From Sphaerotilus natans (GTDB taxonomy: Bacteria > Pseudomonadota > Gammaproteobacteria > Burkholderiales > Burkholderiaceae_C), in the NCBI RefSeq assembly GCF_900156335.1, contig NZ_FTMZ01000001.1, forward strand, positions 1 to 64,000: a DNA stretch of 64,000 nt, in the 5' to 3' direction. Numbering within the stretch: the stretch's first letter is position 1; every line of letters begins with the position of its first letter. A program made the position numbers and the translations under genes. Below the pieces are notes generated by a model that saw only the letters and a list, made by a program, of their open reading frames with translations, searched no databases and was not told where the DNA came from. Shown piece after piece: positions 1 to 64,000 of this stretch.

Positions 1-840
1 GTGCCGGAGTAGGTGAGCTTGACGGTGACGTCGGTGGCGGCCGGCTGGCTGAGGCTGACGGTGTAGCCGGTGGCCGGCTGGCCTTCCACGACGGAGGCCG
101 GGCCGGTGATCGACACCAGGCAGGTGTCCTCGCCACCCGGCGTGCCGCCGCCCGGACCACCGACATCATCGGTAACGAGGGTCGTGACCGAACCCTTGGC
201 CGGATCCGCCGCGATGGCCTCGAAGCCGCCGCCGCTGATCTCGCCGACCGAGACGGTGATCGTCTCCGAGCCCTCGGCCAGCGCATCGTCGATCGTGCGC
301 AGGTCGAAGTCGACCGAACTCTGTCCGGCCGGAATCGTGACCGAAGTGACGGCGGTGTAGTCCGAGCCGTCGGAGGCGGTGCCGGAGTAGGTGAGCTTGA
401 CGGTGACGTCGGTGGCGGCCGGCTGGCTGAGGCTGACGGTGTAGCCGGTGGCCGGCTGACCTTCAACGACTGCATTCGGACCGGTGATCGACACCAGGCA
501 GGTGTCCTCACTGCCCGGCGTGCCACCGCCAGGCCCCCCGAAATCATCGGTAACGAGGGTCGTGACCGAGCCCTTGGCCGGATCTGCCGCGATGGCCTCG
601 AAGCCGCCACCGCTGATTTCGCCGACCGAGATGGTGATGGTTTCAGAGCCTTCCGCCAGCGCGTCGTCGATCGTGCTCAGGTCGAAGTCGACCGAACTCT
701 GTCCGGCCGGAATCGTGACCGAGGTGACGGCGGTGTAGTCCGAGCCGTCGGAGGCGGTGCCGGAGTAGGTGAGCTTGACGGTGACGTCAGCGGCGGCAGG
801 CTGGCTCAGCGAGACGGTGAACTTGGCGGTCTCGCCCTCG
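1..840 (-). repeat. 378-bp tandem repeats inside the adhesin gene
   Basis: Near-identical units begin at 1, 379 and 757, an exact period of 378 bp (126 codons). The third unit is only partly matched (to about 840) because the reading then enters the first, diverged repeat of the protein. The units differ by scattered single bases, so they look like recent duplications kept similar by recombination. The array continues beyond the left edge. Confidence 0.9.
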
Positions 841-1436
841 GTGATCGCGCCGGAGGCCGGACCCACCAAGCCGACGAAGACCGTGCTGCTGGCCACGGGG
901 TCATCCGCCGGCGTGTCCGTTTCCCGATCAGGCTCGTCCGTTGCGCTGGCGACGCTGATCTCGGTGTTCTCGATCTCGCCGAGGGTGCCGGCTTGCTCGT
1001 AGGCGAACTGGTATTCCTGCGGCGTGACCACCTCGATGATGCGGTCGACCACCACGCCGGGTTGCAGGCTGCCCTCGCTGCCGCCCAGACCGGCGCCGGG
1101 CGCGATGTCGATCTCGCCGTTGTCCAGGCTGGCGATCAGCTGGTCGAGCCCGTCACCCTTGACGGGACGGGCATTGGTGGCCACGGCCGCGCCGCCAAGA
1201 CTGATCTCGACGACGCCGTTCTGCGCCGTCAGCAGAACATCGCCCTTCGTGACCACGTCGCCCAACTGCAGCGCCCGGGCGCCGCCGTCGTCCTGGCGCA
1301 TGACCGCATCGCCCCACAGCCCGACGACGATGCCGGCCGGCAGCCGGCTCGGCACGTAATGGATGTTCAGCTGCGGCAGGTCGCGGACGGCGCTCGACGG
1401 GACGGCGGAGCTGGACGGGGGCTGGGAGGCGGGCAT
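1..1436 (-). CDS. LapA-like giant adhesin, retention-module N-terminus (partial, runs off left edge)
   Basis: About 479 N-terminal residues are present; no stop is reached. Residues 20-110 resemble the retention module of type I-secreted LapA/MapA/BapA adhesins (a short all-beta domain that plugs the TolC-like pore and keeps the protein on the cell surface). In those proteins a LapG protease site (T/P/A-AAG) lies near residue 107; here PGAG sits at residues 113-116, followed by a segment containing VVVDRI. From about residue 195 begin Calx-beta-like repeats (SDYTAVTSVTIPAGQ-type strand) of 126 residues. The start at 1436 has an AAGG about 9 bases upstream. There is no Sec signal, as expected for type I secretion, whose signal would be at the missing C-terminus. 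The secretion genes are not in this window. Confidence 0.8.
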   Translation of the reverse strand, partial: MPASQPPSSSAVPSSAVRDLPQLNIHYVPSRLPAGIVVGLWGDAVMRQDDGGARALQLGDVVTKGDVLLTAQNGVVEISLGGAAVATNARPVKGDGLDQLIASLDNGEIDIAPGAGLGGSEGSLQPGVVVDRIIEVVTPQEYQFAYEQAGTLGEIENTEISVASATDEPDRETDTPADDPVASSTVFVGLVGPASGAITEGETAKFTVSLSQPAAADVTVKLTYSGTASDGSDYTAVTSVTIPAGQSSVDFDLSTIDDALAEGSETITISVGEISGGGFEAIAADPAKGSVTTLVTDDFGGPGGGTPGSEDTCLVSITGPNAVVEGQPATGYTVSLSQPAATDVTVKLTYSGTASDGSDYTAVTSVTIPAGQSSVDFDLRTIDDALAEGSETITVSVGEISGGGFEAIAADPAKGSVTTLVTDDVGGPGGGTPGGEDTCLVSITGPASVVEGQPATGYTVSLSQPAATDVTVKLTYSG

Positions 1437-1466
1437 GAGGAGCCTTTCGACGGTCGCGACATCACG

Positions 1467-1489
1467 GAGGCGCACGCGGGGTGCGCCTC
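1467..1489 (-). terminator. GC-rich stem-loop between phosphodiesterase and adhesin genes
   Basis: A perfect 9-bp inverted repeat (GAGGCGCAC / GTGCGCCTC, 5-base loop) lies between the stop of the phosphodiesterase gene (1532) and the adhesin start (1436). It has no following T-run, so it may be a weak or Rho-assisted terminator or a structure in the adhesin leader. Confidence 0.35.
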
Positions 1490-1531
1490 GCCGATATCGG
1501 AGGCGTCAGGAAGGCTCTTGAGCCGCCGGGC

Positions 1532-2341
1532 TCAGTCGGCCGGCACGAAGCGGTCGACCTCGTCGCTGATCAGGCCGTCGATGCCCAGCTCGATCAGTTC
1601 GCCGGCGCGGCCGGGGTCGTTGACGGTGTAGGCCAGCACGCGCAGTCCGTCGCGGTGCAGCCGTCCAATCAGCGCCGGCGTGATCAGCGACTGCTCGAGC
1701 ACCATCGCGCTGCAGCCCAGGCGCTCGGCGATGTCGATGCAGTCGGGCCACAGCGTGTCGACCAGCAGGGCGCGCGGCAGCTCGGGCGCCGCCTCGCGCG
1801 CGGCTGCCAGCGCCTGGGGTTGGAAGGAGCTCAGCAGCGGCCATATCGCCTGTTCGTCATGGACCGCCTCGCCCCACAGGCGGCGCACCGCCTGCGCGAT
1901 CAGCCGGCCAGTGCGCTCCTCGTCGCCCGGCGCAGGCTTGAGCTCGATGTTCAGTGCATGGCCGTTGCGCAGGACGAAGGCAGCGATGCCGTCGAGGCTG
2001 GGCAGCGGTTCGCCGGCGAAGATGCGGCCGTGCCAGCCGCCAGCGTCCAGCAGCGACAGCTCGGCCCAGTCCAGCTCGAGGGCGGCGCCGGCCGCATCGG
2101 TGGTGCGCTCGAGCGTGTCGTCATGCAGCAGGAAGGGCAGGCCATCGGCGCTGAGGCGCACGTCGCATTCGAAGGCGCGCCAGCCCAGGCTGGCCCCCAG
2201 ACGCATCGCGGCCAGCGTGTTCTCCGGGGCGTGCCGACCTGCGCCCCGGTGCGCGAACCACAAGGGATAGGGCCAGGGTGGGGCCGGCGTGGCGGGCTCG
2301 GCGTCGTCGGCGGACGTCAGGTCGTGATGCAGGCTGCTCAT
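1532..2341 (-). CDS. ugpQ: Glycerophosphodiester phosphodiesterase (GDPD/UgpQ family)
   Basis: A cytoplasmic GDPD-family enzyme that hydrolyses glycerophosphodiesters from phospholipid turnover to glycerol-3-phosphate and an alcohol. The 269-residue length is usual for bacterial UgpQ. The family signature is clear near the N-terminus: AHRGAG (catalytic His-Arg), APENT, an ECDVR acid pair and HDDTLERTT (second catalytic His). The C-terminal half has the TIM-barrel strand VLAYTVND. I chose the ATG at 2341 because an AGGGAA ribosome site stands 8 bases upstream; an in-frame ATG at 2392 would add 17 residues unlike the family. No ugp transporter genes are adjacent, so the physiological substrate source is not shown. 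Confidence 0.9.
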
Positions 2342-2549
2342 CGTGCTTCCCTCGTGCGTGCGTACCTGTGGACGGGCGGATGCCCCCTCCAAGATTGCGC
2401 CGCGCCGATGTCGGGGTCAAGACAGCTTTTCGTGGCGGGTCGGCCACGGGGACTGCGGACGGGAAAGGACGTGCCGCGGCGGGCAAAACAGCTGCTGCGG
2501 TAGGATTGCCGGTCCTGCGCGCGCCTCGCGCTGCTGCCTTCGCGGCCCC

Positions 2550-5500
2550 ATGAACGCACCGCTCCCTCCCAATCCGCTGCTCCAGTCCGTCGGCCAGGAC
2601 CTCGATCCTGCCCATGCCGAACCTCGCCTGCGCGAGATTCCGTACAACTACACCTCCTTCTCGGACCGGGAAATCATCATCCGCCTGCTGGGCCCGCGCG
2701 CCTGGGCGCTGGCCGACCAGCTGCGCGGCGAGCGTCGCACCGGCCGCTCCGCACGCATGCTCTACGAGGTGCTGGGCGACATCTGGGTGGTGCAGCGCAA
2801 TCCCTACCTCGAAGACGACCTGATCGACAACCCGAAGCGGCGCGAGAACCTCATCGAGGCCTTGCACCACCGCCTCGCCGAGGTCGAGAAGCGTCGCACC
2901 CCGGGCGTCGATCCGGGCCGCGACGCGCTGGTCGGCGAGCTGATGGCGATGGCGCGCGGCGCCGTCGAGCGTTTCGCCGAGCGCTTCCGCCTGGTGGACG
3001 ACCTGCGCCAGCGCACGAAGAAGGTGCTGGGCCGCCACACCCGCTCCGACAACCTGAAGTTCGACGGCCTGAGCCGCGTCGCGCACGTCACCGACGCCAC
3101 CGACTGGCGGGTCGAATACCCCTTCGTCGTGCTGACGCCCGACACCGAGGCCGAGATGGCCGCGCTGGTGGCCGGCTGCGTCGAGCTGGGCCTGACGATC
3201 ATCCCGCGCGGCGGCGGCACCGGCTACACCGGCGGCGCCGTGCCGCTGACCTGGAAGAGCGCGGTGATCAACACCGAGAAGCTCGAGCAGATGACCGAGG
3301 TCGAGTTCGTCGACCTGCCGGGCCTGGCGCACAAGGTGCCCACCATCTGGACCGGTGCCGGCGTTGTCACGCAGCGCGTGGCCGATGCGGCCGAGCGCGG
3401 GGGGCATGTCTTCGCGGTCGATCCGACCTCGGCCGAAGCCTCGTGCATTGGCGGCAACATCGCGATGAATGCCGGCGGCAAGAAGGCGGTGCTGTGGGGC
3501 ACGGCGCTGGACAACCTGGCCTCCTGGAAGATGGTCACGCCCGAGGCCAAGTGGCTGGAGGTCACCCGCCTGAACCACAACCTCGGCAAGATCCACGATG
3601 TCGAGGTCGCCAGCTTCGAGCTGAAGTATTTCGACGCCTCGGGTCGCACGCTCGAGCGCACTGAGCGGCTCGACATTCCCGGGCGCATCTTCCGCAAGGA
3701 AGGCCTGGGCAAGGATGTCACCGACAAGTTCCTCGCCGGCCTGCCCGGCATCCAGAAGGAAGGCTGCGACGGCCTGATCACCTCGGCGCGCTGGGTGGTG
3801 CATCGCATGCCGGCGCACACCCGCACCGTCTGCCTGGAGTTCTTCGGCAACCCGAAGGACTGCGTGCCCTCGATCGTCGAGATCAAGGACTTCATGTTCG
3901 GCGAGATGAAGAAGCCGGGCGGCGCGATCCTGGCCGGCCTCGAGCATCTCGACGATCGCTACCTCAAGGCGGTCGGCTACGCCACCAAGAGCAAGCGCGG
4001 CGGCACCCCGAAGATGGTGCTGATCGGCGACATCGTCGGCGACGACGAGGACGCGGTCGCGCGCGCCACCAGCGAGGTGGTGCGCCTGGCCAACGGCCGC
4101 TCGGGCGAGGGCTTCATCGCCATCTCGGCCGATGCGCGCAAGAAGTTCTGGCTCGACCGCAAGCGCACCGCTGCCATCTCCAAGCACACCAACGCGTTCA
4201 AGGTGAACGAGGACGTGGTGATCCCGCTGGAGCGCATGGGCGAGTACACGCTGGGCATCGAGCGCATCAACATCGAGCTGTCGCTGCGCAACAAGATCGC
4301 GCTGCTCGACCGGCTCGAGCAGTTCTTCCAGGCCGGCAACCTGCCGCTGGGCAAGACCGACGACGCCAGCGAGATCCCCAGCGCCGAGCTGCTCGGCGAC
4401 CGGGTGCAGCGCGCGCTGGCCCTGATCCGCGAGCTGCGCACGCTGTGGCAGCAGTGGCGCGACGGCCTCGACGTCGTGCAGCCCGACACCGGCCGCAGCT
4501 TCTTCGAGCAGATCCAGGACAACACGCTGCGCGCCTCGTGGAAGACGCAGATCCTGAAGGTCTTCCAGCAGCAGCTCTTCGCCGGTGCGGCCTTCGCGCC
4601 GCTGATCGAGGCCTGCAGGAAGATCCACAAGGAGGTGCTGCGCGGGCGCGTCTGGGTGGCGCTGCACATGCACGCCGGCGACGGCAATGTGCACACCAAC
4701 ATCCCGGTCAACTCCGACAACTACGAGATGCTGCAGACCGCGCACGAGGCGGTCGCGCGCATCATGGTGCTGGCGCGCAGCCTCGATGGCGTGATCTCCG
4801 GCGAGCACGGCATCGGCATCACCAAGCTGGAGTTCCTGACCGACGCCGAGCTGGCGAACTTCGCCGCCTACAAGGCCAAGGTCGACCCGGAAGGGCGCTT
4901 CAACAAGGGCAAGCTGCTGCGCCCGCAGGACCGGGTCACCGACCTGGGGGCCGATACCCGCGCCGCCGACCTCAGCGAGGCCTACACGCCCAGCTTCGGC
5001 CTGATGACGCACGAGTCGCTGATCATGCAGCAGAGCGACATCGGCGACATCGCCGCGTCGGTCAAGGACTGCCTGCGCTGCGGCAAGTGCAAGCCGGTGT
5101 GCGCCACGCATGTGCCGCGCGCCAACCTGCTCTACAGCCCGCGCAACAAGATCCTGGGCACCTCGCTGCTGATCGAGGCCTTCCTGTACGAGGAGCAGAC
5201 GCGCCGCGGCGTCAGCCTCAAGCACTGGGAGGAGTTCGAGGACGTCGCCGACCACTGCACCGTCTGCCACAAGTGCTTCACGCCGTGCCCGGTCAAGATC
5301 GACTTCGGCGACGTGACGATGAACATGCGCAACCTGCTGCGCAAGATGGGCAAGAAGAGCTTCCGTCCGGGCAACGCCGCCGCGATGCTGATGCTCAACG
5401 CCACCAACCCGGAGACGATCAAGATCGCCCGCTCGGCGATGGTGGGCGTCGGCATGAAGGCGCAGCGCCTGGCGCATGACGTGCTCAAGCTGGCCGCGAA

Positions 5501-6473
5501 GAAGCAGACCAGCGCGCCGCCGGCGACGGTGGGCGCCGCTCCGATCAAGGAGCAGGTGATCCACTTCATCAACAAGAAGATGCCCGGCGGCCTGCCGAAG
5601 AAGACCGCGCGCGCGTTGCTCGACATCGAGGACCGCGACTACGTGCCGATCATCCGCGACCCGAAGGCGACCACCGCCGAGACCGAGGCGGTGTTCTACT
5701 TCCCCGGCTGCGGCTCTGAGCGGCTGTTCAGCCAGGTCGGCTTGGCCACGCAGGCGATGCTCTGGCACGCGGGCGTGCAGACCGTGCTGCCGCCGGGCTA
5801 CCTGTGCTGCGGCTACCCGCAGCGCGGCTCGGGCCAGTTCGACAAGGCCGAGCAGATGATCACCGACAACCGGGTGCTGTTCCACCGGGTCGCCAACACG
5901 CTGAACTACCTCGACATCAAGACGGTGGTGGTCTCGTGCGGCACCTGCTATGACCAGCTCCAGGGCTACCAGTTCGACAAGATCTTCCCCGGCTGCCGCA
6001 TCATCGACATCCACGAATACCTGTTGGAAAAAGGCATCACGCTGCAGGGCAAAGGTAACTTCATGTACCACGATCCCTGCCACACGCCGATGAAGCTGCA
6101 GGATCCGATGAAGACGGTCAAGGCGCTGGTGGGCGACGGCGTGGTCAAGTCCGAGCGCTGCTGCGGCGAGTCGGGCACGCTGGGCGTGACCCGGCCCGAC
6201 ATCTCGACGCAGATCCGCTTCCGCAAGGAAGAGGAGATCCGCAAGGCCGAAGGCCAGCTGCGCGCGCAGGGCGCCCAGGGCGACCTGAAGATCCTGACCT
6301 CCTGCCCGAGCTGCCTGCAGGGTCTGTCGCGTTATGGCGACGATCTGCAGAACGGCCTGCTCGAGGCCGACTACATCGTCGTCGAGATGGCGCGCCAGAT
6401 CCTGGGCGAGAACTGGATGCCGGACTATGTGGCCCGGGCCAACGCCGGCGGCATCGAGCGCGTGCTGGTCTGA
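2550..6473 (+). CDS. Giant FAD-linked dehydrogenase with Fe-S and CCG domains (DUF3683 family)
   Basis: A 1307-residue multidomain oxidoreductase of the D-lactate dehydrogenase/glycolate oxidase class. In order: an N-terminal DUF3683 region (about 1-170), an FAD-binding type-4 domain with a [11 protein letters not shown]-type loop near 220, an FAD-oxidase C domain ending with GDGNVH and SGEHGIG (about 700-760), a two-cluster ferredoxin module (CLRCGKC...C near 840; CTVCHKC...CP near 902), and two cysteine-rich CCG domains (PGCG...CCGYP near 1051; DPCH...CCGES near 1171), the latter typical of heterodisulfide reductase/GlpC electron-transfer subunits. This fuses what GlcD, GlcE and GlcF do in separate chains. 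Proteins of this size and order are common in Burkholderiales. The true substrate is not known; a 2-hydroxyacid is inferred. The start is the ATG opening the conserved N-terminus. Confidence 0.88.
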
Positions 6474-6573
6474 GGCGGCCTGTCTGCATCTGAAGGGGCC
6501 GAATGGGCCCATCGTCGCGGATAATCGCCCGGATCCGCCGCCTTCATCGCGGCTTCTTCCGGACGACTTCCCG

Positions 6574-6993
6574 ATGACCCAACCGAATGCCCCCCAGCCC
6601 ACTGCCCTGACACTGCACCAGCAGTCGCGCGTGCTGGAGATCGGCTTCGATGATGGGCAGACCTTCCGCCTGCCCTTCGAGCTGCTGCGCGTCTATTCGC
6701 CCTCCGCCGAGGTGCGTGGCCATGGCCCCGGCCAGGAGGTGCTGCAGACCGGCAAGCGCGAGGTCGGCATCGTCGACCTGCAGTTGGTCGGCCACTACGC
6801 CGTCCAGCCGGTCTTCAGCGACGGCCATGACAGCGGCCTCTACACCTGGGAGATGCTGCACGATCTGGGCATGCGCCAGCAGGCGCTGTGGCAGGACTAT
6901 CTCGATCGCCTGAATGCGGCCGGCGTCGATCGTGATGCACCGATGAAGGGCGGCGCGCCCGCAGGTGGTGCCTGTGCCTCCCATGGCCACTGA
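6574..6993 (+). CDS. DUF971 family protein
   Basis: A small 139-residue protein with the DUF971 fold, the domain also found at the N-terminus of gamma-butyrobetaine hydroxylase. Visible family features are the WXF-like beta core around LEIGFDDGQTFRLP, LLRVYSPSAEV, and the YTWEMLHDLG motif before a C-terminal helix. The C-terminus ends in a Gly/Ala/His-rich tail, common in these proteins. The role is not established; the domain is often near Fe-S or ubiquinone genes. It stands 64 bases before ubiE, on the same strand, an arrangement common in betaproteobacteria, and is probably cotranscribed with it. The start was placed at the ATG that opens the conserved region. Confidence 0.82.
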   Translation: MTQPNAPQPTALTLHQQSRVLEIGFDDGQTFRLPFELLRVYSPSAEVRGHGPGQEVLQTGKREVGIVDLQLVGHYAVQPVFSDGHDSGLYTWEMLHDLGMRQQALWQDYLDRLNAAGVDRDAPMKGGAPAGGACASHGH

Positions 6994-7056
6994 GTTTTCG
7001 GTGTGTCCGGCCGGGCACGCAAGCTGCTCCATTTCCGCCCCGACATTTCCCTGCCC

Positions 7057-7788
7057 ATGAGCGATACCCACTTCGGCTTCAAGACCGTCGACGAGCAGAA
7101 CAAGGCGCGCATGGTGCGCGGTGTGTTCGACTCGGTCGCGGCCCGCTACGACCTGATGAACGATCTGATGTCGGGCGGCATGCACCGGCTCTGGAAGGCC
7201 TACACCCTGGCGGTGTCTGGTGCCCGTGAAGGCCACCAGGTGCTCGACATCGCCGGAGGCACCGGCGACCTGAGCCGCGCCTTTGCGCGCAAGGTCGGCC
7301 GCAGCGGCTGCGTGGTGCACACCGACATCAACGAGGCCATGCTGAGCCGGGGCCGTGATCGCCTGGTCGACGAGGGCCTGTCCCTGCCGACGGTGCTGTG
7401 CGATGCCGAGAAGCTGCCTTTTCCCGAGGCGCGCTTCGACATCGTCTCGGTCGCCTTCGGTCTGCGCAACATGACGCACAAGGATGTGGCGCTGGCCGAG
7501 ATGTGTCGGGTGCTCAAGCCGGGCGGCAAGCTGATGGTGCTGGAGTTCTCGAAGGTGGCCGCGCCGCTCGAGAAGGTCTACGACTGGTACTCCTTCAGCG
7601 TGCTGCCCAAGCTGGGCCAGATGGTGGCCGGCGACGCCGAGAGCTACCGCTATCTGGCCGAGTCGATCCGCATGCATCCTGGCCAGGCCGAGCTGAAGGC
7701 GATGATGAAGACGGCCGGTTTCGGCCATGTCGATGTGCACAACCTGACCGGTGGGGTGGTGGCCCTGCATGTCGGGCTGAAGTGCTGA
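7057..7788 (+). CDS. ubiE: Ubiquinone/menaquinone methyltransferase UbiE
   Basis: SAM-dependent C-methyltransferase of ubiquinone synthesis (2-polyprenyl-6-methoxy-benzoquinol methylation; demethylmenaquinone in species that make menaquinone). The 243-residue length matches the family. Signatures: [16 protein letters not shown]-type start near residues 25-40, SAM motif I (DIAGGTGDL, about 64-72), [10 protein letters not shown] and a C-terminal GGVVALHVG. The ATG at 7057 opens the family-typical N-terminus; the in-frame GTG/ATG codons further upstream add non-conserved sequence. It follows the DUF971 gene closely and is the last housekeeping gene before the exopolysaccharide block. Confidence 0.95.
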
Positions 7789-8138
7789 CCTCCGGCCGAG
7801 GGGGTACCTGAAGTGCGCAAATCACATCTTTGCGTGACGGCATGTATCGGGCACGGCTTGCGGAATTACTTCTTTTGCCATATCAGGGCATTCCTGCAAA
7901 CTGAAGACACATGCTGATTTGTACGCATCTGTTGACGCAGTTGGTACAAGTCTTCACTCTCACGTCAATACGTCACACAATCGTGATCCAGTCTCCCCTG
8001 CTTGGGGGAATGAGGTCGCCTGTGCATCAGGTGTCAGGGGACCAGGGTCGAAAATCAGGGGGTCAGCAATGATGGCCTCCAGTCCTGCGCAAGTGACGCG
8101 AGACGCATTGCCAGTGTTTTGCCAAGGGGGCTGTCAGA
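7789..8138. other. AT-richer intergenic region ahead of the exopolysaccharide block
   Basis: These 350 bases separate ubiE from the first exopolysaccharide gene and are clearly less GC-rich than the flanks. I see no convincing gene. The region holds an inverted repeat TTGTAC-N19-GTACAA at 7919-7949 and a TTGACG hexamer at 7932-7937 inside it, with no good -10 partner at 16-18 bases. It most likely carries the promoter and operator of the gene at 8139. Confidence 0.5.
7919..7949. promoter_or_regulatory. Candidate operator: inverted repeat TTGTAC-N19-GTACAA
   Basis: Perfect 6-base inverted half-sites 25 bases apart centre to centre surround a TTGACG -35-like hexamer, 190 bases upstream of the sugar-phosphate transferase gene. 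The regulator is unknown. Confidence 0.3.
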
Positions 8139-9548
8139 ATGTTTCGAGTTTTCCAGCACCGATCGTCGGGAACGCACTTCGTCGAGCTGTTCGCTGACGG
8201 TCTGCTTTGCTTCATTGCCGCGCTGCTGTCGGCTGCCACGTTGGCCAGCCCGCTGCCCGGGGTCAGTCCGCTGACCCAGATCATCACGCCGACCATCCTG
8301 CTGGTCGCTTTTTCCTTTGCGCTGGTGATGGCGCTGCTTTATTCCTTCGTCGGACTCTATCGGCACCGCAATCTCGGGCTGGTTCCGATGGTCGTGCGCA
8401 TCGGTTTTGCGTTCCTGCTGGGTGGTTACATCACTTACCTGACGCTGAAATACATCAGCTATGACGGTTATGCCGGCAGCCTGGTCGGATATTCGCTGGT
8501 GTATCTGCTGGTCGGCCTGATGCTCTACCGCGGCGTGGCGTGGGTGGTCCGCCAGGCCGTGGGCACCCGCCGTGTGCTGATCGTCGGCACCGGCCCGGAT
8601 GCCCGTCAGGTGTGCACCGACCTGCGCGCCGGCGGCCAGTGGGCCGGCTATGACGTGGTCGGCTTCTACCCGACCACCGAACAGACCGACCGCGCCGCGC
8701 TGCGTGGTGCTGCCCATGTGTTCGACGCCCGCCAAAAGCTGGTCGACCTGGTGCGCGAGCACCGCATCAACGAGATCATCGTGGCGGTGCGCGAGCAGCG
8801 CGGCGGCGGCGTGCCGATGAACGATCTGCTCGAGTGCCGCATCGGCGGTGTGCCGATCATGGATCTGGCCTACTTCTACGAGCGCACCAAGGCCGAGGTG
8901 CCGGTCGACAGCCTGAAGGCCAGCTGGCTGGTCTATGGCGATGGCTTCGTTCAGGGCCATGCCCGCGAGCTCACCAAGCGCCTGTTCGACATCGTCAGCT
9001 CCTCGGTGCTGCTGCTCCTGGGCGCGCCGGTCATGCTGATGACCGCGCTGATGATCAAGCTCGACAGCCCCGGCCCGATCCTCTACAAGCAGGAGCGTGT
9101 CGGCCTGGGCGGCAAGGGCTTCATGTGCATCAAGTTCCGCAGCATGCGCACCGACGCCGAGAAGGATGGCGTGGCGCGCTGGGCTTCCAAGAACGACTCC
9201 CGCATCACCCGCGTCGGCGCCTTCATCCGCAAGACCCGCATCGACGAGCTGCCGCAGCTCTTCAGCGTGCTGCGCGGCGAGATGAGCATGGTGGGCCCGC
9301 GTCCGGAGCGCCCGTCCTTCGTCGCCCAGCTGCGCGAGCAGATTCCCTACTACGACCTGCGCCACACGGTGAAGCCGGGCCTGACCGGCTGGGCCCAGGT
9401 CCGCTATGCCTACGGCGCCTCGCTCGAGGACGCACGCAAGAAGCACCAGTTCGACCTGTACTACGTCAAGAACAACTCGCTGCTGCTGGATCTGCAGGTG
9501 CTGATCGAGACGGTGAGCGTGGTGCTGTTCCGCGAGGGCGCGCACTGA
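8139..9548 (+). CDS. XrtA/PEP-CTERM-type undecaprenyl-phosphate sugar phosphotransferase
   Basis: Initiating glycosyltransferase that moves a hexose-1-phosphate from a UDP-sugar to undecaprenyl phosphate at the inner membrane, starting exopolysaccharide repeat units. The 469 residues show several N-terminal membrane segments (about 15-130), a Rossmann-like middle domain with [10 protein letters not shown], one further membrane helix (about 285-305), and the C-terminal bacterial sugar transferase domain with KFRSMR, a TRIDELPQL motif and MVGPRPERP near 385. It best fits the TIGR03013 family (EpsB-like, tied to exosortase loci). An AAGGGGG about 10 bases upstream supports the ATG at 8139. It is separated by 296 bases from the next gene and so may form its own transcript. 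Confidence 0.9.
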
Positions 9549-9631
9549 GAACACCGAGCACGTCCGTGCGTGCCACGGTCTCCGGTCAGGGCCTGAGGGG
9601 CTGCCGGACGACAGGCGCTCCAGACCAGAGG

Positions 9632-9660
9632 ACAGCGCACGAAATGCTTTCGTGCGCTGT
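9632..9660 (+). terminator. Strong stem-loop after the sugar transferase gene
   Basis: A perfect 13-bp stem (ACAGCGCACGAAA and its complement) with a 3-base loop lies 83 bases past the stop codon. The nearest T-rich run (ATTTTTATC) starts about 20 bases later, so the classical U-tract is displaced. Confidence 0.5.
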
Positions 9661-9737
9661 TCGTGCTTCAAGGCGTGTTCATTTTTATCACTTTCATGAT
9701 CTGCCCGATGCGCGTGAATGCGTGGGTCATGAATGCT

Positions 9738-9753
9738 GTTCATGATGATGAAC
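9738..9753. promoter_or_regulatory. Candidate operator palindrome upstream of the export lipoprotein
   Basis: GTTCAT and ATGAAC flank a 4-base centre, 92 bases ahead of the export lipoprotein start. Position and symmetry suggest a regulator site; identity unknown. Confidence 0.3.
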
Positions 9754-9844
9754 TTGTAAGGAATTCTTGCGCTGCAGCGGTACGATCGGGTTGCGTGCCG
9801 CGCGGAGATCGCAGGGTGCTGGAATGATCAAGAGAGGATTTCGC

Positions 9845-10480
9845 ATGAGGATCGAAACGAGCCGTCTGTCGCGTGCGGCCGCTTTGCTGCTGGCGTCGGT
9901 GATGGCGGTCGGCACCCTGTCGGGCTGCGGCAGCATCGGCCGCTATCCGCCGGCCCCGAAGTCGGCCGAGACGCCGGATCACCGCTACAAGATCGGTCCG
10001 CTGGACACGCTCAACATCGTCGTCTGGCGCAATCCCGAGCTGTCGGCCACCGTCACGGTGCGCCCCGACGGCCGCATCTCGACGCCGCTGGTCGAGGATC
10101 TGCAAGCCTCGGGCAAGAACCCGTACGACCTGTCGCGCGAGATCGAGAAGGAGCTGAGCAAGGTCATCCGCGATCCGGTGGTCACGGTGGTGGTCGGCTC
10201 CTTCCAGGGCGTCTACAGCGAGCAGATCCGCATCGTCGGCGAGGCCGCGCGCCCGCAGAGCGTCGCCTTCCGCCAGAACATGAGCCTGCTCGACGTGATG
10301 ATCCAGTCCGGCGGCCTGACCGACTTCGCCGACGGCAATGCCGCGGTGCTGGTGCGCGGCGCCGAGGGCGGCAAGCAGTACAGCATCCGCCTGAAGGATC
10401 TGCTCAAGCGCGGCGACATCTCGGCCAACGTCGATGTGAAGCCCGGCGACATCATCATCGTGCCGCAGAGCTGGTTCTGA
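9845..10480 (+). CDS. Exopolysaccharide export lipoprotein (Wza/EpsE-like, PEP-CTERM type)
   Basis: Outer-membrane lipoprotein that forms the polysaccharide export channel with the chain-length protein downstream. The 211-residue precursor has a lipoprotein signal peptide with lipobox LSGC (Cys28), then a polysaccharide export (Poly_export) domain (YKIGPLDTLNIVVWRNPEL, then RPDGRISTPLVEDLQA) and SLBB-like beta-grasp repeats (IRIVGEAARPQ; GDIIIVPQSWF). It is shorter than E. coli Wza and fits the TIGR03027 family of exosortase loci. The ATG at 9845 has GAGAGG 7 bases upstream; the ATG at 9824 is an alternative with a poorer site. It is the first gene of a tight run that continues through the ATPase-epimerase fusion. 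Confidence 0.92.
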   Translation: MRIETSRLSRAAALLLASVMAVGTLSGCGSIGRYPPAPKSAETPDHRYKIGPLDTLNIVVWRNPELSATVTVRPDGRISTPLVEDLQASGKNPYDLSREIEKELSKVIRDPVVTVVVGSFQGVYSEQIRIVGEAARPQSVAFRQNMSLLDVMIQSGGLTDFADGNAAVLVRGAEGGKQYSIRLKDLLKRGDISANVDVKPGDIIIVPQSWF

Positions 10481-10577
10481 GCACGCCTGCCAAGCACGTG
10501 GCCGTGTCCGTCGCGTCGCCCGCCTGTTGCGGGGAGCCGGACCGGCCAGAACTGACGATTACAGGTAGACAGCCGGT

Positions 10578-12119
10578 ATGAACGATTTCACCCGACAGGC
10601 TGCGATCCTGGCCGCGAGCGTCTGGCGACACCGCTGGACCGCCGTGGCCGTGGCATGGCTGGTGGCCATCCTGGGCGCGCTGGTGGTCATGGTGGTGCCC
10701 GAGCGCCGCGAGGCCCGCGCCAGCATCTATGTCGATACCCAGACGGTGCTGCGGCCGATGATGGTCGGCCTGGCCTTCCAGCCCGACATCGACCAGCAGG
10801 TCCGCATGCTGGGCCGCACGCTGATCTCGCGCCCGAACGTCGAGCGCCTGGTCAACAATCCCACGATCGGGCTCGAGAAGGTCGATCCGTCGCAGGTCGA
10901 CTCGCAGATCGAGACCCTGATGAAGACCATCAAGGTGGTCCAGACCGGGGGCAACAACCTCTACGCGATCAGCTACCGCGATGTCGATGGCGAGCGTGCC
11001 CGACGTCTGGTCGAGGGGCTGGTGGCGCTGTTCATGGAGAGCGGCGTCGACTCCAAGCGCAAGGACTCCGCCGAGGCCAGCCGCTTCATCGACGAGCAGA
11101 TCAAGGCCTACGAGTCCAAGCTGACCGAGGCCGAGAACCGCCTGAAGGAATTCAAGCTGAAGAACATGAACGTCGCCTCGACGCAGACGCAGGATTTCTT
11201 CGGCCGCATCCAGTCGATGACCGACGAGGTCAACCGCCTGAAGGTCCAGCTCAGCGCCGCCGAGCGCTCGCGTGACGCGATCCGGCGCGATCTGGAGTCC
11301 GAGGAACCGCAGCTGCCGATGGGCGCGGCCTCGGCCGTCTCGCTGACGCCGGACCTCGACGAGCGCATCCGCACCCTCAAGCGCCAGCTCGACGACATGG
11401 AGCGCCGCTTCACCGACAACCATCCGGACGTGCGCACCACCCGTCGCATGATCGGCGAGCTCGAGCAGAGCCGCCGCGACGAGCTGGCCCGCCTGCAGGC
11501 CGAGAATCCGAAGCGCCGTGCTGCCGCGACCAACCCGGTCTACCAGCGCCTGCGCAACAACCTGTCGGATGCCGAGGCCAGCGTGGCATCGCTGCGCGGT
11601 CAGCTCGAGGCCCAGGCCGCTCGCCTGGAGGAAGTCCGTTCGCAGGCCAACCAGGTCCCGCAGGCCGAGGCCGAGCTGGCCCAGCTCAACCGCGACTACG
11701 AGATCATGCGCCGCAACTACGATCAGCTGGTGCAGCGCCGCGAGGCCGCCTCGCTGGGCGTGAAGATCGACCAGACCTCGTCGATGGCCGACTTCCGCCT
11801 GATCGAGCCGCCGCGCCTCCTGCCTTCGCCGGTCTTTCCCGGCAAGCTGCAGATGGCCGCCGGCGTGATGCTGCTGGCCCTGCTGGCTGGCGGTGCGGTG
11901 GCCTATGCGATGACGCTGCTCAATCCGACCTTCTCGAGCGAGCGCGAGCTGCGCGAGTTCACCAAGCGTCCGGTGCTCGGCAGCCTGACCAAGATCGAGG
12001 ATCCGCGCGATCGTGACCTGCAGCGCCAGGACCGCATGAAGCTGGCCGGCGTGATGGGCCTGTTCCTGCTGGCCAATGTCGGCTGGATGGCCTGGATCTC
12101 GACACGCACCGCGAGCTGA
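10578..12119 (+). CDS. XrtA-type polysaccharide chain-length determinant (Wzz/GNVR)
   Basis: Inner-membrane polysaccharide co-polymerase that sets chain length and contacts the export channel. The 513 residues begin with a cytoplasmic stub and TM helix (about 17-40), a Wzz domain, and a long periplasmic coiled coil (about 170-400, including RRFTDNHPDVRTTRR). A second TM helix follows at about 420-445 after a proline-rich RLLPSPVFPGK, then a short cytoplasmic tail and a third hydrophobic helix (about 488-510). The last matches the TIGR03007 family of PEP-CTERM loci, which differs from classical Wzz. The kinase is encoded separately 11 bases downstream, as in proteobacterial split BY-kinase systems. 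Confidence 0.9.
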   Translation: MNDFTRQAAILAASVWRHRWTAVAVAWLVAILGALVVMVVPERREARASIYVDTQTVLRPMMVGLAFQPDIDQQVRMLGRTLISRPNVERLVNNPTIGLEKVDPSQVDSQIETLMKTIKVVQTGGNNLYAISYRDVDGERARRLVEGLVALFMESGVDSKRKDSAEASRFIDEQIKAYESKLTEAENRLKEFKLKNMNVASTQTQDFFGRIQSMTDEVNRLKVQLSAAERSRDAIRRDLESEEPQLPMGAASAVSLTPDLDERIRTLKRQLDDMERRFTDNHPDVRTTRRMIGELEQSRRDELARLQAENPKRRAAATNPVYQRLRNNLSDAEASVASLRGQLEAQAARLEEVRSQANQVPQAEAELAQLNRDYEIMRRNYDQLVQRREAASLGVKIDQTSSMADFRLIEPPRLLPSPVFPGKLQMAAGVMLLALLAGGAVAYAMTLLNPTFSSERELREFTKRPVLGSLTKIEDPRDRDLQRQDRMKLAGVMGLFLLANVGWMAWISTRTAS

Positions 12120-12130
12120 GGAGTCCCCAG

Positions 12131-13108
12131 ATGAACACGATCGAGCAGGCCGCCAAGCGGCTCGCTGAACTCAAGCGTGCCGGCTATGACGTGCCGGTGC
12201 CCGATGTCCCGGGCACGGCGGCGGCACAGCCGGCGCCTGCCGCGGCCGCTGTGCCGTCGGCAGCCCCGGTCGCGCCGGCTGCGGTGGCTCCGGTCCCCGC
12301 ACCCGCACCTGCACCGGTGCCCGCCGCCACGCTGCCGACGGTGCGCAGCGCCCAGGTCGAGATGCTGCCCACCGCCAGCCGGCGCTCCCGCGAGGTCCGC
12401 CTGGACCTGGAGCGGCTCGAGCGCGAAGGCTATCTGGTGCCCTCGCAGGCCCGCTCGCAGCTGGCCGAGCAGATGCGCATCATCAAGCGCCCGCTGCTGG
12501 CCAATGCCCGCGGCGAGTCGGCGCAGCAGATCTCGCGCGCCAACCTGATCCAGGTGGTCAGCGCGATGCCGGGCGAAGGCAAGACCTTCTTCGCGGTCAA
12601 CCTCGCGATGAGCATCGCGATGGAGGTCGACCTGTCGGTGCTGCTGGTCGATGCCGATGTGCTGCGCCCCTCGGTGCTGGCGCGCTGCGGCGTCGAGCCC
12701 TCGCGCGGCCTGATGGACGTGCTGAAGACGCCCTCGCTCGATCTGGCCGACGTGATGCTGCGCACCAATGTGCCCAAGCTCAGCCTGCTGCCGGCCGGCA
12801 CCGCCAACTCCCAGTCGACCGAGCTGCTGGCCAGCACGGCGATGGAGCGGCTGCTCGACGAGCTGGCCTCGCGCTTCCCGGACCGCATCATCGTCTTCGA
12901 TGCGCCGCCGCTGATCCCGACCACCGAGTCGCGTGTGCTGGCCTCGCGGGTCGGCCAGGTGGTGATGGTGGTCGAGGCCGGCAAGACCACCCATGCGCAG
13001 GTGACCCAGGCCTACGCCGCGGTCGAGCAATGCCCGGTGGTGCTTTCGGTGCTGAACCGCGCCAGCGGCAACTCGGGCGAGGCTTATGGCTACTACTACG
13101 CCTCGTGA
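12131..13108 (+). CDS. XrtA-associated tyrosine autokinase (BY-kinase)
   Basis: Cytoplasmic P-loop tyrosine kinase partnered with the chain-length protein; its phosphorylation cycle controls polymer export. The 325 residues have an Ala/Pro-rich low-complexity linker (about 30-75), Walker A MPGEGKTFF (K151), Walker A' LLVDADVLRP (about 170-180) and Walker B VFDAPPL (about 255-261), the order specific to BY-kinases. The C-terminus YGYYYAS supplies the short tyrosine cluster that is autophosphorylated. Best fit is TIGR03018. Its 3' end overlaps the next gene by 23 bases, so translation is likely coupled. Confidence 0.92.
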   Translation: MNTIEQAAKRLAELKRAGYDVPVPDVPGTAAAQPAPAAAAVPSAAPVAPAAVAPVPAPAPAPVPAATLPTVRSAQVEMLPTASRRSREVRLDLERLEREGYLVPSQARSQLAEQMRIIKRPLLANARGESAQQISRANLIQVVSAMPGEGKTFFAVNLAMSIAMEVDLSVLLVDADVLRPSVLARCGVEPSRGLMDVLKTPSLDLADVMLRTNVPKLSLLPAGTANSQSTELLASTAMERLLDELASRFPDRIIVFDAPPLIPTTESRVLASRVGQVVMVVEAGKTTHAQVTQAYAAVEQCPVVLSVLNRASGNSGEAYGYYYAS

Positions 13109-14798
13109 GCGGCTGACGCTCCAGCGACCGGCGCCGGTCGCGCTGCTGGCGACCGCGCTGCTGGGCGTGGCCCTGCCGCTGCAGGCCCAGCCGGTCGACG
13201 CGGCGGCGGCCGCCGCCGGGGGCGCTGGGGCGGCTCCGGTCTCGCGGGCCACCCAGATCACGACACCCGATCCGCTGCAGGGCCTGGCCGGGCCGGGCGC
13301 GGCGCCGATGCCGGCCGCGGCCTCGGCACCGGCGCGCGGCTGGCGCGTCGCGCCGGCGGTCAAGGCGGTGGTCAACGCGACCAACAATGTCGGGCTGCAG
13401 TCGAGCGACCGCGCCTACGGCATCGTCACGACGGTCACGCCGCAGCTGCAGCTGCTGGGCACCGGTCCGGACTACCGCCTGAACGGCAACCTCGCGGCCG
13501 ACATGGTCACCTATCTCGGCCGGATCGGCACCGACCGCATCTTCCCGCGCGGGCAGCTCACGCTGAACACCCGGCTGGTCGACCGGCTGTTCTTCGTCGA
13601 TGCCGAGCTGGGGGCCGACACCACCTCGTCGACGCCCTTCGACCTGATCGGCGACGGCACGAGCGTCTACACCGGCAGCAACACCGTCACCCGTCAGCGC
13701 CTGAGCCCCTACATCGACCGGGAGCTGTCGCCGACCTCGCGGCTGCTGGCGCGCAGCGACAACACCTGGTCGCAGGGCAACGGCACCGGCACGGCGGCGG
13801 CGCAAGGCACGGATGCCGACGCGCATGTGCGCACCGACACGGTCCGCTTCGACGAGCGCCCGCTGCCGGCGGGCATGCGGGCCGAATACAACCGCCAGGC
13901 CACCCGCTACCGTGACGGCGGCAGCGGTCTGGTGCTGGCGACCGGCCGGCTGTCGCTGCTGTACGCGCCCGATCCGGTGCTGACGCTCGGCCTGACCGGC
14001 GGCACGGACTCGGCCAACTACGGCACCAACCAGGTCAGCGAGACGCTGCGCGGCGTGGCGCTGCGCTGGGCGCCCTCTGAGCGCACCGTGTTCGACTCGC
14101 TGGTCGAGAAGCGCTTCTTCGGCACCGGCTGGAATGCCGCGCTGACCCATCGCTCGCCCTTCATGGCGCTGTCGGTGGCGGCGACGCGCCAGGCCTCGAC
14201 CTTCGCGTCGCGGCTGGGCACGCTGCAGGCCGGCGGCGATGTGGCCTCGATGATCGATGCGATGCTGCAGACGCGCATTCTCGACGAGGCCACCCGCCAG
14301 GCGGCGGTGCAGGACCTGATCGCCAAGCGCGGCCTGAGCAGCTCGCTGGGCGGACCGGTCGATCTGTACTCGCGCACGGTGCAGATCCAGCAGGGCCTGA
14401 ACGTGACGCTCGCGCTGGTGGGCGTGCGCCACACCGTGACGATGCGGATCTACCAGACGAAGCTCGAGGACTACCGCGGCGCCACCGAGGATGCCAACAG
14501 CGTGCTCGGCCTGGCCAGCGATTCCATCCAGCGCGGCATGACGCTCAGCCTGGGGCGGCGTCTCGATCAGGACACCACCGCCACCGTCACGCTGACCCGT
14601 GCACGCGCCGAGGGCATCGGCGCGAACGCCTCGCTGGGCACCCGCAGCGGAACCATCCTCCGGCTCGGTCTCTCTCATGCCCTGTCCCCTCGCACGACGG
14701 TCACCGGCGCACTGAGACACCAGAACGGCTCGACCTCCCTCGTCGGCAACGACGCCAGCGAGACCGGCCTGTCGGCCGGCGTGCTGCACCGCTTCTGA
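13086..14798 (+). CDS. PEP-CTERM-associated outer-membrane beta-barrel protein (TIGR03016-like)
   Basis: A 570-residue secreted protein: signal peptide about 1-35 (VALLATALLGVAL core, cut near LQAQ), a Pro/Ala-rich spacer, then repeated amphipathic beta strands with alternating hydrophobic and polar residues through to the C-terminal strand ending AGVLHRF, whose terminal aromatic residue is the usual outer-membrane barrel signal. Position between the tyrosine kinase and the ATPase is where the TIGR03016 barrel sits in XrtA loci. A role as outer-membrane secretin-like or modification porin for the polymer is inferred. The ATG lies inside the kinase gene (23-base overlap). Confidence 0.82.
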   Translation: MATTTPRERLTLQRPAPVALLATALLGVALPLQAQPVDAAAAAAGGAGAAPVSRATQITTPDPLQGLAGPGAAPMPAAASAPARGWRVAPAVKAVVNATNNVGLQSSDRAYGIVTTVTPQLQLLGTGPDYRLNGNLAADMVTYLGRIGTDRIFPRGQLTLNTRLVDRLFFVDAELGADTTSSTPFDLIGDGTSVYTGSNTVTRQRLSPYIDRELSPTSRLLARSDNTWSQGNGTGTAAAQGTDADAHVRTDTVRFDERPLPAGMRAEYNRQATRYRDGGSGLVLATGRLSLLYAPDPVLTLGLTGGTDSANYGTNQVSETLRGVALRWAPSERTVFDSLVEKRFFGTGWNAALTHRSPFMALSVAATRQASTFASRLGTLQAGGDVASMIDAMLQTRILDEATRQAAVQDLIAKRGLSSSLGGPVDLYSRTVQIQQGLNVTLALVGVRHTVTMRIYQTKLEDYRGATEDANSVLGLASDSIQRGMTLSLGRRLDQDTTATVTLTRARAEGIGANASLGTRSGTILRLGLSHALSPRTTVTGALRHQNGSTSLVGNDASETGLSAGVLHRF

Positions 14799-14823
14799 CG
14801 GCCGGACGACGGCCAGCTCCACG

Positions 14824-17235
14824 ATGTACGAATCCCACTTCGGTTTCAGCGGCCCGCCCTTCCAGCTCAACCCGGATCCGGCGTTCTACTTCAACAGCCG
14901 CGGCCACGGCCGCGCGCTGGCCTACCTGCAGTACGGCGTCGCGCAGGCCGAGGGCTTCGTCGTCATCACCGGCGAGATCGGTGCAGGCAAGACCACGCTG
15001 GTGCGCATGCTGCTCGACGGGCTGGACCGCCAGAAGGTGCTGCCGGCGCAGATCGTCAGCACCCAGCTGGAGTCGGGCGAGCTGCTGCAGTCGATCATTA
15101 CCGCCTTCGGCATTCCGTCGCAGGCCAGCAGCTCCAAGGCGCACCTGATCGCGACGCTGGAGGCCTTCCTGACCGCGCTGGCGGCGCAGGGGCGCCACGC
15201 GCTGCTGATCGTCGACGAGGCGCAGAACCTCGACCCGCGCGCGGTCGAGGAGCTGCGCATGCTGTCGAACTTCCAGCTCGGCAACCATGCGCTGCTGCAG
15301 AGCTTCCTGGTCGGCCAGCCGGAACTGCGCCGCCTGCTCGAGTCGCCGACGATGGAGCAGCTGCGCCAGCGCGTGACCGCGTCCTGCCACCTCGGGCCGC
15401 TGACGCTCGAGGAGGCGCGCGACTATGTCGAGCACCGGCTGCGCCATGTCGGCTGGGACGGCCGCCGGCCGGCCTTCGCCGACTCCGCCTTCGACAGCCT
15501 GTTCCGCTGGTCGGGCGGCGTGCCACGGCGCCTGAACCGCCTGGCCAACCGCTCGCTGCTGGCGGCCTTCCTCGACGGCGTCGACACCCTCGATGCCGCG
15601 CTGGTCGAGCGCACCGCCGCCGAGCTGCGCAGCGAGATCGGCGAGGGCGATCTGGCGCCGGTCGAGCCGCTGGCGGCTCCGTCGACGGTCGCCGCGCCTG
15701 CGCCGGCCCCCGTTCCGGTCGCCGAACCCGTGGCGCCGCCCCCGCCGGCGCCGGTGCTGCAGTTCATCGCGCCGCCGGCTCCGAATCCGACTCCGGTGCC
15801 GAGTCCAGTGCTCATGCCCGAGCCCGCACCGGCACCCGCCACGATCGAGCTCGACGAGCGCGCACGCGATTCGCTCGAGCGCGAGCCGCTGCCGCGCATG
15901 GCGCTGCCAGCGGCCCGTCTGCAGGCGCTCACCTCCGCGATCCGCGCCGCGCGCAGCCATGCCGACGGCCTGCTGGCGCGCCGTGCCAGCCGCGACGTCA
16001 TTCTCTGCCTGGCCGACAGCACCAGCGCCGCGCTGAAGTTCGCCGCGCTGGCCGAGGCGATGGCCGAGATCGGCCGTGCGCCGCGCATGGTGCTGGTCAG
16101 CCTGGGGCCGCTGCCGCTGGTCTGGCCGTGGCATGGCATGGGCCGGGTGCTGCCCGCGCTCGAGGTCGGCCTCGATCTCGAATGGGTGCCGGGCGACATC
16201 GAGCAGAGCCTGTCGCGCATGGTCGAGGGCCTGGGCCAGTTCATCGAGGAATTCGAGCCGATGGCGGTGCTGAGCCTGGGCTCGAGCGATGCGATGACCG
16301 CCTGCTGCCTGGCTGCGCATCAGCGCGGCCTACCGCTGCTGCGGCTGGAGGCGGGCATTCGCGCCACCGGCCCGCAGGCCTGGAACGCCACGATGATCGA
16401 GCAGGCATCCGACGTGCTGTTCGTGCCGGGCGAGGCCGCCCCGATGGGCCAGCTGCGCCGCCAGGGCCTGCAGCCGGACCGGCTGTTCTGCGTGCCCGAC
16501 CGGCTCGAGGCCGATGCGCTGGCGCGGCTGTGGCCGGAGGTGCCCGATCCGGCCGGCGCCTGCCTGCGCAACGGCTTGCCGATGTATTTCGGCCCGACCT
16601 GGTCGGTCAACGGTGTCGAGGGCGAGTCCTTCATGCTGGTGGCCGTCTCGCTGCTCGGTCATTCGGCCGAGGCGGTGCGGCGTCTGGTCGACGCGCTCCT
16701 GGGTGCGGGGGGGCCGATGCGCCAGCTGTGGCTGATCGATGCACCGACCCGCGAGGTGCTCCAGGCGTTGCTGGCCCAGGACGCAACGCTCGACGGTCCG
16801 GTGCTGCTGATGCCCGCCAGCGGACCGCGCCCGGCCGGCCTGCGCGAGCGCATCGATGCGGCGCGGCTGCTGTGCTGCGAGATCGGCTCGCTGCCCGAGC
16901 AGCTCGGCCTGCTGTGCGGCGCCAGCGCCACGCTGGTCGAGGAGAGCCATGGGCTGGCCGATGCGGCCGCGCAGCTGGGCATCACGCTGGCCGAGGTCGA
17001 TCTGTCGCGCGGCGTGCTGCTGGGACGGGTGCCGGACGGCCCCGCATCCGAGTCGCCGCTGGAGGCGGCTGCCTTGTCGGCCCTGCTTCAGCTGGACAGC
17101 CGCCGCGCGCAGCCGACCGGTCCGGTCGAGCCGGTGAGCGCCTCCGGCGCCTCGGTCGAGATCGCCAGCCACCTGCAGGCCTGGATCGACCGGCTGATGT
17201 CGGACCGCGGCGGTCCGCTGCAGCCGGCTGCCTGA
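14824..17235 (+). CDS. XrtA-associated ExeA-like ATPase fused to a degenerate WecB-like epimerase domain
   Basis: The 803-residue product has two unlike halves. Residues 1-275 match the TIGR03015 ATPase of XrtA loci: MYESHFGF start, Walker A GEIGAGKTT (50-58), Walker B LLIVDEAQNLD (about 126-136) and a sensor segment GGVPRRLNRLANR. A Pro/Ala-rich linker (about 280-340) follows. Residues about 345-760 resemble non-hydrolysing UDP-GlcNAc 2-epimerase (WecB): LGSSDAMTA where WecB has GDTTT, RLEAGIRA (E509) where WecB has VEAGLRT, a PQAWN segment where the family has a PEE-NR motif, and LVEESHGLADAA near the UDP-binding loop. The first catalytic Asp and second Glu appear replaced. In many XrtA loci a separate wecB-type gene lies near this ATPase, so the fusion joins neighbours. 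Activity of the second half is doubtful; a UDP-sugar sensing role is speculation. No frameshift is visible. Confidence 0.78.
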   Translation: MYESHFGFSGPPFQLNPDPAFYFNSRGHGRALAYLQYGVAQAEGFVVITGEIGAGKTTLVRMLLDGLDRQKVLPAQIVSTQLESGELLQSIITAFGIPSQASSSKAHLIATLEAFLTALAAQGRHALLIVDEAQNLDPRAVEELRMLSNFQLGNHALLQSFLVGQPELRRLLESPTMEQLRQRVTASCHLGPLTLEEARDYVEHRLRHVGWDGRRPAFADSAFDSLFRWSGGVPRRLNRLANRSLLAAFLDGVDTLDAALVERTAAELRSEIGEGDLAPVEPLAAPSTVAAPAPAPVPVAEPVAPPPPAPVLQFIAPPAPNPTPVPSPVLMPEPAPAPATIELDERARDSLEREPLPRMALPAARLQALTSAIRAARSHADGLLARRASRDVILCLADSTSAALKFAALAEAMAEIGRAPRMVLVSLGPLPLVWPWHGMGRVLPALEVGLDLEWVPGDIEQSLSRMVEGLGQFIEEFEPMAVLSLGSSDAMTACCLAAHQRGLPLLRLEAGIRATGPQAWNATMIEQASDVLFVPGEAAPMGQLRRQGLQPDRLFCVPDRLEADALARLWPEVPDPAGACLRNGLPMYFGPTWSVNGVEGESFMLVAVSLLGHSAEAVRRLVDALLGAGGPMRQLWLIDAPTREVLQALLAQDATLDGPVLLMPASGPRPAGLRERIDAARLLCCEIGSLPEQLGLLCGASATLVEESHGLADAAAQLGITLAEVDLSRGVLLGRVPDGPASESPLEAAALSALLQLDSRRAQPTGPVEPVSASGASVEIASHLQAWIDRLMSDRGGPLQPAA

Positions 17236-17257
17236 GGCGCCCGAGCCTGCCGGCTCG

Positions 17258-18355
17258 TCAGCTCAGCAGCGCCTGCGCGAACTCGCGGGCGCTGAAGGTC
17301 TGCAGGTCCTCCAGCTTCTCGCCGACGCCGATGAAGTAGACCGGCACCGCCGGCTTGCCCTGCGCGACGCGCTCGCGCACCCACAGCGCGATGGCTGCGA
17401 GCACGCCGCCCTTGGCGGTGCCGTCGAGCTTGGTGACGATCAGGCCGGTCAGGCCGATCGCCTCGTCGAAGGCCTTGACCTGGGTGAAGGCGTTCTGGCC
17501 GGTGTTGCCGTCGACCACCAGCAGCACCTCGTGCGGCGCGCCCTCCATCGCGCGGCCCAGCGTGCGGCGGATCTTGCGCAGCTCGTCCATCAGGTGCAGC
17601 TGCGTGGCCAGCCGGCCGGCGGTGTCGGCGATGACGACATCGCAGCCGCGCGCCTTGCCGGCCGAGACCGCGTCGAAGCAGACGGCGGCCGGATCGCCGC
17701 CTTCCTGGCTGACGATCTCGACGCGGTTGCGGTCGGCCCAGACCGCGAGCTGCTCGCGCGCGGCGGCGCGGAAGGTGTCGGCCGCGGCCAGCAGCACCTT
17801 GCTGTCCTGCTCGGCCAGATGGCGGGTGAGCTTGCCGATGCTGGTGGTCTTGCCCGCGCCGTTGACGCCGGCGACCATCATCACGGTGGGCTGGGTCGCG
17901 CCGATCTGCAGCGCGCCTTCCAGCGGCGCGAGCAGCTCGGCCAGCACCTCGGCCAGCAGCGCCTTGACGCCGGCCGGATCGGTGCAGCGGGTGTCCTTGA
18001 CGCGCTGCTTCAGCGCCTCGAGCAGGTATTCGGTCGCGCCGACACCGGCGTCGGCCATCAGCAGCGCCGCCTCGAGCTCCTCGTAGAGCGCGTCGTCGAT
18101 CTTCGTGCCGGTGAAGACCTGGGCGATGCTGGAGCCGGTGCGCTGCAGGCCGGCCTTGAGCTTCTGCAGCCAGGAGCCGCGTGCGGCTGGAGCCGGTGCG
18201 GGCTCAGGGGCTGTGACGACGGCCGGCAGCAGGGTCGGGTCGGGCGGGGTCGGCGCGGCGACCGGCTCGGCGGCCGGGCTGTCCTGCGCCAGCTCCGGTG
18301 CGGGTTCCGGAGCCGGAGACGACGAGAAGAGCTTGCGACGGAGGAAACTGAACAT
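17258..18355 (-). CDS. ftsY: Signal recognition particle receptor FtsY
   Basis: SRP-GTPase receptor that docks the ribosome-SRP complex at the inner membrane. The 365 residues comprise an acidic/Pro/Ala-rich N-terminal A domain (about 10-60), the N domain helices, and the NG GTPase domain with GVNGAGKTT (about 161-169), DTFRAAA, DTAGR (about 245), TKLDGTAKGG (about 306) and the C-terminal GVGEKLEDLQTF. The A domain is shorter than in E. coli. The start at 18355 gives the family-typical MFSFLRRKLF beginning; the ribosome site is weak. It converges with the exopolysaccharide block (a CGAGCC/GGCTCG hairpin lies at 17242-17257 between the two stops) and diverges from rsmD. Confidence 0.96.
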   Translation of the reverse strand: MFSFLRRKLFSSSPAPEPAPELAQDSPAAEPVAAPTPPDPTLLPAVVTAPEPAPAPAARGSWLQKLKAGLQRTGSSIAQVFTGTKIDDALYEELEAALLMADAGVGATEYLLEALKQRVKDTRCTDPAGVKALLAEVLAELLAPLEGALQIGATQPTVMMVAGVNGAGKTTSIGKLTRHLAEQDSKVLLAAADTFRAAAREQLAVWADRNRVEIVSQEGGDPAAVCFDAVSAGKARGCDVVIADTAGRLATQLHLMDELRKIRRTLGRAMEGAPHEVLLVVDGNTGQNAFTQVKAFDEAIGLTGLIVTKLDGTAKGGVLAAIALWVRERVAQGKPAVPVYFIGVGEKLEDLQTFSAREFAQALLS

Positions 18356-18478
18356 GCGGGCGGAGGCCGGTTGAGGGGCCGGCAGGGAGTCGGGCGGGGC
18401 CGATGCCGGCGCCGCGCGGGGCGGGCAGCAGACGGCCGCAGGATGATGGTCCGATTGTAGGCAGCCCGCCTGACTAGA

Positions 18479-19918
<1,440 letters not shown>

Positions 19919-19953
19919 AACTTCCGCGGAAGGACTGCGCAGGACAGGGCGGC

Positions 19954-20589
19954 TCAGCCGCCTTCGGCCGGCGTCGGAGCGGCTGGCGGCTTGGGCGGGC
20001 GCGGCGGCTTCGGCCGCTGCGGGCCGGCGTGCAGCAGCGCGGTGGCCTTGGGCATGTCGCCGGCCAGCAGCAGGTCGAGTGCCTCCATCGAGCGGTCGAT
20101 GCAGCCCTCGATCAGCTCGCGCTCCGACGCCGGCGGCTTGCGCAGCACATAGCCCGCCACCTCAGCGCGGTCGCCCGGATGCCCGACCCCGAGGCGCAGC
20201 CGCCAGAAAGCCGGCGAGCCGAGCTGGGCCTGGATGTCCTTCAGGCCGTTGTGGCCGGCGGCGCTGCCGCCCTGCTTGAGCTTCATCTGGCCGGGCAGCA
20301 CGTCGAGCTCGTCGTGCACCACCAGGATCTCCTCCGGCGCGATGCGGAAGAAGCGCGCCAGCGGTGCGACCGACTTGCCCGACAGGTTCATGTAGGTCTG
20401 CGGCTCGATCAGCCAGATCGGGCCGGCCGGGTGGTTCACCCGCGCGACCAGGCCGTGGTAGGCCTTGTCGGCGCTCAGGTGCGCGCCCAGGCGCCGCGCG
20501 ACGGCGTCGATCCACCAGAAGCCCGCGTTGTGGCGGGTCGCCTCGTATTCGGGGCCCGGATTGCCCAGGCCGACCAGCAGTCGGATCAT
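19954..20589 (-). CDS. pth: Peptidyl-tRNA hydrolase
   Basis: Recycles tRNA by cleaving peptidyl-tRNA released from stalled ribosomes. The 211 residues contain [18 protein letters not shown] with catalytic His20, QTYMNLSG, the HDELDVLPG Asp motif and [14 protein letters not shown] Pro/Lys-rich tail of about 20 residues at the C-terminus goes beyond E. coli Pth and is common in betaproteobacteria. The ATG at 20589 starts the conserved MIRLLVGLG. It follows rplY on the same strand with a terminator between them, the usual prs-rplY-pth order. Confidence 0.96.
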
Positions 20590-20620
20590 GATGTTGTTCT
20601 TCCCACGCAACTTCCCACGC

Positions 20621-20645
20621 AAAAAAGCCCCGCAGGGCGGGGCTT
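20621..20645 (-). terminator. Rho-independent terminator of rplY
   Basis: Read on the minus strand: AAGCCCCGC, 3-base loop, GCGGGGCTT, then TTTT. It lies 35 bases after the rplY stop and 32 before the pth start, so pth must have its own promoter or depend on read-through. Confidence 0.85.
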
Positions 20646-20679
20646 CGTGTCGGAGCAACGGCAGGTTGCCAGGCAGGAA

Positions 20680-21303
20680 TTACTTCTTGCCCTTGCCCTT
20701 CTTGCCCTTGTCGGCGGCCGGAGCGGCGGCGACGACGATGACTTCCTCGACGATCTCCACCGGGGTGGCGATGACCGGGTTCTTGCGGCCGTGCGTACGG
20801 ACCTTGATGCTCGGGTCGAGCACCAGATCGTCGACGTGCAGCGACTTGCCCTTGACCATGCCCTTCAGGTCGACCGTCAGGAATTCCGGCAGCTTCTCGG
20901 CCAGGCACTCGATGTCCAGCTCGGCCACGACGTGGTTGATCGTGCACTTCTCGAGCTTGACGGCTTGCGATTCGGCTTCGTTGATGAAGTGCAGCGGCAC
21001 GCGCTTGCGGATGCGGGTGGTCGAGTCCACGCGCTGGAAGTCCACGTGCAGCACCAGCGGCTTGTACGGGTGCATCTGCAGGTCGCGCAGCACGACCTTG
21101 GTGGTCTCGCCGCCCAGTTCCATCTCGAGGACGGAGCAGTGGAAGGCTTCCTTCTTCAGCGCGTGGTACAGCGCGTTGTGGTCCAGCTCGATCTGAGCGG
21201 CATCCTTGACGCCGTAGACGATGCCCGGAACCTTGCCGGCATTACGCAGGCGGCGGCTCGCTCCGGTCCCCTGCACTTCGCGCGAGAATGCGACGAATTT
21301 CAT
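20680..21303 (-). CDS. rplY: 50S ribosomal protein L25 (general stress protein Ctc type)
   Basis: 5S rRNA-binding protein of the large subunit. The 207 residues have the L25 domain (about 1-95: [24 protein letters not shown]) plus the C-terminal Ctc/TL5 beta domain (about 100-190) and a Lys-rich tail (GKKGKGKK). E. coli L25 lacks the second domain; the long form is normal in betaproteobacteria. It stands 58 bases after prs on the same strand and ends in a clear terminator. Confidence 0.96.
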
Positions 21304-21361
21304 GTGATTTCTCCAGAAAAAGGAAGGGCGCCCGCGACCAGGTCGCCCCGGGTGAGACGGA

Positions 21362-22324
21362 TCAGAAGTTGTTGTTCTGTTCCGCGAAAAGATCGGTCAC
21401 CGAGGCGCCGTCCGAGATGCGGCGGATCGTCTCGGCGAACAGGAAGGCCACCGACAGCTGGCGGATCTTCTTGCACTCGCGCGCCGGGCCTTGCAGCGGA
21501 ATGGTGTTGGTGATCACCACTTCGTCCAGCTTGGAGCCGGCGATGCGCTCGACCGCCGGACCCGACAGGATCGGGTGCGTGCAGTAGGCGTAGACGCTGC
21601 GGGCGCCGCGGTCCTTCAGGACCTCGGCCGCCTTCACCAGCGTGCCGGCGGTGTCGATCATGTCGTCCATGATCACGCAGTTGCGCTTGTCGATGTCGCC
21701 GATGACGTGCATCACTTCGGAGACATTCGCCTTCGGGCGGCGCTTGTCGATGATGGCCAGGTCGCAGCCGAGCTGCTTGGCCAGCGCACGGGCACGCACC
21801 ACGCCGCCGACGTCAGGCGAGACGACCACGAGGTTCTCGTAGTCCTTGCCCTTCAGGTCGCTCAGCAGCATCGGCGAGGCGTAGATGTTGTCGACCGGGA
21901 TGTCGAAGAAGCCCTGGATCTGGTCGGCGTGCAGATCCATCGTCAGCACGCGGTTGACGCCGGCCGCTTCCAGCATGTTGGCGACGACCTTGGCGCTGAT
22001 CGGCACGCGGGTCGAGCGCGGGCGGCGATCCTGACGGGCATAGCCGTAGTAGGGAATGACCGCGGTGATGCGACGGGCCGAGGCGCGCTTGAGCGCATCG
22101 ACCATCAGCAGCAGCTCCATCAGATGCTCGTTGGTCGGCGCGCAGGTCGGCTGGACGATGAAGACGTCGCGGGCGCGGACGTTCTGCTGGATCTCGACGG
22201 TGACTTCGCCATCGGAGAAGTGGCCGACGGCGGCCTTGCCGAGTTCGAGGCCCAGATCGGCGGCGATCTCGCGGGCCAGGGCCGGGTTGGCATTGCCAGT
22301 GAAGAGAAGGGTGTCGGAGAGCAT
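21362..22324 (-). CDS. prs: Ribose-phosphate pyrophosphokinase (PRPP synthase)
   Basis: Makes PRPP from ribose-5-phosphate and ATP for nucleotide, histidine and tryptophan synthesis. The 320-residue length matches class I enzymes. Motifs: [10 protein letters not shown], the flexible-loop/ATP segment [21 protein letters not shown], and the PRPP-binding [13 protein letters not shown] started at the ATG at 22324 ([14 protein letters not shown]), the family-typical N-terminus. It lies directly downstream of tRNA-Gln, with a terminator between them. Confidence 0.97.
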
Positions 22325-22362
22325 GTGCGTGCTGCCCGCAGGGCGCGGACTTTTCAGGCCAT

Positions 22363-22402
22363 CAAGAAACAAGCGCCTCGCCGTGTGACCGGCAGGCGCT
22401 TG
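22363..22402 (-). terminator. Terminator after tRNA-Gln
   Basis: On the minus strand a perfect 9-bp stem CAAGCGCCT/AGGCGCTTG (inner GCCG/CGGC pairing extends it) is followed by TTTCTTG. It lies 12 bases past the tRNA 3' end and 39 before prs. Confidence 0.65.
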
Positions 22403-22414
22403 ATGTGGATGGTT

Positions 22415-22491
22415 TGGCAGGGGAGGAAGGACTCGAACCCTCGCATGTCGGAATCAAAATCCGATGCCTTGACCAACTTGGCGACTCCCCT
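22415..22491 (-). tRNA. tRNA-Gln (UUG anticodon)
   Basis: A 77-nt cloverleaf on the minus strand: acceptor AGGGGAG/CTCCCCT, anticodon stem CGGAT/ATCCG-type with loop containing TTG, T arm with GGTTCGAGTCC, discriminator G and encoded CCA. The UUG anticodon reads CAA/CAG glutamine. It stands 43 bases after ispE and before prs, the usual position in betaproteobacteria. Confidence 0.96.
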
Positions 22492-22534
22492 ACACTGGAC
22501 TCGTCTGTCGACGCGCCCGAAAACTCTGTGCTTT

Positions 22535-23425
22535 TCAGTCTCTCACCCAATGCTGCATCGGATGAATTTCCAGACTTCTGCACGTTCTCGCTATCCAGGA
22601 TTCATTCGGTGTCGCCAAACTCCGAAGAATGGTCTCTGTCAGCTCGCCGTGCCTTGCACTGCATTCTCTCAGGATTTCTGGATACTGCGCAAATACTGCG
22701 CTTCCTGATCCGCTCATCCTGCTGAGCCCTAAATTCTGCTTCAGAATTTTTAGTCCGTCAACTACTTGCTTGCTGTACGCTTCGGCGCCGGCTTGCAGAT
22801 CGTTTTTCCCGAACTCGGACTCTGCGAGAAAGACTGCTATTGTGGCGGGTTTCGTGTCCCTGCGCAAGAGGGGGCTCGAAAAAATCGCGGCGGTGGGAAT
22901 GGCCACCGGGGGTTTGAGCACCAGATAGCTGGCCGGCGGCAGCGCGATCGGGGTCAGGATCTCGCCGATGCCCTCGACCCAGGCGTCGCGCCCGCCGATG
23001 AAGAAGGGCACGTCGGCGCCCAGTTTGACGCCCAGCTCCAGCAGCGCGCGGCGGTCCAGTCCCAGATTCCACAGCCGGTTCAGGCCGAGCAGCACGGTGG
23101 CCGCATCGGAGCTGCCGCCGCCCAGGCCGGCGCCCCAGGGCACCTGCTTGTCGATCGCGATGTGCACGCCCTCGCGCGTGCCGGTGGCCTGCTGCAGCAG
23201 ACGTGCCGCGCGGGTGCACAGATCGTCCTCGGGCAGGGCCGGGCCGAGATCCTCGCGGCTGACGACGCCATCGGAGCGCCGCTCCAGATGCAGGGTGTCG
23301 CACCAGTCGATCAGCCGGAACACCGACTGCAGCAGGTGATAGCCGTCGGCGCGTCGACCGATGACATGAAGAAAGAGATTGAGCTTGGCCGGGGCCGGCA
23401 GGTCGTACAGGGCGGACAGGGACAT
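22535..23425 (-). CDS. ispE: 4-diphosphocytidyl-2-C-methyl-D-erythritol kinase IspE
   Basis: GHMP-family kinase of the non-mevalonate isoprenoid pathway. The 296 residues hold catalytic Lys14 in PAPAKLNLFLH, the ATP loop WGAGLGGGSSDAAT (about 99-112), and the third motif SGSGSAVFA. I started at the ATG at 23425; a TTG at 23440 would add five residues. The last roughly 115 codons (22535 to about 22885) differ sharply from the rest: low GC and many TTA, ATA, AGA and AGG codons almost unused elsewhere in the window, with an abrupt boundary near 22885. The protein remains complete, so this looks like a recombinant gene rather than a pseudogene. It sits between lolB and tRNA-Gln. Confidence 0.93.
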   Translation of the reverse strand: MSLSALYDLPAPAKLNLFLHVIGRRADGYHLLQSVFRLIDWCDTLHLERRSDGVVSREDLGPALPEDDLCTRAARLLQQATGTREGVHIAIDKQVPWGAGLGGGSSDAATVLLGLNRLWNLGLDRRALLELGVKLGADVPFFIGGRDAWVEGIGEILTPIALPPASYLVLKPPVAIPTAAIFSSPLLRRDTKPATIAVFLAESEFGKNDLQAGAEAYSKQVVDGLKILKQNLGLSRMSGSGSAVFAQYPEILRECSARHGELTETILRSLATPNESWIARTCRSLEIHPMQHWVRD

Positions 23426-23474
23426 GCGCGCGATGGGCAAGGAAGAAAGTGCAGACGGGGTCCGAGCGATCCGC

Positions 23475-24023
23475 TCAGGACGGCGTGTCGAGGCGGATCC
23501 GCACGGTCAGCGCCGGCTCGGGCAGGCGTCGCTCGGCCACCAGCAGACCGTCGGCCAGCCGGCCGGTGCTCACCTTCCAGCCGAGCTGGCGAAAGCCCGG
23601 ACCGTCGGCCTCGGCCAGCGGCCGGCTGGCTTCGTCCGGCCAGGGGCGGCCTTCGAGCCAGTCGAACAGCGCGGCCAGCGGGAGCGCTTCGCCGACCAGC
23701 GCCTCCATCATCGTGTCGAGATGGTCGAAGTGCTGGGTCTGTGCGCCGCTGTCGAGCTGCACCTCGCCGGGGCGCCACTGCGCCCGGCCCAGCGGCAGGC
23801 CGATCGGGCTGAACAGCGTCAGCTGGCCCTGCGCGGCCGAGCCTTCGAGCTCGAAGGCGGCGCTGAACGAGCGTGCGCTGTCGCCCGCCACCTGGACGGC
23901 GAGCCGACCGACCCGCGCTCGACCGGCCTCGCCAGACAGGGGCGCGGGCGGCTGCGTGGTCGCGCAGCCGCCGAGCAGTCCGGCGCCAGCCAGCACCAGC
24001 GCCACGGCATGACGACGCCTCAC
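23475..24023 (-). CDS. lolB: Outer-membrane lipoprotein LolB
   Basis: Accepts lipoproteins from LolA and inserts them in the outer membrane. The 182-residue precursor begins with a lipoprotein signal (lipobox LGGC, Cys20), then the LolB beta-sheet domain (GRLAVQV, FELEGSAAQGQLTLFSPIG, a hydrophobic hook region PIGLPLG, then WLEGRPWP). The start is GTG at 24023, overlapping the stop of the upstream TPR gene by four bases (GTGA), so translation is coupled. Order TPR-lolB-ispE-tRNA-Gln-prs is standard for the group. Confidence 0.93.
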   Translation of the reverse strand: MRRRHAVALVLAGAGLLGGCATTQPPAPLSGEAGRARVGRLAVQVAGDSARSFSAAFELEGSAAQGQLTLFSPIGLPLGRAQWRPGEVQLDSGAQTQHFDHLDTMMEALVGEALPLAALFDWLEGRPWPDEASRPLAEADGPGFRQLGWKVSTGRLADGLLVAERRLPEPALTVRIRLDTPS

Positions 24024-25939
24024 GGCCGCACCTTCAGCCGGCGCAGCGTTTCCTGCAGCACCTCGTTGTCGGCGTCGCGGGCCAGCGATTCGCGCCAGAT
24101 GCGGCGAGCCTCCTCCTGGCGCCCCAGCGCCCAGAGCACTTCGCCCAGATGCGCGCCGATCTCGGTGTCGGGGCGGCGCTGGTAGGCCTCGCGCAGCAGG
24201 CGTTCGGCTTCCTCGCGGCGGCCCAGGCGGAATTCGACCCAGCCGAGGCTGTCGGTGATGTAGGGATCGCCGGGCGCCATCTCCAGGGCCCGGCCGATCA
24301 GCTCGCGGGCCTCGGTCAGGCGCAGGTTGCGCTCGGCCAGGCTGTAGCCCAGTGCGTTGAAGGCGTGCTGCTGGTCCGGCTTGAGGACCATGACGCGGCG
24401 CAGCAGCTGCTCCATCTCCTCATGGCGGCCGAGCTTCTCGGCCAGCAGCGCCTGCTCGTAGAGCAGTTCGGTGTCATCGGCGAAGCGCTGGCTGGCCTCG
24501 GCCAGCAGCTGGTAGGCAGCCGGCCACTGGCGTGCGTCGCGCAGCAGCTGCGCCTCGGTCATCACCCGGGCGCGCTGTTCCTCGGCGCTGCCCTGAGGCA
24601 GGCGCTGCAGCAGCGCGCGGGCCTCGGCGATGCGGCCCTGGCGCATCAGCAGCGAGGCGCGTCGCGTCAGCACGGTGACCGAGTCCTGGTCGGCCAGGCG
24701 CTCCAGCCAGGCCTGGGCACCGGCATAGTCGCGCAGCTGCTCGCTGGCCTGGGCGAGCATCAGATGGGCCTGGGCACGCTCTTGGACGCGGTTGCGCTGG
24801 GCCGCCTGGGTGATCGGGTCGGGCAGATCCTCGTCGCTGTCCTCGACCGCATCGGCCGGAGCCGCCGCAGTGGTGGCTTCGGTGATCTGCAGATGGCGCA
24901 GCAGGGCCTCGCGCGCAGCGCGAGGCTCGCCGCTCTCGAGCTCGAGCGCGCCCTGCAGCAGCCAGGCGCCGGCGTCGTCGGGTGTCTCGCCGGTCAGGCG
25001 ACGCGATTCGGCCAGCGCCTCGCCGTAGCGCTGGGCGGTCGACAGGCGTCGCACATAGGCGGCGCGCACGCTGGCGGCGGGTGCGGCCGAAGCCAGATGT
25101 GCGCGCACCAGCGCCTCGGCCTGCGGCTGGTCCTTCATCAGCTCGACGGCCAGCAGCGCGGCGGCCGGATCGGCCGGATCGCGCTGCACCGCCTTCGTGA
25201 CGAACTCGAGGCTGCGGCTGCGATCGCCAGCGGTCAGCCAGCCGGCGGCGGTGGCGTTCAGCGCGCTGGCGGTGGTGGCGGCGCGCTGGCGCCACGGCGC
25301 CAGCGTCTCCTCGAGCATGCGCGCGGTGGCCTGCGGCTGCTCGCCGCCGAGCACCAGCCGGGGCAGGCTGCTGATCGCCGCCGGCCGCGCCGGCTCGGAC
25401 GTCAGCTCGATGAAGGCCTCGAGCGCGCGGCGCGCCTCGGTCTGTCGACCCAGCGCGACCAGCATCTGCGTCTCGATCTCGGCCGCCTGGCGCGACTGCG
25501 GCAGGGCCTGGCGCCATTGCTTGAGCGCGGCGGCCGCCTGCTCGCCAGCGCGTGCGCCCAGCGCGATGTCGACCGCGCGGCGGAACAGCGCCTCGTCGCG
25601 GCTGCGCCGGGCCGCCTCCATCATGACCTGGTAGGCCAGCGGGGCGTTGCCGTCGCGCAGTTCCAGCTCGCTGACCAGCAGCTGGTAGAAGAGCACGCCG
25701 TCCATCGCGGACCGCACCGGGGCTGGCGCGGCGACGGCGCTTGCCGCTGCGGGGGCCGCATTGTCTTGCGCCAGGGCCTGCGGCGTCAGTCCGGTCAGAC
25801 CGAGCGTGCCCAGCAGCAGCGCCGCCGCCGACAAGCGCAGGCGGTGGCCCGCGCGGCTGGCGGGTGCCGGAGTCGGCGGAAGGACGGGGGGCGGCGCAGG
25901 CAGCAGGGGCATCGAGGCGGACTCCATGTTCAGGGCCAT
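24020..25939 (-). CDS. Exported tetratricopeptide-repeat protein (lolB neighbour)
   Basis: A 639-residue TPR protein encoded just before lolB in many betaproteobacteria. A signal peptide follows a Pro-rich start ([19 protein letters not shown] core, cut after QALAQ). The mature part is an Ala/Arg/Glu-rich helical solenoid with TPR-like pairs throughout; the clearest repeats are near the C-terminus ([37 protein letters not shown]). Function is unknown; a role in cell-envelope assembly is inferred from location and the fixed pairing with lolB. Starts at 25939, 25927 and 25912 are all possible; the longest is given. It diverges from mutM across 49 bases. Confidence 0.85.
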
Positions 25940-25975
25940 TCTAGGCCGCGGCGTTTGCCGGCCCGGCGACGCTTC

Positions 25976-25981
25976 GATAAT
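25976..25981 (+). promoter_or_regulatory. Candidate -10 element of mutM (GATAAT)
   Basis: GATAAT ends 7 bases before the mutM ATG at 25989, so transcription would begin at or next to the start codon. A TTTGCC -35-like hexamer lies 16 bases upstream. No ribosome site is visible before the ATG. Confidence 0.4.
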
Positions 25982-25988
25982 TCCGCGC

Positions 25989-26816
25989 ATGCCTGAATTG
26001 CCTGAAGTCGAAGTCACCCGTCTCGGTCTGGTCGATCGCCTCGAGGGCGCTCGGGTGCGCGAGGTCCGTCTGGGCAAGCCTCTGCGCTGGCCGCTGGGCA
26101 CCGATCCGCTGGCGCTGGCCGGCGCGACGGTCGGCACGATGCAGCGGCGCGGCAAGTACCTGTGGCTGCCGCTGGGCGCCTGCGGCGGGCTGCTGCTGCA
26201 TCTGGGCATGTCGGGCTCGCTGCGCTTCGGGGCGGCGTCCGCGCTGCCGCCGGCCGGGCCGCATGATCATTTCGAGATGGAGACCGACCGCGGCCTGCTG
26301 CGCCTGACCGATCCACGCCGCTTTGGCGCGGTGGTGTGGTCGAGTGCGCTCGACGCGGCGCCGGCGGCCACGCTGCTGGCGCGGCTCGGCGTCGAGCCGC
26401 TGCTGCCGGCCTTCAGCGCCAGCGTGCTGCAGCAGGGCCTGCGCGGGCGGCGCGTGCCGATCAAGCAGGCGCTGCTGGCCGGCGATATCGTCGTCGGCGT
26501 GGGCAACATCTACTGCTCGGAGGCGCTGTTCGCCGCCGGCATCGATCCGCGCCAGAGCGCCGGCACGCTCGACCGCGCCGCCTGCGAGCGGCTGGTCGGC
26601 ACCATCCGCGACGTGCTGCAGCGTGCGCTGGCCGCCGGCGGCTCGACGCTGCGCGACTTCCGCGACGTGCACGGCATGGGCGGCGCCTTCCAGCTGCAGG
26701 CGCAGGTCTACGGCCGCGAGGGGCAGCCCTGCCGCGTCTGCGCCACGCCGGTGCAGCGCATCGTGCAGGGCCAGCGCGCGACCTATCTGTGTCCGCGCTG
26801 CCAGCGACTGACGTGA
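25989..26816 (+). CDS. mutM: Formamidopyrimidine-DNA glycosylase MutM (Fpg)
   Basis: Base-excision repair glycosylase/AP lyase that removes 8-oxoguanine. The 275-residue sequence starts MPELPEVE, giving the catalytic Pro2 and Glu3, has [10 protein letters not shown] with the conserved Lys (near 57), the helix-two-turn-helix region [12 protein letters not shown], and the zinc finger CRVC...CPRC at the C-terminus. The ATG at 25989 is fixed by the requirement for Pro2. mutY, which acts on the same lesion, follows after one gene. Confidence 0.97.
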
Positions 26817-26951
26817 TGACGTGATGACGTCGGGCCGTCGTGACGCCCTTGGCGTTCCGGGCACCGGATCCGCGAATTCCCTGAGCTACCATGCCTGACT
26901 GTCCGCGCCCGGCGCGGTCCCCCTTGTTCCAGTCCGTCCAGGCGCACCGCA

Positions 26952-29042
26952 ATGAGCGAACATGACCGCGGCATGACCGCCTCCCCTTTGTCCGACGAAC
27001 CGGTGCACGAAGCGGTGCACGAAGCGGTGCATGAGCCTTTCGTGCGCAGCCTCGACGCGCTGGGCCAATGGCGCGCGACGCTGGAGGAGCGGGTGCGCGA
27101 TCTGGCGCGCTTCCTGGGCGAGCAGGGCCTGCTCGACGAGAACGCCGGGGCGCTGCTGGACTCGCTGCGCCAGCGCCTGGCCGGCGAGAAGCTGGTGGTG
27201 GCCTTCGTCGCCGAGTTCTCGCGCGGCAAGTCCGAGCTGATCAACGCGATCTTCTTTGCCGATGCCGGCCGGCGCATCATGCCGGCCTCGCCGGGGCGCA
27301 CCACGATGTGCCCGGTCGAGCTGGGCTGGGAGCCGGAGGACGCGCCGGGGCTGGCGCTGCTGCCGATCGAGACCCGGCTGGAAGGCGCCTCGCTGGCCGA
27401 GCTGCGGGCGCAGCCGCATCTCTGGCGCCGCGTGCCGATCGATGCCGGTGATCCGGCCGCGCTGGCGCAGGCGCTCGATGCGGTGCGCGGCGTGCGCGCG
27501 GCCGGCCTCGACGAGGCCCGCCAGCTCGGCTTCTGGGACGACGAGCAGCCGGCCGACAACCCGCCGCTGCGGCTTGACGGCCAGGTCGAGATCCCGCTGT
27601 GGCGCCATGCGCTGATCAACGTGCCGCATCCGCTGCTCAAGCGCGGTCTGGTGGTGCTCGACACGCCGGGGCTGAACGCGATCGGCGCCGAGCCCGAGCT
27701 CACGGTCGGGCTGCTGCCCAATGCGCATGTGGTGGTCTTCGTGCTGGGGGCGGACACCGGCGTGACCCGCTCCGACCTCGAGATCTGGCGTGATCATCTG
27801 GCCTCCCAGGCGCTGACCCGCTATGTGGTGCTGAACAAGATCGATGCGCTGCTCGATCCGCTGTCGCCGCCCGAGCACAGCCAGGCGCAGATCGCCCTGC
27901 AGTGCGAGCAGGTGGCGCGCACGCTGGAGATCGCGCCGGAGCGGGTCTTTCCGCTGTCGGCGCGCCAGGCGCTGGCCGGCCGGGTCTCGGGCGATGCGCA
28001 GGCCCTGGCCGACAGCCGGCTGCCGGCGCTGGAGCAGGCGCTGGCGCAGCAGCTGTTGCCCGAGCGCCGCACGGTGCTCGAGCGCATGACGCTCGAGGCG
28101 CTCGACGCGATCCGCGAGCAGGTCCAGCGCGGTCTGCTCGACCTGCGCCGCCAGCTCGCCGATCAGATCCAGGAGCTCGACGGCCTGCGCGGCAAGAACA
28201 GCGGCAAGGTCCGGCTGATGCTGCAGCGGGTGACGGCCGAGACGAACGAGTTCGAGCAGTGCACCGCCCAGATCCAGGCGCTGCGGCTGGTGCATGCCCG
28301 CGCGCTCAAGGCCGCGATGGCGCCGCTGGCCGGCGACGCGCTGCGCCGTCAGGTCGACGCGATGATCGGATCGATCCGCGACTCCTTCCTGAAGCTGGGC
28401 GCGCGGCGCTCCTACACCCAGCTGTTCGCCGCGCTGCGCGAGGTGCTCGAGGTGGCGCAGCAGCAAGGCGGCGAGCTGCGCGACCTGCTGTCGGCCTCCT
28501 GCAACCGGCTCAACACCGAGTTCGGCTTCAGCCTGATGCTGCCGCCGGCACCCGAGCTGGCGCGCTTTCGCGACGATCTGGCGCTGATCGAGCGCAACTA
28601 CATCCAGTACCTCGGCCTGACGCAGGCGGTGCGGCTGGCGCAGCCGCGTTTTCTCGAGCAGTTCCGCCGCATGCTGATGTCGCGCCTGCGCGCGGTCTTC
28701 GAGGGCGCGGCCGGCGAGATCGAGCTGTGGAGCCGCACGGTGTCGGGCCAGATCGACGCGCAGCTGCGCGAGCGGCGCAAGTCCTTCAAGCGTCGGCGCG
28801 AGTCGCTCGAGCGCATCCGCCTGGCGGCCGATCAGCTCGAGACCCGGCTGGCGGAGCTGTCGGCGCAGGACCAGCGCCTGGCCACCACCGAAGTGCGGCT
28901 GCAGGCGCTCGACGACCGGGTGCGCCGCGCCGCCACCCGTCACGAGCTGGCGCTGCCCAGCGACTTCTCGCCGCTGTCGCGGCCGATGCCGCTGGCCCCG
29001 GCGGCCGTGCCCGCTGCGGCCGTGGTGACTGGCGATGCCTGA
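26952..29042 (+). CDS. Bacterial dynamin-like GTPase
   Basis: A 696-residue dynamin-family protein. G1 is EFSRGKS (88-94), G2 the Thr of GRTTMCP, G3 DTPGL (237-241), and G4 NKID (near 295). After the GTPase domain come long helical segments with coiled-coil character (about 380-680: RRQLADQIQELDGLRGK, RAATRHELALP), as in bacterial dynamins. No clear transmembrane paddle is seen. The N-terminus has a threefold VHEA repeat (residues about 18-29). It lies between mutM and mutY, overlapping mutY by 8 bases, so it is probably translated with mutY. Bacterial dynamins remodel membranes; a link to DNA repair here is only positional. Confidence 0.85.
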   Translation: MSEHDRGMTASPLSDEPVHEAVHEAVHEPFVRSLDALGQWRATLEERVRDLARFLGEQGLLDENAGALLDSLRQRLAGEKLVVAFVAEFSRGKSELINAIFFADAGRRIMPASPGRTTMCPVELGWEPEDAPGLALLPIETRLEGASLAELRAQPHLWRRVPIDAGDPAALAQALDAVRGVRAAGLDEARQLGFWDDEQPADNPPLRLDGQVEIPLWRHALINVPHPLLKRGLVVLDTPGLNAIGAEPELTVGLLPNAHVVVFVLGADTGVTRSDLEIWRDHLASQALTRYVVLNKIDALLDPLSPPEHSQAQIALQCEQVARTLEIAPERVFPLSARQALAGRVSGDAQALADSRLPALEQALAQQLLPERRTVLERMTLEALDAIREQVQRGLLDLRRQLADQIQELDGLRGKNSGKVRLMLQRVTAETNEFEQCTAQIQALRLVHARALKAAMAPLAGDALRRQVDAMIGSIRDSFLKLGARRSYTQLFAALREVLEVAQQQGGELRDLLSASCNRLNTEFGFSLMLPPAPELARFRDDLALIERNYIQYLGLTQAVRLAQPRFLEQFRRMLMSRLRAVFEGAAGEIELWSRTVSGQIDAQLRERRKSFKRRRESLERIRLAADQLETRLAELSAQDQRLATTEVRLQALDDRVRRAATRHELALPSDFSPLSRPMPLAPAAVPAAAVVTGDA

Positions 29043-30123
29043 GCGGCTGTCTTCCCTGCTGGTGGACTGGCAGCGCCGCTACGGCCGCCATGCGCTGCCG
29101 TGGCAGAACACCCGCGATCCCTATCGGGTGTGGCTGTCGGAGATCATGCTGCAGCAGACCCAGGTCAGCACGGTGCTGGATTACTACGCACGTTTCCTGG
29201 CGCGGTTTCCCGATGTGCGCGCGCTGGCCGCAGCGCCGCAGGACGACGTGCTGGCGCTGTGGAGCGGGCTGGGCTACTACAGCCGCGCGCGCAATCTGCA
29301 CCGCTGCGCGCAGCAGGTGGTGTCACGGCACGGCGGCGACTTCCCGCGCAGCGCCGCCGCGCTGGCCGAGCTGCCGGGCATCGGCCGCTCGACCGCGGCG
29401 GCCATCGCCTCCTTCTGCTTCGGCGAGCGGGTGGCGATTCTCGACGGCAATGTGCGCCGGGTGCTTTCGCGCGTGCTGGCCTTCGAGGGCGATCTGGCGC
29501 AGTCGGCCCAGGAGCGCGCGCTGTGGGATCGCGCCACCGCGCTGCTGCCCGAGGATGCGGCCGACATGCCCGCCTACACCCAGGGCCTGATGGATCTGGG
29601 CGCGACGCTGTGCATGCCGCGCCGTGCCGACTGCCTGCTGTGCCCGTGGCAGGTGCCGTGCCAGGCCCGCGCGCAGGGCCGGGAGCTGGATTTGCCGGTG
29701 CGCACCCGCAAGCTCAAGCGCGGCCGGCGCGAGAGCTGGTGCCTGTGGCTGCGCACGCCGCAGGCGGTGTGGCTGCAGCAGCGGCCCGATAGCGGCATCT
29801 GGGCCGGGCTGTGGACGCCGCCGATGTTCGACGACGCGGCCGCGCTCGAGGCCGCGGTCAGCCGGCTCGGTGCGGGGACGGCGCAGGCGCTGCCGTCCTT
29901 CGTGCATGTGCTGACCCATCTGGACTGGACGCTGCATCCGCACCGGATCGAGCTGGGCGGTGCGCTGCAGGCCTGCGAGCCGGGTCAGGATCTGCCGCCC
30001 GCACCGCTGCCGGAGTTGGCGCCCGGACGCTGGTGGCGCCATGACGCGCTGGAGACGATCGGGCTGCCCGCGCCGCTGCGCCGGCTGATTCAGCCCCCGA
30101 CTCAGCCCCCGACGATGCCGTGA
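29035..30123 (+). CDS. mutY: Adenine DNA glycosylase MutY
   Basis: Removes adenine mispaired with 8-oxoguanine, completing the GO repair system with MutM. The 362 residues show WRVWLSEIMLQQTQV-like DPYRVWLSEIMLQQTQV, the helix-hairpin-helix LPGIGRSTAAAI with catalytic Asp in ILDGNV, the Fe-S cysteines spaced C-X6-C-X2-C-X5-C (CMPRRADCLLCPWQVPC), and a C-terminal NUDIX-like 8-oxoG recognition domain (PDSGIWAGLWTPP; VLTHLDWTLHP). The ATG overlaps the dynamin gene. Its 3' end overlaps the converging Lon-N-domain gene by 22 bases. Confidence 0.96.
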   Translation: MPERLSSLLVDWQRRYGRHALPWQNTRDPYRVWLSEIMLQQTQVSTVLDYYARFLARFPDVRALAAAPQDDVLALWSGLGYYSRARNLHRCAQQVVSRHGGDFPRSAAALAELPGIGRSTAAAIASFCFGERVAILDGNVRRVLSRVLAFEGDLAQSAQERALWDRATALLPEDAADMPAYTQGLMDLGATLCMPRRADCLLCPWQVPCQARAQGRELDLPVRTRKLKRGRRESWCLWLRTPQAVWLQQRPDSGIWAGLWTPPMFDDAAALEAAVSRLGAGTAQALPSFVHVLTHLDWTLHPHRIELGGALQACEPGQDLPPAPLPELAPGRWWRHDALETIGLPAPLRRLIQPPTQPPTMP

Positions 30124-30797
30124 CGGCGCAGGAAGCCGTCGACCAGGCGCAGCCGCGCCAGCGGGTCGGGCAGCATCATCAGCTTGTGGCGCGTCGCCAG
30201 CGGGATCGGCAGGATCTCGCTCCAGCGGTTGGCCAGCCAGCCGGCGTCGTCGAGCCGGTGCGGCATGAAGAAGGGATGCTGGCCGCGCTGCGCCAGCGTC
30301 GCGATCGCGCGGCCGAGCGCGGTGGCGCAGGGCTGCAGCTCGGGCGGGACCGGCGCGGGTGCGTCCTCGTCCTGAAGCACCGCGTCGGCGCGCCACAGGC
30401 CGTCGGTGCCCTGGTGCGCCGGGCCGGCCAGCATGAAGCGATGGGTGCCGCGGCAGCGCACCTGCAGGATGCCGGTCTGCTCGCTGTCGCAGTCGACCAC
30501 CTCGGCCAGACAGCCCTCGGGCTCGAAGCGCACGGTCTCGCCGTCGCGGCGCACCTCGCCGCCCTGGATTAGCGCGACCACGCCGAAGGGCGTGCCGCTG
30601 CGCAGGCAGGCGGCGATCAGGTCGAGATAGCGCACCTCGAACACCCGCAGCGGCAGCAGGCCGCCTGGAAACAGCACGGTGTCGAGCGGGAACAGCGGCA
30701 GCTGCGGCCGCAGGTCCGCGAACAGGTCCGGCGCTGACGGCGCCGGATCGGTGTCCTCCGGGAGGAGGGGGTGTCCGGGGCGGGCGCCGCTGCTCAT
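30102..30797 (-). CDS. Lon N-terminal (LON substrate-binding) domain protein
   Basis: A 231-residue stand-alone LON domain without the AAA or protease parts. Visible features: LPLFPLDTVLFPGGLLPLRVFE (start of the domain, about 33-55), the YLDLIAACL helix, GCLAEVV and a C-terminal helical bundle. Such proteins (COG2802 type) are of unknown function. It is the last gene of a minus-strand run nadK-recN-rapZ-this gene (20 bases after rapZ). Its 3' end overlaps mutY in convergent orientation. Confidence 0.88.
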   Translation of the reverse strand: MSSGARPGHPLLPEDTDPAPSAPDLFADLRPQLPLFPLDTVLFPGGLLPLRVFEVRYLDLIAACLRSGTPFGVVALIQGGEVRRDGETVRFEPEGCLAEVVDCDSEQTGILQVRCRGTHRFMLAGPAHQGTDGLWRADAVLQDEDAPAPVPPELQPCATALGRAIATLAQRGQHPFFMPHRLDDAGWLANRWSEILPIPLATRHKLMMLPDPLARLRLVDGFLRRHGIVGG

Positions 30798-30817
30798 GAT
30801 GGGCCTTTCTTGCGGGG

Positions 30818-31783
30818 TCAGTGCTGGGCGGCTTCTTTCGCCTCGATCTCGCGGTGGCGCACCAGCGTCGGGATGCGGTCGCGAAAGCGCGCCGCGAGCT
30901 GCTCGACCGAGTAGACCGAGCGGTGCTGTCCGCCGGTGCAGCCGATGGCCACCGTCAGATAGCTGCGCTGGTCCTGCTCGTAGGCCGGCAGCCAGCGGGC
31001 CAGGAAGCCCTCGATCTGCGCCAGCATCTCGGCGACCTCGGGCTGGGCCTGCAGGAACTCGATGACGCCGGCATCGCGGCCGTTGAGCGCGCGCAGCTCG
31101 CGCACATAGTGCGGATTGGGCAGCACGCGCAGGTCGAAGACCAGGTCGGCGTCGCGCGGCACGCCGTGCTTGAACGCGAAGGACTCGAACACCAGCGTCA
31201 GCGACGAGTGCGCCGCGCCGACGAGCTGGCGGATCCACGAGCGCAGCTGCGTCGGGCGCAGGTCGCTGGTGTCGATCACCGTGCTGGCCTCGCGCAAGGG
31301 GCTGAGCATCTCGCGCTCGCGCTCGATCGCCTCGCCCAGCGCCGAGCGGGACTGGCCGCCCTGGCCGTCGTCTTCGGTGGACAGCGGATGGCGCCGGCGC
31401 GTCTCGGAGAAGCGCCGCACCAGCGTCTCGGTGCGCGAGTCCAGGAAGATCATCAGCACCGGCGTGCCTTCGCGGCGCAGCGTGTCGATCATCGGCAGCA
31501 GCTTGGGCAGCGAGCTGGCGGTGCGCACGTCGGCGGCGATGGCCAGGCGGCGATGCGGGTTGCGGCCTTCCAGCCGGATCAGCTCGGGCAGCAGCTCCGG
31601 GGGCAGGTTGTCGACGCAGAAGTAGCCGGCGTCCTCCAGCGCATTGATCGCCACCGACTTGCCAGAGCCCGAGATGCCCGAGATGAGCACCACCGGTTGC
31701 GGCGAGGTGCCGACGGCGGCGGTCGGTGCGATGGGGGCGGCGGGCTCGCCGTGCGGATCGGGATCGGGTGCGGCTGCGGTCAT
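30818..31783 (-). CDS. rapZ: RNase adapter protein RapZ (YvcJ family)
   Basis: P-loop protein that in enterobacteria delivers GlmZ to RNase E and senses glucosamine-6-phosphate; in other bacteria binds nucleotides. The 321 residues have a 30-residue Pro/Ala-rich N-terminal extension, then Walker A GISGSGKS (36-43), DNLPPELLP, the FLDSRTETLVRRFSETRRRHPL segment, and the C-terminal RNA-binding domain with IGCTGGQHRSVY. The ATG at 31783 was chosen; there is no strong ribosome site. Usually this gene sits near the PTS/ptsN genes in betaproteobacteria; here it is with recN. Confidence 0.94.
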   Translation of the reverse strand: MTAAAPDPDPHGEPAAPIAPTAAVGTSPQPVVLISGISGSGKSVAINALEDAGYFCVDNLPPELLPELIRLEGRNPHRRLAIAADVRTASSLPKLLPMIDTLRREGTPVLMIFLDSRTETLVRRFSETRRRHPLSTEDDGQGGQSRSALGEAIEREREMLSPLREASTVIDTSDLRPTQLRSWIRQLVGAAHSSLTLVFESFAFKHGVPRDADLVFDLRVLPNPHYVRELRALNGRDAGVIEFLQAQPEVAEMLAQIEGFLARWLPAYEQDQRSYLTVAIGCTGGQHRSVYSVEQLAARFRDRIPTLVRHREIEAKEAAQH

Positions 31784-31815
31784 GTCTCTGGCCTGTGGCT
31801 CTGGGGCTTGTGATG

Positions 31816-33525
31816 TCAGGGAACGGTGTCGTGTGCGGCGGGCAGCGAGGCGGCGGCCAGCATGTCCTGGGCGTGTGCCAGTCCGGCGCCCGAGCCGGCC
31901 TGGCCGCCGATCATCCTGGCGATCTCGCCGACGCGCTGCGCACCGGCGACCGGATGGATCTCGCTGCGGGTGCGGCCGTCGTCGCCGACCGCCTTGCTGA
32001 CCACCAGATGGGTGTCGGCGCAGGCGGCGACCTGCGCCAGATGGGTGACGGCCAGCACCTGGCAGTCCTGTCCGAGCTGGCGCATCAGCCGCCCGACGGT
32101 GTCGCCGACCGCGCCGCCGACGCCGGCGTCGATCTCGTCGAAGATCAGCGTGCCCGCGCCCAGGCCGCGCGCCTGGCGGCTGCGGCCGGTGGTGACGGCG
32201 ATGGCCAGCGCCAGCCGCGAGAGCTCGCCGCCGGAGGCGACCTTGGCCAGCGGCCGCGGCGTGCTGCCGGCGTGGCCGGCGACCAGGAACTCGACCGACT
32301 CCAGGCCATGCACCTGCGGCTCGGCCAGCGGCTCCAGCGCGATCGCGAAGCGGCCGCCGGCCATGCCGAGCTGCTGCATCGCTGCGGTCACCGCCTCGGC
32401 CAGACCGGGCGCGGCCGCCTGCCGGCGCGCCGAGACCTGGCGCGCCTGCGCGACGAAGGCCGCGCGCGCGGCTTCGGCCTGGCGCTGCAGCGCCTCGAGA
32501 TCGGTGGCGGCGTCCAACGCGGCCAGCTCGGCCTGCCACTGCGCCAGCTGCGCGGCCAGATCCGGCGGTGGGCAGCGCAAGCGCCGCGCCAGCCCGATCC
32601 AGGCCGACAGGCGTGCGTCGAGCTCGGCCAGGCGCTCGGGTTCGAGCTCGGTGCGGCGCAGCAGCGCCTGCAGGCTGCGCGCGGCGTCAGCCAGCTGCGC
32701 CTGCGCGCCGGCCAGCACCTCGATGACCTCGGCCAGCGCCGGCTCGTAGCCGGCCACCGTCTCCAGCGCCTCGAGCGCGCGCGCGGCCTGGCTGCTGGCC
32801 GCCGCCTCGCCTTCGTGGACCGCGTCGACCGACAGCTGCACCGCGTCCAGGATGGCCTGCGCATGGGCCAGGCGCTGGTGCTCGGCGTTGAGCTCGGGCC
32901 ATTCGTCGGCGCCCGGCGCCAGGCGCTCGACCTCGCCGATCTGCCAGACCAGGCGCTCGCGCTCGCGTTCGCGCTCGGCGCCCAGGCGCTCGGCGGCTTC
33001 CAGCCGCGCGAGCTGCTCGCGCCAGTGCTGCCAGGCCCGCAGCATCGGGCCGGTGTCGACCTCGGCATGGTCGTCGAGCCACTGGCGCACCGCCGCCGGC
33101 CGGGTCAGGCTCTGCCAGGCGTGCTGGCCGTGAATGTCGACCAGATGCTCGGCCGTCTCGCGCAGCTGCGCGACGGTGGCGGCGCTGCCGTTGATCCACG
33201 CGCGGCTCTTGCCCTGCGCGTCGACCGTGCGGCGCAGCAGCAGCGTCGCCGCGCCGGCCTCGTCGGCCGGGGCCAGGCCGGCCTCGTCGAGCCAGGCGGC
33301 CAGCGCCGGCGGCACCGGCTCGAACTCGGCGGCGATCTCGGCGCGGCTCTCGCCCTCGCGGACCACACCGGCGTCGCCCCGGCCGCCCAGCACGATCTGC
33401 AGCGCGTCGATCAGGATGGACTTGCCCGCGCCCGTCTCTCCGGTCAGCACCGCGAAGCCGGGGCCGAAGTCGACGTCGAGACGGCTGACGATGACGAAGT
33501 TGCTCAGGGACAGCCGGCGCAGCAT
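31816..33525 (-). CDS. recN: DNA repair protein RecN
   Basis: SMC-like ATPase that acts in double-strand-break repair. The 569 residues have Walker A GETGAGKS (29-36) after the start [13 protein letters not shown], long coiled-coil arms (about 155-340), the signature LSRLALAIAV and Walker B TLIFDEIDAGVGG with VTHLAQVAA near the C-terminus. Its ATG overlaps the nadK stop by one base (TGATG), so translation is coupled. Confidence 0.96.
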   Translation of the reverse strand: MLRRLSLSNFVIVSRLDVDFGPGFAVLTGETGAGKSILIDALQIVLGGRGDAGVVREGESRAEIAAEFEPVPPALAAWLDEAGLAPADEAGAATLLLRRTVDAQGKSRAWINGSAATVAQLRETAEHLVDIHGQHAWQSLTRPAAVRQWLDDHAEVDTGPMLRAWQHWREQLARLEAAERLGAERERERERLVWQIGEVERLAPGADEWPELNAEHQRLAHAQAILDAVQLSVDAVHEGEAAASSQAARALEALETVAGYEPALAEVIEVLAGAQAQLADAARSLQALLRRTELEPERLAELDARLSAWIGLARRLRCPPPDLAAQLAQWQAELAALDAATDLEALQRQAEAARAAFVAQARQVSARRQAAAPGLAEAVTAAMQQLGMAGGRFAIALEPLAEPQVHGLESVEFLVAGHAGSTPRPLAKVASGGELSRLALAIAVTTGRSRQARGLGAGTLIFDEIDAGVGGAVGDTVGRLMRQLGQDCQVLAVTHLAQVAACADTHLVVSKAVGDDGRTRSEIHPVAGAQRVGEIARMIGGQAGSGAGLAHAQDMLAAASLPAAHDTVP

Positions 33526-34415
33526 CACTGACCTCCGTCGCCGGGCAGTGCGCCCTCGTTCCAGTGCAGCTTGCGACGCAGCGTCGCGTAGTAGTTCCAC
33601 CCGCGCGGATGCAGGAAGCGCACGCGGTGGTCGGAGCGCCGCACGGTGATGCGGTCGCCGATGAGCAGGCTGGCCAGCGATTGCATGTCGAAATTGACGG
33701 AGGGTTCGCGTGCCGAGACGATCTCGATGCTGATGCGACCGTTGTCGGGCACGACGATGGGGCGGTTGGAGAGCATGTGCGGCGCGATCGGCACGATCAG
33801 CCAGCCGGCCACGCCCGGGTGCAGGATCGGGCCGCCGGCCGACAGCGCGTAGGCGGTCGAGCCGGTCGGCGAGGAGATGATCAGGCCGTCGGCGCGGAAG
33901 TTGGCGACGAACTGGTCGTCGACCTCCACGCGCAGCTCGACCATCGAGGTGGTGCCGCTGCGCAGCACCACGTCGTTCATCGCCACCGCCTCGTAGATCG
34001 ACTCGCCGTCGCGCAGCACGCCGCCTTCGAGCATCGCGCGGTGCTCTTCCTCGTAGTCGCCGGCGATGATGGCCTTGAGCGCATGCAGCACCTGCGCGAC
34101 CGGGATGTCGGTGATGAAGCCCAGCCGGCCCTGGTTGACGCCGACCATCGGCACGCCGTAGCGCGCCAGCGTGCGGGCGATGCCCAGCATCGTGCCGTCG
34201 CCGCCCACGACGATGGCGATGTCGCAGGTCTGGCCGAGCTCGTCGGGCGTGAGCGCCGGATAGCCGGCCAGGCCGGTGTTGTGCGCGGTCTCGATCTCGA
34301 CCGAGACCTCCAGGCCGCGCCGGGTCAGCAGGTGGGCGATTTCCTCGAGCAGCGGCCGCATGCCTCGGGCCTGGTACTTGCCGATGAGCGCGGCATGACG
34401 GAATCGGCTGATCAT
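33525..34415 (-). CDS. nadK: NAD kinase
   Basis: Phosphorylates NAD to NADP. The 296 residues have the family GGDGTM loop (71-76), the GRLGFITD segment, NDVVL, and [17 protein letters not shown]. The start is ATG at 34415 (MISRF); a GTG at 34421 would add two residues. It is followed by recN with a one-base overlap and diverges from hrcA, the usual betaproteobacterial order. Confidence 0.96.
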
Positions 34416-34512
34416 GGGCACAAATTACACCACAGCACTTTGACGGTCCGCGCCTCGCCCCCATCGTGATGAACGTCGGCGTTCCCGGTGCGCCTCCGCC
34501 CTGGCTCCACCC

Positions 34513-34518
34513 TACAAT
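34513..34518 (+). promoter_or_regulatory. Candidate -10 element of hrcA (TACAAT)
   Basis: CTACAATCGG lies 10 bases before the hrcA ATG at 34529, predicting a leader of about 4 bases. The same CTACAATCG context occurs before the CAU tRNA at 35613, so it is likely a real housekeeping -10. I see no good -35. No CIRCE inverted repeat is present here. Confidence 0.4.
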
Positions 34519-34528
34519 CGGTTTCACC

Positions 34529-35545
34529 ATGATGGATGACCGTTCGAAGCTGCTGTTGAAGACGCTGGTCGAGCGCTACATCGCCGACGGCCAGCCGGTG
34601 GGGTCGCGCACCTTGTCGAAGACCTCCGGGCTGGAGCTGTCGCCCGCGACGATCCGCAATGTCATGGCCGACCTGGAGGAGCTGGGCCTGATCGCCAGCC
34701 CGCACACCTCGGCCGGGCGCATCCCGACCGCACGCGGCTACCGCGTCTTCGTCGACACCATGCTGACGGTGCGACCCGCGCAGCTTTCCTTCGAGGACTC
34801 CGCGATCGCGCCGCTGCAGCCCGACCAGCCCCAGCGTGTCATCGCCAGCGCCGCGCATCTGCTGTCCAACCTGTCGCACTTCGTCGGCGTGGTGACGGCG
34901 CCGCGCAAGGTCGGCGTGTTCCGCCACATCGAATTCCTGCGCCTGGCCGAGCGCCGGGTGCTGCTGATCCTGGTCGCGGCCGACGGCGACGTGCAGAACC
35001 GCGTGCTGTTCACCGCGCAGGACTACAGCCCGTCGCAGCTGCTCGAGGCCTCCAACTACCTCAACGCGCACTACGCCGGCCTGACGGTCGACGAGGTGCG
35101 CGAGCGGCTGCAGGGCGAGGTCGACCGGCTGCGCGTCGAGATCGCCACGCTGATGCAGGCGGCGGTGCAGGCCGGCAGCGATGCCGCCAGCGACGAGGCC
35201 GCGCAGGTCGTCGTCTCGGGCGAGCGCAATCTGCTCGAGGTCAGCGACTTCGGCAACGACCTGGGCTCGCTGCGCAAGATGTTCGACCTGTTCGAGCAGA
35301 AGACGCAGCTCATGCGCCTGCTCGACGGCTCCAGCCGCGCCGAGGGCGTGCGCATCTACATCGGCGGCGAGAGCGGCGTGGTGCCGATCGAGGACCTGTC
35401 GGTGGTCTCCGCGCCCTACGAGGTCGACGGCCAGGTGGTGGGCACGCTGGGCGTCATCGGCCCGACCCGCATGGCCTACGACCGCATGATCCAGATCGTC
35501 GACATCACCGCGCGCATGGTCGGACAGGCGCTGAGCCAGAAGTAA
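34529..35545 (+). CDS. hrcA: Heat-inducible transcription repressor HrcA
   Basis: Represses chaperone genes by binding the CIRCE element. The 338 residues start [18 protein letters not shown], with the winged helix [18 protein letters not shown] and [14 protein letters not shown] (about 35-75), a GAF-like middle, and the C-terminal [24 protein letters not shown]. The ATG at 34529 has no clear ribosome site. CIRCE (TTAGCACTC-N9-GAGTGCTAA) was not found before htpG or here, so its targets (groES, dnaK) are elsewhere. It diverges from nadK. Confidence 0.95.
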
Positions 35546-35612
35546 TGCACGCGGCCCGCGGCCGGCCGGGAGCTCCGTACGGCCTGAAACCGCAAAGCGC
35601 TGCCGCAGCCAC

Positions 35613-35618
35613 TACAAT
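35613..35618 (+). promoter_or_regulatory. Candidate -10 element of the CAU tRNA (TACAAT)
   Basis: CTACAATCG begins 18 bases before the tRNA 5' end; transcription would start about 5-6 bases ahead of the mature tRNA. No clear -35. Confidence 0.4.
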
Positions 35619-35629
35619 CGCGCTCCCAC

Positions 35630-35708
<79 letters not shown>

Positions 35709-35727
35709 GACGATTTCGGCAGATCGC

Positions 35728-35758
35728 AAGGGGCCGTGCGACTTTCGCGCGGCCCCTT
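35728..35758. terminator. Terminator between the CAU tRNA and asparaginase genes
   Basis: A 13-bp stem AAGGGGCCGTGCG/CGCGCGGCCCCTT with one T-G wobble and a 5-base loop, followed by TCTGTCTTCT on the plus strand; the minus side has fewer Ts (TTGCGATCT). It can serve the tRNA and the converging asparaginase. Confidence 0.8.
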
Positions 35759-35766
35759 CTGTCTTC

Positions 35767-37032
<1,266 letters not shown>

Positions 37033-37059
37033 TCAGGCTGGCCGCGTGTTGGCCGCGTG

Positions 37060-38286
37060 TCAGACCACCTGGCCGAGCTTGAAGATCGGCAGGTACATCG
37101 CCACGACGATGCCGCCGATGATCGAGCCCAGCACGACGATGATGATCGGCTCCATCAGGCTGGACAGGCCCTTGACCGCCTCGTCGACCTCCTGCTCGTA
37201 GAAGTCGGCGACCTTGCCGAGCATCTGGTCGAGCGAGCCGGACTCCTCGCCGATCGAGGCCATCTGCAGCACCATGTTCGGGAAGATGCCAGCGGCCTGC
37301 ATCGACGAGGTCAGCGCCGCGCCGGTGGCGACATCGCGCTGGATCTGCTCGGTGGCCTGGGTGAACACCGCATTGCCCGAGGCGCCGCCGACCGAGTCGA
37401 GCGCCTCCACCAGCGGCACGCCGGCGGCGAACATCGTCGAGAGGGTGCGCGTCCAGCGCGCGACGGTGGCCTTGTGGATCAGGTCGCCGAAGACCGGCAG
37501 CTTCAGCGCCGCCCGGTCGATCGCCATCTGCATCTTCGGCGAGCGGCGCCAGCTCTCGATGAAGAAGTAGATGCCCGCGCCGATGCTGCCGAAGATCAGC
37601 CACCAGTACTCGACGAAGAACTCGGACATCGCGATGACGAGCAGCGTCGGCGCCGGCAGGTCGGCGCCGAAGGACGAGAAGATCTGCTTGAACGACGGGA
37701 TCACGAAGATCATGATCACCGCGACCACGATGAAGGCCACCACCAGCACCGCCACCGGGTAGACCAGCGCCGACTTGATCTTCTGCTTCAGCGCCATCGT
37801 CTTTTCCTGGTAGGTCGCCAGGCGGTCGAGGAGCTGCTCCAGGATGCCGGCGGCCTCGCCGGCCTCGACCAGATTGCAGTAGAGCGCGTCGAACTGCAGC
37901 GGGTGGCGGCGGAAGGCCGCCGACAGGCTGGTGCCGGTCTCCACGTCGCTGCGGATATCGGTGAGCATGCGCGTCAGGCGCGGGTTCGGGCTGCCGCGCG
38001 CGACGATGTCGAAGGCCTGCAGCAGCGGCACGCCCGACTTCAGCATCGTCGCGAGCTGGCGGGTGAAGATGGCGATGTCCTTGCCCTTGATCGCCTTGCC
38101 GCCGGACATGCGGCGCTTCCTGACCTTGCTGACCAGGATGCCCTGCCGGCGCAGGCTGGCATTGACCATCGCCTCGCCGCCGGCGCGCATCTCGCCGCGC
38201 ACCGCCTTGCCGTTGCGGTCGCGGCCCTCCCATTCGAAGACGAATTCCTTGACCTTCTTCGATGCATTCGCAGCCGCTGTGGCCAT
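37060..38286 (-). CDS. pilC: Type IV pilus inner-membrane platform protein PilC
   Basis: Polytopic inner-membrane protein linking the pilus motors to the fibre. The 408 residues show two GspF/T2SSF domains (about 75-200 and 280-400; first with FTRQLATMLKSGVPLL, second with RWTRTLSTMFAAGVPLV), each followed by hydrophobic helices (YPVAVLVVAFIVVAVIMIFVIP; WWLIFGSIGAGIYFF; PIIIVVLGSIIGGIVVAMYLP). It follows pilB by 80 bases. pilD, normally the next gene, is absent; asparaginase comes instead. Confidence 0.94.
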   Translation of the reverse strand: MATAAANASKKVKEFVFEWEGRDRNGKAVRGEMRAGGEAMVNASLRRQGILVSKVRKRRMSGGKAIKGKDIAIFTRQLATMLKSGVPLLQAFDIVARGSPNPRLTRMLTDIRSDVETGTSLSAAFRRHPLQFDALYCNLVEAGEAAGILEQLLDRLATYQEKTMALKQKIKSALVYPVAVLVVAFIVVAVIMIFVIPSFKQIFSSFGADLPAPTLLVIAMSEFFVEYWWLIFGSIGAGIYFFIESWRRSPKMQMAIDRAALKLPVFGDLIHKATVARWTRTLSTMFAAGVPLVEALDSVGGASGNAVFTQATEQIQRDVATGAALTSSMQAAGIFPNMVLQMASIGEESGSLDQMLGKVADFYEQEVDEAVKGLSSLMEPIIIVVLGSIIGGIVVAMYLPIFKLGQVV

Positions 38287-38366
38287 TGTCGGTGTGCCTC
38301 CTGGCAGGGGTCAGACGCGCGCTGACGGGAAAGATGCGGGCCGCGGGCCCGGGCTCGAGAACATCC

Positions 38367-40097
38367 TCACTGGTTGGTGACGGAAATCACTTCTTCCAGT
38401 GTCGTCACGCCGTGGCGCACCTTGAGCAGGCCGGCCTGGCGCAGGTCGCGCACGCCGTCGCGCCGCGCCTGCTCGGCGATGTCGATCGCGTTGCCCTGGG
38501 CGAGGATGATGCGCTGGACCGCCTCGGTGATCGGCATGACCTGGTACAGGCCGACGCGGCCGCGGTAGCCGTTGTTGCAGGCCGAGCAGCCGATCGCCCG
38601 GTAGGGCCGCCAGCTGCCGTCGAGATCGTCGGCGGCGAAGCCGGCGCGCAGCAGCGCCTCGCGCGGATAGTCGGCCGGCGCCTTGCAGTTCTCGCACAGC
38701 CGCCGCGCCAGGCGCTGCGCGGTGATCAGGATCACGCTGGCGGCGATGTTGAAGGCCGGCACGCCCATGTTCAGCAGCCGCGTCAGCGTCGTCGGCGCGT
38801 CGTTGGTGTGCAGGGTCGACAGCACCAGGTGACCGGTCTGCGCAGCCTTGATCGCGATGTCGGCGGTTTCCAGGTCGCGGATTTCGCCGACCATGATCAC
38901 GTCCGGATCCTGGCGCAGGAAGGCCTTCAGCGCGACGGCGAAGTTCATGCCCGCCTTGTCGTTGACATTGACCTGGTTGACGCCGGGCAGGTTGATTTCC
39001 GCCGGATCCTCGACGGTGGAGATGTTGACGCCGGGCTGGTTGAGAATGTTCAGGCAGGTGTAGAGCGACACCGTCTTGCCCGAGCCGGTCGGGCCGGTCA
39101 CCAGGATCATGCCGTAGGGGCGACGCACTGCCGACAGCAGCCGCTCCTTCTCGTCGCGCTCGTAGCCGAGCGCGTCCACGCCCAGGCGCGCCGAGGACGG
39201 GTCGAGAATCCGGATCACGATCTTCTCGCCGAACAGCGTCGGCAGCGTCGAGACCCGGAAGTCGATCGCCTTGTTGCCGAACTTCAGCTTCATGCGGCCG
39301 TCCTGCGGCACGCGCTTCTCCGAGATGTCGAGCTTGGAGATGACCTTGATGCGCGAGGACAGCTTGTCCTTGATCGCGACCGGCGGCTGGGTGATCTCGC
39401 GCAGCTCGCCGTCGATGCGGAATCGCACCCGGTAGGTGTTCTCGTAGGGCTCGAAGTGCAGGTCGGAGGCGCGCATGTTGATCGCGTCTACCAGCATCTT
39501 CTGCAGGAAGCGCACCACCGGCGCGTCCTCGACCTCGGCGGAGGCGACCTCGTCGTCGGCCTTGGTGCTGGCGTCCTGTTCCTCGACCTCGAAGTCGAAG
39601 TCGCCGGAGGACACGATCGAGTCGAGCGCGTCGCCGGCCGAGGTCGACTTGGCGTCGACGATGCGCGCGAGCTTGTCGTACTCGAGCACCACCCACTCGG
39701 GCGTGAGCTGGGTGGCGAACTTGATGCGGTCGACCGCTTCTTGGTCGGTCGGGTCCGCCCCGCCGATGAACAGCCGGCTGCCACGCCGGCCCAGCACCAG
39801 CACCTGGTACTGCGACAGCGTGCGGGCGTCGACCAGGTTCTGCGGCAGTCGGTTGATGTCGATCGCGTCGAGATCGAGCAGCGGCAGCCCGAGCACCTGC
39901 GACAGCGCGCAGGCCAGGTCATGGGCGCTCAGCGCATTGGCGCCGACCACCGCCGACACGAAGCTGCGCCGCTGGTCCCGCGCCACCCGGGACAGGTCTT
40001 CCGCGATCCGCGAGGGCAGCTTGCCGGCGAGCACCAGCACGCGTGCCACGCCAGACAAGGTGCTGGCGGGTCCATCAGGAAGAATTTCTGCTGCCAC
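38367..40097 (-). CDS. pilB: Type IV pilus extension ATPase PilB
   Basis: Hexameric motor ATPase that drives pilus assembly at the inner membrane. The 576 residues have a GspE-N domain (about 50-160), an acidic linker, and the secretion ATPase domain with DLHFEPYE, Walker A GPTGSGKT (about 330-338), Asp box VEDPAE, the Walker B-type DPDVIMVGEIRD and His box TGHLVLSTLHTNDAP. The C-terminal zinc site CENC...CSAC is present (about 466-505). The start is GTG at 40097; I see no better ATG and the ribosome site is weak. pilC follows. Confidence 0.95.
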   Translation of the reverse strand: MAAEILPDGPASTLSGVARVLVLAGKLPSRIAEDLSRVARDQRRSFVSAVVGANALSAHDLACALSQVLGLPLLDLDAIDINRLPQNLVDARTLSQYQVLVLGRRGSRLFIGGADPTDQEAVDRIKFATQLTPEWVVLEYDKLARIVDAKSTSAGDALDSIVSSGDFDFEVEEQDASTKADDEVASAEVEDAPVVRFLQKMLVDAINMRASDLHFEPYENTYRVRFRIDGELREITQPPVAIKDKLSSRIKVISKLDISEKRVPQDGRMKLKFGNKAIDFRVSTLPTLFGEKIVIRILDPSSARLGVDALGYERDEKERLLSAVRRPYGMILVTGPTGSGKTVSLYTCLNILNQPGVNISTVEDPAEINLPGVNQVNVNDKAGMNFAVALKAFLRQDPDVIMVGEIRDLETADIAIKAAQTGHLVLSTLHTNDAPTTLTRLLNMGVPAFNIAASVILITAQRLARRLCENCKAPADYPREALLRAGFAADDLDGSWRPYRAIGCSACNNGYRGRVGLYQVMPITEAVQRIILAQGNAIDIAEQARRDGVRDLRQAGLLKVRHGVTTLEEVISVTNQ

Positions 40098-40476
40098 GGC
40101 AAGGACGACGGGAGACGGTTGCGGAAGAGGATGGACAGGGGTCCGAAGGCGAAAAACGGATGATCCGCGATCGGCTCCGTGCTGTAAATCACGGATTGCA
40201 AGCCCCGGATCCGGGTGATCCAGCGGGCCGCGTCGGGTCAGCTTGTAACTCAGCCGCCCTTCGAAAAAGTGACCTGCACGTGCAAATTCGCCATGCCGGT
40301 ATCAATTGCTTTCACATTCGCCAGAAATTCACGTTCGGATTCGCCCCCCGGGTCCGGTGGGCTGCGGACAGGTCCGGGCGCGGCTCTTGAAAAGCGCTCA
40401 CCCGGCCTCATGCTCGGAAGCCTTGGCCGCCCGCGGCCGTCGAATCCTTCGATTTCTTCCGAGACGACTCACGACC
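40098..40476. other. Intergenic region between pilB and htpG
   Basis: These 379 bases hold the divergent promoters of pilB (minus) and htpG (plus). I see no gene. The right part contains a heat-shock-type promoter (40386-40413). No CIRCE element was found. The centre (40200-40330) is somewhat AT-richer than the surroundings. Confidence 0.5.
40386..40413 (+). promoter_or_regulatory. Candidate sigma-32 promoter of htpG
   Basis: CTTGAAA (perfect -35 of the heat-shock sigma factor) is followed after 13 bases by CCTCATGC, which matches five of the seven defined positions of CCCCATNT. Transcription would start near 40420, about 57 bases before htpG. Confidence 0.55.
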
Positions 40477-42369
40477 ATGGAAAAACAGACCCTGTCCTTC
40501 CAGGCCGAGGTGAAGCAGCTGCTGCACCTCGTCACCCACTCGCTGTACTCCAACAAGGAGATCTTCCTGCGCGAGCTGGTGTCGAACGCATCGGACGCCT
40601 GCGACAAGCTGCGCTTCGAGGCGCTGAACGATGCCTCGCTGTTCGAGGACCAGCCCAACCTCGAGATCCGCATCGGCTTCGACAAGGCCGCGCGCCGCAT
40701 CATCATCAGCGACAACGGCATCGGCCTGTCCGCCCAGGAAGCCATCGACCACCTCGGCACCATCGCCAAGAGCGGCACGAAGGAGTTCATGTCGAAGCTC
40801 GACGGCGACAAGGCCCGCGACGCCAACCTGATCGGCCAGTTCGGCGTGGGCTTCTACTCGGGCTACATCGTCGCCGACCGCATCACGGTCGAGAGCCGCC
40901 GCGCCGGCCTGCCGGTGACCGAAGGCGTGCGCTGGTCCAGCGAGGGCACCGGCGACTTCGAGGTCGAGACCATCACCCGCGAGCGCCGCGGCACCGACAT
41001 CATCCTGCACCTGCGCGAGGGCGAGGACGAGTTCCTCGCCACCTGGAAGCTCAAGAGCATCGTCGGCAAGTACAGCGACCACATCTCGCTGCCGGTGCTG
41101 ATGCGCAAGGAGGCCTGGGACGCCGAGAAGAGCGAGAACGTCGTCTCCGACGAGTGGGAGCCGGTCAACAAGGCCGCGGCCATCTGGACGCGCTCGAAGT
41201 CGGACATCACCGATGCCGAGTACAAGGCCTTCTACGAGCAGCTGACCTACGACACCGCCGCGCCGCTGGCCTACACGCACAACCGCGTCGAGGGCCGCAC
41301 CGAGTACACGCAGCTGCTCTACATCCCGGCCAAGGCGCCGATGGACCTGTGGAACCGCGACAAGCGCGGCGGCGTCAAGCTCTATGTGAAGCGTGTCTTC
41401 ATCATGGACGACGCCGAGGCGCTGATGCCGACCTACCTGCGCTTCGTCAAGGGCGTGATCGACTCGGCCGACCTGCCGCTGAACGTCAGCCGTGAGCTGC
41501 TGCAGGAAAGCCGCGACGTGCGCGCGATCCGCGAAGGCTCGACCAAGCGCGTGCTGTCGATGCTGGAGTCGCTGGCCGACCACGAGGACGCCGCCGAGAA
41601 GGCCAAGTACGCCGAGTTCTGGAAGCAGTTCGGCGCGGTGCTGAAGGAAGGCGTCGGCGAGGACCACGCCAACCAGGAGCGTCTGGCCAAGCTGCTGCGC
41701 TTCGCCTCGACCCACGCCGACGAGGGCGTGTCCTTCGCCGACTACGTCGCGCGCATGAAGGAAGGCCAGGAGGCGATCTACTACATCACCGCCGAGACCC
41801 TGGCCGCCGCGAAGAACAGCCCGCAGCTGGAGATCTTCAAGAAGAAGGGCATCGAGGTGCTGCTGTTCACCGACCGGGTGGACGAGTGGATGCTCTCGCA
41901 CCTGTACGAGTTCGAGGGCAAGAGCCTGCAGAGCGTCGCCAAGGGCGCGGTCGATCTGGGCAAGCTGCAGGACGAGGACGAGAAGAAGCAGGCCGAGGCC
42001 GCCGCCGAGTCCTTCAAGCCGACGCTCGACCGCATCAAGGCCGCGCTGGCCAGCCGCGCCAAGGACGTGCGCGTCACCACCCGCCTGGTCGATTCGCCCG
42101 CCTGCCTGGTGGTCGAGGAAGGCGACATGAGCGGCCACCTGGCGCGCCTGCTCAAGCAGGCCGGCCAGAGCGCGCCCAACAGCCAGCCGGTGCTGGAGGT
42201 CAACGCCGAGCATGCGCTGGTGAAGAAGCTCGCCGCGCTGCCCGAGGGTGCGGCGCAGTTCGACGACCTGGCGCAGGTGCTGTTCGACAACGCGCTGCTG
42301 GCCGAGGGCGGCCAGCTCGAGGATCCGGCCGCGCACGTCAAGCGCATTCAGGCGCTGATCCTGGGCTGA
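40477..42369 (+). CDS. htpG: Chaperone HtpG (Hsp90)
   Basis: Cytoplasmic ATP-dependent Hsp90 chaperone, 630 residues. Bergerat ATP-binding motifs are all present in the first 130 residues: [16 protein letters not shown] (Glu-Asn), SDNGIGLS and GQFGVGFYS. The middle domain has LYIPAKAP and LPLNVSRE with the catalytic Arg-loop [10 protein letters not shown]; the C-terminal dimer domain ends without MEEVD, as in bacteria. Start ATG at 40477 gives the family-typical [12 protein letters not shown]. It ends in a strong terminator. Confidence 0.97.
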
Positions 42370-42402
42370 TCTCGGCTCGACCTTCGGCCGCTCTCTCCAT
42401 CA

Positions 42403-42428
42403 AACGCCGGCAATGCCGGCGTTTTTTT
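42403..42428 (+). terminator. Rho-independent terminator of htpG
   Basis: AACGCCGGC, loop AAT, GCCGGCGTT then a run of seven Ts in total. It lies 34 bases after the stop. Confidence 0.92.
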
Positions 42429-42440
42429 GTCTTGATTGAG

Positions 42441-42473
42441 ACACTTGAATGTGACACTTGTGGTGTGCATAAT
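42441..42473 (+). promoter_or_regulatory. Promoter and direct-repeat operator of the MerR-type gene
   Basis: TTGAAT (42445-42450), a 17-base spacer and CATAAT (42468-42473) form a good housekeeping promoter. Transcription would begin at about 42480, the A of the ATG, so the mRNA is predicted leaderless. ACACTTG occurs twice (42441-42447 and 42454-42460, 13 bases apart) across the -35 and spacer, a likely autoregulatory site. Confidence 0.6.
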
Positions 42474-42479
42474 TGCGCC

Positions 42480-42920
42480 ATGACGACGATTCCCGATGCC
42501 GCCAGCCACACGCTGGCCGAGCTGTGCGCGCTGGTCGATCTGCCGGCTCGGACGGTGCGCTACTACATGCAGCTCGGGCTGGTGGACCGTCCGGTCGGCG
42601 AGACGCGGGCGGCGCGCTACGGTGCGCGGCATCTGGAGCAACTGCTGCAGATCCGGCGCTGGAGCGCGGCCGGCCTGTCCCTGGAACGCATCCGGGCGCT
42701 GCTGCAGGGCGAGACGCCGGAGCTGCCTGCCCGCGCGCCGGTGCCCGGCACGGTGACGGTGTGCAGCCATCTGACGGTGGCCGACGGGGTGGAGCTCGTC
42801 ATCGACCCCGGCCGGGCCGGCGTGTCGTCCGAACAGCTGCGCGTCTTCGTGCGTGCGGTCATGGCGGCCTGGGACGAGGCGCTGCGACCGAGCGGACCAC
42901 AGGCGCAGACCCCTCCCTGA
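42480..42920 (+). CDS. MerR-family transcriptional regulator
   Basis: A 146-residue DNA-binding regulator. The N-terminal winged helix reads LAELCALVDLPARTVRYYMQLGLVDRP, then a Y/R-rich wing ARYGARHLEQLLQIRRW and the helix SLERIRALLQ, all typical of MerR. The C-terminal 70 residues have no metal-binding cysteine pair and are not recognised; a small beta-like segment VCSHLTVADGVELVIDP is visible. No ribosome site stands before the ATG, and the promoter position predicts a leaderless message. The VIT/vWA gene begins 21 bases downstream, so both form one operon. The ligand is unknown. Confidence 0.86.
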   Translation: MTTIPDAASHTLAELCALVDLPARTVRYYMQLGLVDRPVGETRAARYGARHLEQLLQIRRWSAAGLSLERIRALLQGETPELPARAPVPGTVTVCSHLTVADGVELVIDPGRAGVSSEQLRVFVRAVMAAWDEALRPSGPQAQTPP

Positions 42921-42941
42921 CCGTCGACGAAGGAGTAGTGC

Positions 42942-45152
42942 GTGACCCAGACCCCCGTACCTGATCCGCTCCGGGATCTCCTGTCCCTCCTGGACCTGCA
43001 TGCCGGGAATCCCCGGCGATCCGCCTCCTTGCCGCTGCTGCGCGGAGCGCGGGTTCGCGGCGAGCTGCGCGGTCTGCTGTTCGAGTCGACGCTGGAGCAG
43101 GTCTTCCGCAATGACACCGGCGAGAGCCTGGAGGTGATCCACACCTTCGCGCTGCCGGCGGGCGCGGTGCTGCTCGACATCGAGGTGCAGCTCGACGGGC
43201 GGCGGCTCACCGGCCGCATCGTGCCCGCCGCGCAGGCCGACATCGGCTACGAGCAGGCGCTGTGCGAGGGGCGCAGCGCGGTGATGCTCGAGTCCAACCG
43301 CGACGGCTCCTTCACGCTCAACCTCGGCCACCTGCGGCCGGGCGCCGAATGCGTGCTGCGGCTGAGCCAGGCCTGCGAGCTTCGGCCGCAGGCCGATCAT
43401 CTGCGCCTGATCGTGCCGACGGTGATCGCGCCGCGCTACGGCCATCCCGCGCAGCAGGCCGGACTGCAGCCCCATCAGGTCCCGCCCGTCTTGCCGACGG
43501 TCGAATACCCCTTCGAGCTGGACCTGCGCCTGCACGGGGCGCTGGCGCGGGCGCGGCTCTCTTCGCCGAGCCATGCGATCGCGGTCGAGCCGGCCGGCGA
43601 TGGCGGCAGCGTCGCGGTCACGCTGGCGCAGCCGGGCTGGCTGGACCGCGATCTGGTGCTGGTGCTGGATCGTCTGCCGAGCCGGGCGCTGGGGCTGCGC
43701 GCTGCGCCGGATGCCGCGCTGGCCCAGGGCCTCGTGCCCGTGATGCTGGCGATGCCGGTGGCGCCCGTGCGGCCTGCCGTGCGGGACGACGGGCCGGATC
43801 CGGTCGACCGGCCGATGCGCCTGAAGATGCTGATCGACTGCTCCGGCTCGATGAACGGCGCCAGCCTGCAGGCCGCGCAGCAGGCGCTGCGCCACGGCAT
43901 CGCCTCGCTGCGCAGCGGCGACCAGTTCTCGCTGTCGCGTTTCGGCACCGAAGTGCAGCACCGCAGCCGCGCGCTGTGGACCCCGACGCCGGCGAGCCTG
44001 CAGGCGGCCCTGGACTGGGTCGACCACCTGCGGGCCGACCTGGGCGGCACCGAGATGAGCCGGGCGCTGGCCTCGGTGCTGGCGCTGCCGGCTGACGGGC
44101 CGTGCGACGTGCTGCTGGTCACTGACGGACAAATCCATGCCGTGCGCGAGCTGATCGAGACCGCGCGGGCGGGCCGGCAGCGTGTCTTCGTCGTCGGCAT
44201 CGGCTCGGCCGTGCCGGAGGCGATGCTGCGCGATCTGGCGCGGCAGACCGGGGGCGCCAGCGAGTTCGTCACCCATGGCGAGGCGGTGGGCGGCGCGATG
44301 CAGCGGCTCTTTGCGCGGCTGCGCGAGCCGGGCTGCACCGGGCTGAGGCTGCGTCTGCCCGAGGCGGCGGGCGAGCCGCTCTGGGTCTCGGCACTGCCCG
44401 GGACCGGCTTTGTCGGCGAGACGCTGGTGCTGCACTTCTGGCTGCGGCAGTTCCCCGCCGAAGGCGATTTCGTGCTGGAAGGCTGGCTCGCCGGCCTGCA
44501 GGACCCGGCGGGCGAGGCGGTCGAGCTGGCACGGCTGCCGGTGAGCGCGCTGGCCGAGGCCGGGGAGAGCCTGCCGCGCATGCTGGTCGCCGCCGAGCTG
44601 GCCGACCGGTCGGCCCAGGAGCCGCAGGAGGCTCTGCCCCCGGCGCTGCTCGAGCGGGTGCTGGCCGCGCGGCTGATGTCCTCCGGCACGCGATTCCTGA
44701 TGGTCGACGCGCAGTCGGACGCACCGCCGATGCCGGTGATGCCCCGTCAGCAGGTGGTGCCCAGCATGGCCCGCCCGGACGGGCTCGGGGCGCTGCTCCA
44801 GTTCGCGCCGATGATCGATTTCCTGCATGCGGCCCCCGCGCCCGCGCCCGCGCCTGCGGTCGCGCCGCAGGCCTTCCTGCAGGCCGTGGCGCAGGCCCGG
44901 TCGTCCGCAAGGGCGATCGGCTGGCCGGACCTGGAGCGGCTGGGGCTGCCGCCGCGGTTCCTTCGCGAGCTGCAGTCCTGCAGTCCGCCGGAGGGTACGC
45001 CTGAGCTGCTCGAGGCGCTCATCGAGCTGCTGCTCGACTGGGATCTGGACCGCCAGGCACCGCGCGGGGCGGCCAGCGGCGGCGCCTGGCGCGAGCAGCT
45101 GATCGTCGTGCTGCAGCAGGCGCTGCGGCCCGCGCTCTGGCGCCGGGCCTGA
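42942..45152 (+). CDS. VIT and von Willebrand factor A domain protein
   Basis: A 736-residue protein with an N-terminal VIT domain (about 35-165; VEVIHTFALPAGAV-like strand, ADIGYEQAL, GSFTLNLGHLRPG) as in inter-alpha-trypsin inhibitor heavy chains, and a vWA domain (about 290-460) with an intact MIDAS start DCSGSMNG, LGGTEMSRAL and VTDGQIH. No signal peptide or membrane anchor is seen, so it is probably cytoplasmic. The C-terminal part has a Pro/Ala linker (PAPAPAPAVAP) and a helical end. The start is GTG at 42942 with AGGAG 6 bases ahead. Its pairing with a MerR regulator is unusual. A function in adhesion or complex assembly via metal-dependent binding is inference. Confidence 0.88.
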   Translation: MTQTPVPDPLRDLLSLLDLHAGNPRRSASLPLLRGARVRGELRGLLFESTLEQVFRNDTGESLEVIHTFALPAGAVLLDIEVQLDGRRLTGRIVPAAQADIGYEQALCEGRSAVMLESNRDGSFTLNLGHLRPGAECVLRLSQACELRPQADHLRLIVPTVIAPRYGHPAQQAGLQPHQVPPVLPTVEYPFELDLRLHGALARARLSSPSHAIAVEPAGDGGSVAVTLAQPGWLDRDLVLVLDRLPSRALGLRAAPDAALAQGLVPVMLAMPVAPVRPAVRDDGPDPVDRPMRLKMLIDCSGSMNGASLQAAQQALRHGIASLRSGDQFSLSRFGTEVQHRSRALWTPTPASLQAALDWVDHLRADLGGTEMSRALASVLALPADGPCDVLLVTDGQIHAVRELIETARAGRQRVFVVGIGSAVPEAMLRDLARQTGGASEFVTHGEAVGGAMQRLFARLREPGCTGLRLRLPEAAGEPLWVSALPGTGFVGETLVLHFWLRQFPAEGDFVLEGWLAGLQDPAGEAVELARLPVSALAEAGESLPRMLVAAELADRSAQEPQEALPPALLERVLAARLMSSGTRFLMVDAQSDAPPMPVMPRQQVVPSMARPDGLGALLQFAPMIDFLHAAPAPAPAPAVAPQAFLQAVAQARSSARAIGWPDLERLGLPPRFLRELQSCSPPEGTPELLEALIELLLDWDLDRQAPRGAASGGAWREQLIVVLQQALRPALWRRA

Positions 45153-45167
45153 ACGCGGGCCGCAGGC

Positions 45168-46229
45168 TCAGGCCACCAGCGGCTCGTCCTCCATCGCCGC
45201 GATCTGCTCGCGCAGCAGCGTCGTCTGCTGCGACCAGTAGGACGGGCTCTCGAAGCTGGGGAAGGCGATCGGGAAGGCCGGATCGTCCCAGCGCCGCGCG
45301 ATCCAGGCGCTGTGCTGGATGAGGCGCAGCGTGCGCAGCGGCTCGATCAGCGTGAGTTCGCGCCGATCGAACTCGCGGATCGTCTCGTAGCCGTCGAGCA
45401 GCGCGCCAAGCTGGGCTTGCATCTCCTGGCGGTCGCCGCCCAGCAGCATCCACAGGTCCTGCACCGCCGGGCCGTTGACCGCATCGTCCAGATCGACGAA
45501 ATGCGGGCCGGCCGAGGTCCACAGCAGGTTGCCGACATGGCAGTCGCCGTGCAGGCGCAGCAGCTCGAGCGGGCCGTGGCGGCGCAGCCGGGTGTCGACC
45601 GCATCGAGCGCGCGCAGGCAGGTGTCATGCCAGCCGTGCAGCGCGTCCGGCGGCAGCCGGTCGCTGTCGATCAGCCATTGCACCGAGGTGCGCGCGGCGG
45701 CGCTGCCGTCGAGCGTCAGGCGCTGCGCGAAGGGCCGGCGCGCGCCCACCGTGTGCAGCCGGCCGAGGAATCGGCCGATCCACTCCAGCACCGACGGGTC
45801 TTCCAGCTCGGGCGAGCGCCCGCCGCAGCGCGGCGACACCGCGAAACGCCAGTGCTCGAGCGTGGCCAGCGTCGGCGGCCGGCCCTGCAGCGTCAGGGCG
45901 GTGGGGGCCTCGGGGGGCGCGTGCAGCGCCAGCGGCGCCACCGCCGGCACCTCGGCCTCGGCCAGCTCGCGCGCGAAGGCGTGTTCCTCGAGGATCTGCG
46001 CGTCGCTCCAGCGCCCGGCGCGGTAGAACTTTGCCACTACCACCGCGGGTGGCGCGGCCTGCGGATCGAGGCTTTCCTCCAGATGCACCTGGAAGACGCG
46101 GTTCTCGTAGGAATTGAGCTGCAGGATGCGGCCGTCGCCGCGCAGGCCGGCGGCGTCGAGCGCGTCGAGCACCGCGTGCGGGGTCAGGCCGGCATAAGGC
46201 AGATCGGGGGAGGGCGGGGATGCGGTCAT
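45168..46229 (-). CDS. srkA: Stress response kinase SrkA (YihE)
   Basis: Serine/threonine protein kinase of the aminoglycoside-phosphotransferase fold, linked in E. coli to envelope stress and cell-death control. The 353-residue length is family-typical. Motifs: NSYENRVFQV (nucleotide loop), VVAKFYRAGRW with the Lys, the catalytic LHGDCHVGNLLW (near 225-236) and the metal-binding FVDLDDA (near 245). The start ATG at 46229 fits the family (LPYAGLTPHAVLDALDAAGL). It converges with the VIT/vWA gene over 15 bases. Confidence 0.93.
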   Translation of the reverse strand: MTASPPSPDLPYAGLTPHAVLDALDAAGLRGDGRILQLNSYENRVFQVHLEESLDPQAAPPAVVVAKFYRAGRWSDAQILEEHAFARELAEAEVPAVAPLALHAPPEAPTALTLQGRPPTLATLEHWRFAVSPRCGGRSPELEDPSVLEWIGRFLGRLHTVGARRPFAQRLTLDGSAAARTSVQWLIDSDRLPPDALHGWHDTCLRALDAVDTRLRRHGPLELLRLHGDCHVGNLLWTSAGPHFVDLDDAVNGPAVQDLWMLLGGDRQEMQAQLGALLDGYETIREFDRRELTLIEPLRTLRLIQHSAWIARRWDDPAFPIAFPSFESPSYWSQQTTLLREQIAAMEDEPLVA

Positions 46230-46288
46230 CGGCGCATCCTAGCGAAGCGGCCGCATCCGGGCCGGCGGCAGGGTCCGCTCGCGGCGGT

Positions 46289-47101
46289 TCAGCGCTTGCC
46301 GACGATGTCGCCGGCCGCGTCGCCCGGCGGGCCGAAGTCGCCGGGGTTGAACTTGCTGGTCGACTGGCCGGCCCAGCTGCGGTTGCCGGCGCCGTTGGGC
46401 GCGCCGGCCGCAGGGGGACGGGGCGAGTCGTCGAAGGGGTCGCGCTGGGTTTCCGGCGCGAAGAAGGAGTCGTGCGAGAAGCCCGACTCATACCACTGGC
46501 TGCTCGCGCCATTGGCCGGCGCGCCGTTGCGCACCGCGTTGGCCAGCGTCGAGCGGCGCTGCGCCGTCGTGTCGTCCGGGCTGCCCGGCACCGCCGGGCG
46601 CTGGCTGTCGCCGCTGGCGGGCACCAGCAGCTGCAGCTCGGCGGCGGTCGGCAGCTGGTCGGCGCGGCAGCGCACATAGCGCACCCGGCAGGCGTCGAGC
46701 ACCGCCAGCTTGATCGCCGCGGTGCGCTTGGAGGCCGGCCGGCTCGGCCGCTCGATGTCGACCGCGGCCAGCACCTTGCCGTTGTCGGCGCAGACGACGA
46801 AGCTCACATGGATCGGGCCGAGCAGGTTGAACCAGTAGCGCAGCTCCTCGCGGTCCTCGGGCTGACAGAAACGCACCAGCGGCAGCTTGGCCAGGATCAT
46901 GTGGTGCGGCAGCGCGGTGCGCAGCTGGCGGTAGAGCGCACGCTCCTCGGGCGAGAAGATGGGGCGTTGGGTCAGCGGCCATTCGGTGGGCAGCTCGGCG
47001 TTGCCGCTGGCGGCCGCCCCGGAGCGCCGCAGGACCAGCACCGCCAGACCGATGATGCCTGCGATCGCGGCGAGGGCGAGGATCCAGACTTGGATGGGCA
47101 T
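46289..47101 (-). CDS. DUF2726 membrane-anchored protein
   Basis: A 270-residue protein with one N-terminal transmembrane helix (about 5-24, WILALAAIAGIIGLAVLVL) and a DUF2726 domain (about 45-165: IFSPEERALYRQLRTALP, VSFVVCADNGKVLAAVDIERPSR, KLAVLDACRV), a restriction-endonuclease-like fold in related proteins (Cys/Asp positions differ). The C-terminal 100 residues are low-complexity Ser/Pro/Gly/Asn. Function unknown; the fold suggests nucleic-acid contact but the membrane anchor does not support a nuclease. It lies between srkA and the GNAT gene on the same strand. Confidence 0.82.
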   Translation of the reverse strand: MPIQVWILALAAIAGIIGLAVLVLRRSGAAASGNAELPTEWPLTQRPIFSPEERALYRQLRTALPHHMILAKLPLVRFCQPEDREELRYWFNLLGPIHVSFVVCADNGKVLAAVDIERPSRPASKRTAAIKLAVLDACRVRYVRCRADQLPTAAELQLLVPASGDSQRPAVPGSPDDTTAQRRSTLANAVRNGAPANGASSQWYESGFSHDSFFAPETQRDPFDDSPRPPAAGAPNGAGNRSWAGQSTSKFNPGDFGPPGDAAGDIVGKR

Positions 47102-47176
47102 GGGAGGTTCCGAGAGTTTGCAAGGTGAAGGCGGTGGATGCCTTCGCCGCTCTATCGGCCACCTGAACCGGCAATT

Positions 47177-47193
47177 GGCACCCCTTGGGTGCC
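47177..47193. promoter_or_regulatory. Palindrome GGCACCC-CTT-GGGTGCC upstream of the DUF2726 gene
   Basis: A perfect 7-base inverted repeat 76 bases ahead of the DUF2726 start at 47101, followed on the minus-strand upstream side by TTACATAAT and TTGACA too close together for a standard promoter. A similar half-site pair occurs before the ATP-grasp gene (58019-58034). Confidence 0.3.
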
Positions 47194-47288
47194 ATTATGT
47201 AACGCTATGTCAACAGATTTGCTGTTTGCAACAGCCGTCGATCGTGGGCAGGCCTGCCGTCCGTCGTCCGGCCGGGGCAGGGCGCGCT

Positions 47289-47945
47289 TCAGCGGCCGGG
47301 CTGCAGCAGATGGCGGCCGAGCGCCAGCAGGTGGCGCCACTGGCGCTGGCCGCGCCGCGACTGGTAGCTCAGCTCGGTGGCCTGACGTGCGAACAGCTCC
47401 TCGAGCTGGCTCATCAGCGTGTTGGGCGGCAGGTGCAGCCAGGCCTCGGTCTCGCCGCCTTCGCTGCGCAGCTCGGCGCCGGCCTGGCGCGCGATGCGCA
47501 GCATCGCGGTGTTCTCGCTGAGCGCATGGATGTAGAGCCGGTCGATGCCGTGATTGCGCGCATGGCGCACCGCATGCTCGAACAGGCGCGCGCCGTGGCC
47601 GCGCCCACGCGCCCGCAGATCCACCGACACGGCAAACTCCGCCATCCGGCGCATGCCGTGATGGGCTCCGGCCACATCGCAGCAGGCCAGATGGGAGATC
47701 GCCAGCAGCTGCAGGCGATGATCGAAGATGCCGAACACCTCGCCCTGCTGGAAGTCGATCGAGGCCACATGCTGCCGGATGCGCTCGTCGCTGGCCGGGT
47801 AGCCGAAGCGCAGATAGCGGTCATGCGCGCTCAGCGCCAGCAGATGGCGTTCGATGCGGCTGCGATGCGAGGCATCCAGCCGGCGGATCGGCACCCAACG
47901 CCACCAGGCGCGCTGCCGTGTCGGGGAAGCCGGGGGGGTATTCAT
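47289..47945 (-). CDS. GNAT-family acetyltransferase
   Basis: A 218-residue acetyltransferase of the GNAT fold. The acetyl-CoA loop is RARGRGHGARLFEHAV (about 120-135; R-G-R-G-H-G pattern), preceded by the beta4 strand EFAVSVDLR; the C-terminal part has LYIHALSENTAMLRIARQAG, the beta5/alpha4 segment. The N-terminus (RIERHLLALSAHDRYLRFGY) is like stand-alone GNAT proteins near polysaccharide genes. Substrate unknown. The ATG at 47945 is the last in-frame Met before the conserved part; the ribosome site is weak. It diverges from the DUF1800 gene. Confidence 0.85.
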   Translation of the reverse strand: MNTPPASPTRQRAWWRWVPIRRLDASHRSRIERHLLALSAHDRYLRFGYPASDERIRQHVASIDFQQGEVFGIFDHRLQLLAISHLACCDVAGAHHGMRRMAEFAVSVDLRARGRGHGARLFEHAVRHARNHGIDRLYIHALSENTAMLRIARQAGAELRSEGGETEAWLHLPPNTLMSQLEELFARQATELSYQSRRGQRQWRHLLALGRHLLQPGR

Positions 47946-48016
47946 GGCGGCAATATACGGGGTAACCCTTGGTCTTGAGCTTATCGATGTGCAGAACCCC
48001 TGATGCTGATGCTGCA

Positions 48017-49528
48017 ATGCAGCAAAAATTGCCGGCTTCATCGGAAGCGCAGGATCCGGTGCGGCGCGGGCTGCTGCAGAGCCTGGGCGCGGGCGCGCTG
48101 ACGCTGGCCGGCTGTGCCTCGGCGCCCCCGGGCCGACCGCGGACGCCGCCGCGGCTGCCGCCGTCCGAGCGTGCCTGCGCCGACCGGCTGGGCTGGGGCA
48201 TCGATGCCGCCACCGCACGGCGCTGGCAGGAGCGCGGCCGTCGCCGCATGATCGCCAGCCTGCTGCGGCCCGCGTCTGGCGAGGGCCTGCCCGCACCGGT
48301 GCAGGCACGGCTGGAGGCGATGTCGATCGTGACGACGAGTCCGCTGGCGCGGCTGCAGCAGCTCGAGCAGCTGCGCCGCAGCGAGGACCGGCAGGCCGTC
48401 TCCCGCCGGCTCGACGAGCTGCACCGCGAGGCGGTCGACCGCACGCTGCTGCTGGCGCTGCATTCGCCGCACGGGGTGCGCGAGCGCATGACCTGGTTCT
48501 GGAGCAACCATTTCAGCGTCGCCGCGGCCAAGTCCAACCTGCGCGCGCTGGTGGGCGACCATGAGCAGGCGCTGCGCGAGCGGGCGCTCGGTCGCTTCGA
48601 GGACCTGCTGCAGGCCGCCACCTTCCAGCCGGCGATGCTGCGCTACCTCGACAACGAGTCCAGCGCCGCCGGGCGCCTGAACGAGAACCACGCGCGCGAG
48701 CTGCTGGAGTTGCACACGCTGGGCGTGGACGGCGGCTACACCCAGCGCGACGTGCAGGAGCTGGCCCGGGTGCTGAGCGGCCTGGGCCTGAGCCTGGCCG
48801 AGCCGGGCACGCTGCCGAGGATGAAGCCGGCGCAGCAGCCGCAGCACTGGCGCGACGGCCCGACCGAGTTCAACCCGGCGCGCCATGACGACGGCGACAA
48901 GACGCTGCTGGGCCGGCGCATCGCCGGCGGGCGCGGCCGCGAGGAGATCGTCGAGGCGCTGCGGCTGCTGGCGCGCCATCCGGCCACCGCTCGCCATCTC
49001 TGCACGAAGCTGGCGCTGTTCTGGCTGGGCGTGCCGGGCTCGGGGGGGCTGATCGAACGCCTGGGCCGGCGCTTTCTCGACGAGGACGGCGCGATCGCGC
49101 CGGTGCTGGCGCTGTTGTTCGCCGATCCGGAGTTCGAGGCCTCGCTGGGGCGGCGCTTCAAGGAGCCGCTGCTCTATGTCGTCTCGGCCGCGCGGCTGGC
49201 GGGCGACAGCGCGCCGGTGCTCGACACCGCGCCGCTGTGGAGCGCGCTGGGCCGGCTCGGCCAGCGCCCTTTCGGCCGGCAGACGCCCGACGGCTATCCG
49301 CTCGACGAGGCTTCCTGGGCGGGCGCCGGCCAGATGGTGGCGCGCTTCGATGTGGCGCGTGCGCTGGCGCGGGCCTTTGTGGCGCCGCTGCGGCCGGTCG
49401 CGCTGCTCGACGAGACCGGCGCGCTGCTGCCGCTGGGCGAGCGCAGCCGCTCCGTGCTCGATCAGGTCCGCACCCCGCAGGAGCGCAACGCCTTGCTGCT
49501 GTCGGCGCCGGAGTTCATGCGCAGCTGA
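48017..49528 (+). CDS. DUF1800 secreted protein (Tat lipoprotein-like)
   Basis: A 503-residue exported protein of the DUF1800 family (COG5267). The N-terminus has a twin arginine (VRRGLLQSLGAGALTLAGC) ending in a lipobox, so a Tat-exported lipoprotein is likely. Family features: RMTWFWSNHFSV, the FLRPAMLRYLDN-type FQPAMLRYLDNESS, NENHARELLELHTLGVDGGYTQRDV and GRRI-GGRGREE. Function unknown. It is followed 48 bases later by a DUF1501 gene; these two families almost always occur together. Start ATG at 48017 precedes the Tat signal. Confidence 0.9.
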   Translation: MQQKLPASSEAQDPVRRGLLQSLGAGALTLAGCASAPPGRPRTPPRLPPSERACADRLGWGIDAATARRWQERGRRRMIASLLRPASGEGLPAPVQARLEAMSIVTTSPLARLQQLEQLRRSEDRQAVSRRLDELHREAVDRTLLLALHSPHGVRERMTWFWSNHFSVAAAKSNLRALVGDHEQALRERALGRFEDLLQAATFQPAMLRYLDNESSAAGRLNENHARELLELHTLGVDGGYTQRDVQELARVLSGLGLSLAEPGTLPRMKPAQQPQHWRDGPTEFNPARHDDGDKTLLGRRIAGGRGREEIVEALRLLARHPATARHLCTKLALFWLGVPGSGGLIERLGRRFLDEDGAIAPVLALLFADPEFEASLGRRFKEPLLYVVSAARLAGDSAPVLDTAPLWSALGRLGQRPFGRQTPDGYPLDEASWAGAGQMVARFDVARALARAFVAPLRPVALLDETGALLPLGERSRSVLDQVRTPQERNALLLSAPEFMRS

Positions 49529-49576
49529 AGGGCGCTGCCTCGCCGGCCGATGTCTTCGCTCATCCGAAGGAGATCC

Positions 49577-50818
49577 ATGATGTGTCCCGATCCGCACCCG
49601 CTGTCGTCGACCCGCCGCCGCCTGCTGGGGGCCGCCGCGCTGGCCGGGCTGGCCACGCCCTGGCGACTGAGGGCCGCGCCGGCGGACACGCCCCGGCTGC
49701 TGGTGGTCTTCCTGCGCGGCGCCTGCGACATGGCCAGCCTGCTGGTGCCGGCGGCCAGCGACGACTACCTGGCCGCGCGCCCGCGCATCGCCATCGCCCG
49801 GCCGGGCAGCGCGCCCGACGCGGCGCTGGCCCTGCCCGGCGAGGTCGATTGGGCGCTGGCCCCGGCGCTGGGCGACAGCCTGCTGCCGCTCTACGCCCGC
49901 GGCGAGCTGGCCTTCGTGCCCTTCGCCGGCATCCATGAGCTCTCGCGCAGCCATTTCGAGACGCAGGACCGGCTGGAGATGGGCGCGGCCGATGGCTCGC
50001 CCGCCGAGGTGCGCCGCAGCGGCTGGATGAACCGCCTGGCCGCCGAGATCGGCGCCGGTCGCGGCGAGGTGATCGCGCTGACGCGCGAGCTGCCACTGAT
50101 CCTGCGCGGCGACATCGCGGTGCCCAACCAGGCGCTCGACGGCGCCAGCCTGGCCGGTGTCGATGCGCGTCAGGCGGCGCGGCTGCGCCAGATGTACGCC
50201 GGCACCGCGCTGGCCGGCGCGGTCGACGACGGGCTGGAGGTGCGCCGCATGGCGCAGCAGGACCTGGCGCCGGGCATGGAGCCGGCCGGCCGGGGCGCCA
50301 TCTCCGCGCGCGGCTTCGAGGGCGAGGCCCGCCGCATCGCCCGGCTGATGCGCGAGCGCTGGCGCCTGGGCTTCGTCGACATCGGCGGCTGGGACACGCA
50401 CGTCGGCCAGGGTGGCGCCACCGGCGCGCTGGCCACCCGCGCCGGCGAGCTCGGCCGCGGCCTGGCCGGCTTCGCCGCCGAGCTGGGCGAGGCCGCCTGG
50501 CGCGACACCGTGGTCGTGGTGATGAGCGAGTTCGGCCGCACCTTCCGCGAGAACGGCAGCCGCGGCACCGACCACGGCCACGGCACCACCTGGATGGTGC
50601 TGGGCGGGGCGGTGCGCGGCGGGCGCATCGTCGGCGAGCAGGTGCCGGTCGGCTTCGCCTCGCTGCACCAGGGCCGCGACTGGCCGGTGCTCAACGAATA
50701 CCGCGCGCTGCTGGCCGGGCTGCTCGGCCGCATGTACGGGCTGGACGCGGCGCGGCTGGGGCGGGTGTTCGATGCGGGCGTGGGCGGGGCTTCAGGGCCG
50801 GGGGGCGGGCTGGTCTGA
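49577..50818 (+). CDS. DUF1501 secreted protein (sulfatase-like fold)
   Basis: A 413-residue exported protein of the DUF1501 family (COG4102), whose fold is related to alkaline phosphatase/sulfatase. A twin-arginine signal (STRRRLLGAAALAGLATPW) is at the N-terminus. Family motifs: LLVVFLRGACDMASLLVP, SRSHFETQDRLEMG, IGGWDTHVGQ and VVVMSEFGRTFRENGS-RGTDHGHG. Two adjacent ATGs exist: 49577 and 49580; AAGGAG lies 4 or 7 bases before them, favouring 49580. It is the partner of the preceding DUF1800 gene. Its 3' end overlaps the converging DUF3226 gene by 27 bases. Confidence 0.9.
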   Translation: MMCPDPHPLSSTRRRLLGAAALAGLATPWRLRAAPADTPRLLVVFLRGACDMASLLVPAASDDYLAARPRIAIARPGSAPDAALALPGEVDWALAPALGDSLLPLYARGELAFVPFAGIHELSRSHFETQDRLEMGAADGSPAEVRRSGWMNRLAAEIGAGRGEVIALTRELPLILRGDIAVPNQALDGASLAGVDARQAARLRQMYAGTALAGAVDDGLEVRRMAQQDLAPGMEPAGRGAISARGFEGEARRIARLMRERWRLGFVDIGGWDTHVGQGGATGALATRAGELGRGLAGFAAELGEAAWRDTVVVVMSEFGRTFRENGSRGTDHGHGTTWMVLGGAVRGGRIVGEQVPVGFASLHQGRDWPVLNEYRALLAGLLGRMYGLDAARLGRVFDAGVGGASGPGGGLV

Positions 50819-51496
50819 CGCGGGAAAGATGGTGAGCAGCCAGTCGCGCAGCGGGCGGCCGTCCGGACCGTCCGGGTCGAGAAGACCCGCGGTGATCACC
50901 TGATCGACGCCGAAGCCTGGGCGGGACTGCCAGGCCAGCCAGGTGGCCATTTCCGCCTTGGCGCGCTGCGTCGGTCTGAACCGGTGCGGTTGCGGCAGGG
51001 CGTTCACGACCGCGCAGGCATGGTCGAACAGCGGCTGCTCCCCTTCATGGAGGCTGCGTCGGACCCAGTCCTCCAGCGTGCCGTCGCCGCGGTTGTCGGG
51101 CATGACCCAGGCGCCGATGTCCGGCAGCCCGTCGTCATGGGCGAACAGCAGTCCTGCCGAGTGCGGATGTTCGGGCTTCAGGCCGTATCCGAAGCCCGCA
51201 AGGTCTTGGGTGATTCTGGCCAGCGTGGCCGGGAATCCACCATCCGGCGGCGAGTCCGCGTCGACCACCACGCCCAGATGCTTGAGCTGGCCGTCGTTCA
51301 GCTGGCGCAGCAGCACGGGCAGATGGTTGAGCACGCCCTGCTTGGTGTTGAAGGCCGAGGCCTGCAGCTCGCGGGGCGGCGCCACCTTGACCATGGTCCT
51401 GGTGTCCAGCCCCAGGGTCCGGCACAGGGCCTGGAAGAAGAGCTGGTCCGAGGTGCCCTCGACGAGCAGCAGATTGGGCAGTGCAGGCGCGGGCAT
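50792..51496 (-). CDS. TOPRIM-like DUF3226 protein, partner of the AAA ATPase
   Basis: A 234-residue protein with TOPRIM-type acidic motifs: EGTSD at 13-17 in LLVEGTSDQLFF and DAD at 79-81 in LGVVVDADSP. A later DGTLEDWVR and a C-terminal ATWLAWQSRPGFGVDQ-VITAGLLD-P segment match DUF3226. Its ATG overlaps the stop of the upstream AAA gene by one base (TGATG), so the two are translated together. TOPRIM plus ABC/AAA ATPase pairs are the plan of OLD nucleases and of PARIS-type antiphage systems (AriA AAA plus AriB DUF4435). A defence role is inferred, not shown. Confidence 0.8.
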   Translation of the reverse strand: MPAPALPNLLLVEGTSDQLFFQALCRTLGLDTRTMVKVAPPRELQASAFNTKQGVLNHLPVLLRQLNDGQLKHLGVVVDADSPPDGGFPATLARITQDLAGFGYGLKPEHPHSAGLLFAHDDGLPDIGAWVMPDNRGDGTLEDWVRRSLHEGEQPLFDHACAVVNALPQPHRFRPTQRAKAEMATWLAWQSRPGFGVDQVITAGLLDPDGPDGRPLRDWLLTIFPASDQPAPRP

Positions 51497-52581
51497 CAGC
51501 GCACCTCCACCTCGGCCTGGGTGATGTCGTGCAGCGCCGCCTCGTCGAAGACGGTGGCGATGATTCGGCCGCGGTCACTGTGGCGCAGGCTGCGCCCCAT
51601 GCGGAACAGCACGCCGTCGATGTCCTGCCGCTGCCGGGCCACCCGAGCGAAGCTCTCGATGCAGTCCCAGCTGTGGGTGGTGGCGAAGATCTGGATGTCG
51701 AGCCGCTCCGCCATCTCGAACAGCAGCGACCAGACCTGCTCCTGCACGCTGTAGTGCAGGCCGTTCTCGAACTCGTCGATCAGCAGCAGCCCGCCGCGCG
51801 CCGAGACCAGCTGCAGCGCGATCTGCAGGATGCGCTGCATGCCGTCGCCCAGGCTCTTCAGCGCGACAGGAGAACCGGTGTTCGACAGCTTGACCTTGGC
51901 GCTGCGATGTCTGCCCGCAGGATCGCCGATCTGGACGAAGGTGAGGTTCTCGAACTCCGGCGTGATGAGCCTCAGCGCCCGCCGGACGATGTCCTCATGC
52001 TCGGTGAATACGATGCGGTCCCACTGCGCGGCGAGCGCGTCCATCGGCATCCATCGGGTGCGCACTAGGCCGCAGGGAATGGCGGGCAGCGGTTCCGGCA
52101 CTCGGCGGTCGGAATCCAGGAAGACCGTGGCCAGCGGCCGGTCCTGCAGCAGGACGAACAAGGCGTGCTCGGTTCGGCCGGGAAAGAGGGCGAGGTCCTG
52201 CTTCGGCACCCGGCGCGTGGTGAGGCGAACCACGGTGCCCTGCGCTTCCTGCACATGTTCCTCTGTGTCACTGACATGGGCATGCAGCAGGCGCAGCAGG
52301 GATGCCGGGTTCGTGGGGTCGCCGATCTGGATGGCGTCCGTCCAGTCATCGCCCGCCGGAAAGCCATGTCCGGGAAACAGGTCCTTCGGCGATTCGTCGC
52401 GGGCCTGGGTGATGCGCTCGATGACTTCCCGGCTGGCGCGGCCGGCATGGAGGCTGAGGGCCTCCAGCACCGTGCTCTTGCCGGCGTTGTTCCGCCCTAC
52501 GATCAGATTGACCCGGCCGAGCCGGCCGACATGGAAGTCCTGCAGGCAGCGGAAATTCCGGATGACGAGGGCGTTCAGCAT
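51496..52581 (-). CDS. AAA (OLD/AbiEii-like) ATPase of a possible defence pair
   Basis: A 361-residue ABC/SMC-type ATPase of the AAA_15/AAA_21 class. Walker A is GRNNAGKS (29-36) right after LVIRNFRCLQDF. The signature is LKSLGDGMQR (near 245), Walker B LLLIDEFENGLH (about 264-275), and the His switch TTHSWD (near 298). This is the head domain plan of OLD-family proteins but without a TOPRIM domain in the same chain; the TOPRIM-like partner is the next gene. The ATG lies 44 bases from the ssb stop, the ssb gene being on the same strand and upstream. Confidence 0.86.
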   Translation of the reverse strand: MLNALVIRNFRCLQDFHVGRLGRVNLIVGRNNAGKSTVLEALSLHAGRASREVIERITQARDESPKDLFPGHGFPAGDDWTDAIQIGDPTNPASLLRLLHAHVSDTEEHVQEAQGTVVRLTTRRVPKQDLALFPGRTEHALFVLLQDRPLATVFLDSDRRVPEPLPAIPCGLVRTRWMPMDALAAQWDRIVFTEHEDIVRRALRLITPEFENLTFVQIGDPAGRHRSAKVKLSNTGSPVALKSLGDGMQRILQIALQLVSARGGLLLIDEFENGLHYSVQEQVWSLLFEMAERLDIQIFATTHSWDCIESFARVARQRQDIDGVLFRMGRSLRHSDRGRIIATVFDEAALHDITQAEVEVR

Positions 52582-52625
52582 CAGGATCTCCAGCGTGGCT
52601 CCGTCACGGCGCGGGTCGCCGGCAA

Positions 52626-53180
52626 TCAGAACGGAATGTCGTCATCCATGTCGTCGAAGCCGGTCGACGACTTCGGCGCGGGGGCCGGGGCGGGGCGGGG
52701 GGCCGGACGCGGGGCCGGGGCGGCCTGGCGCATCGGGGCGCGCGGGGCCGGTGCCGGGGTGTAGCCGGACTCGGCGTCGTCGCCGAAGTCGCCGCCGGCG
52801 CGGCTGCCGCCCCGGCTGCCGCCGCCCGCGCCACCACCGGCGCCGTCCTCGCGGCCGCCCAGCAGCTGCATCTGGTCGGCGATGATCTCGGTGGTGTACT
52901 GGTCGACGCCGTCCTTCTGCCACTTGCGGGTCTTCAGGCGGCCCTCGACATAGACCGGGCGGCCCTTGCGCAGGTATTCGCCGGCGATCTCGGCCAGGCG
53001 GTCATAGAAGACGACGCGGTGCCATTCGGTCTCTTCCTGGCGCTCGCCGGAGGCCTTGTCCTTCCAGTTGCGCGAGGTGGCGATGGTGACGTTGCAGATG
53101 GCCGAACCGCTGGGTGCGTAGCGCACTTCCGGGTCGCGGCCGAGGTTGCCGATGAGGATGACTTTGTTGACGGAGGCCAT
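52626..53180 (-). CDS. ssb: Single-stranded DNA-binding protein
   Basis: Binds ssDNA during replication and repair. The 184 residues have an OB fold ([55 protein letters not shown]), a Gly/Arg/Pro/Ala-rich linker, and the acidic tip DDMDDDIPF that docks partner proteins such as RecQ, encoded two genes away. The ribosome site AGGAG stands about 9 bases before the ATG at 53180. It diverges from the CLC gene. Confidence 0.96.
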
Positions 53181-53334
53181 GGGCGCTCGCTCCTGGAACG
53201 GTGGGGCCGGCCGGGGCATCGGGCGGATGCGACGGCGGCCGAGGTGTGTAGAGAACTGGGGGACAATTGTGCCGCACCGCCCGTCTCCCGCGCCGCCCGG
53301 CGCCGTCCCCCTCTCTGGTGATGACCCGCGCCTG

Positions 53335-54714
53335 ATGTCCCTGCCTCCCGACCGTTCCCTGCGTGCCCTGATCGAGCCCCTGCTGCGCGAGATGCGCTCA
53401 GGGCGCCAGTGGATCGACCGCAGCGTGGTGCTGGTGTTCGCGCTGCTGACCGGGCTCGTGGTGACCGCCTTCACCGCGCTGGCCGAGCTGGCCACCGGCA
53501 CCTGGGTGGCGCTGCAGGGCTCGGGCTGGACCGGCGCGCTGCTGGCGCTCGTGTGGACGCCGGTGCTGACGGTCGCGGTGCTGATGTGGACCCGCCGCTT
53601 CGCCCGCGAGGCCGGCGGCTCCGGCATTCCGCAGGTGCTCGCCGCGCTGCATGACGACACGCCCCCGGAGCGCGTCGCGGCGCTGGTCTCGCCCCGGCTG
53701 GCGCTGCAGAAGCTGCTGCTGACCTGCGCCGGGCTGCTCGGCGGCCTGTCGATCGGCCGCGAGGGTCCAACGGTGCAGGTGGGCGCCGGCGTGATGCTGG
53801 GCGCGCGGCGCTGGCTCTCGCCGGGCAGCGGCATCGACGCGCACGACCTGATGGTGGCCGGCGCCGCCGCCGGGGTGGCCGCGGCCTTCAACACGCCGCT
53901 GGGCGGCATCGTCTTCGCCATCGAGCAGCTCACCCGCCGCCGCGACCTGCGCCACAGCAATCTGACGATCGCCGCGATCGTGCTGGCCGGCCTGGTGTCG
54001 ATCTCGGTCTTCGGCAACGAGAGCTATTTCGGCGCGCTGGTGGTGCCGGTGCTGGACTGGAGCCTGCTGGCGCCCGGCCTGGCGGTGGCGCTGGCTGCTG
54101 GGCTGGCTGGCGGGCTGTTCTCGCGGCTGCTGGTGCTGTGCGCGCAGGGCGGCAGCGACCGCGTCAGCCGCTGGCGCGCCGCGCATCCGCTGCGCTTTGC
54201 CGCCGCCTGCGGGCTGGCGGTCGGCCTGATCGGCCTGGTGACGTCGGGCGCGACCGCCGGCGCCGGCTACCACCCGACCCGCGCGCTGCTCGAGCACGGC
54301 GACGACGGCCTGCCGCCGCTCTACACGCTGTTGAAGTTCGTCGCCACCTGGCTGTCGGCCTGGAGCGGCGTGCCGGCGGGCACCTTCGCGCCGTCGCTGG
54401 CGATCGGCGCCGGGCTCGGGCAGGACATCGCACGGCTGGCCGGCCTGGCTGGCCGGCCGGAATCGGTCGCGCTGGTGGCGCTGGGCATGGTCGGCTTCCT
54501 GTCGGCGACCACCCAGGGGCCGATCACCGCCTTCATCATCGTCATGGAAATGGTCTCCGGCCAGGCGATGGTGCTGAGCCTGATGGCGTGCGCGCTGCTG
54601 TCGGGCGCGGTGGCGCGGCTGGTCAGCCCGTCGATGTACACCGAGATGGCGGTGCTGTGGGGCATGCCGCGGCCGGCGGCCGGCCTGGCCGGCGCCTCTC
54701 CCCATTCGGGGTGA
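53335..54714 (+). CDS. CLC-family chloride channel/transporter
   Basis: A 459-residue polytopic inner-membrane protein of the CLC family. Selectivity-filter motifs: GSGIPQ (S96), GREGPTVQ with gating Glu143, [10 protein letters not shown] and the Cl-coordinating Tyr435 (SMYTE). At the site of the inner proton glutamate of E. coli ClcA (E203 in FIIEEM) this protein has Gln198 (FAIEQL), while the preceding Glu197 is kept. E203 is needed for proton coupling in ClcA, so this member may be uncoupled or channel-like. ATG at 53335 chosen. It lies between ssb (divergent) and recQ, 40 bases before the latter. Confidence 0.9.
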
Positions 54715-54754
54715 GCAGGCGCGCTCGCCGGCCTCGCGTACCATCGGCCCGATC

Positions 54755-56665
<1,911 letters not shown>

Positions 56666-56680
56666 GGGCGAGGGCGCGCT

Positions 56681-58009
56681 TCAGCGGCCCTTGAAGGCCG
56701 GATCCTCGGCTTCCTCGAAGATCGTCTGCATCGATGGGCGCGGCGCGGTCTGGCGTGCCGGCCGAGCGCGCCGGATGAGCTTCTGCGCGAACCAGTCCCG
56801 CGTCAGGTGCAGCGCCGGGCCCAGATCGTCCATCGGCGCGAGCTGGCGCACCGTGCCGGGACGCAGCAGCGTGCCCAGGTAGCGAGACCAGCTCAGCTCG
56901 CCCTCGCGCACATACTGGCGCACGGCGCGGAAGTCGCATTTCTCGTTGAGATAGCGCAGGCCGGTGCGGCGTTTCGAGGGCGCTGCGGCCGGCAGGCCGC
57001 AGGCATCGCGCCAGGCCATCTCGGGCAGGTTCATGCCGCAGCGCGTCGTCAGGATGTGCCACTGGCTCAGCCGCGGATTGATCTCCAGCAGCTTGTACGC
57101 CCCGGTGAGCGCGTGGCGCTTGAAGTCGAGATTGGCCACGCCGCGGTAGCCGATGCGCGTCAGCACCTCGGCGGCGAGCTGCTCCAGCTCGGGCAGGCGC
57201 AGGTTCTCGCAGTAGGAGCCGCTGCCGACATGCGGCGGATCGTGGCGCAGCTTGCGCCCGCAGCTGCTGGCGCGCACCGCGCCGTCCGGGCCGATGTAGA
57301 CATCGACGGTGAAATGCTCGACGTCGCCGCCCGGCACGTACTCCTGCGCGATGATGTGGAAGCCGTGCGGCGCCAGCATGCGCGCGATCTCGCGCAGCCG
57401 CTCCGGCGTCTCGACCACCACCGCCTTGGCGCGTGCCACCGCCGGCTCCACGCCCGGGTGCTGCCAGGCCACCGGCTGCGCCGGCTTGACGATCATCGGG
57501 AAGGCGATCTCGCCGGCGATGATGTCCTCGATCTGCGCCATGCGTTCGATCCGCAGGGTGCGCGGCACCGGCAGATCATGCTGCCGGACCAGATCGTCGA
57601 AGCGCGCCTTGTCCACCAGTTTCGCCACCAGGTCGGGCGCAGCCAGTGCCGGCCGGATGCGCTCGCCCAGGTCGGGCAGGACTTCCAGCAACGCCTGCAG
57701 ATCCGGGTCCGCGGTCGGGAAGACCACGGGCGCCGCGCCGTGCTCGGCTTCGATCTCGCGCAGCACACGTGCCAGACGCTTCGGGTGACGAGTGAAGTTC
57801 GGCACATGCCGGAAACCCGTGCAGTGGCGTGAATGGCGTGATGGCGGCTGCGCGTACTCGCCGATCACGATCACCGTGATGCCGCGCTCGCCCAGCGAGC
57901 GCACCGCGTTCAGATCGCCTTCAGGCGCGCCGGCGCAGGCCAGCACGACGGCAGGCGCCTGCCGCGCGGGCAGGACAGGCCGGGACGAGCGATCGAAGCG
58001 ATGGAGCAT
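56681..58009 (-). CDS. ATP-grasp carboxylate-amine ligase-like protein
   Basis: A 442-residue ATP-grasp enzyme of the COG3919-like group. Features: N-terminal Rossmann-like PreATP-grasp part (VVLACAGAPEGDLNAVRSLGERGITVIVIGE), the ATP-binding Lys in FPMIVKPAQP (near 170), IIAQEYVPGGD, and the Mg-binding EINPRLSQWH (near 315). The C-terminal 100 residues (RTGLRYLNEKCDFRAVRQYV) are family-specific. Substrates unknown; relatives occur in polysaccharide and PEP-CTERM loci, so a polymer-modifying amide ligation is possible, but this is inference. A GC-rich 16-bp palindrome lies in its leader. It converges with recQ over 15 bases. Confidence 0.84.
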   Translation of the reverse strand: MLHRFDRSSRPVLPARQAPAVVLACAGAPEGDLNAVRSLGERGITVIVIGEYAQPPSRHSRHCTGFRHVPNFTRHPKRLARVLREIEAEHGAAPVVFPTADPDLQALLEVLPDLGERIRPALAAPDLVAKLVDKARFDDLVRQHDLPVPRTLRIERMAQIEDIIAGEIAFPMIVKPAQPVAWQHPGVEPAVARAKAVVVETPERLREIARMLAPHGFHIIAQEYVPGGDVEHFTVDVYIGPDGAVRASSCGRKLRHDPPHVGSGSYCENLRLPELEQLAAEVLTRIGYRGVANLDFKRHALTGAYKLLEINPRLSQWHILTTRCGMNLPEMAWRDACGLPAAAPSKRRTGLRYLNEKCDFRAVRQYVREGELSWSRYLGTLLRPGTVRQLAPMDDLGPALHLTRDWFAQKLIRRARPARQTAPRPSMQTIFEEAEDPAFKGR

Positions 58010-58473
58010 GGTGTGGGTGCACCCGCGCGGGTGCCCTTTGTTGTCGGTTTTTGAACAGCGAGATCAGGTAGAAAAAATAGTCCAAGAACGCATCGGTCCA
58101 GCTTCGGTTACGTAATCGATCCGATCTAAATCATTTCCGCTTGTTATTTTTGCGGTTTGATTGTTGATTGTTGATCTATTAGGTACACCGGTTCGAGGGG
58201 GTTCCTGTGATGGGTCTTTTGTGCTTGCCTGAAAAGTCTTCGCTGGGCGTCAGGCCGATTCCGGGCGTGATCAGCAAGGCCGATCCGGACAAGAATGGGC
58301 CGGGATCATGCCAATGATCCGTGAAATTTTTTACGATTTTCTCATCTTGCGCTGGTACGGTCAGGTCGTCAAATCGCCGATCGGTGCCGGGTCGTACCCA
58401 TGTGCGGGGGCGCGACAGCAATGGCGAGGTGCTGTCATGAACATGACACATCGTGACAGGAGAGTCGCGGTCC
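58010..58473. other. AT-rich intergenic region before the coupled 749-residue/PstS-OmpA pair
   Basis: These 464 bases are among the least GC-rich of the window. They carry a 16-bp palindrome (58019-58034), TTGATTG tandem copies (58157-58174) and an element TCTTGCGCTG then GTACGGTC (58345-58363) that resembles one before the export lipoprotein (9765-9787). The divergent promoters of the ATP-grasp gene and the 749-residue gene should be here. Two short open frames are not convincing. Confidence 0.45.
58019..58034. promoter_or_regulatory. Palindrome GCACCCGC-GCGGGTGC in the ATP-grasp leader
   Basis: A perfect 16-bp palindrome 9 bases ahead of the ATP-grasp start codon, so it overlaps or masks the ribosome site. 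It shares half-sites GCACCC/GGGTGC with the palindrome before the DUF2726 gene (47177-47193). Confidence 0.35.
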
Positions 58474-60723
58474 ATGCGACAAGTCCTCCTTGGTACCGGT
58501 GTGTTCGCCCGGCAGATCCTGCAGGCGCTCGAGCGGCGTCACCAGGTGGCGCCGGCGCGCGTGCCCGGCCTGCCGGTGACCGAGCCCTTGCCGGCGCCGC
58601 TGCCGCCGCGGTGGTGCCTTGATGCCGAGGAGCCGCTGCCGCCGTGGCCGGCCGATCAGACGCCGGAGCGGGTGCATCTGGTGTTCTCGCCGCAGGAGCT
58701 GTCGCCGCAGGCGCTGGCCGATCGCCTGCGGCAGCTGTGGGCGCGCCAGCCCGGGCTGCAGGTCGAGCTGCATCTCGACCGGATCGCCGGTGTCGACCGG
58801 CTGCCGCTGGCGGGTGATCTGGTCTGCTGGGTGCCTGCGGCCGGTCAGGCCGATGCGCAGGCGATGGCAGGCTGGCTGCTGCAGCGTCTGGCGCTGCAGC
58901 TTGATCTGGTCGACCGGGTCGATCCGGCTGATGCGGTCGATCCTGCTGAGCCGACCAGCGTGCGGCTGCGCAGCTGGGCGCTGAGCGAGTGCCGCGCCGA
59001 TCTTTCCGCGGTGCGCGCGCATTTGTCCGAGGTGCTTCTGGGGCAACTGCTGCGGCTGTTGCGCCTGGGGCTGCCGGGGGATGCCGCGTCGGCAGCCGGG
59101 GCGCTGGCTGATCTGCCGATGCTGCCGGATGCGAGCGGTCTGACGCTGGGCGCCGCCCAGTCCGGCGCGATGTGGCAGCGGCTGGCGCTCCATTACCAGG
59201 GGCTGGTGCGGCAGTGCGAGCCCGCCCGGCAGGCGGCGGAGCTGCGCCGGCTGTTTGCGCTGGGCGTGCACGAGGGCTTCGACGGCCGCGGCGTCGAGGC
59301 CGCGATGTGTGCCGACGAGGCGCTGCTGCAGCAGCGCGCCGAGGGCTGGTGCCAGGCGGTCGAGGCCCGGCTCTGGCAGGACTGGCGCAGCGGGCGGCTC
59401 TCGCTGGAGGGCGTGCGCGCGCAGGCGCAGCAGGTGCGGCAGCACCTGCTGCAGGCGGGCGAGGCGGCGACCCGGCAGCTGCGCCAGGACGAGGCCCTGG
59501 CCGACCGGCTGCAGGCGGCGCTGGACGAGCCATCGGCGCCGGCTGGCGGCCTGTCGCGCTGGCTCGGCGGCGCCCGTGCGCCGGATCTGTCGGCCTGGAG
59601 CCATGCGCTGCAGGCCTGGGCGCAGGCCCGCACCACCGCGGCCCGCTCGCGGCGCGAGCTTCGCCAGGTCGAGCGGCTGCAGGCGGCATGGCAGCGCTGT
59701 CTGGAGGCGGTCGAGGCGGCCGATCTGGCGCTGGCCAGCCTCGCGGCCGAGGCCCGTGCGGTGGCGCAGGCCCTGCTGATCGATCCGGCCACCGGGCCGC
59801 AGCGCCTGGACCGGCCCGAGCTGGTGCAGGCGCTGGCGCGCACCTGGGTCGGCAGCAGCGGACCGGAGCAGCGCCAGATGCTGGGCCGGCTGCGCGCCGA
59901 TCTGTTCCTGCGTCTGGGCGAGACGGCCCGCTTCGAGACGCTGGCGCACCAGATCGGCGAGGACCGCGGCTGCGAGGCGCTGCGCCAGGCCTGCGACCGC
60001 GCGGTGGCCGCGCCGGTGGTGGCGTCGGTCGCGCAGTCGGGGGTGCAGTGGCTGCAGCGCCGCTGGGCGGACGAAGCCCTGCGCTGTCAGGATCTGGCGC
60101 GGCTGCAGCCTCGGCTGGCCGCGCCGGCAGCGCTGCAGCAGCGTGCGCTGGCCGCGCCGCTGCGTGACCGGATCGATCCGACGGCGGCGCTGCTGCCGAC
60201 GCTCGGGCCGCGTGCGGCCGCGCTGGTCTGGCTGGCGCTGTCGGTGCCGCTGGCCGAGCTGCCCGAGCCGGTGCCGGCGCTGCCGCCCGAACTGCCGCCG
60301 GAACCCCTGCCCGAGCCCCCGCCCGAGCCCCCGCCCGAGCCACAATCCGAGCCGCAATCCGAGCCGCAGCCTGACCCCGTGCCGCCCTGGGCCGCGCGGC
60401 TGCTGCTGGCCGAGGCGCTGGATCTGCTGCGCGACGGTGGCGCGCAGGGCTGGCTGCGTGCCGAGCTCGACGACTTCGGCCTGGCGCTGGCGCTGCATCC
60501 GCTGGGCGCCGACTGGCCGGCGGTGCTGGCACGTCTGCAGGACGACGCCGACGAGCGCCGGCGGCTGCTGGACGACGCGCTGCAGCCGCTGCTGGGCGCC
60601 GTGCCGGCCTCGGCGCGGCTGCGCGAGGTGATCGCGCGCCGTGTCGCCGTGCTCGGCCCGGCATGGTCCGCCCCGGCTGCGGCCGCTCTCGAACTTCTCC
60701 GACAGGATGGGATGACTCCATGA
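58474..60723 (+). CDS. Unrecognised 749-residue helical protein, coupled to a PstS-OmpA protein
   Basis: I do not recognise this protein. It is rich in Leu, Ala, Arg, Gln and Glu and looks almost wholly helical, with heptad-like stretches (about 250-480). There is no signal peptide and no clear membrane helix. Near residues 598-638 a Pro-Glu repeat (PEPxPEP, about eight turns) separates the helical body from a C-terminal domain of about 110 residues (AARLLLAEALDLLRDGG...). The N-terminus MRQVLLGTGVFARQIL has a nucleotide-fold look, but no complete motif follows. The ATG at 58474 has AGGAG 11 bases upstream, a long spacing; a GTG at 58453 is the alternative. The stop overlaps the next ATG (ATGA), so both proteins are translated together and probably work together. 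Confidence 0.75.
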   Translation: MRQVLLGTGVFARQILQALERRHQVAPARVPGLPVTEPLPAPLPPRWCLDAEEPLPPWPADQTPERVHLVFSPQELSPQALADRLRQLWARQPGLQVELHLDRIAGVDRLPLAGDLVCWVPAAGQADAQAMAGWLLQRLALQLDLVDRVDPADAVDPAEPTSVRLRSWALSECRADLSAVRAHLSEVLLGQLLRLLRLGLPGDAASAAGALADLPMLPDASGLTLGAAQSGAMWQRLALHYQGLVRQCEPARQAAELRRLFALGVHEGFDGRGVEAAMCADEALLQQRAEGWCQAVEARLWQDWRSGRLSLEGVRAQAQQVRQHLLQAGEAATRQLRQDEALADRLQAALDEPSAPAGGLSRWLGGARAPDLSAWSHALQAWAQARTTAARSRRELRQVERLQAAWQRCLEAVEAADLALASLAAEARAVAQALLIDPATGPQRLDRPELVQALARTWVGSSGPEQRQMLGRLRADLFLRLGETARFETLAHQIGEDRGCEALRQACDRAVAAPVVASVAQSGVQWLQRRWADEALRCQDLARLQPRLAAPAALQQRALAAPLRDRIDPTAALLPTLGPRAAALVWLALSVPLAELPEPVPALPPELPPEPLPEPPPEPPPEPQSEPQSEPQPDPVPPWAARLLLAEALDLLRDGGAQGWLRAELDDFGLALALHPLGADWPAVLARLQDDADERRRLLDDALQPLLGAVPASARLREVIARRVAVLGPAWSAPAAAALELLRQDGMTP

Positions 60724-62366
60724 CTTCGACGACGCCCCTGACGACGCCCCCGGCGACGCCGCCCGACCGTGGGGTCTGCACCCAGTTGCCCGAGGCCTGC
60801 GGCCTGGCCGCCCGCCGCCAGCTGCAGCCGCTGACGGATGGCGCGGGCCGCTGCAGCGAATGCGGCTCTGCGCTGATGCTGCCGGCCGCGCCCGCGGCGG
60901 CAGCGCCCCCGGGGGCACGGCGCTGGCTGCTGCCGGTGCTGGCCCTGCTGCTGGTGCTGGCCGCGCTGGTCGGCTGGCTGCTGCAGCGCGGCACGAGCAG
61001 CCGTGTGGCGCCGGCCGAGCCCTCGCCGCCCTTGGCCGCGGCCGGGGCGTCGGCACCGCTGCTGCGCCTGCACGGCTCCAACACGGTCGGCGCCGCGCTG
61101 GCGCCGGCGCTGGTCAAGGCCTTCCTGGCCCGCGAGGGCTACACCGAGCTGTCCGCCACCCCGACCGCGCCGGAGGAACTGCGCATCGAGGCGCGCCGTC
61201 CGTCCGACGGCGCGCGGCTGGCGGTCGCGCTGGCCTCGCATGGCACCTCGACCGCCTTTGCCTCGCTGGCGGCGGGCCAGGCCGAGCTGGGCATGGCCTC
61301 GCGGCCGATCCAGGCCAAGGAGCGCGAGGCCACGAAGGCGCTCGGCGATCTGTCGGCCGAGGGCAGCGAATACATCGTCGCGCTCGACGGCGTGGCGGTG
61401 ATCGTGCACCCGAGCAATCCGCTCAAGCAGCTGACGCTGGCGCAGCTGCGTGACCTGTTCACCGGCCGCACCGGCGACTGGTCGGCACTGGGGGCGCCGG
61501 CCGGTGCGGTGCGCCTGCATGCCCGCGACGAGAAGTCCGGCACCTGGGACACCTTCCGCGCGCTGGTGCTGGACAAGCAGGCGCTGGCCGCTGGCACCAC
61601 CCGGCACGAGGACAGCCGCGCGCTGGCCGCGGCGGTAGCGGCCGATCCGATGGCGATCGGCTTTGTCGGTCTGCCCTATGCCGAGGCGGCCAAGACGCTG
61701 GCGCTGGCCGACGGTCAGGGCGCGGCGCTGCGCCCGAGCCGCTTCACCGTGGCCACCGAGGACTATGCGCTGGCGCGCCGGCTGTATTTCTATGTCGCCC
61801 GCGATGCGCAGCCGCTGGTACGCCGGCTGGCCGACTTCGCGGTCTCGGACGAGGGCCAGAAGGTGGCGCAGACGGTCGGCTTCATCGGACAGGCGCCCGA
61901 GGCCGATCCCGGTACCGCGGCGGTGCCCACCGATGTGCCGGCCGAATACCGCCGCCTGACCACCGGCGCGCAGCGGCTGGCGGTCAACCTGCGCTTCCGG
62001 CCCGGCTCCGATCAGCTCGACAACAAGGCGCTGCGCGATGTCGGGCGCATCACCCGGCTGCTCGAGCGTGATGGCGCCGGCTCGCGCCAGCTGATGCTGC
62101 TGGGCTTCTCGGACGATCGCGGCGACCGCTGCGCCAACATCGGCCTGTCGCAGCAGCGGGCCCGCGCGGTGGCGGCGGATCTGTCGACCTACGGCGTGCG
62201 CCCGGCGGTGGTGCAGGGCTATGGCCCGGCCGCGGCGGTGGCCTCGAACGACACCGAGGCCGGGCGCGAGCGCAATCGCCGCGTCGAGGTCTGGCTGCTG
62301 GACAAGCCGCCGGCCACGCCGGTGCAGCCCTTCGCCTGCGGCCAGGCCGCGCTCAGTACACGCTGA
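60720..62366 (+). CDS. Membrane-anchored zinc-ribbon/PstS-like/OmpA fusion protein
   Basis: A 548-residue protein with four parts: a short cytoplasmic cysteine cluster (C20, C27, C45, C48; the last pair CSEC) like a zinc ribbon, one TM helix (about 69-88), a periplasmic PstS-type substrate-binding domain (about 112-400: LHGSNTVGAALAPALVKAF, EKSGTWDTFR, GFVGLPYA), and a C-terminal OmpA domain (about 425-530: NLRFRPGSDQLDNKAL, LLGFSDDRGDR-NIGLSQQRARAV, NRRVEVWL) that may bind peptidoglycan. PstS-OmpA fusions are known; the cytoplasmic cysteine cluster is notable. No phosphate transporter genes are near. Its start overlaps the previous gene by four bases. Confidence 0.85.
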   Translation: MTSTTPLTTPPATPPDRGVCTQLPEACGLAARRQLQPLTDGAGRCSECGSALMLPAAPAAAAPPGARRWLLPVLALLLVLAALVGWLLQRGTSSRVAPAEPSPPLAAAGASAPLLRLHGSNTVGAALAPALVKAFLAREGYTELSATPTAPEELRIEARRPSDGARLAVALASHGTSTAFASLAAGQAELGMASRPIQAKEREATKALGDLSAEGSEYIVALDGVAVIVHPSNPLKQLTLAQLRDLFTGRTGDWSALGAPAGAVRLHARDEKSGTWDTFRALVLDKQALAAGTTRHEDSRALAAAVAADPMAIGFVGLPYAEAAKTLALADGQGAALRPSRFTVATEDYALARRLYFYVARDAQPLVRRLADFAVSDEGQKVAQTVGFIGQAPEADPGTAAVPTDVPAEYRRLTTGAQRLAVNLRFRPGSDQLDNKALRDVGRITRLLERDGAGSRQLMLLGFSDDRGDRCANIGLSQQRARAVAADLSTYGVRPAVVQGYGPAAAVASNDTEAGRERNRRVEVWLLDKPPATPVQPFACGQAALSTR

Positions 62367-62799
62367 TGCCGCTCCATCCGCTCAGCCCGGACTGGCCCGC
62401 GTCGTCCCAGGCGCGGGCGCGCAGGCTCAGCACGCTGCCGCCGGTGCCGTAGGGCAGCGAGATGTCGAGCACCCAGGGCGGACGGCGCACGCTGCCGAGG
62501 TGCTGCACCGCCCCGCCCGGGTAGACCATCTCGAAGTCGACCTGGGTGATGGCGTAGTCGTCGCGCGGCGAAGCGCTCAGCCGCACCGTGGTGCCGCCGG
62601 CGCCGCTGGCGGTGCTCAGGCTCATCGAGACGGTGGGCGGCGCGTCGTGGCTGCTGCCGTAGCCCGCCTCGATGCCCACCCCGACCGACACCCCACCGCC
62701 GCAGCCCGACAGGCCGAGCGCGCCGGCCGAGAGCGCGGCCAGCAGCACGAGGCGCGCGGCGCGCGGGAGGGACGGACGGGCGGGGCGGGCGGTGTTCAT
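62353..62799 (-). CDS. Small putative lipoprotein
   Basis: A 148-residue precursor with a lipoprotein signal (lipobox LSGC, Cys33) and a Gly-rich start to the mature part. The rest reads as one beta-sandwich of about 100 residues (PTVSMSLSTASGAGGTTVRLSASPRDDYAITQVDFEM, VLSLRARAWDDAG), similar in style to bacterial Ig-like/Big domains. Function unknown. It converges with the PstS-OmpA gene, overlapping by 14 bases. Confidence 0.8.
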   Translation of the reverse strand: MNTARPARPSLPRAARLVLLAALSAGALGLSGCGGGVSVGVGIEAGYGSSHDAPPTVSMSLSTASGAGGTTVRLSASPRDDYAITQVDFEMVYPGGAVQHLGSVRRPPWVLDISLPYGTGGSVLSLRARAWDDAGQSGLSGWSGISVY

Positions 62800-62888
62800 G
62801 GCGCGCTCAACGGCAGGCCGATCCGCGGCGTTGACGCCGTCGCCCGGACCTTCACCCGGGCTTCATCTGCGCTTCATCTTCGGGACGC

Positions 62889-64000
62889 TCAGTCCGGGTA
62901 GCGCACCATCACATGCGCGCCCGGCGCCGGCATCAGCGCCGCCTCGGGCGCGATCGTGCGTGCCGGCACCTGGCGGCCGCTGCCGTGCGCCAGCAGCCAG
63001 TCATGCCAGGCCGTCCACCACGAGCCCTCATGGCGCGGCGCGGCCTGCTGCCAGTCGTCCGGGCTCATCCACGGATCCTCGGCGCCACAGGCCAGCAGCG
63101 CGTAGTGGCGCCTGGGGTGGCCGGGCTCGCTGACGATGCCGGCGTTGTGGCCGCCGCTGGTCAGCACGAAGGTGAGCGCAGTCTCGGTCAGGCGCAGCAC
63201 CTTGTAGACCGAGCGCCACGGCGAGACATGGTCCTTCTCGGTGCCGACGACGAACATCGGCTGGCGGATGTCCGACAGCGACACCGGCCGGCCCTCGACC
63301 GGATAGCGGTCCTCGGCCAGATCGTTGTGCAGGTAGCAGCGCCGCAGGTACTCGCCGTGCATGCGCGCGGGCATGCGGGTGACGTCGGCGTTCCAGGCCA
63401 TCAGGTCGCTGGGCTGGCTGCGCTGGCCGAGCAGGTATTCCTGCATCCGCGTCGACCAGACCAGATCGCGCGAGTGCAGGAACTGGAAGGAGCCGGCCAT
63501 CTGCCGCCCGCTCAGGAAGCCGCGCTCGGCCATCACCGCCTCGAGCAGCTGCACCTGCGCCTCGTCGATCAGCACGCCCAGCTCGCCGGGTTCGCTGAAG
63601 TCGGTCTCGGCCGCCAGCAGCGAGACCGAGGCCAGCGGCGCCATGCGCTCGGCACCCGCGACCTGACCCGGGCGCGCCAGCGCGGCCGCGCCGATCGACA
63701 GCAGCGTGCCGCCCAGGCAGTAGCCGCAGGCATGCACCGGCTCGCCCGGCACGAGCTCGGCGATGCGCGCCAGGCTGTCGAAGACGCCCAGGCGCAGGTA
63801 GTCGTCCATGCCGAGCTGGGCGTCGCCCGCGTCGGGGTTCTTCCAGCTCAGGATGAAGACGGTGTGGCCCTGCTCGGTCAGCCAGCGCACCATCGAGTTG
63901 TGCGGGCTCAGGTCGAGGATGTAGTACTTCATGATCCACGACGGCACGATCAGCACCGGCTCGGCCTGCACGGTGGCGGTGGTGGGCGCGTACTGGATCA
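62889..64000 (-). CDS. Poly(3-hydroxyalkanoate) synthase PhaC-like, partial
   Basis: The C-terminal 369 residues of a PHA synthase/alpha-beta hydrolase; the start is beyond the right edge. The catalytic triad region is visible: lipase-like box GYCLGGT with the catalytic Cys (the nucleophile of PHA synthases), GTEKDHVSPW with the Asp, and GGHNAGI with the His. The segment EPVLIVPSWIMKYYILDLSPHNSMV matches the family. It polymerises hydroxyacyl-CoA into storage granules. No phaA/phaB genes are in the window. The next gene on the same strand is 89 bases downstream. Confidence 0.9.
   Translation of the reverse strand, partial: IQYAPTTATVQAEPVLIVPSWIMKYYILDLSPHNSMVRWLTEQGHTVFILSWKNPDAGDAQLGMDDYLRLGVFDSLARIAELVPGEPVHACGYCLGGTLLSIGAAALARPGQVAGAERMAPLASVSLLAAETDFSEPGELGVLIDEAQVQLLEAVMAERGFLSGRQMAGSFQFLHSRDLVWSTRMQEYLLGQRSQPSDLMAWNADVTRMPARMHGEYLRRCYLHNDLAEDRYPVEGRPVSLSDIRQPMFVVGTEKDHVSPWRSVYKVLRLTETALTFVLTSGGHNAGIVSEPGHPRRHYALLACGAEDPWMSPDDWQQAAPRHEGSWWTAWHDWLLAHGSGRQVPARTIAPEAALMPAPGAHVMVRYPD

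Follow-up and report, generated by a model that had tools for sequence, protein, structure and literature searches.

The locus described here raises the question of what an epimerase-like domain does at the C-terminal end of an ATPase encoded in a polysaccharide-export operon. The window, meaning the whole stretch of 64,000 nucleotides of Sphaerotilus natans DNA that was analyzed, holds an operon of six genes flanked by ubiE and, beyond one ORF without a family match, by rsmD. The sixth gene encodes both domains:

8139..9548, + strand, initiating sugar transferase (EpsB_2), TIGR03013 profile over cut-off
9767..10480, + strand, polysaccharide export protein, TIGR03027 profile over cut-off
10578..12119, + strand, chain-length determinant, TIGR03007 profile over cut-off
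12131..13108, + strand, tyrosine autokinase, TIGR03018 profile over cut-off
13086..14798, + strand, outer-membrane protein, TIGR03016 profile over cut-off
14824..17235, + strand, fusion gene of 803 aa, a single frame free of internal stops, with homologous single ORFs in other genomes
14824..15636, + strand, TIGR03015 ExeA-like ATPase domain, residues 1-271, profile score 348.3 bits
15637..15996, + strand, Pro/Ala-rich linker, residues 272-391, at the position where most ATPases that are unfused and lie next to wecB have a C-terminal heptad helix
15997..17232, + strand, degenerate non-hydrolysing UDP-sugar 2-epimerase domain, residues 392-803, recognized by profile, PDB sequence, alignment and model matches

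The original prediction had read this gene as a complete ATPase that runs through a Pro/Ala linker, without a frameshift, into a WecB-like second half, and all three elements were borne out. Residues 1-271 belong to TIGR03015, their score exceeding its curated cut-off of 324.5 bits; the Walker A motif GEIGAGKTT lies at residues 50-58, where it had been placed, DEAQN at 131-135 is taken as Walker B, and both motifs are intact in the window. Across 13 aligned fused proteins, G50, I52-T58 and D131-N135 were invariant and E51 nearly so. The linker is part of one 803-codon frame with no stop within it. Homology of the second half to epimerases was established by the Epimerase_2 profile PF02350, which matched residues 456-557 (E 1.9e-8; 34.0 bits against a gathering score of 30.6), and the top PDB sequence match, a UDP-2,3-diacetamido-glucuronic acid 2-epimerase (E 5e-8), covered a similar stretch; the score against TIGR00236, 31.4 bits, fell far under the equivalog cut-off of 210.15. 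Taken by itself, the window sequence had significant epimerase similarity within residues 456-557 only; an alignment with homologues of both kinds, fused and separate, showed the domain (~410 residues) to be collinear with a whole epimerase, homology to the full-length enzyme extending over about residues 392-790. A C-terminal motif of the separate enzymes, WDG..RIA..L..WL, is nearly complete in the fused proteins of G017, a genome of another genus. The motifs LGSSDAMTA (485-493), PQAWN and RLEAGIRA, singled out in the original prediction, are all present, the last spanning 507-514 rather than 508-514.

A Foldseek comparison with epimerase structures, also proposed at that time, agreed with this assignment as far as models can. 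A model built from an alignment that included separate epimerases reached a mean pLDDT of 79.4 and a pTM of 0.82, and among the matches listed all were UDP-sugar 2-epimerases or their kin (NeuC, CapG), the top one at TM 0.76 by target length. A model built from four fused sequences alone was of low confidence (pLDDT 58.1, pTM 0.56); the matches listed for it again belonged to these enzyme groups (best E 6.6e-12, TM 0.46-0.63 by target length), and because Foldseek also scores amino-acid similarity, this result is only partly independent. The domain is therefore assigned, by prediction, to the two-lobed (GT-B-like) epimerase fold.

This reading would fall if two genes had been joined through an error of assembly or of sequencing, the latter raised in the original prediction itself. 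The spread of the fusion leaves such an error a negligible chance, as the same single ORF recurs in genomes of several genera. Within the genus of the window, the fused domain was found in 13/13 genomes examined, one of which (G004) has its frame broken inside the repetitive linker, a defect that would split two halves, not join them. A scan of one genome per species, evaluated for the best 80 of 355 confirmed stretches, yielded single-ORF fusions in three loci, from Rhizobacter sp. OV335, a Burkholderiaceae MAG and a Proteobacteria MAG. A family search of 399 genomes with a fused-domain profile matched 82 of them, ordinary epimerases included; among its best 20 loci, 17 were fusions, from genera g1, g6, g53, g222, g250, g270 and g278, with some genomes recurring from the other counts. 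G725 (g53) carries the fusion as well, again as a single ORF, and G017 has two fused copies. The fusion thus occurs in at least six genera of the family besides that of the window, which supplies the count of further fusions that had been suggested. The 25 fused genomes referred to below are the 13 of the genus plus G017, G298, G725, G521, G678, G529, G686, G731, G788, G501, G597 and G473. When eight unfused genomes were re-read, seven of them with long ATPase frames, no epimerase match was found in the ATPase frame, and the extra length lay upstream. Spread on plasmids was considered and set aside, the fused domain having no match in the plasmid collection. A fusion common to several genera and of one origin, a breadth unseen in the original prediction, is well supported by these sequence comparisons.

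The neighborhood of unfused ATPases suggests how the two halves came together. By BLAST, the genes upstream follow one order whether or not the locus is fused (export protein, chain-length determinant, tyrosine kinase, TIGR03016, ATPase), except that TIGR03016 went undetected in one unfused locus (L050) and contig ends cut two fused ones (L038, L045); the TIGR03013 transferase was detected beside the operon in fused loci and in 0/6 unfused loci. Among the best 80 of 355 stretches, an intact wecB lay directly behind an unfused ATPase in 26 loci, consistent with the original statement that the two genes are commonly close. The gap separating the end of the ATPase frame from the first epimerase residue that aligned was -18 to +47 nt in 25 of these loci and 185 nt in one; measured from the frame start instead, the neighbouring wecB count is 19/80 rather than 26/80. 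Of the other loci, two had wecB further off, three were fused and 49 had none, several of these ending at a contig end. A TIGR03006 deacetylase lies behind the fusion in Rhizobacter sp. OV335 and behind the fused domain in G521 and G678; in the unfused genomes G049, G056, G023 and G328 this deacetylase follows the separate wecB. The adjacency of intact genes in those 26 loci indicates that the fusion joined neighbours, and it is well supported that, in an ancestor within the family, a TIGR03015 ATPase was joined to the wecB-type epimerase gene that lay immediately behind it. In ATPase trees, the fused ATPases make up a single clade (support 100/99 with 19 rows, 100/98 with 25), and the fused epimerase domains also group (94/96), the latter with a long-branch warning and with an end branch of 3.8 for L056, the deepest row. 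A single fusion event is the simplest reading of these trees. Four fused genomes (G473, G501, G597, G788) carry a further epimerase of 288-304 bits elsewhere, that of G473 beside a deacetylase, so the fused copy may descend from a duplicated epimerase gene.

To follow the epimerase half after fusion, ten active-site positions were taken from the Thermus UDP-2,3-diacetamido-GlcA 2-epimerase, the nearest solved structure (8sxv to 8syh), as set out in the accessible part of its description (PMC10622841). There, Arg12 contacts uracil, Ser284 a phosphate, Glu290 hydroxyls, and Lys17 and Glu120 the sugar 4'-OH. In relation to the E. coli enzyme, Asp98 corresponds to Asp95, Glu120 to Glu117 (the E of RLEAG) and Glu132 to Glu131; the same accessible text gives the E. 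coli variants D95N, E117Q and E131Q as too weak for kinetic parameters, and for MnaA from P. alvei the part of PMC11464976 at hand describes the loss in the E135A variant as drastic. Alignment placed the relevant sites and two new motifs in the window as follows:

16036..16038, + strand, Lys405, equivalent to Thermus Lys17 and retained, as in 26/28 fused rows (role from the accessible part of PMC10622841)
16123..16131, + strand, Trp434-Pro435-Trp436, identical in all 13 genus rows, within the loop that immediately follows the HTGQH position of the enzyme
16282..16284, + strand, Ser487, at the position of the catalytic base Asp98
16348..16350, + strand, Glu509, equivalent to Thermus Glu120 and retained
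16594..16602, + strand, Pro591-Thr592-Trp593, an insertion not found in separate epimerases (genus rows: Pro591 13/13, Trp593 12/13)

All 30 separate epimerases compared had 10/10 active-site residues. Among 28 fused rows, in which the near-copies L052, L150 and L151 are counted three times, Arg12 was kept in 3, Lys17 in 26, Asp98 in 6, Glu120 in 13 (with Asp in 8 more), His208 in 2, Ser284 in 5, Glu290 in 14, Arg302 in 1 and Glu306 in 4; Glu132 was kept in 2, in a region that aligns unsurely and where several rows differ between two counts. In no fused row were Asp98, Glu132 and His208 kept together. At Asp98, Glu120, Glu132 and His208 the window has S, E, Q and S, and the catalytic set is incomplete. 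The claim that the catalytic Asp and Glu had been lost is accurate for Asp98 (now Ser) and Glu132 (now Gln), but the other catalytic Glu, Glu120, is retained. Within the genus, Arg12, Ser284 and Glu290 were each lost in 13/13 rows, and Lys17 and Glu120 were each retained in 12/13; outside it, Lys17 and Glu290 were each kept in 14/15 fused rows, three of them near-copies. It is well supported that the epimerase half lost its catalytic residues after the fusion and, in the genus of the window, several UDP contacts as well.

Loss of catalysis could mean that the second half is a passenger, fused by read-through, functionless and drifting. Its divergence fits such a relic: among pairs with 60-70% ATPase identity, separate epimerases averaged 65.1% identity (186 pairs) against 23.9% for fused domains (59 pairs), and most catalytic residues are gone. 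The ATPase was the better conserved half in 171/171 fused pairs versus 142/435 unfused pairs, and the epimerase half appears to have diverged very fast after fusion. Against drift, the 12 intact genus frames contain no stop, and 77 alignment columns are conserved in 12 or all 13 of the genus rows. In eight genus pairs, dN/dS by Nei-Gojobori counts, which are rough for distant pairs, was 0.06-0.26 in the ATPase and 0.17-0.72 in the linker; within the epimerase domain, the N half gave 0.07-0.49 and the C half 0.22-0.50. Because these values stay below 1 in every pair and region computed, the epimerase domain is constrained, if loosely, which argues against a relic; we therefore rejected drift as the main reading and regard it as quite improbable. 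That purifying selection keeps the predicted fold and new genus-specific motifs is well supported. Those motifs invite another explanation, a new activity or ligand at a rebuilt cleft that uses the WPW and PTW motifs: W434, P435, W436, P591, D639 and Q693 are invariant in the 13 genus rows, and at each of them the commonest letter of the separate epimerases differs or there is a gap. These sites need not line the cleft, however, the whole domain evolves fast and no catalytic pattern was recognized, which makes a rebuilt cleft highly improbable.

A more serious alternative is that the domain, its catalysis gone, still binds a UDP-sugar or other nucleotide, the two-lobed fold opening and closing to gate the ATPase. 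The retention of Lys17 and mostly of Glu or Asp at position 120, both sugar 4'-OH contacts in the Thermus enzyme according to the accessible text of PMC10622841, speaks for such a sensor, as do the Glu290 kept in 14/15 fused rows outside the genus (three of them near-copies) and the fold predicted to be intact. In the genus of the window, the three contacts Arg12, Ser284 and Glu290 are missing from every row, and a loop that we equate with the allosteric loop of MnaA (Gln42, His43; from the part of PMC11464976 at hand) has been rewritten. Without these UDP contacts, the sugar-nucleotide sensing that the original prediction assigned to the window protein is unsupported. Sensing by the fused domain is unlikely overall, though less so in the sister genera, which have retained Glu290 and Lys17. 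Another idea considered was that the fused domain pairs with an intact WecB and so controls it; this cannot be general, because 9/25 fused genomes (G002, G003, G008, G725, G521, G678, G529, G686 and G731, the last 82% complete) have no TIGR00236 match over cut-off.

The C-termini of unfused ATPases offer a different clue. Where a wecB neighbour is present, the unfused ATPase mostly finishes with a short helix of the RLxRLERS...LLQxLV type, a heptad-helix feature that is proposed in the present analysis and is not taken from a published definition. In the aligned set, a loose form of this pattern was present in 30/30 unfused ATPases with a wecB neighbour and 23/54 without (absent in 31/54), or 53/84 in all, and in 1/27 fused linkers, that of L034; the linker of the window lacks it. 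When the whole part after the ATPase was considered, 11/27 fused proteins matched, of which by position only the L034 match fell inside the linker. A strict form matched 44/84 unfused tails and 0/28 fused linkers. Shuffled tails matched the loose form in 199/6000 and 512/10800 cases, and by a separate measure, the hydrophobic heptad contrast, the median was 0.57 in unfused ATPases with a wecB neighbour versus 0.07 in fused linkers. Because the pattern was devised after the tails had been viewed, and was changed once, these counts are not an independent test. Five of 97 genomes of the order with the ATPase (G098, G142, G100, G138, G188) have frames of 280-286 codons, which leaves no room for the helix; in G100 and G138, wecB nonetheless lies directly behind, the tail in G100 being 12 residues. 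An unfused ATPase can evidently do without the helix, which is common and not obligatory.

The ancestor of the added domain was presumably dimeric; in the accessible part of PMC10622841, the subunit interface of the Thermus enzyme is formed by three helices. Of the interface positions, Leu107 is kept in 17 of 19 fused rows and replaced by Met in the other 2; the remaining positions vary, Val110 being His, Arg, Ser, Asn or Gln in 19/19. From a domain that is decayed and yet constrained, of dimeric ancestry, and located where a heptad helix is common, we infer that it serves as a non-catalytic C-terminal oligomerization or docking module, a reading to which we give a probability of roughly 0.5. 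Such a module would keep the ATPase assembled, either with itself or with partner components of the polymer-export machine, and ATP hydrolysis would stay in the N-terminal domain, whose sequence motifs are intact. The short-tailed unfused ATPases and the variable interface positions count against the module, as does the retention of Lys17 (26/28) and of Glu (13) or Asp (8) at position 120, through which part of a sugar pocket could survive.

The surroundings of the operon also bear on its naming. The original description as an XrtA-type locus is right about the export genes, all five marker families (TIGR03013, 03027, 03007, 03018 and 03016) lying beside the ATPase and over cut-off, but not about XrtA itself: exosortase A (TIGR03109) was found in 0/13 genus genomes, of which G005 is 83% and G007 68% complete. 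An exosortase of some type occurs in 13/13, and in the five genus genomes typed (G000, G003, G009, G010, G012) it is XrtB, encoded elsewhere in the genome. Exosortase A was present in 3/25 fused genomes (G731, G788 and G597, all g250) and in 40/41 unfused TIGR03015 genomes checked, out of about a hundred available. In those three fused genomes it lies on a different contig from the fusion, which in the very fragmented G731 and G788 reveals little of how far apart the two are. The TIGR03006 deacetylase was found in 0/13 genus genomes, 5/12 other fused genomes and 6/6 unfused ones. Since the fused genomes appear to share one ancestor, the associations with exosortase A and TIGR03006 represent one event, not many.

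These observations can be arranged into a staged path, which we put forward tentatively and at less than even odds as a whole. In many relatives, a separate, catalytically equipped epimerase is encoded beside the ATPase; in sister genera it would have become a fused, non-catalytic and perhaps nucleotide-binding domain (Lys17 and Glu290 each kept in 14/15); and in the genus of the window it would have lost Glu290, gained new invariant motifs and replaced the ATPase tail as an oligomerization or docking module, in an export operon parted from exosortase A.

Pseudoenzymes and gene fusions are known kinds. The open-access literature searched contained no report tied to an ATPase-epimerase fusion, and no match to the combination of this ATPase with a dead epimerase. 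The window protein resembles the TIGR03015 ATPase of XrtA/PEP-CTERM systems in residues 1-271 and in its place in the operon, which is that of its unfused relatives, but differs from it in having an epimerase domain where a short tail stood and in belonging to a genus in whose genomes XrtA was not found. It resembles non-hydrolysing UDP-GlcNAc 2-epimerases (TIGR00236, PF02350) in collinear sequence and predicted fold, but has lost the catalytic base and most ligand contacts and is fused to an ATPase. A possible functional parallel comes from Sphingomonas LM7, whose promonan cluster encodes PrmE, an AAA+ ATPase likewise located among genes for an outer-membrane beta-barrel protein, Wza, Wzz and a tyrosine kinase; loss of PrmE was EPS-negative, which shows that polymer can depend on an ATPase at such a position (accessible part of PMC11340318). 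The likeness is one of description and gene setting and does not imply TIGR03015 membership; an epimerase fusion is not mentioned in that part of the paper.

Collectively, these results describe a natural domain swap: a dead epimerase occupies the position that a helix has in relatives. The swap could show what the end of the ATPase is for. They also carry a warning for annotation, because such genes can be named for either half, and neither the XrtA nor the epimerase label is a guide to the biology here. The living intermediates offer a way to ask how an enzyme becomes a non-catalytic part, and in this family a former metabolic enzyme may now serve as a structural component of the export machine.

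Among the fused rows, that of the Proteobacteria MAG ZJ4.bin40 (L056) branches deepest, with an end branch of 3.8 and a very divergent epimerase domain. The linker of L056 has ~14 residues. In the fusion of the congener G004 (L035:9026-11627), the linker carries long Ala-Pro and His-Gln type repeats, and the frame is broken there, reflecting either an assembly error or a real split. G017, from another genus, carries the fusion twice (L044 and L045); the copies have diverged from each other, and one of them lies near a contig end.

In G000, one of the genus genomes, ten PEP-CTERM matches were found genome-wide, at E-values up to 0.1. Its exosortase, and several ORFs of the window, are as follows:

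G000, C21:18598-19362 (L132): XrtB exosortase, on a contig other than the window's
Window 2343-6473: 1376-aa ORF, GlcD-like FAD oxidase part and Fe-S oxidoreductase part
Window 20029-21513, +: long ORF without NCBIfam match
Window 21491-22708, +: likewise
Window 22766-23812, +: likewise
Window 23873-25996, +: likewise
Window 26952-29042: weak dynamin-like match, downstream of the four unmatched ORFs and adjoining mutY

For these four ORFs (20029-25996), the NCBIfam search at the thresholds used returned nothing beyond one chance-level match.

A C-terminal heptad helix, to our knowledge not part of the TIGR03015 family description, is absent from short-tailed unfused ATPases (for example in genome G100) and frequent at the C-terminus of unfused members, as at loci L047 and L137.
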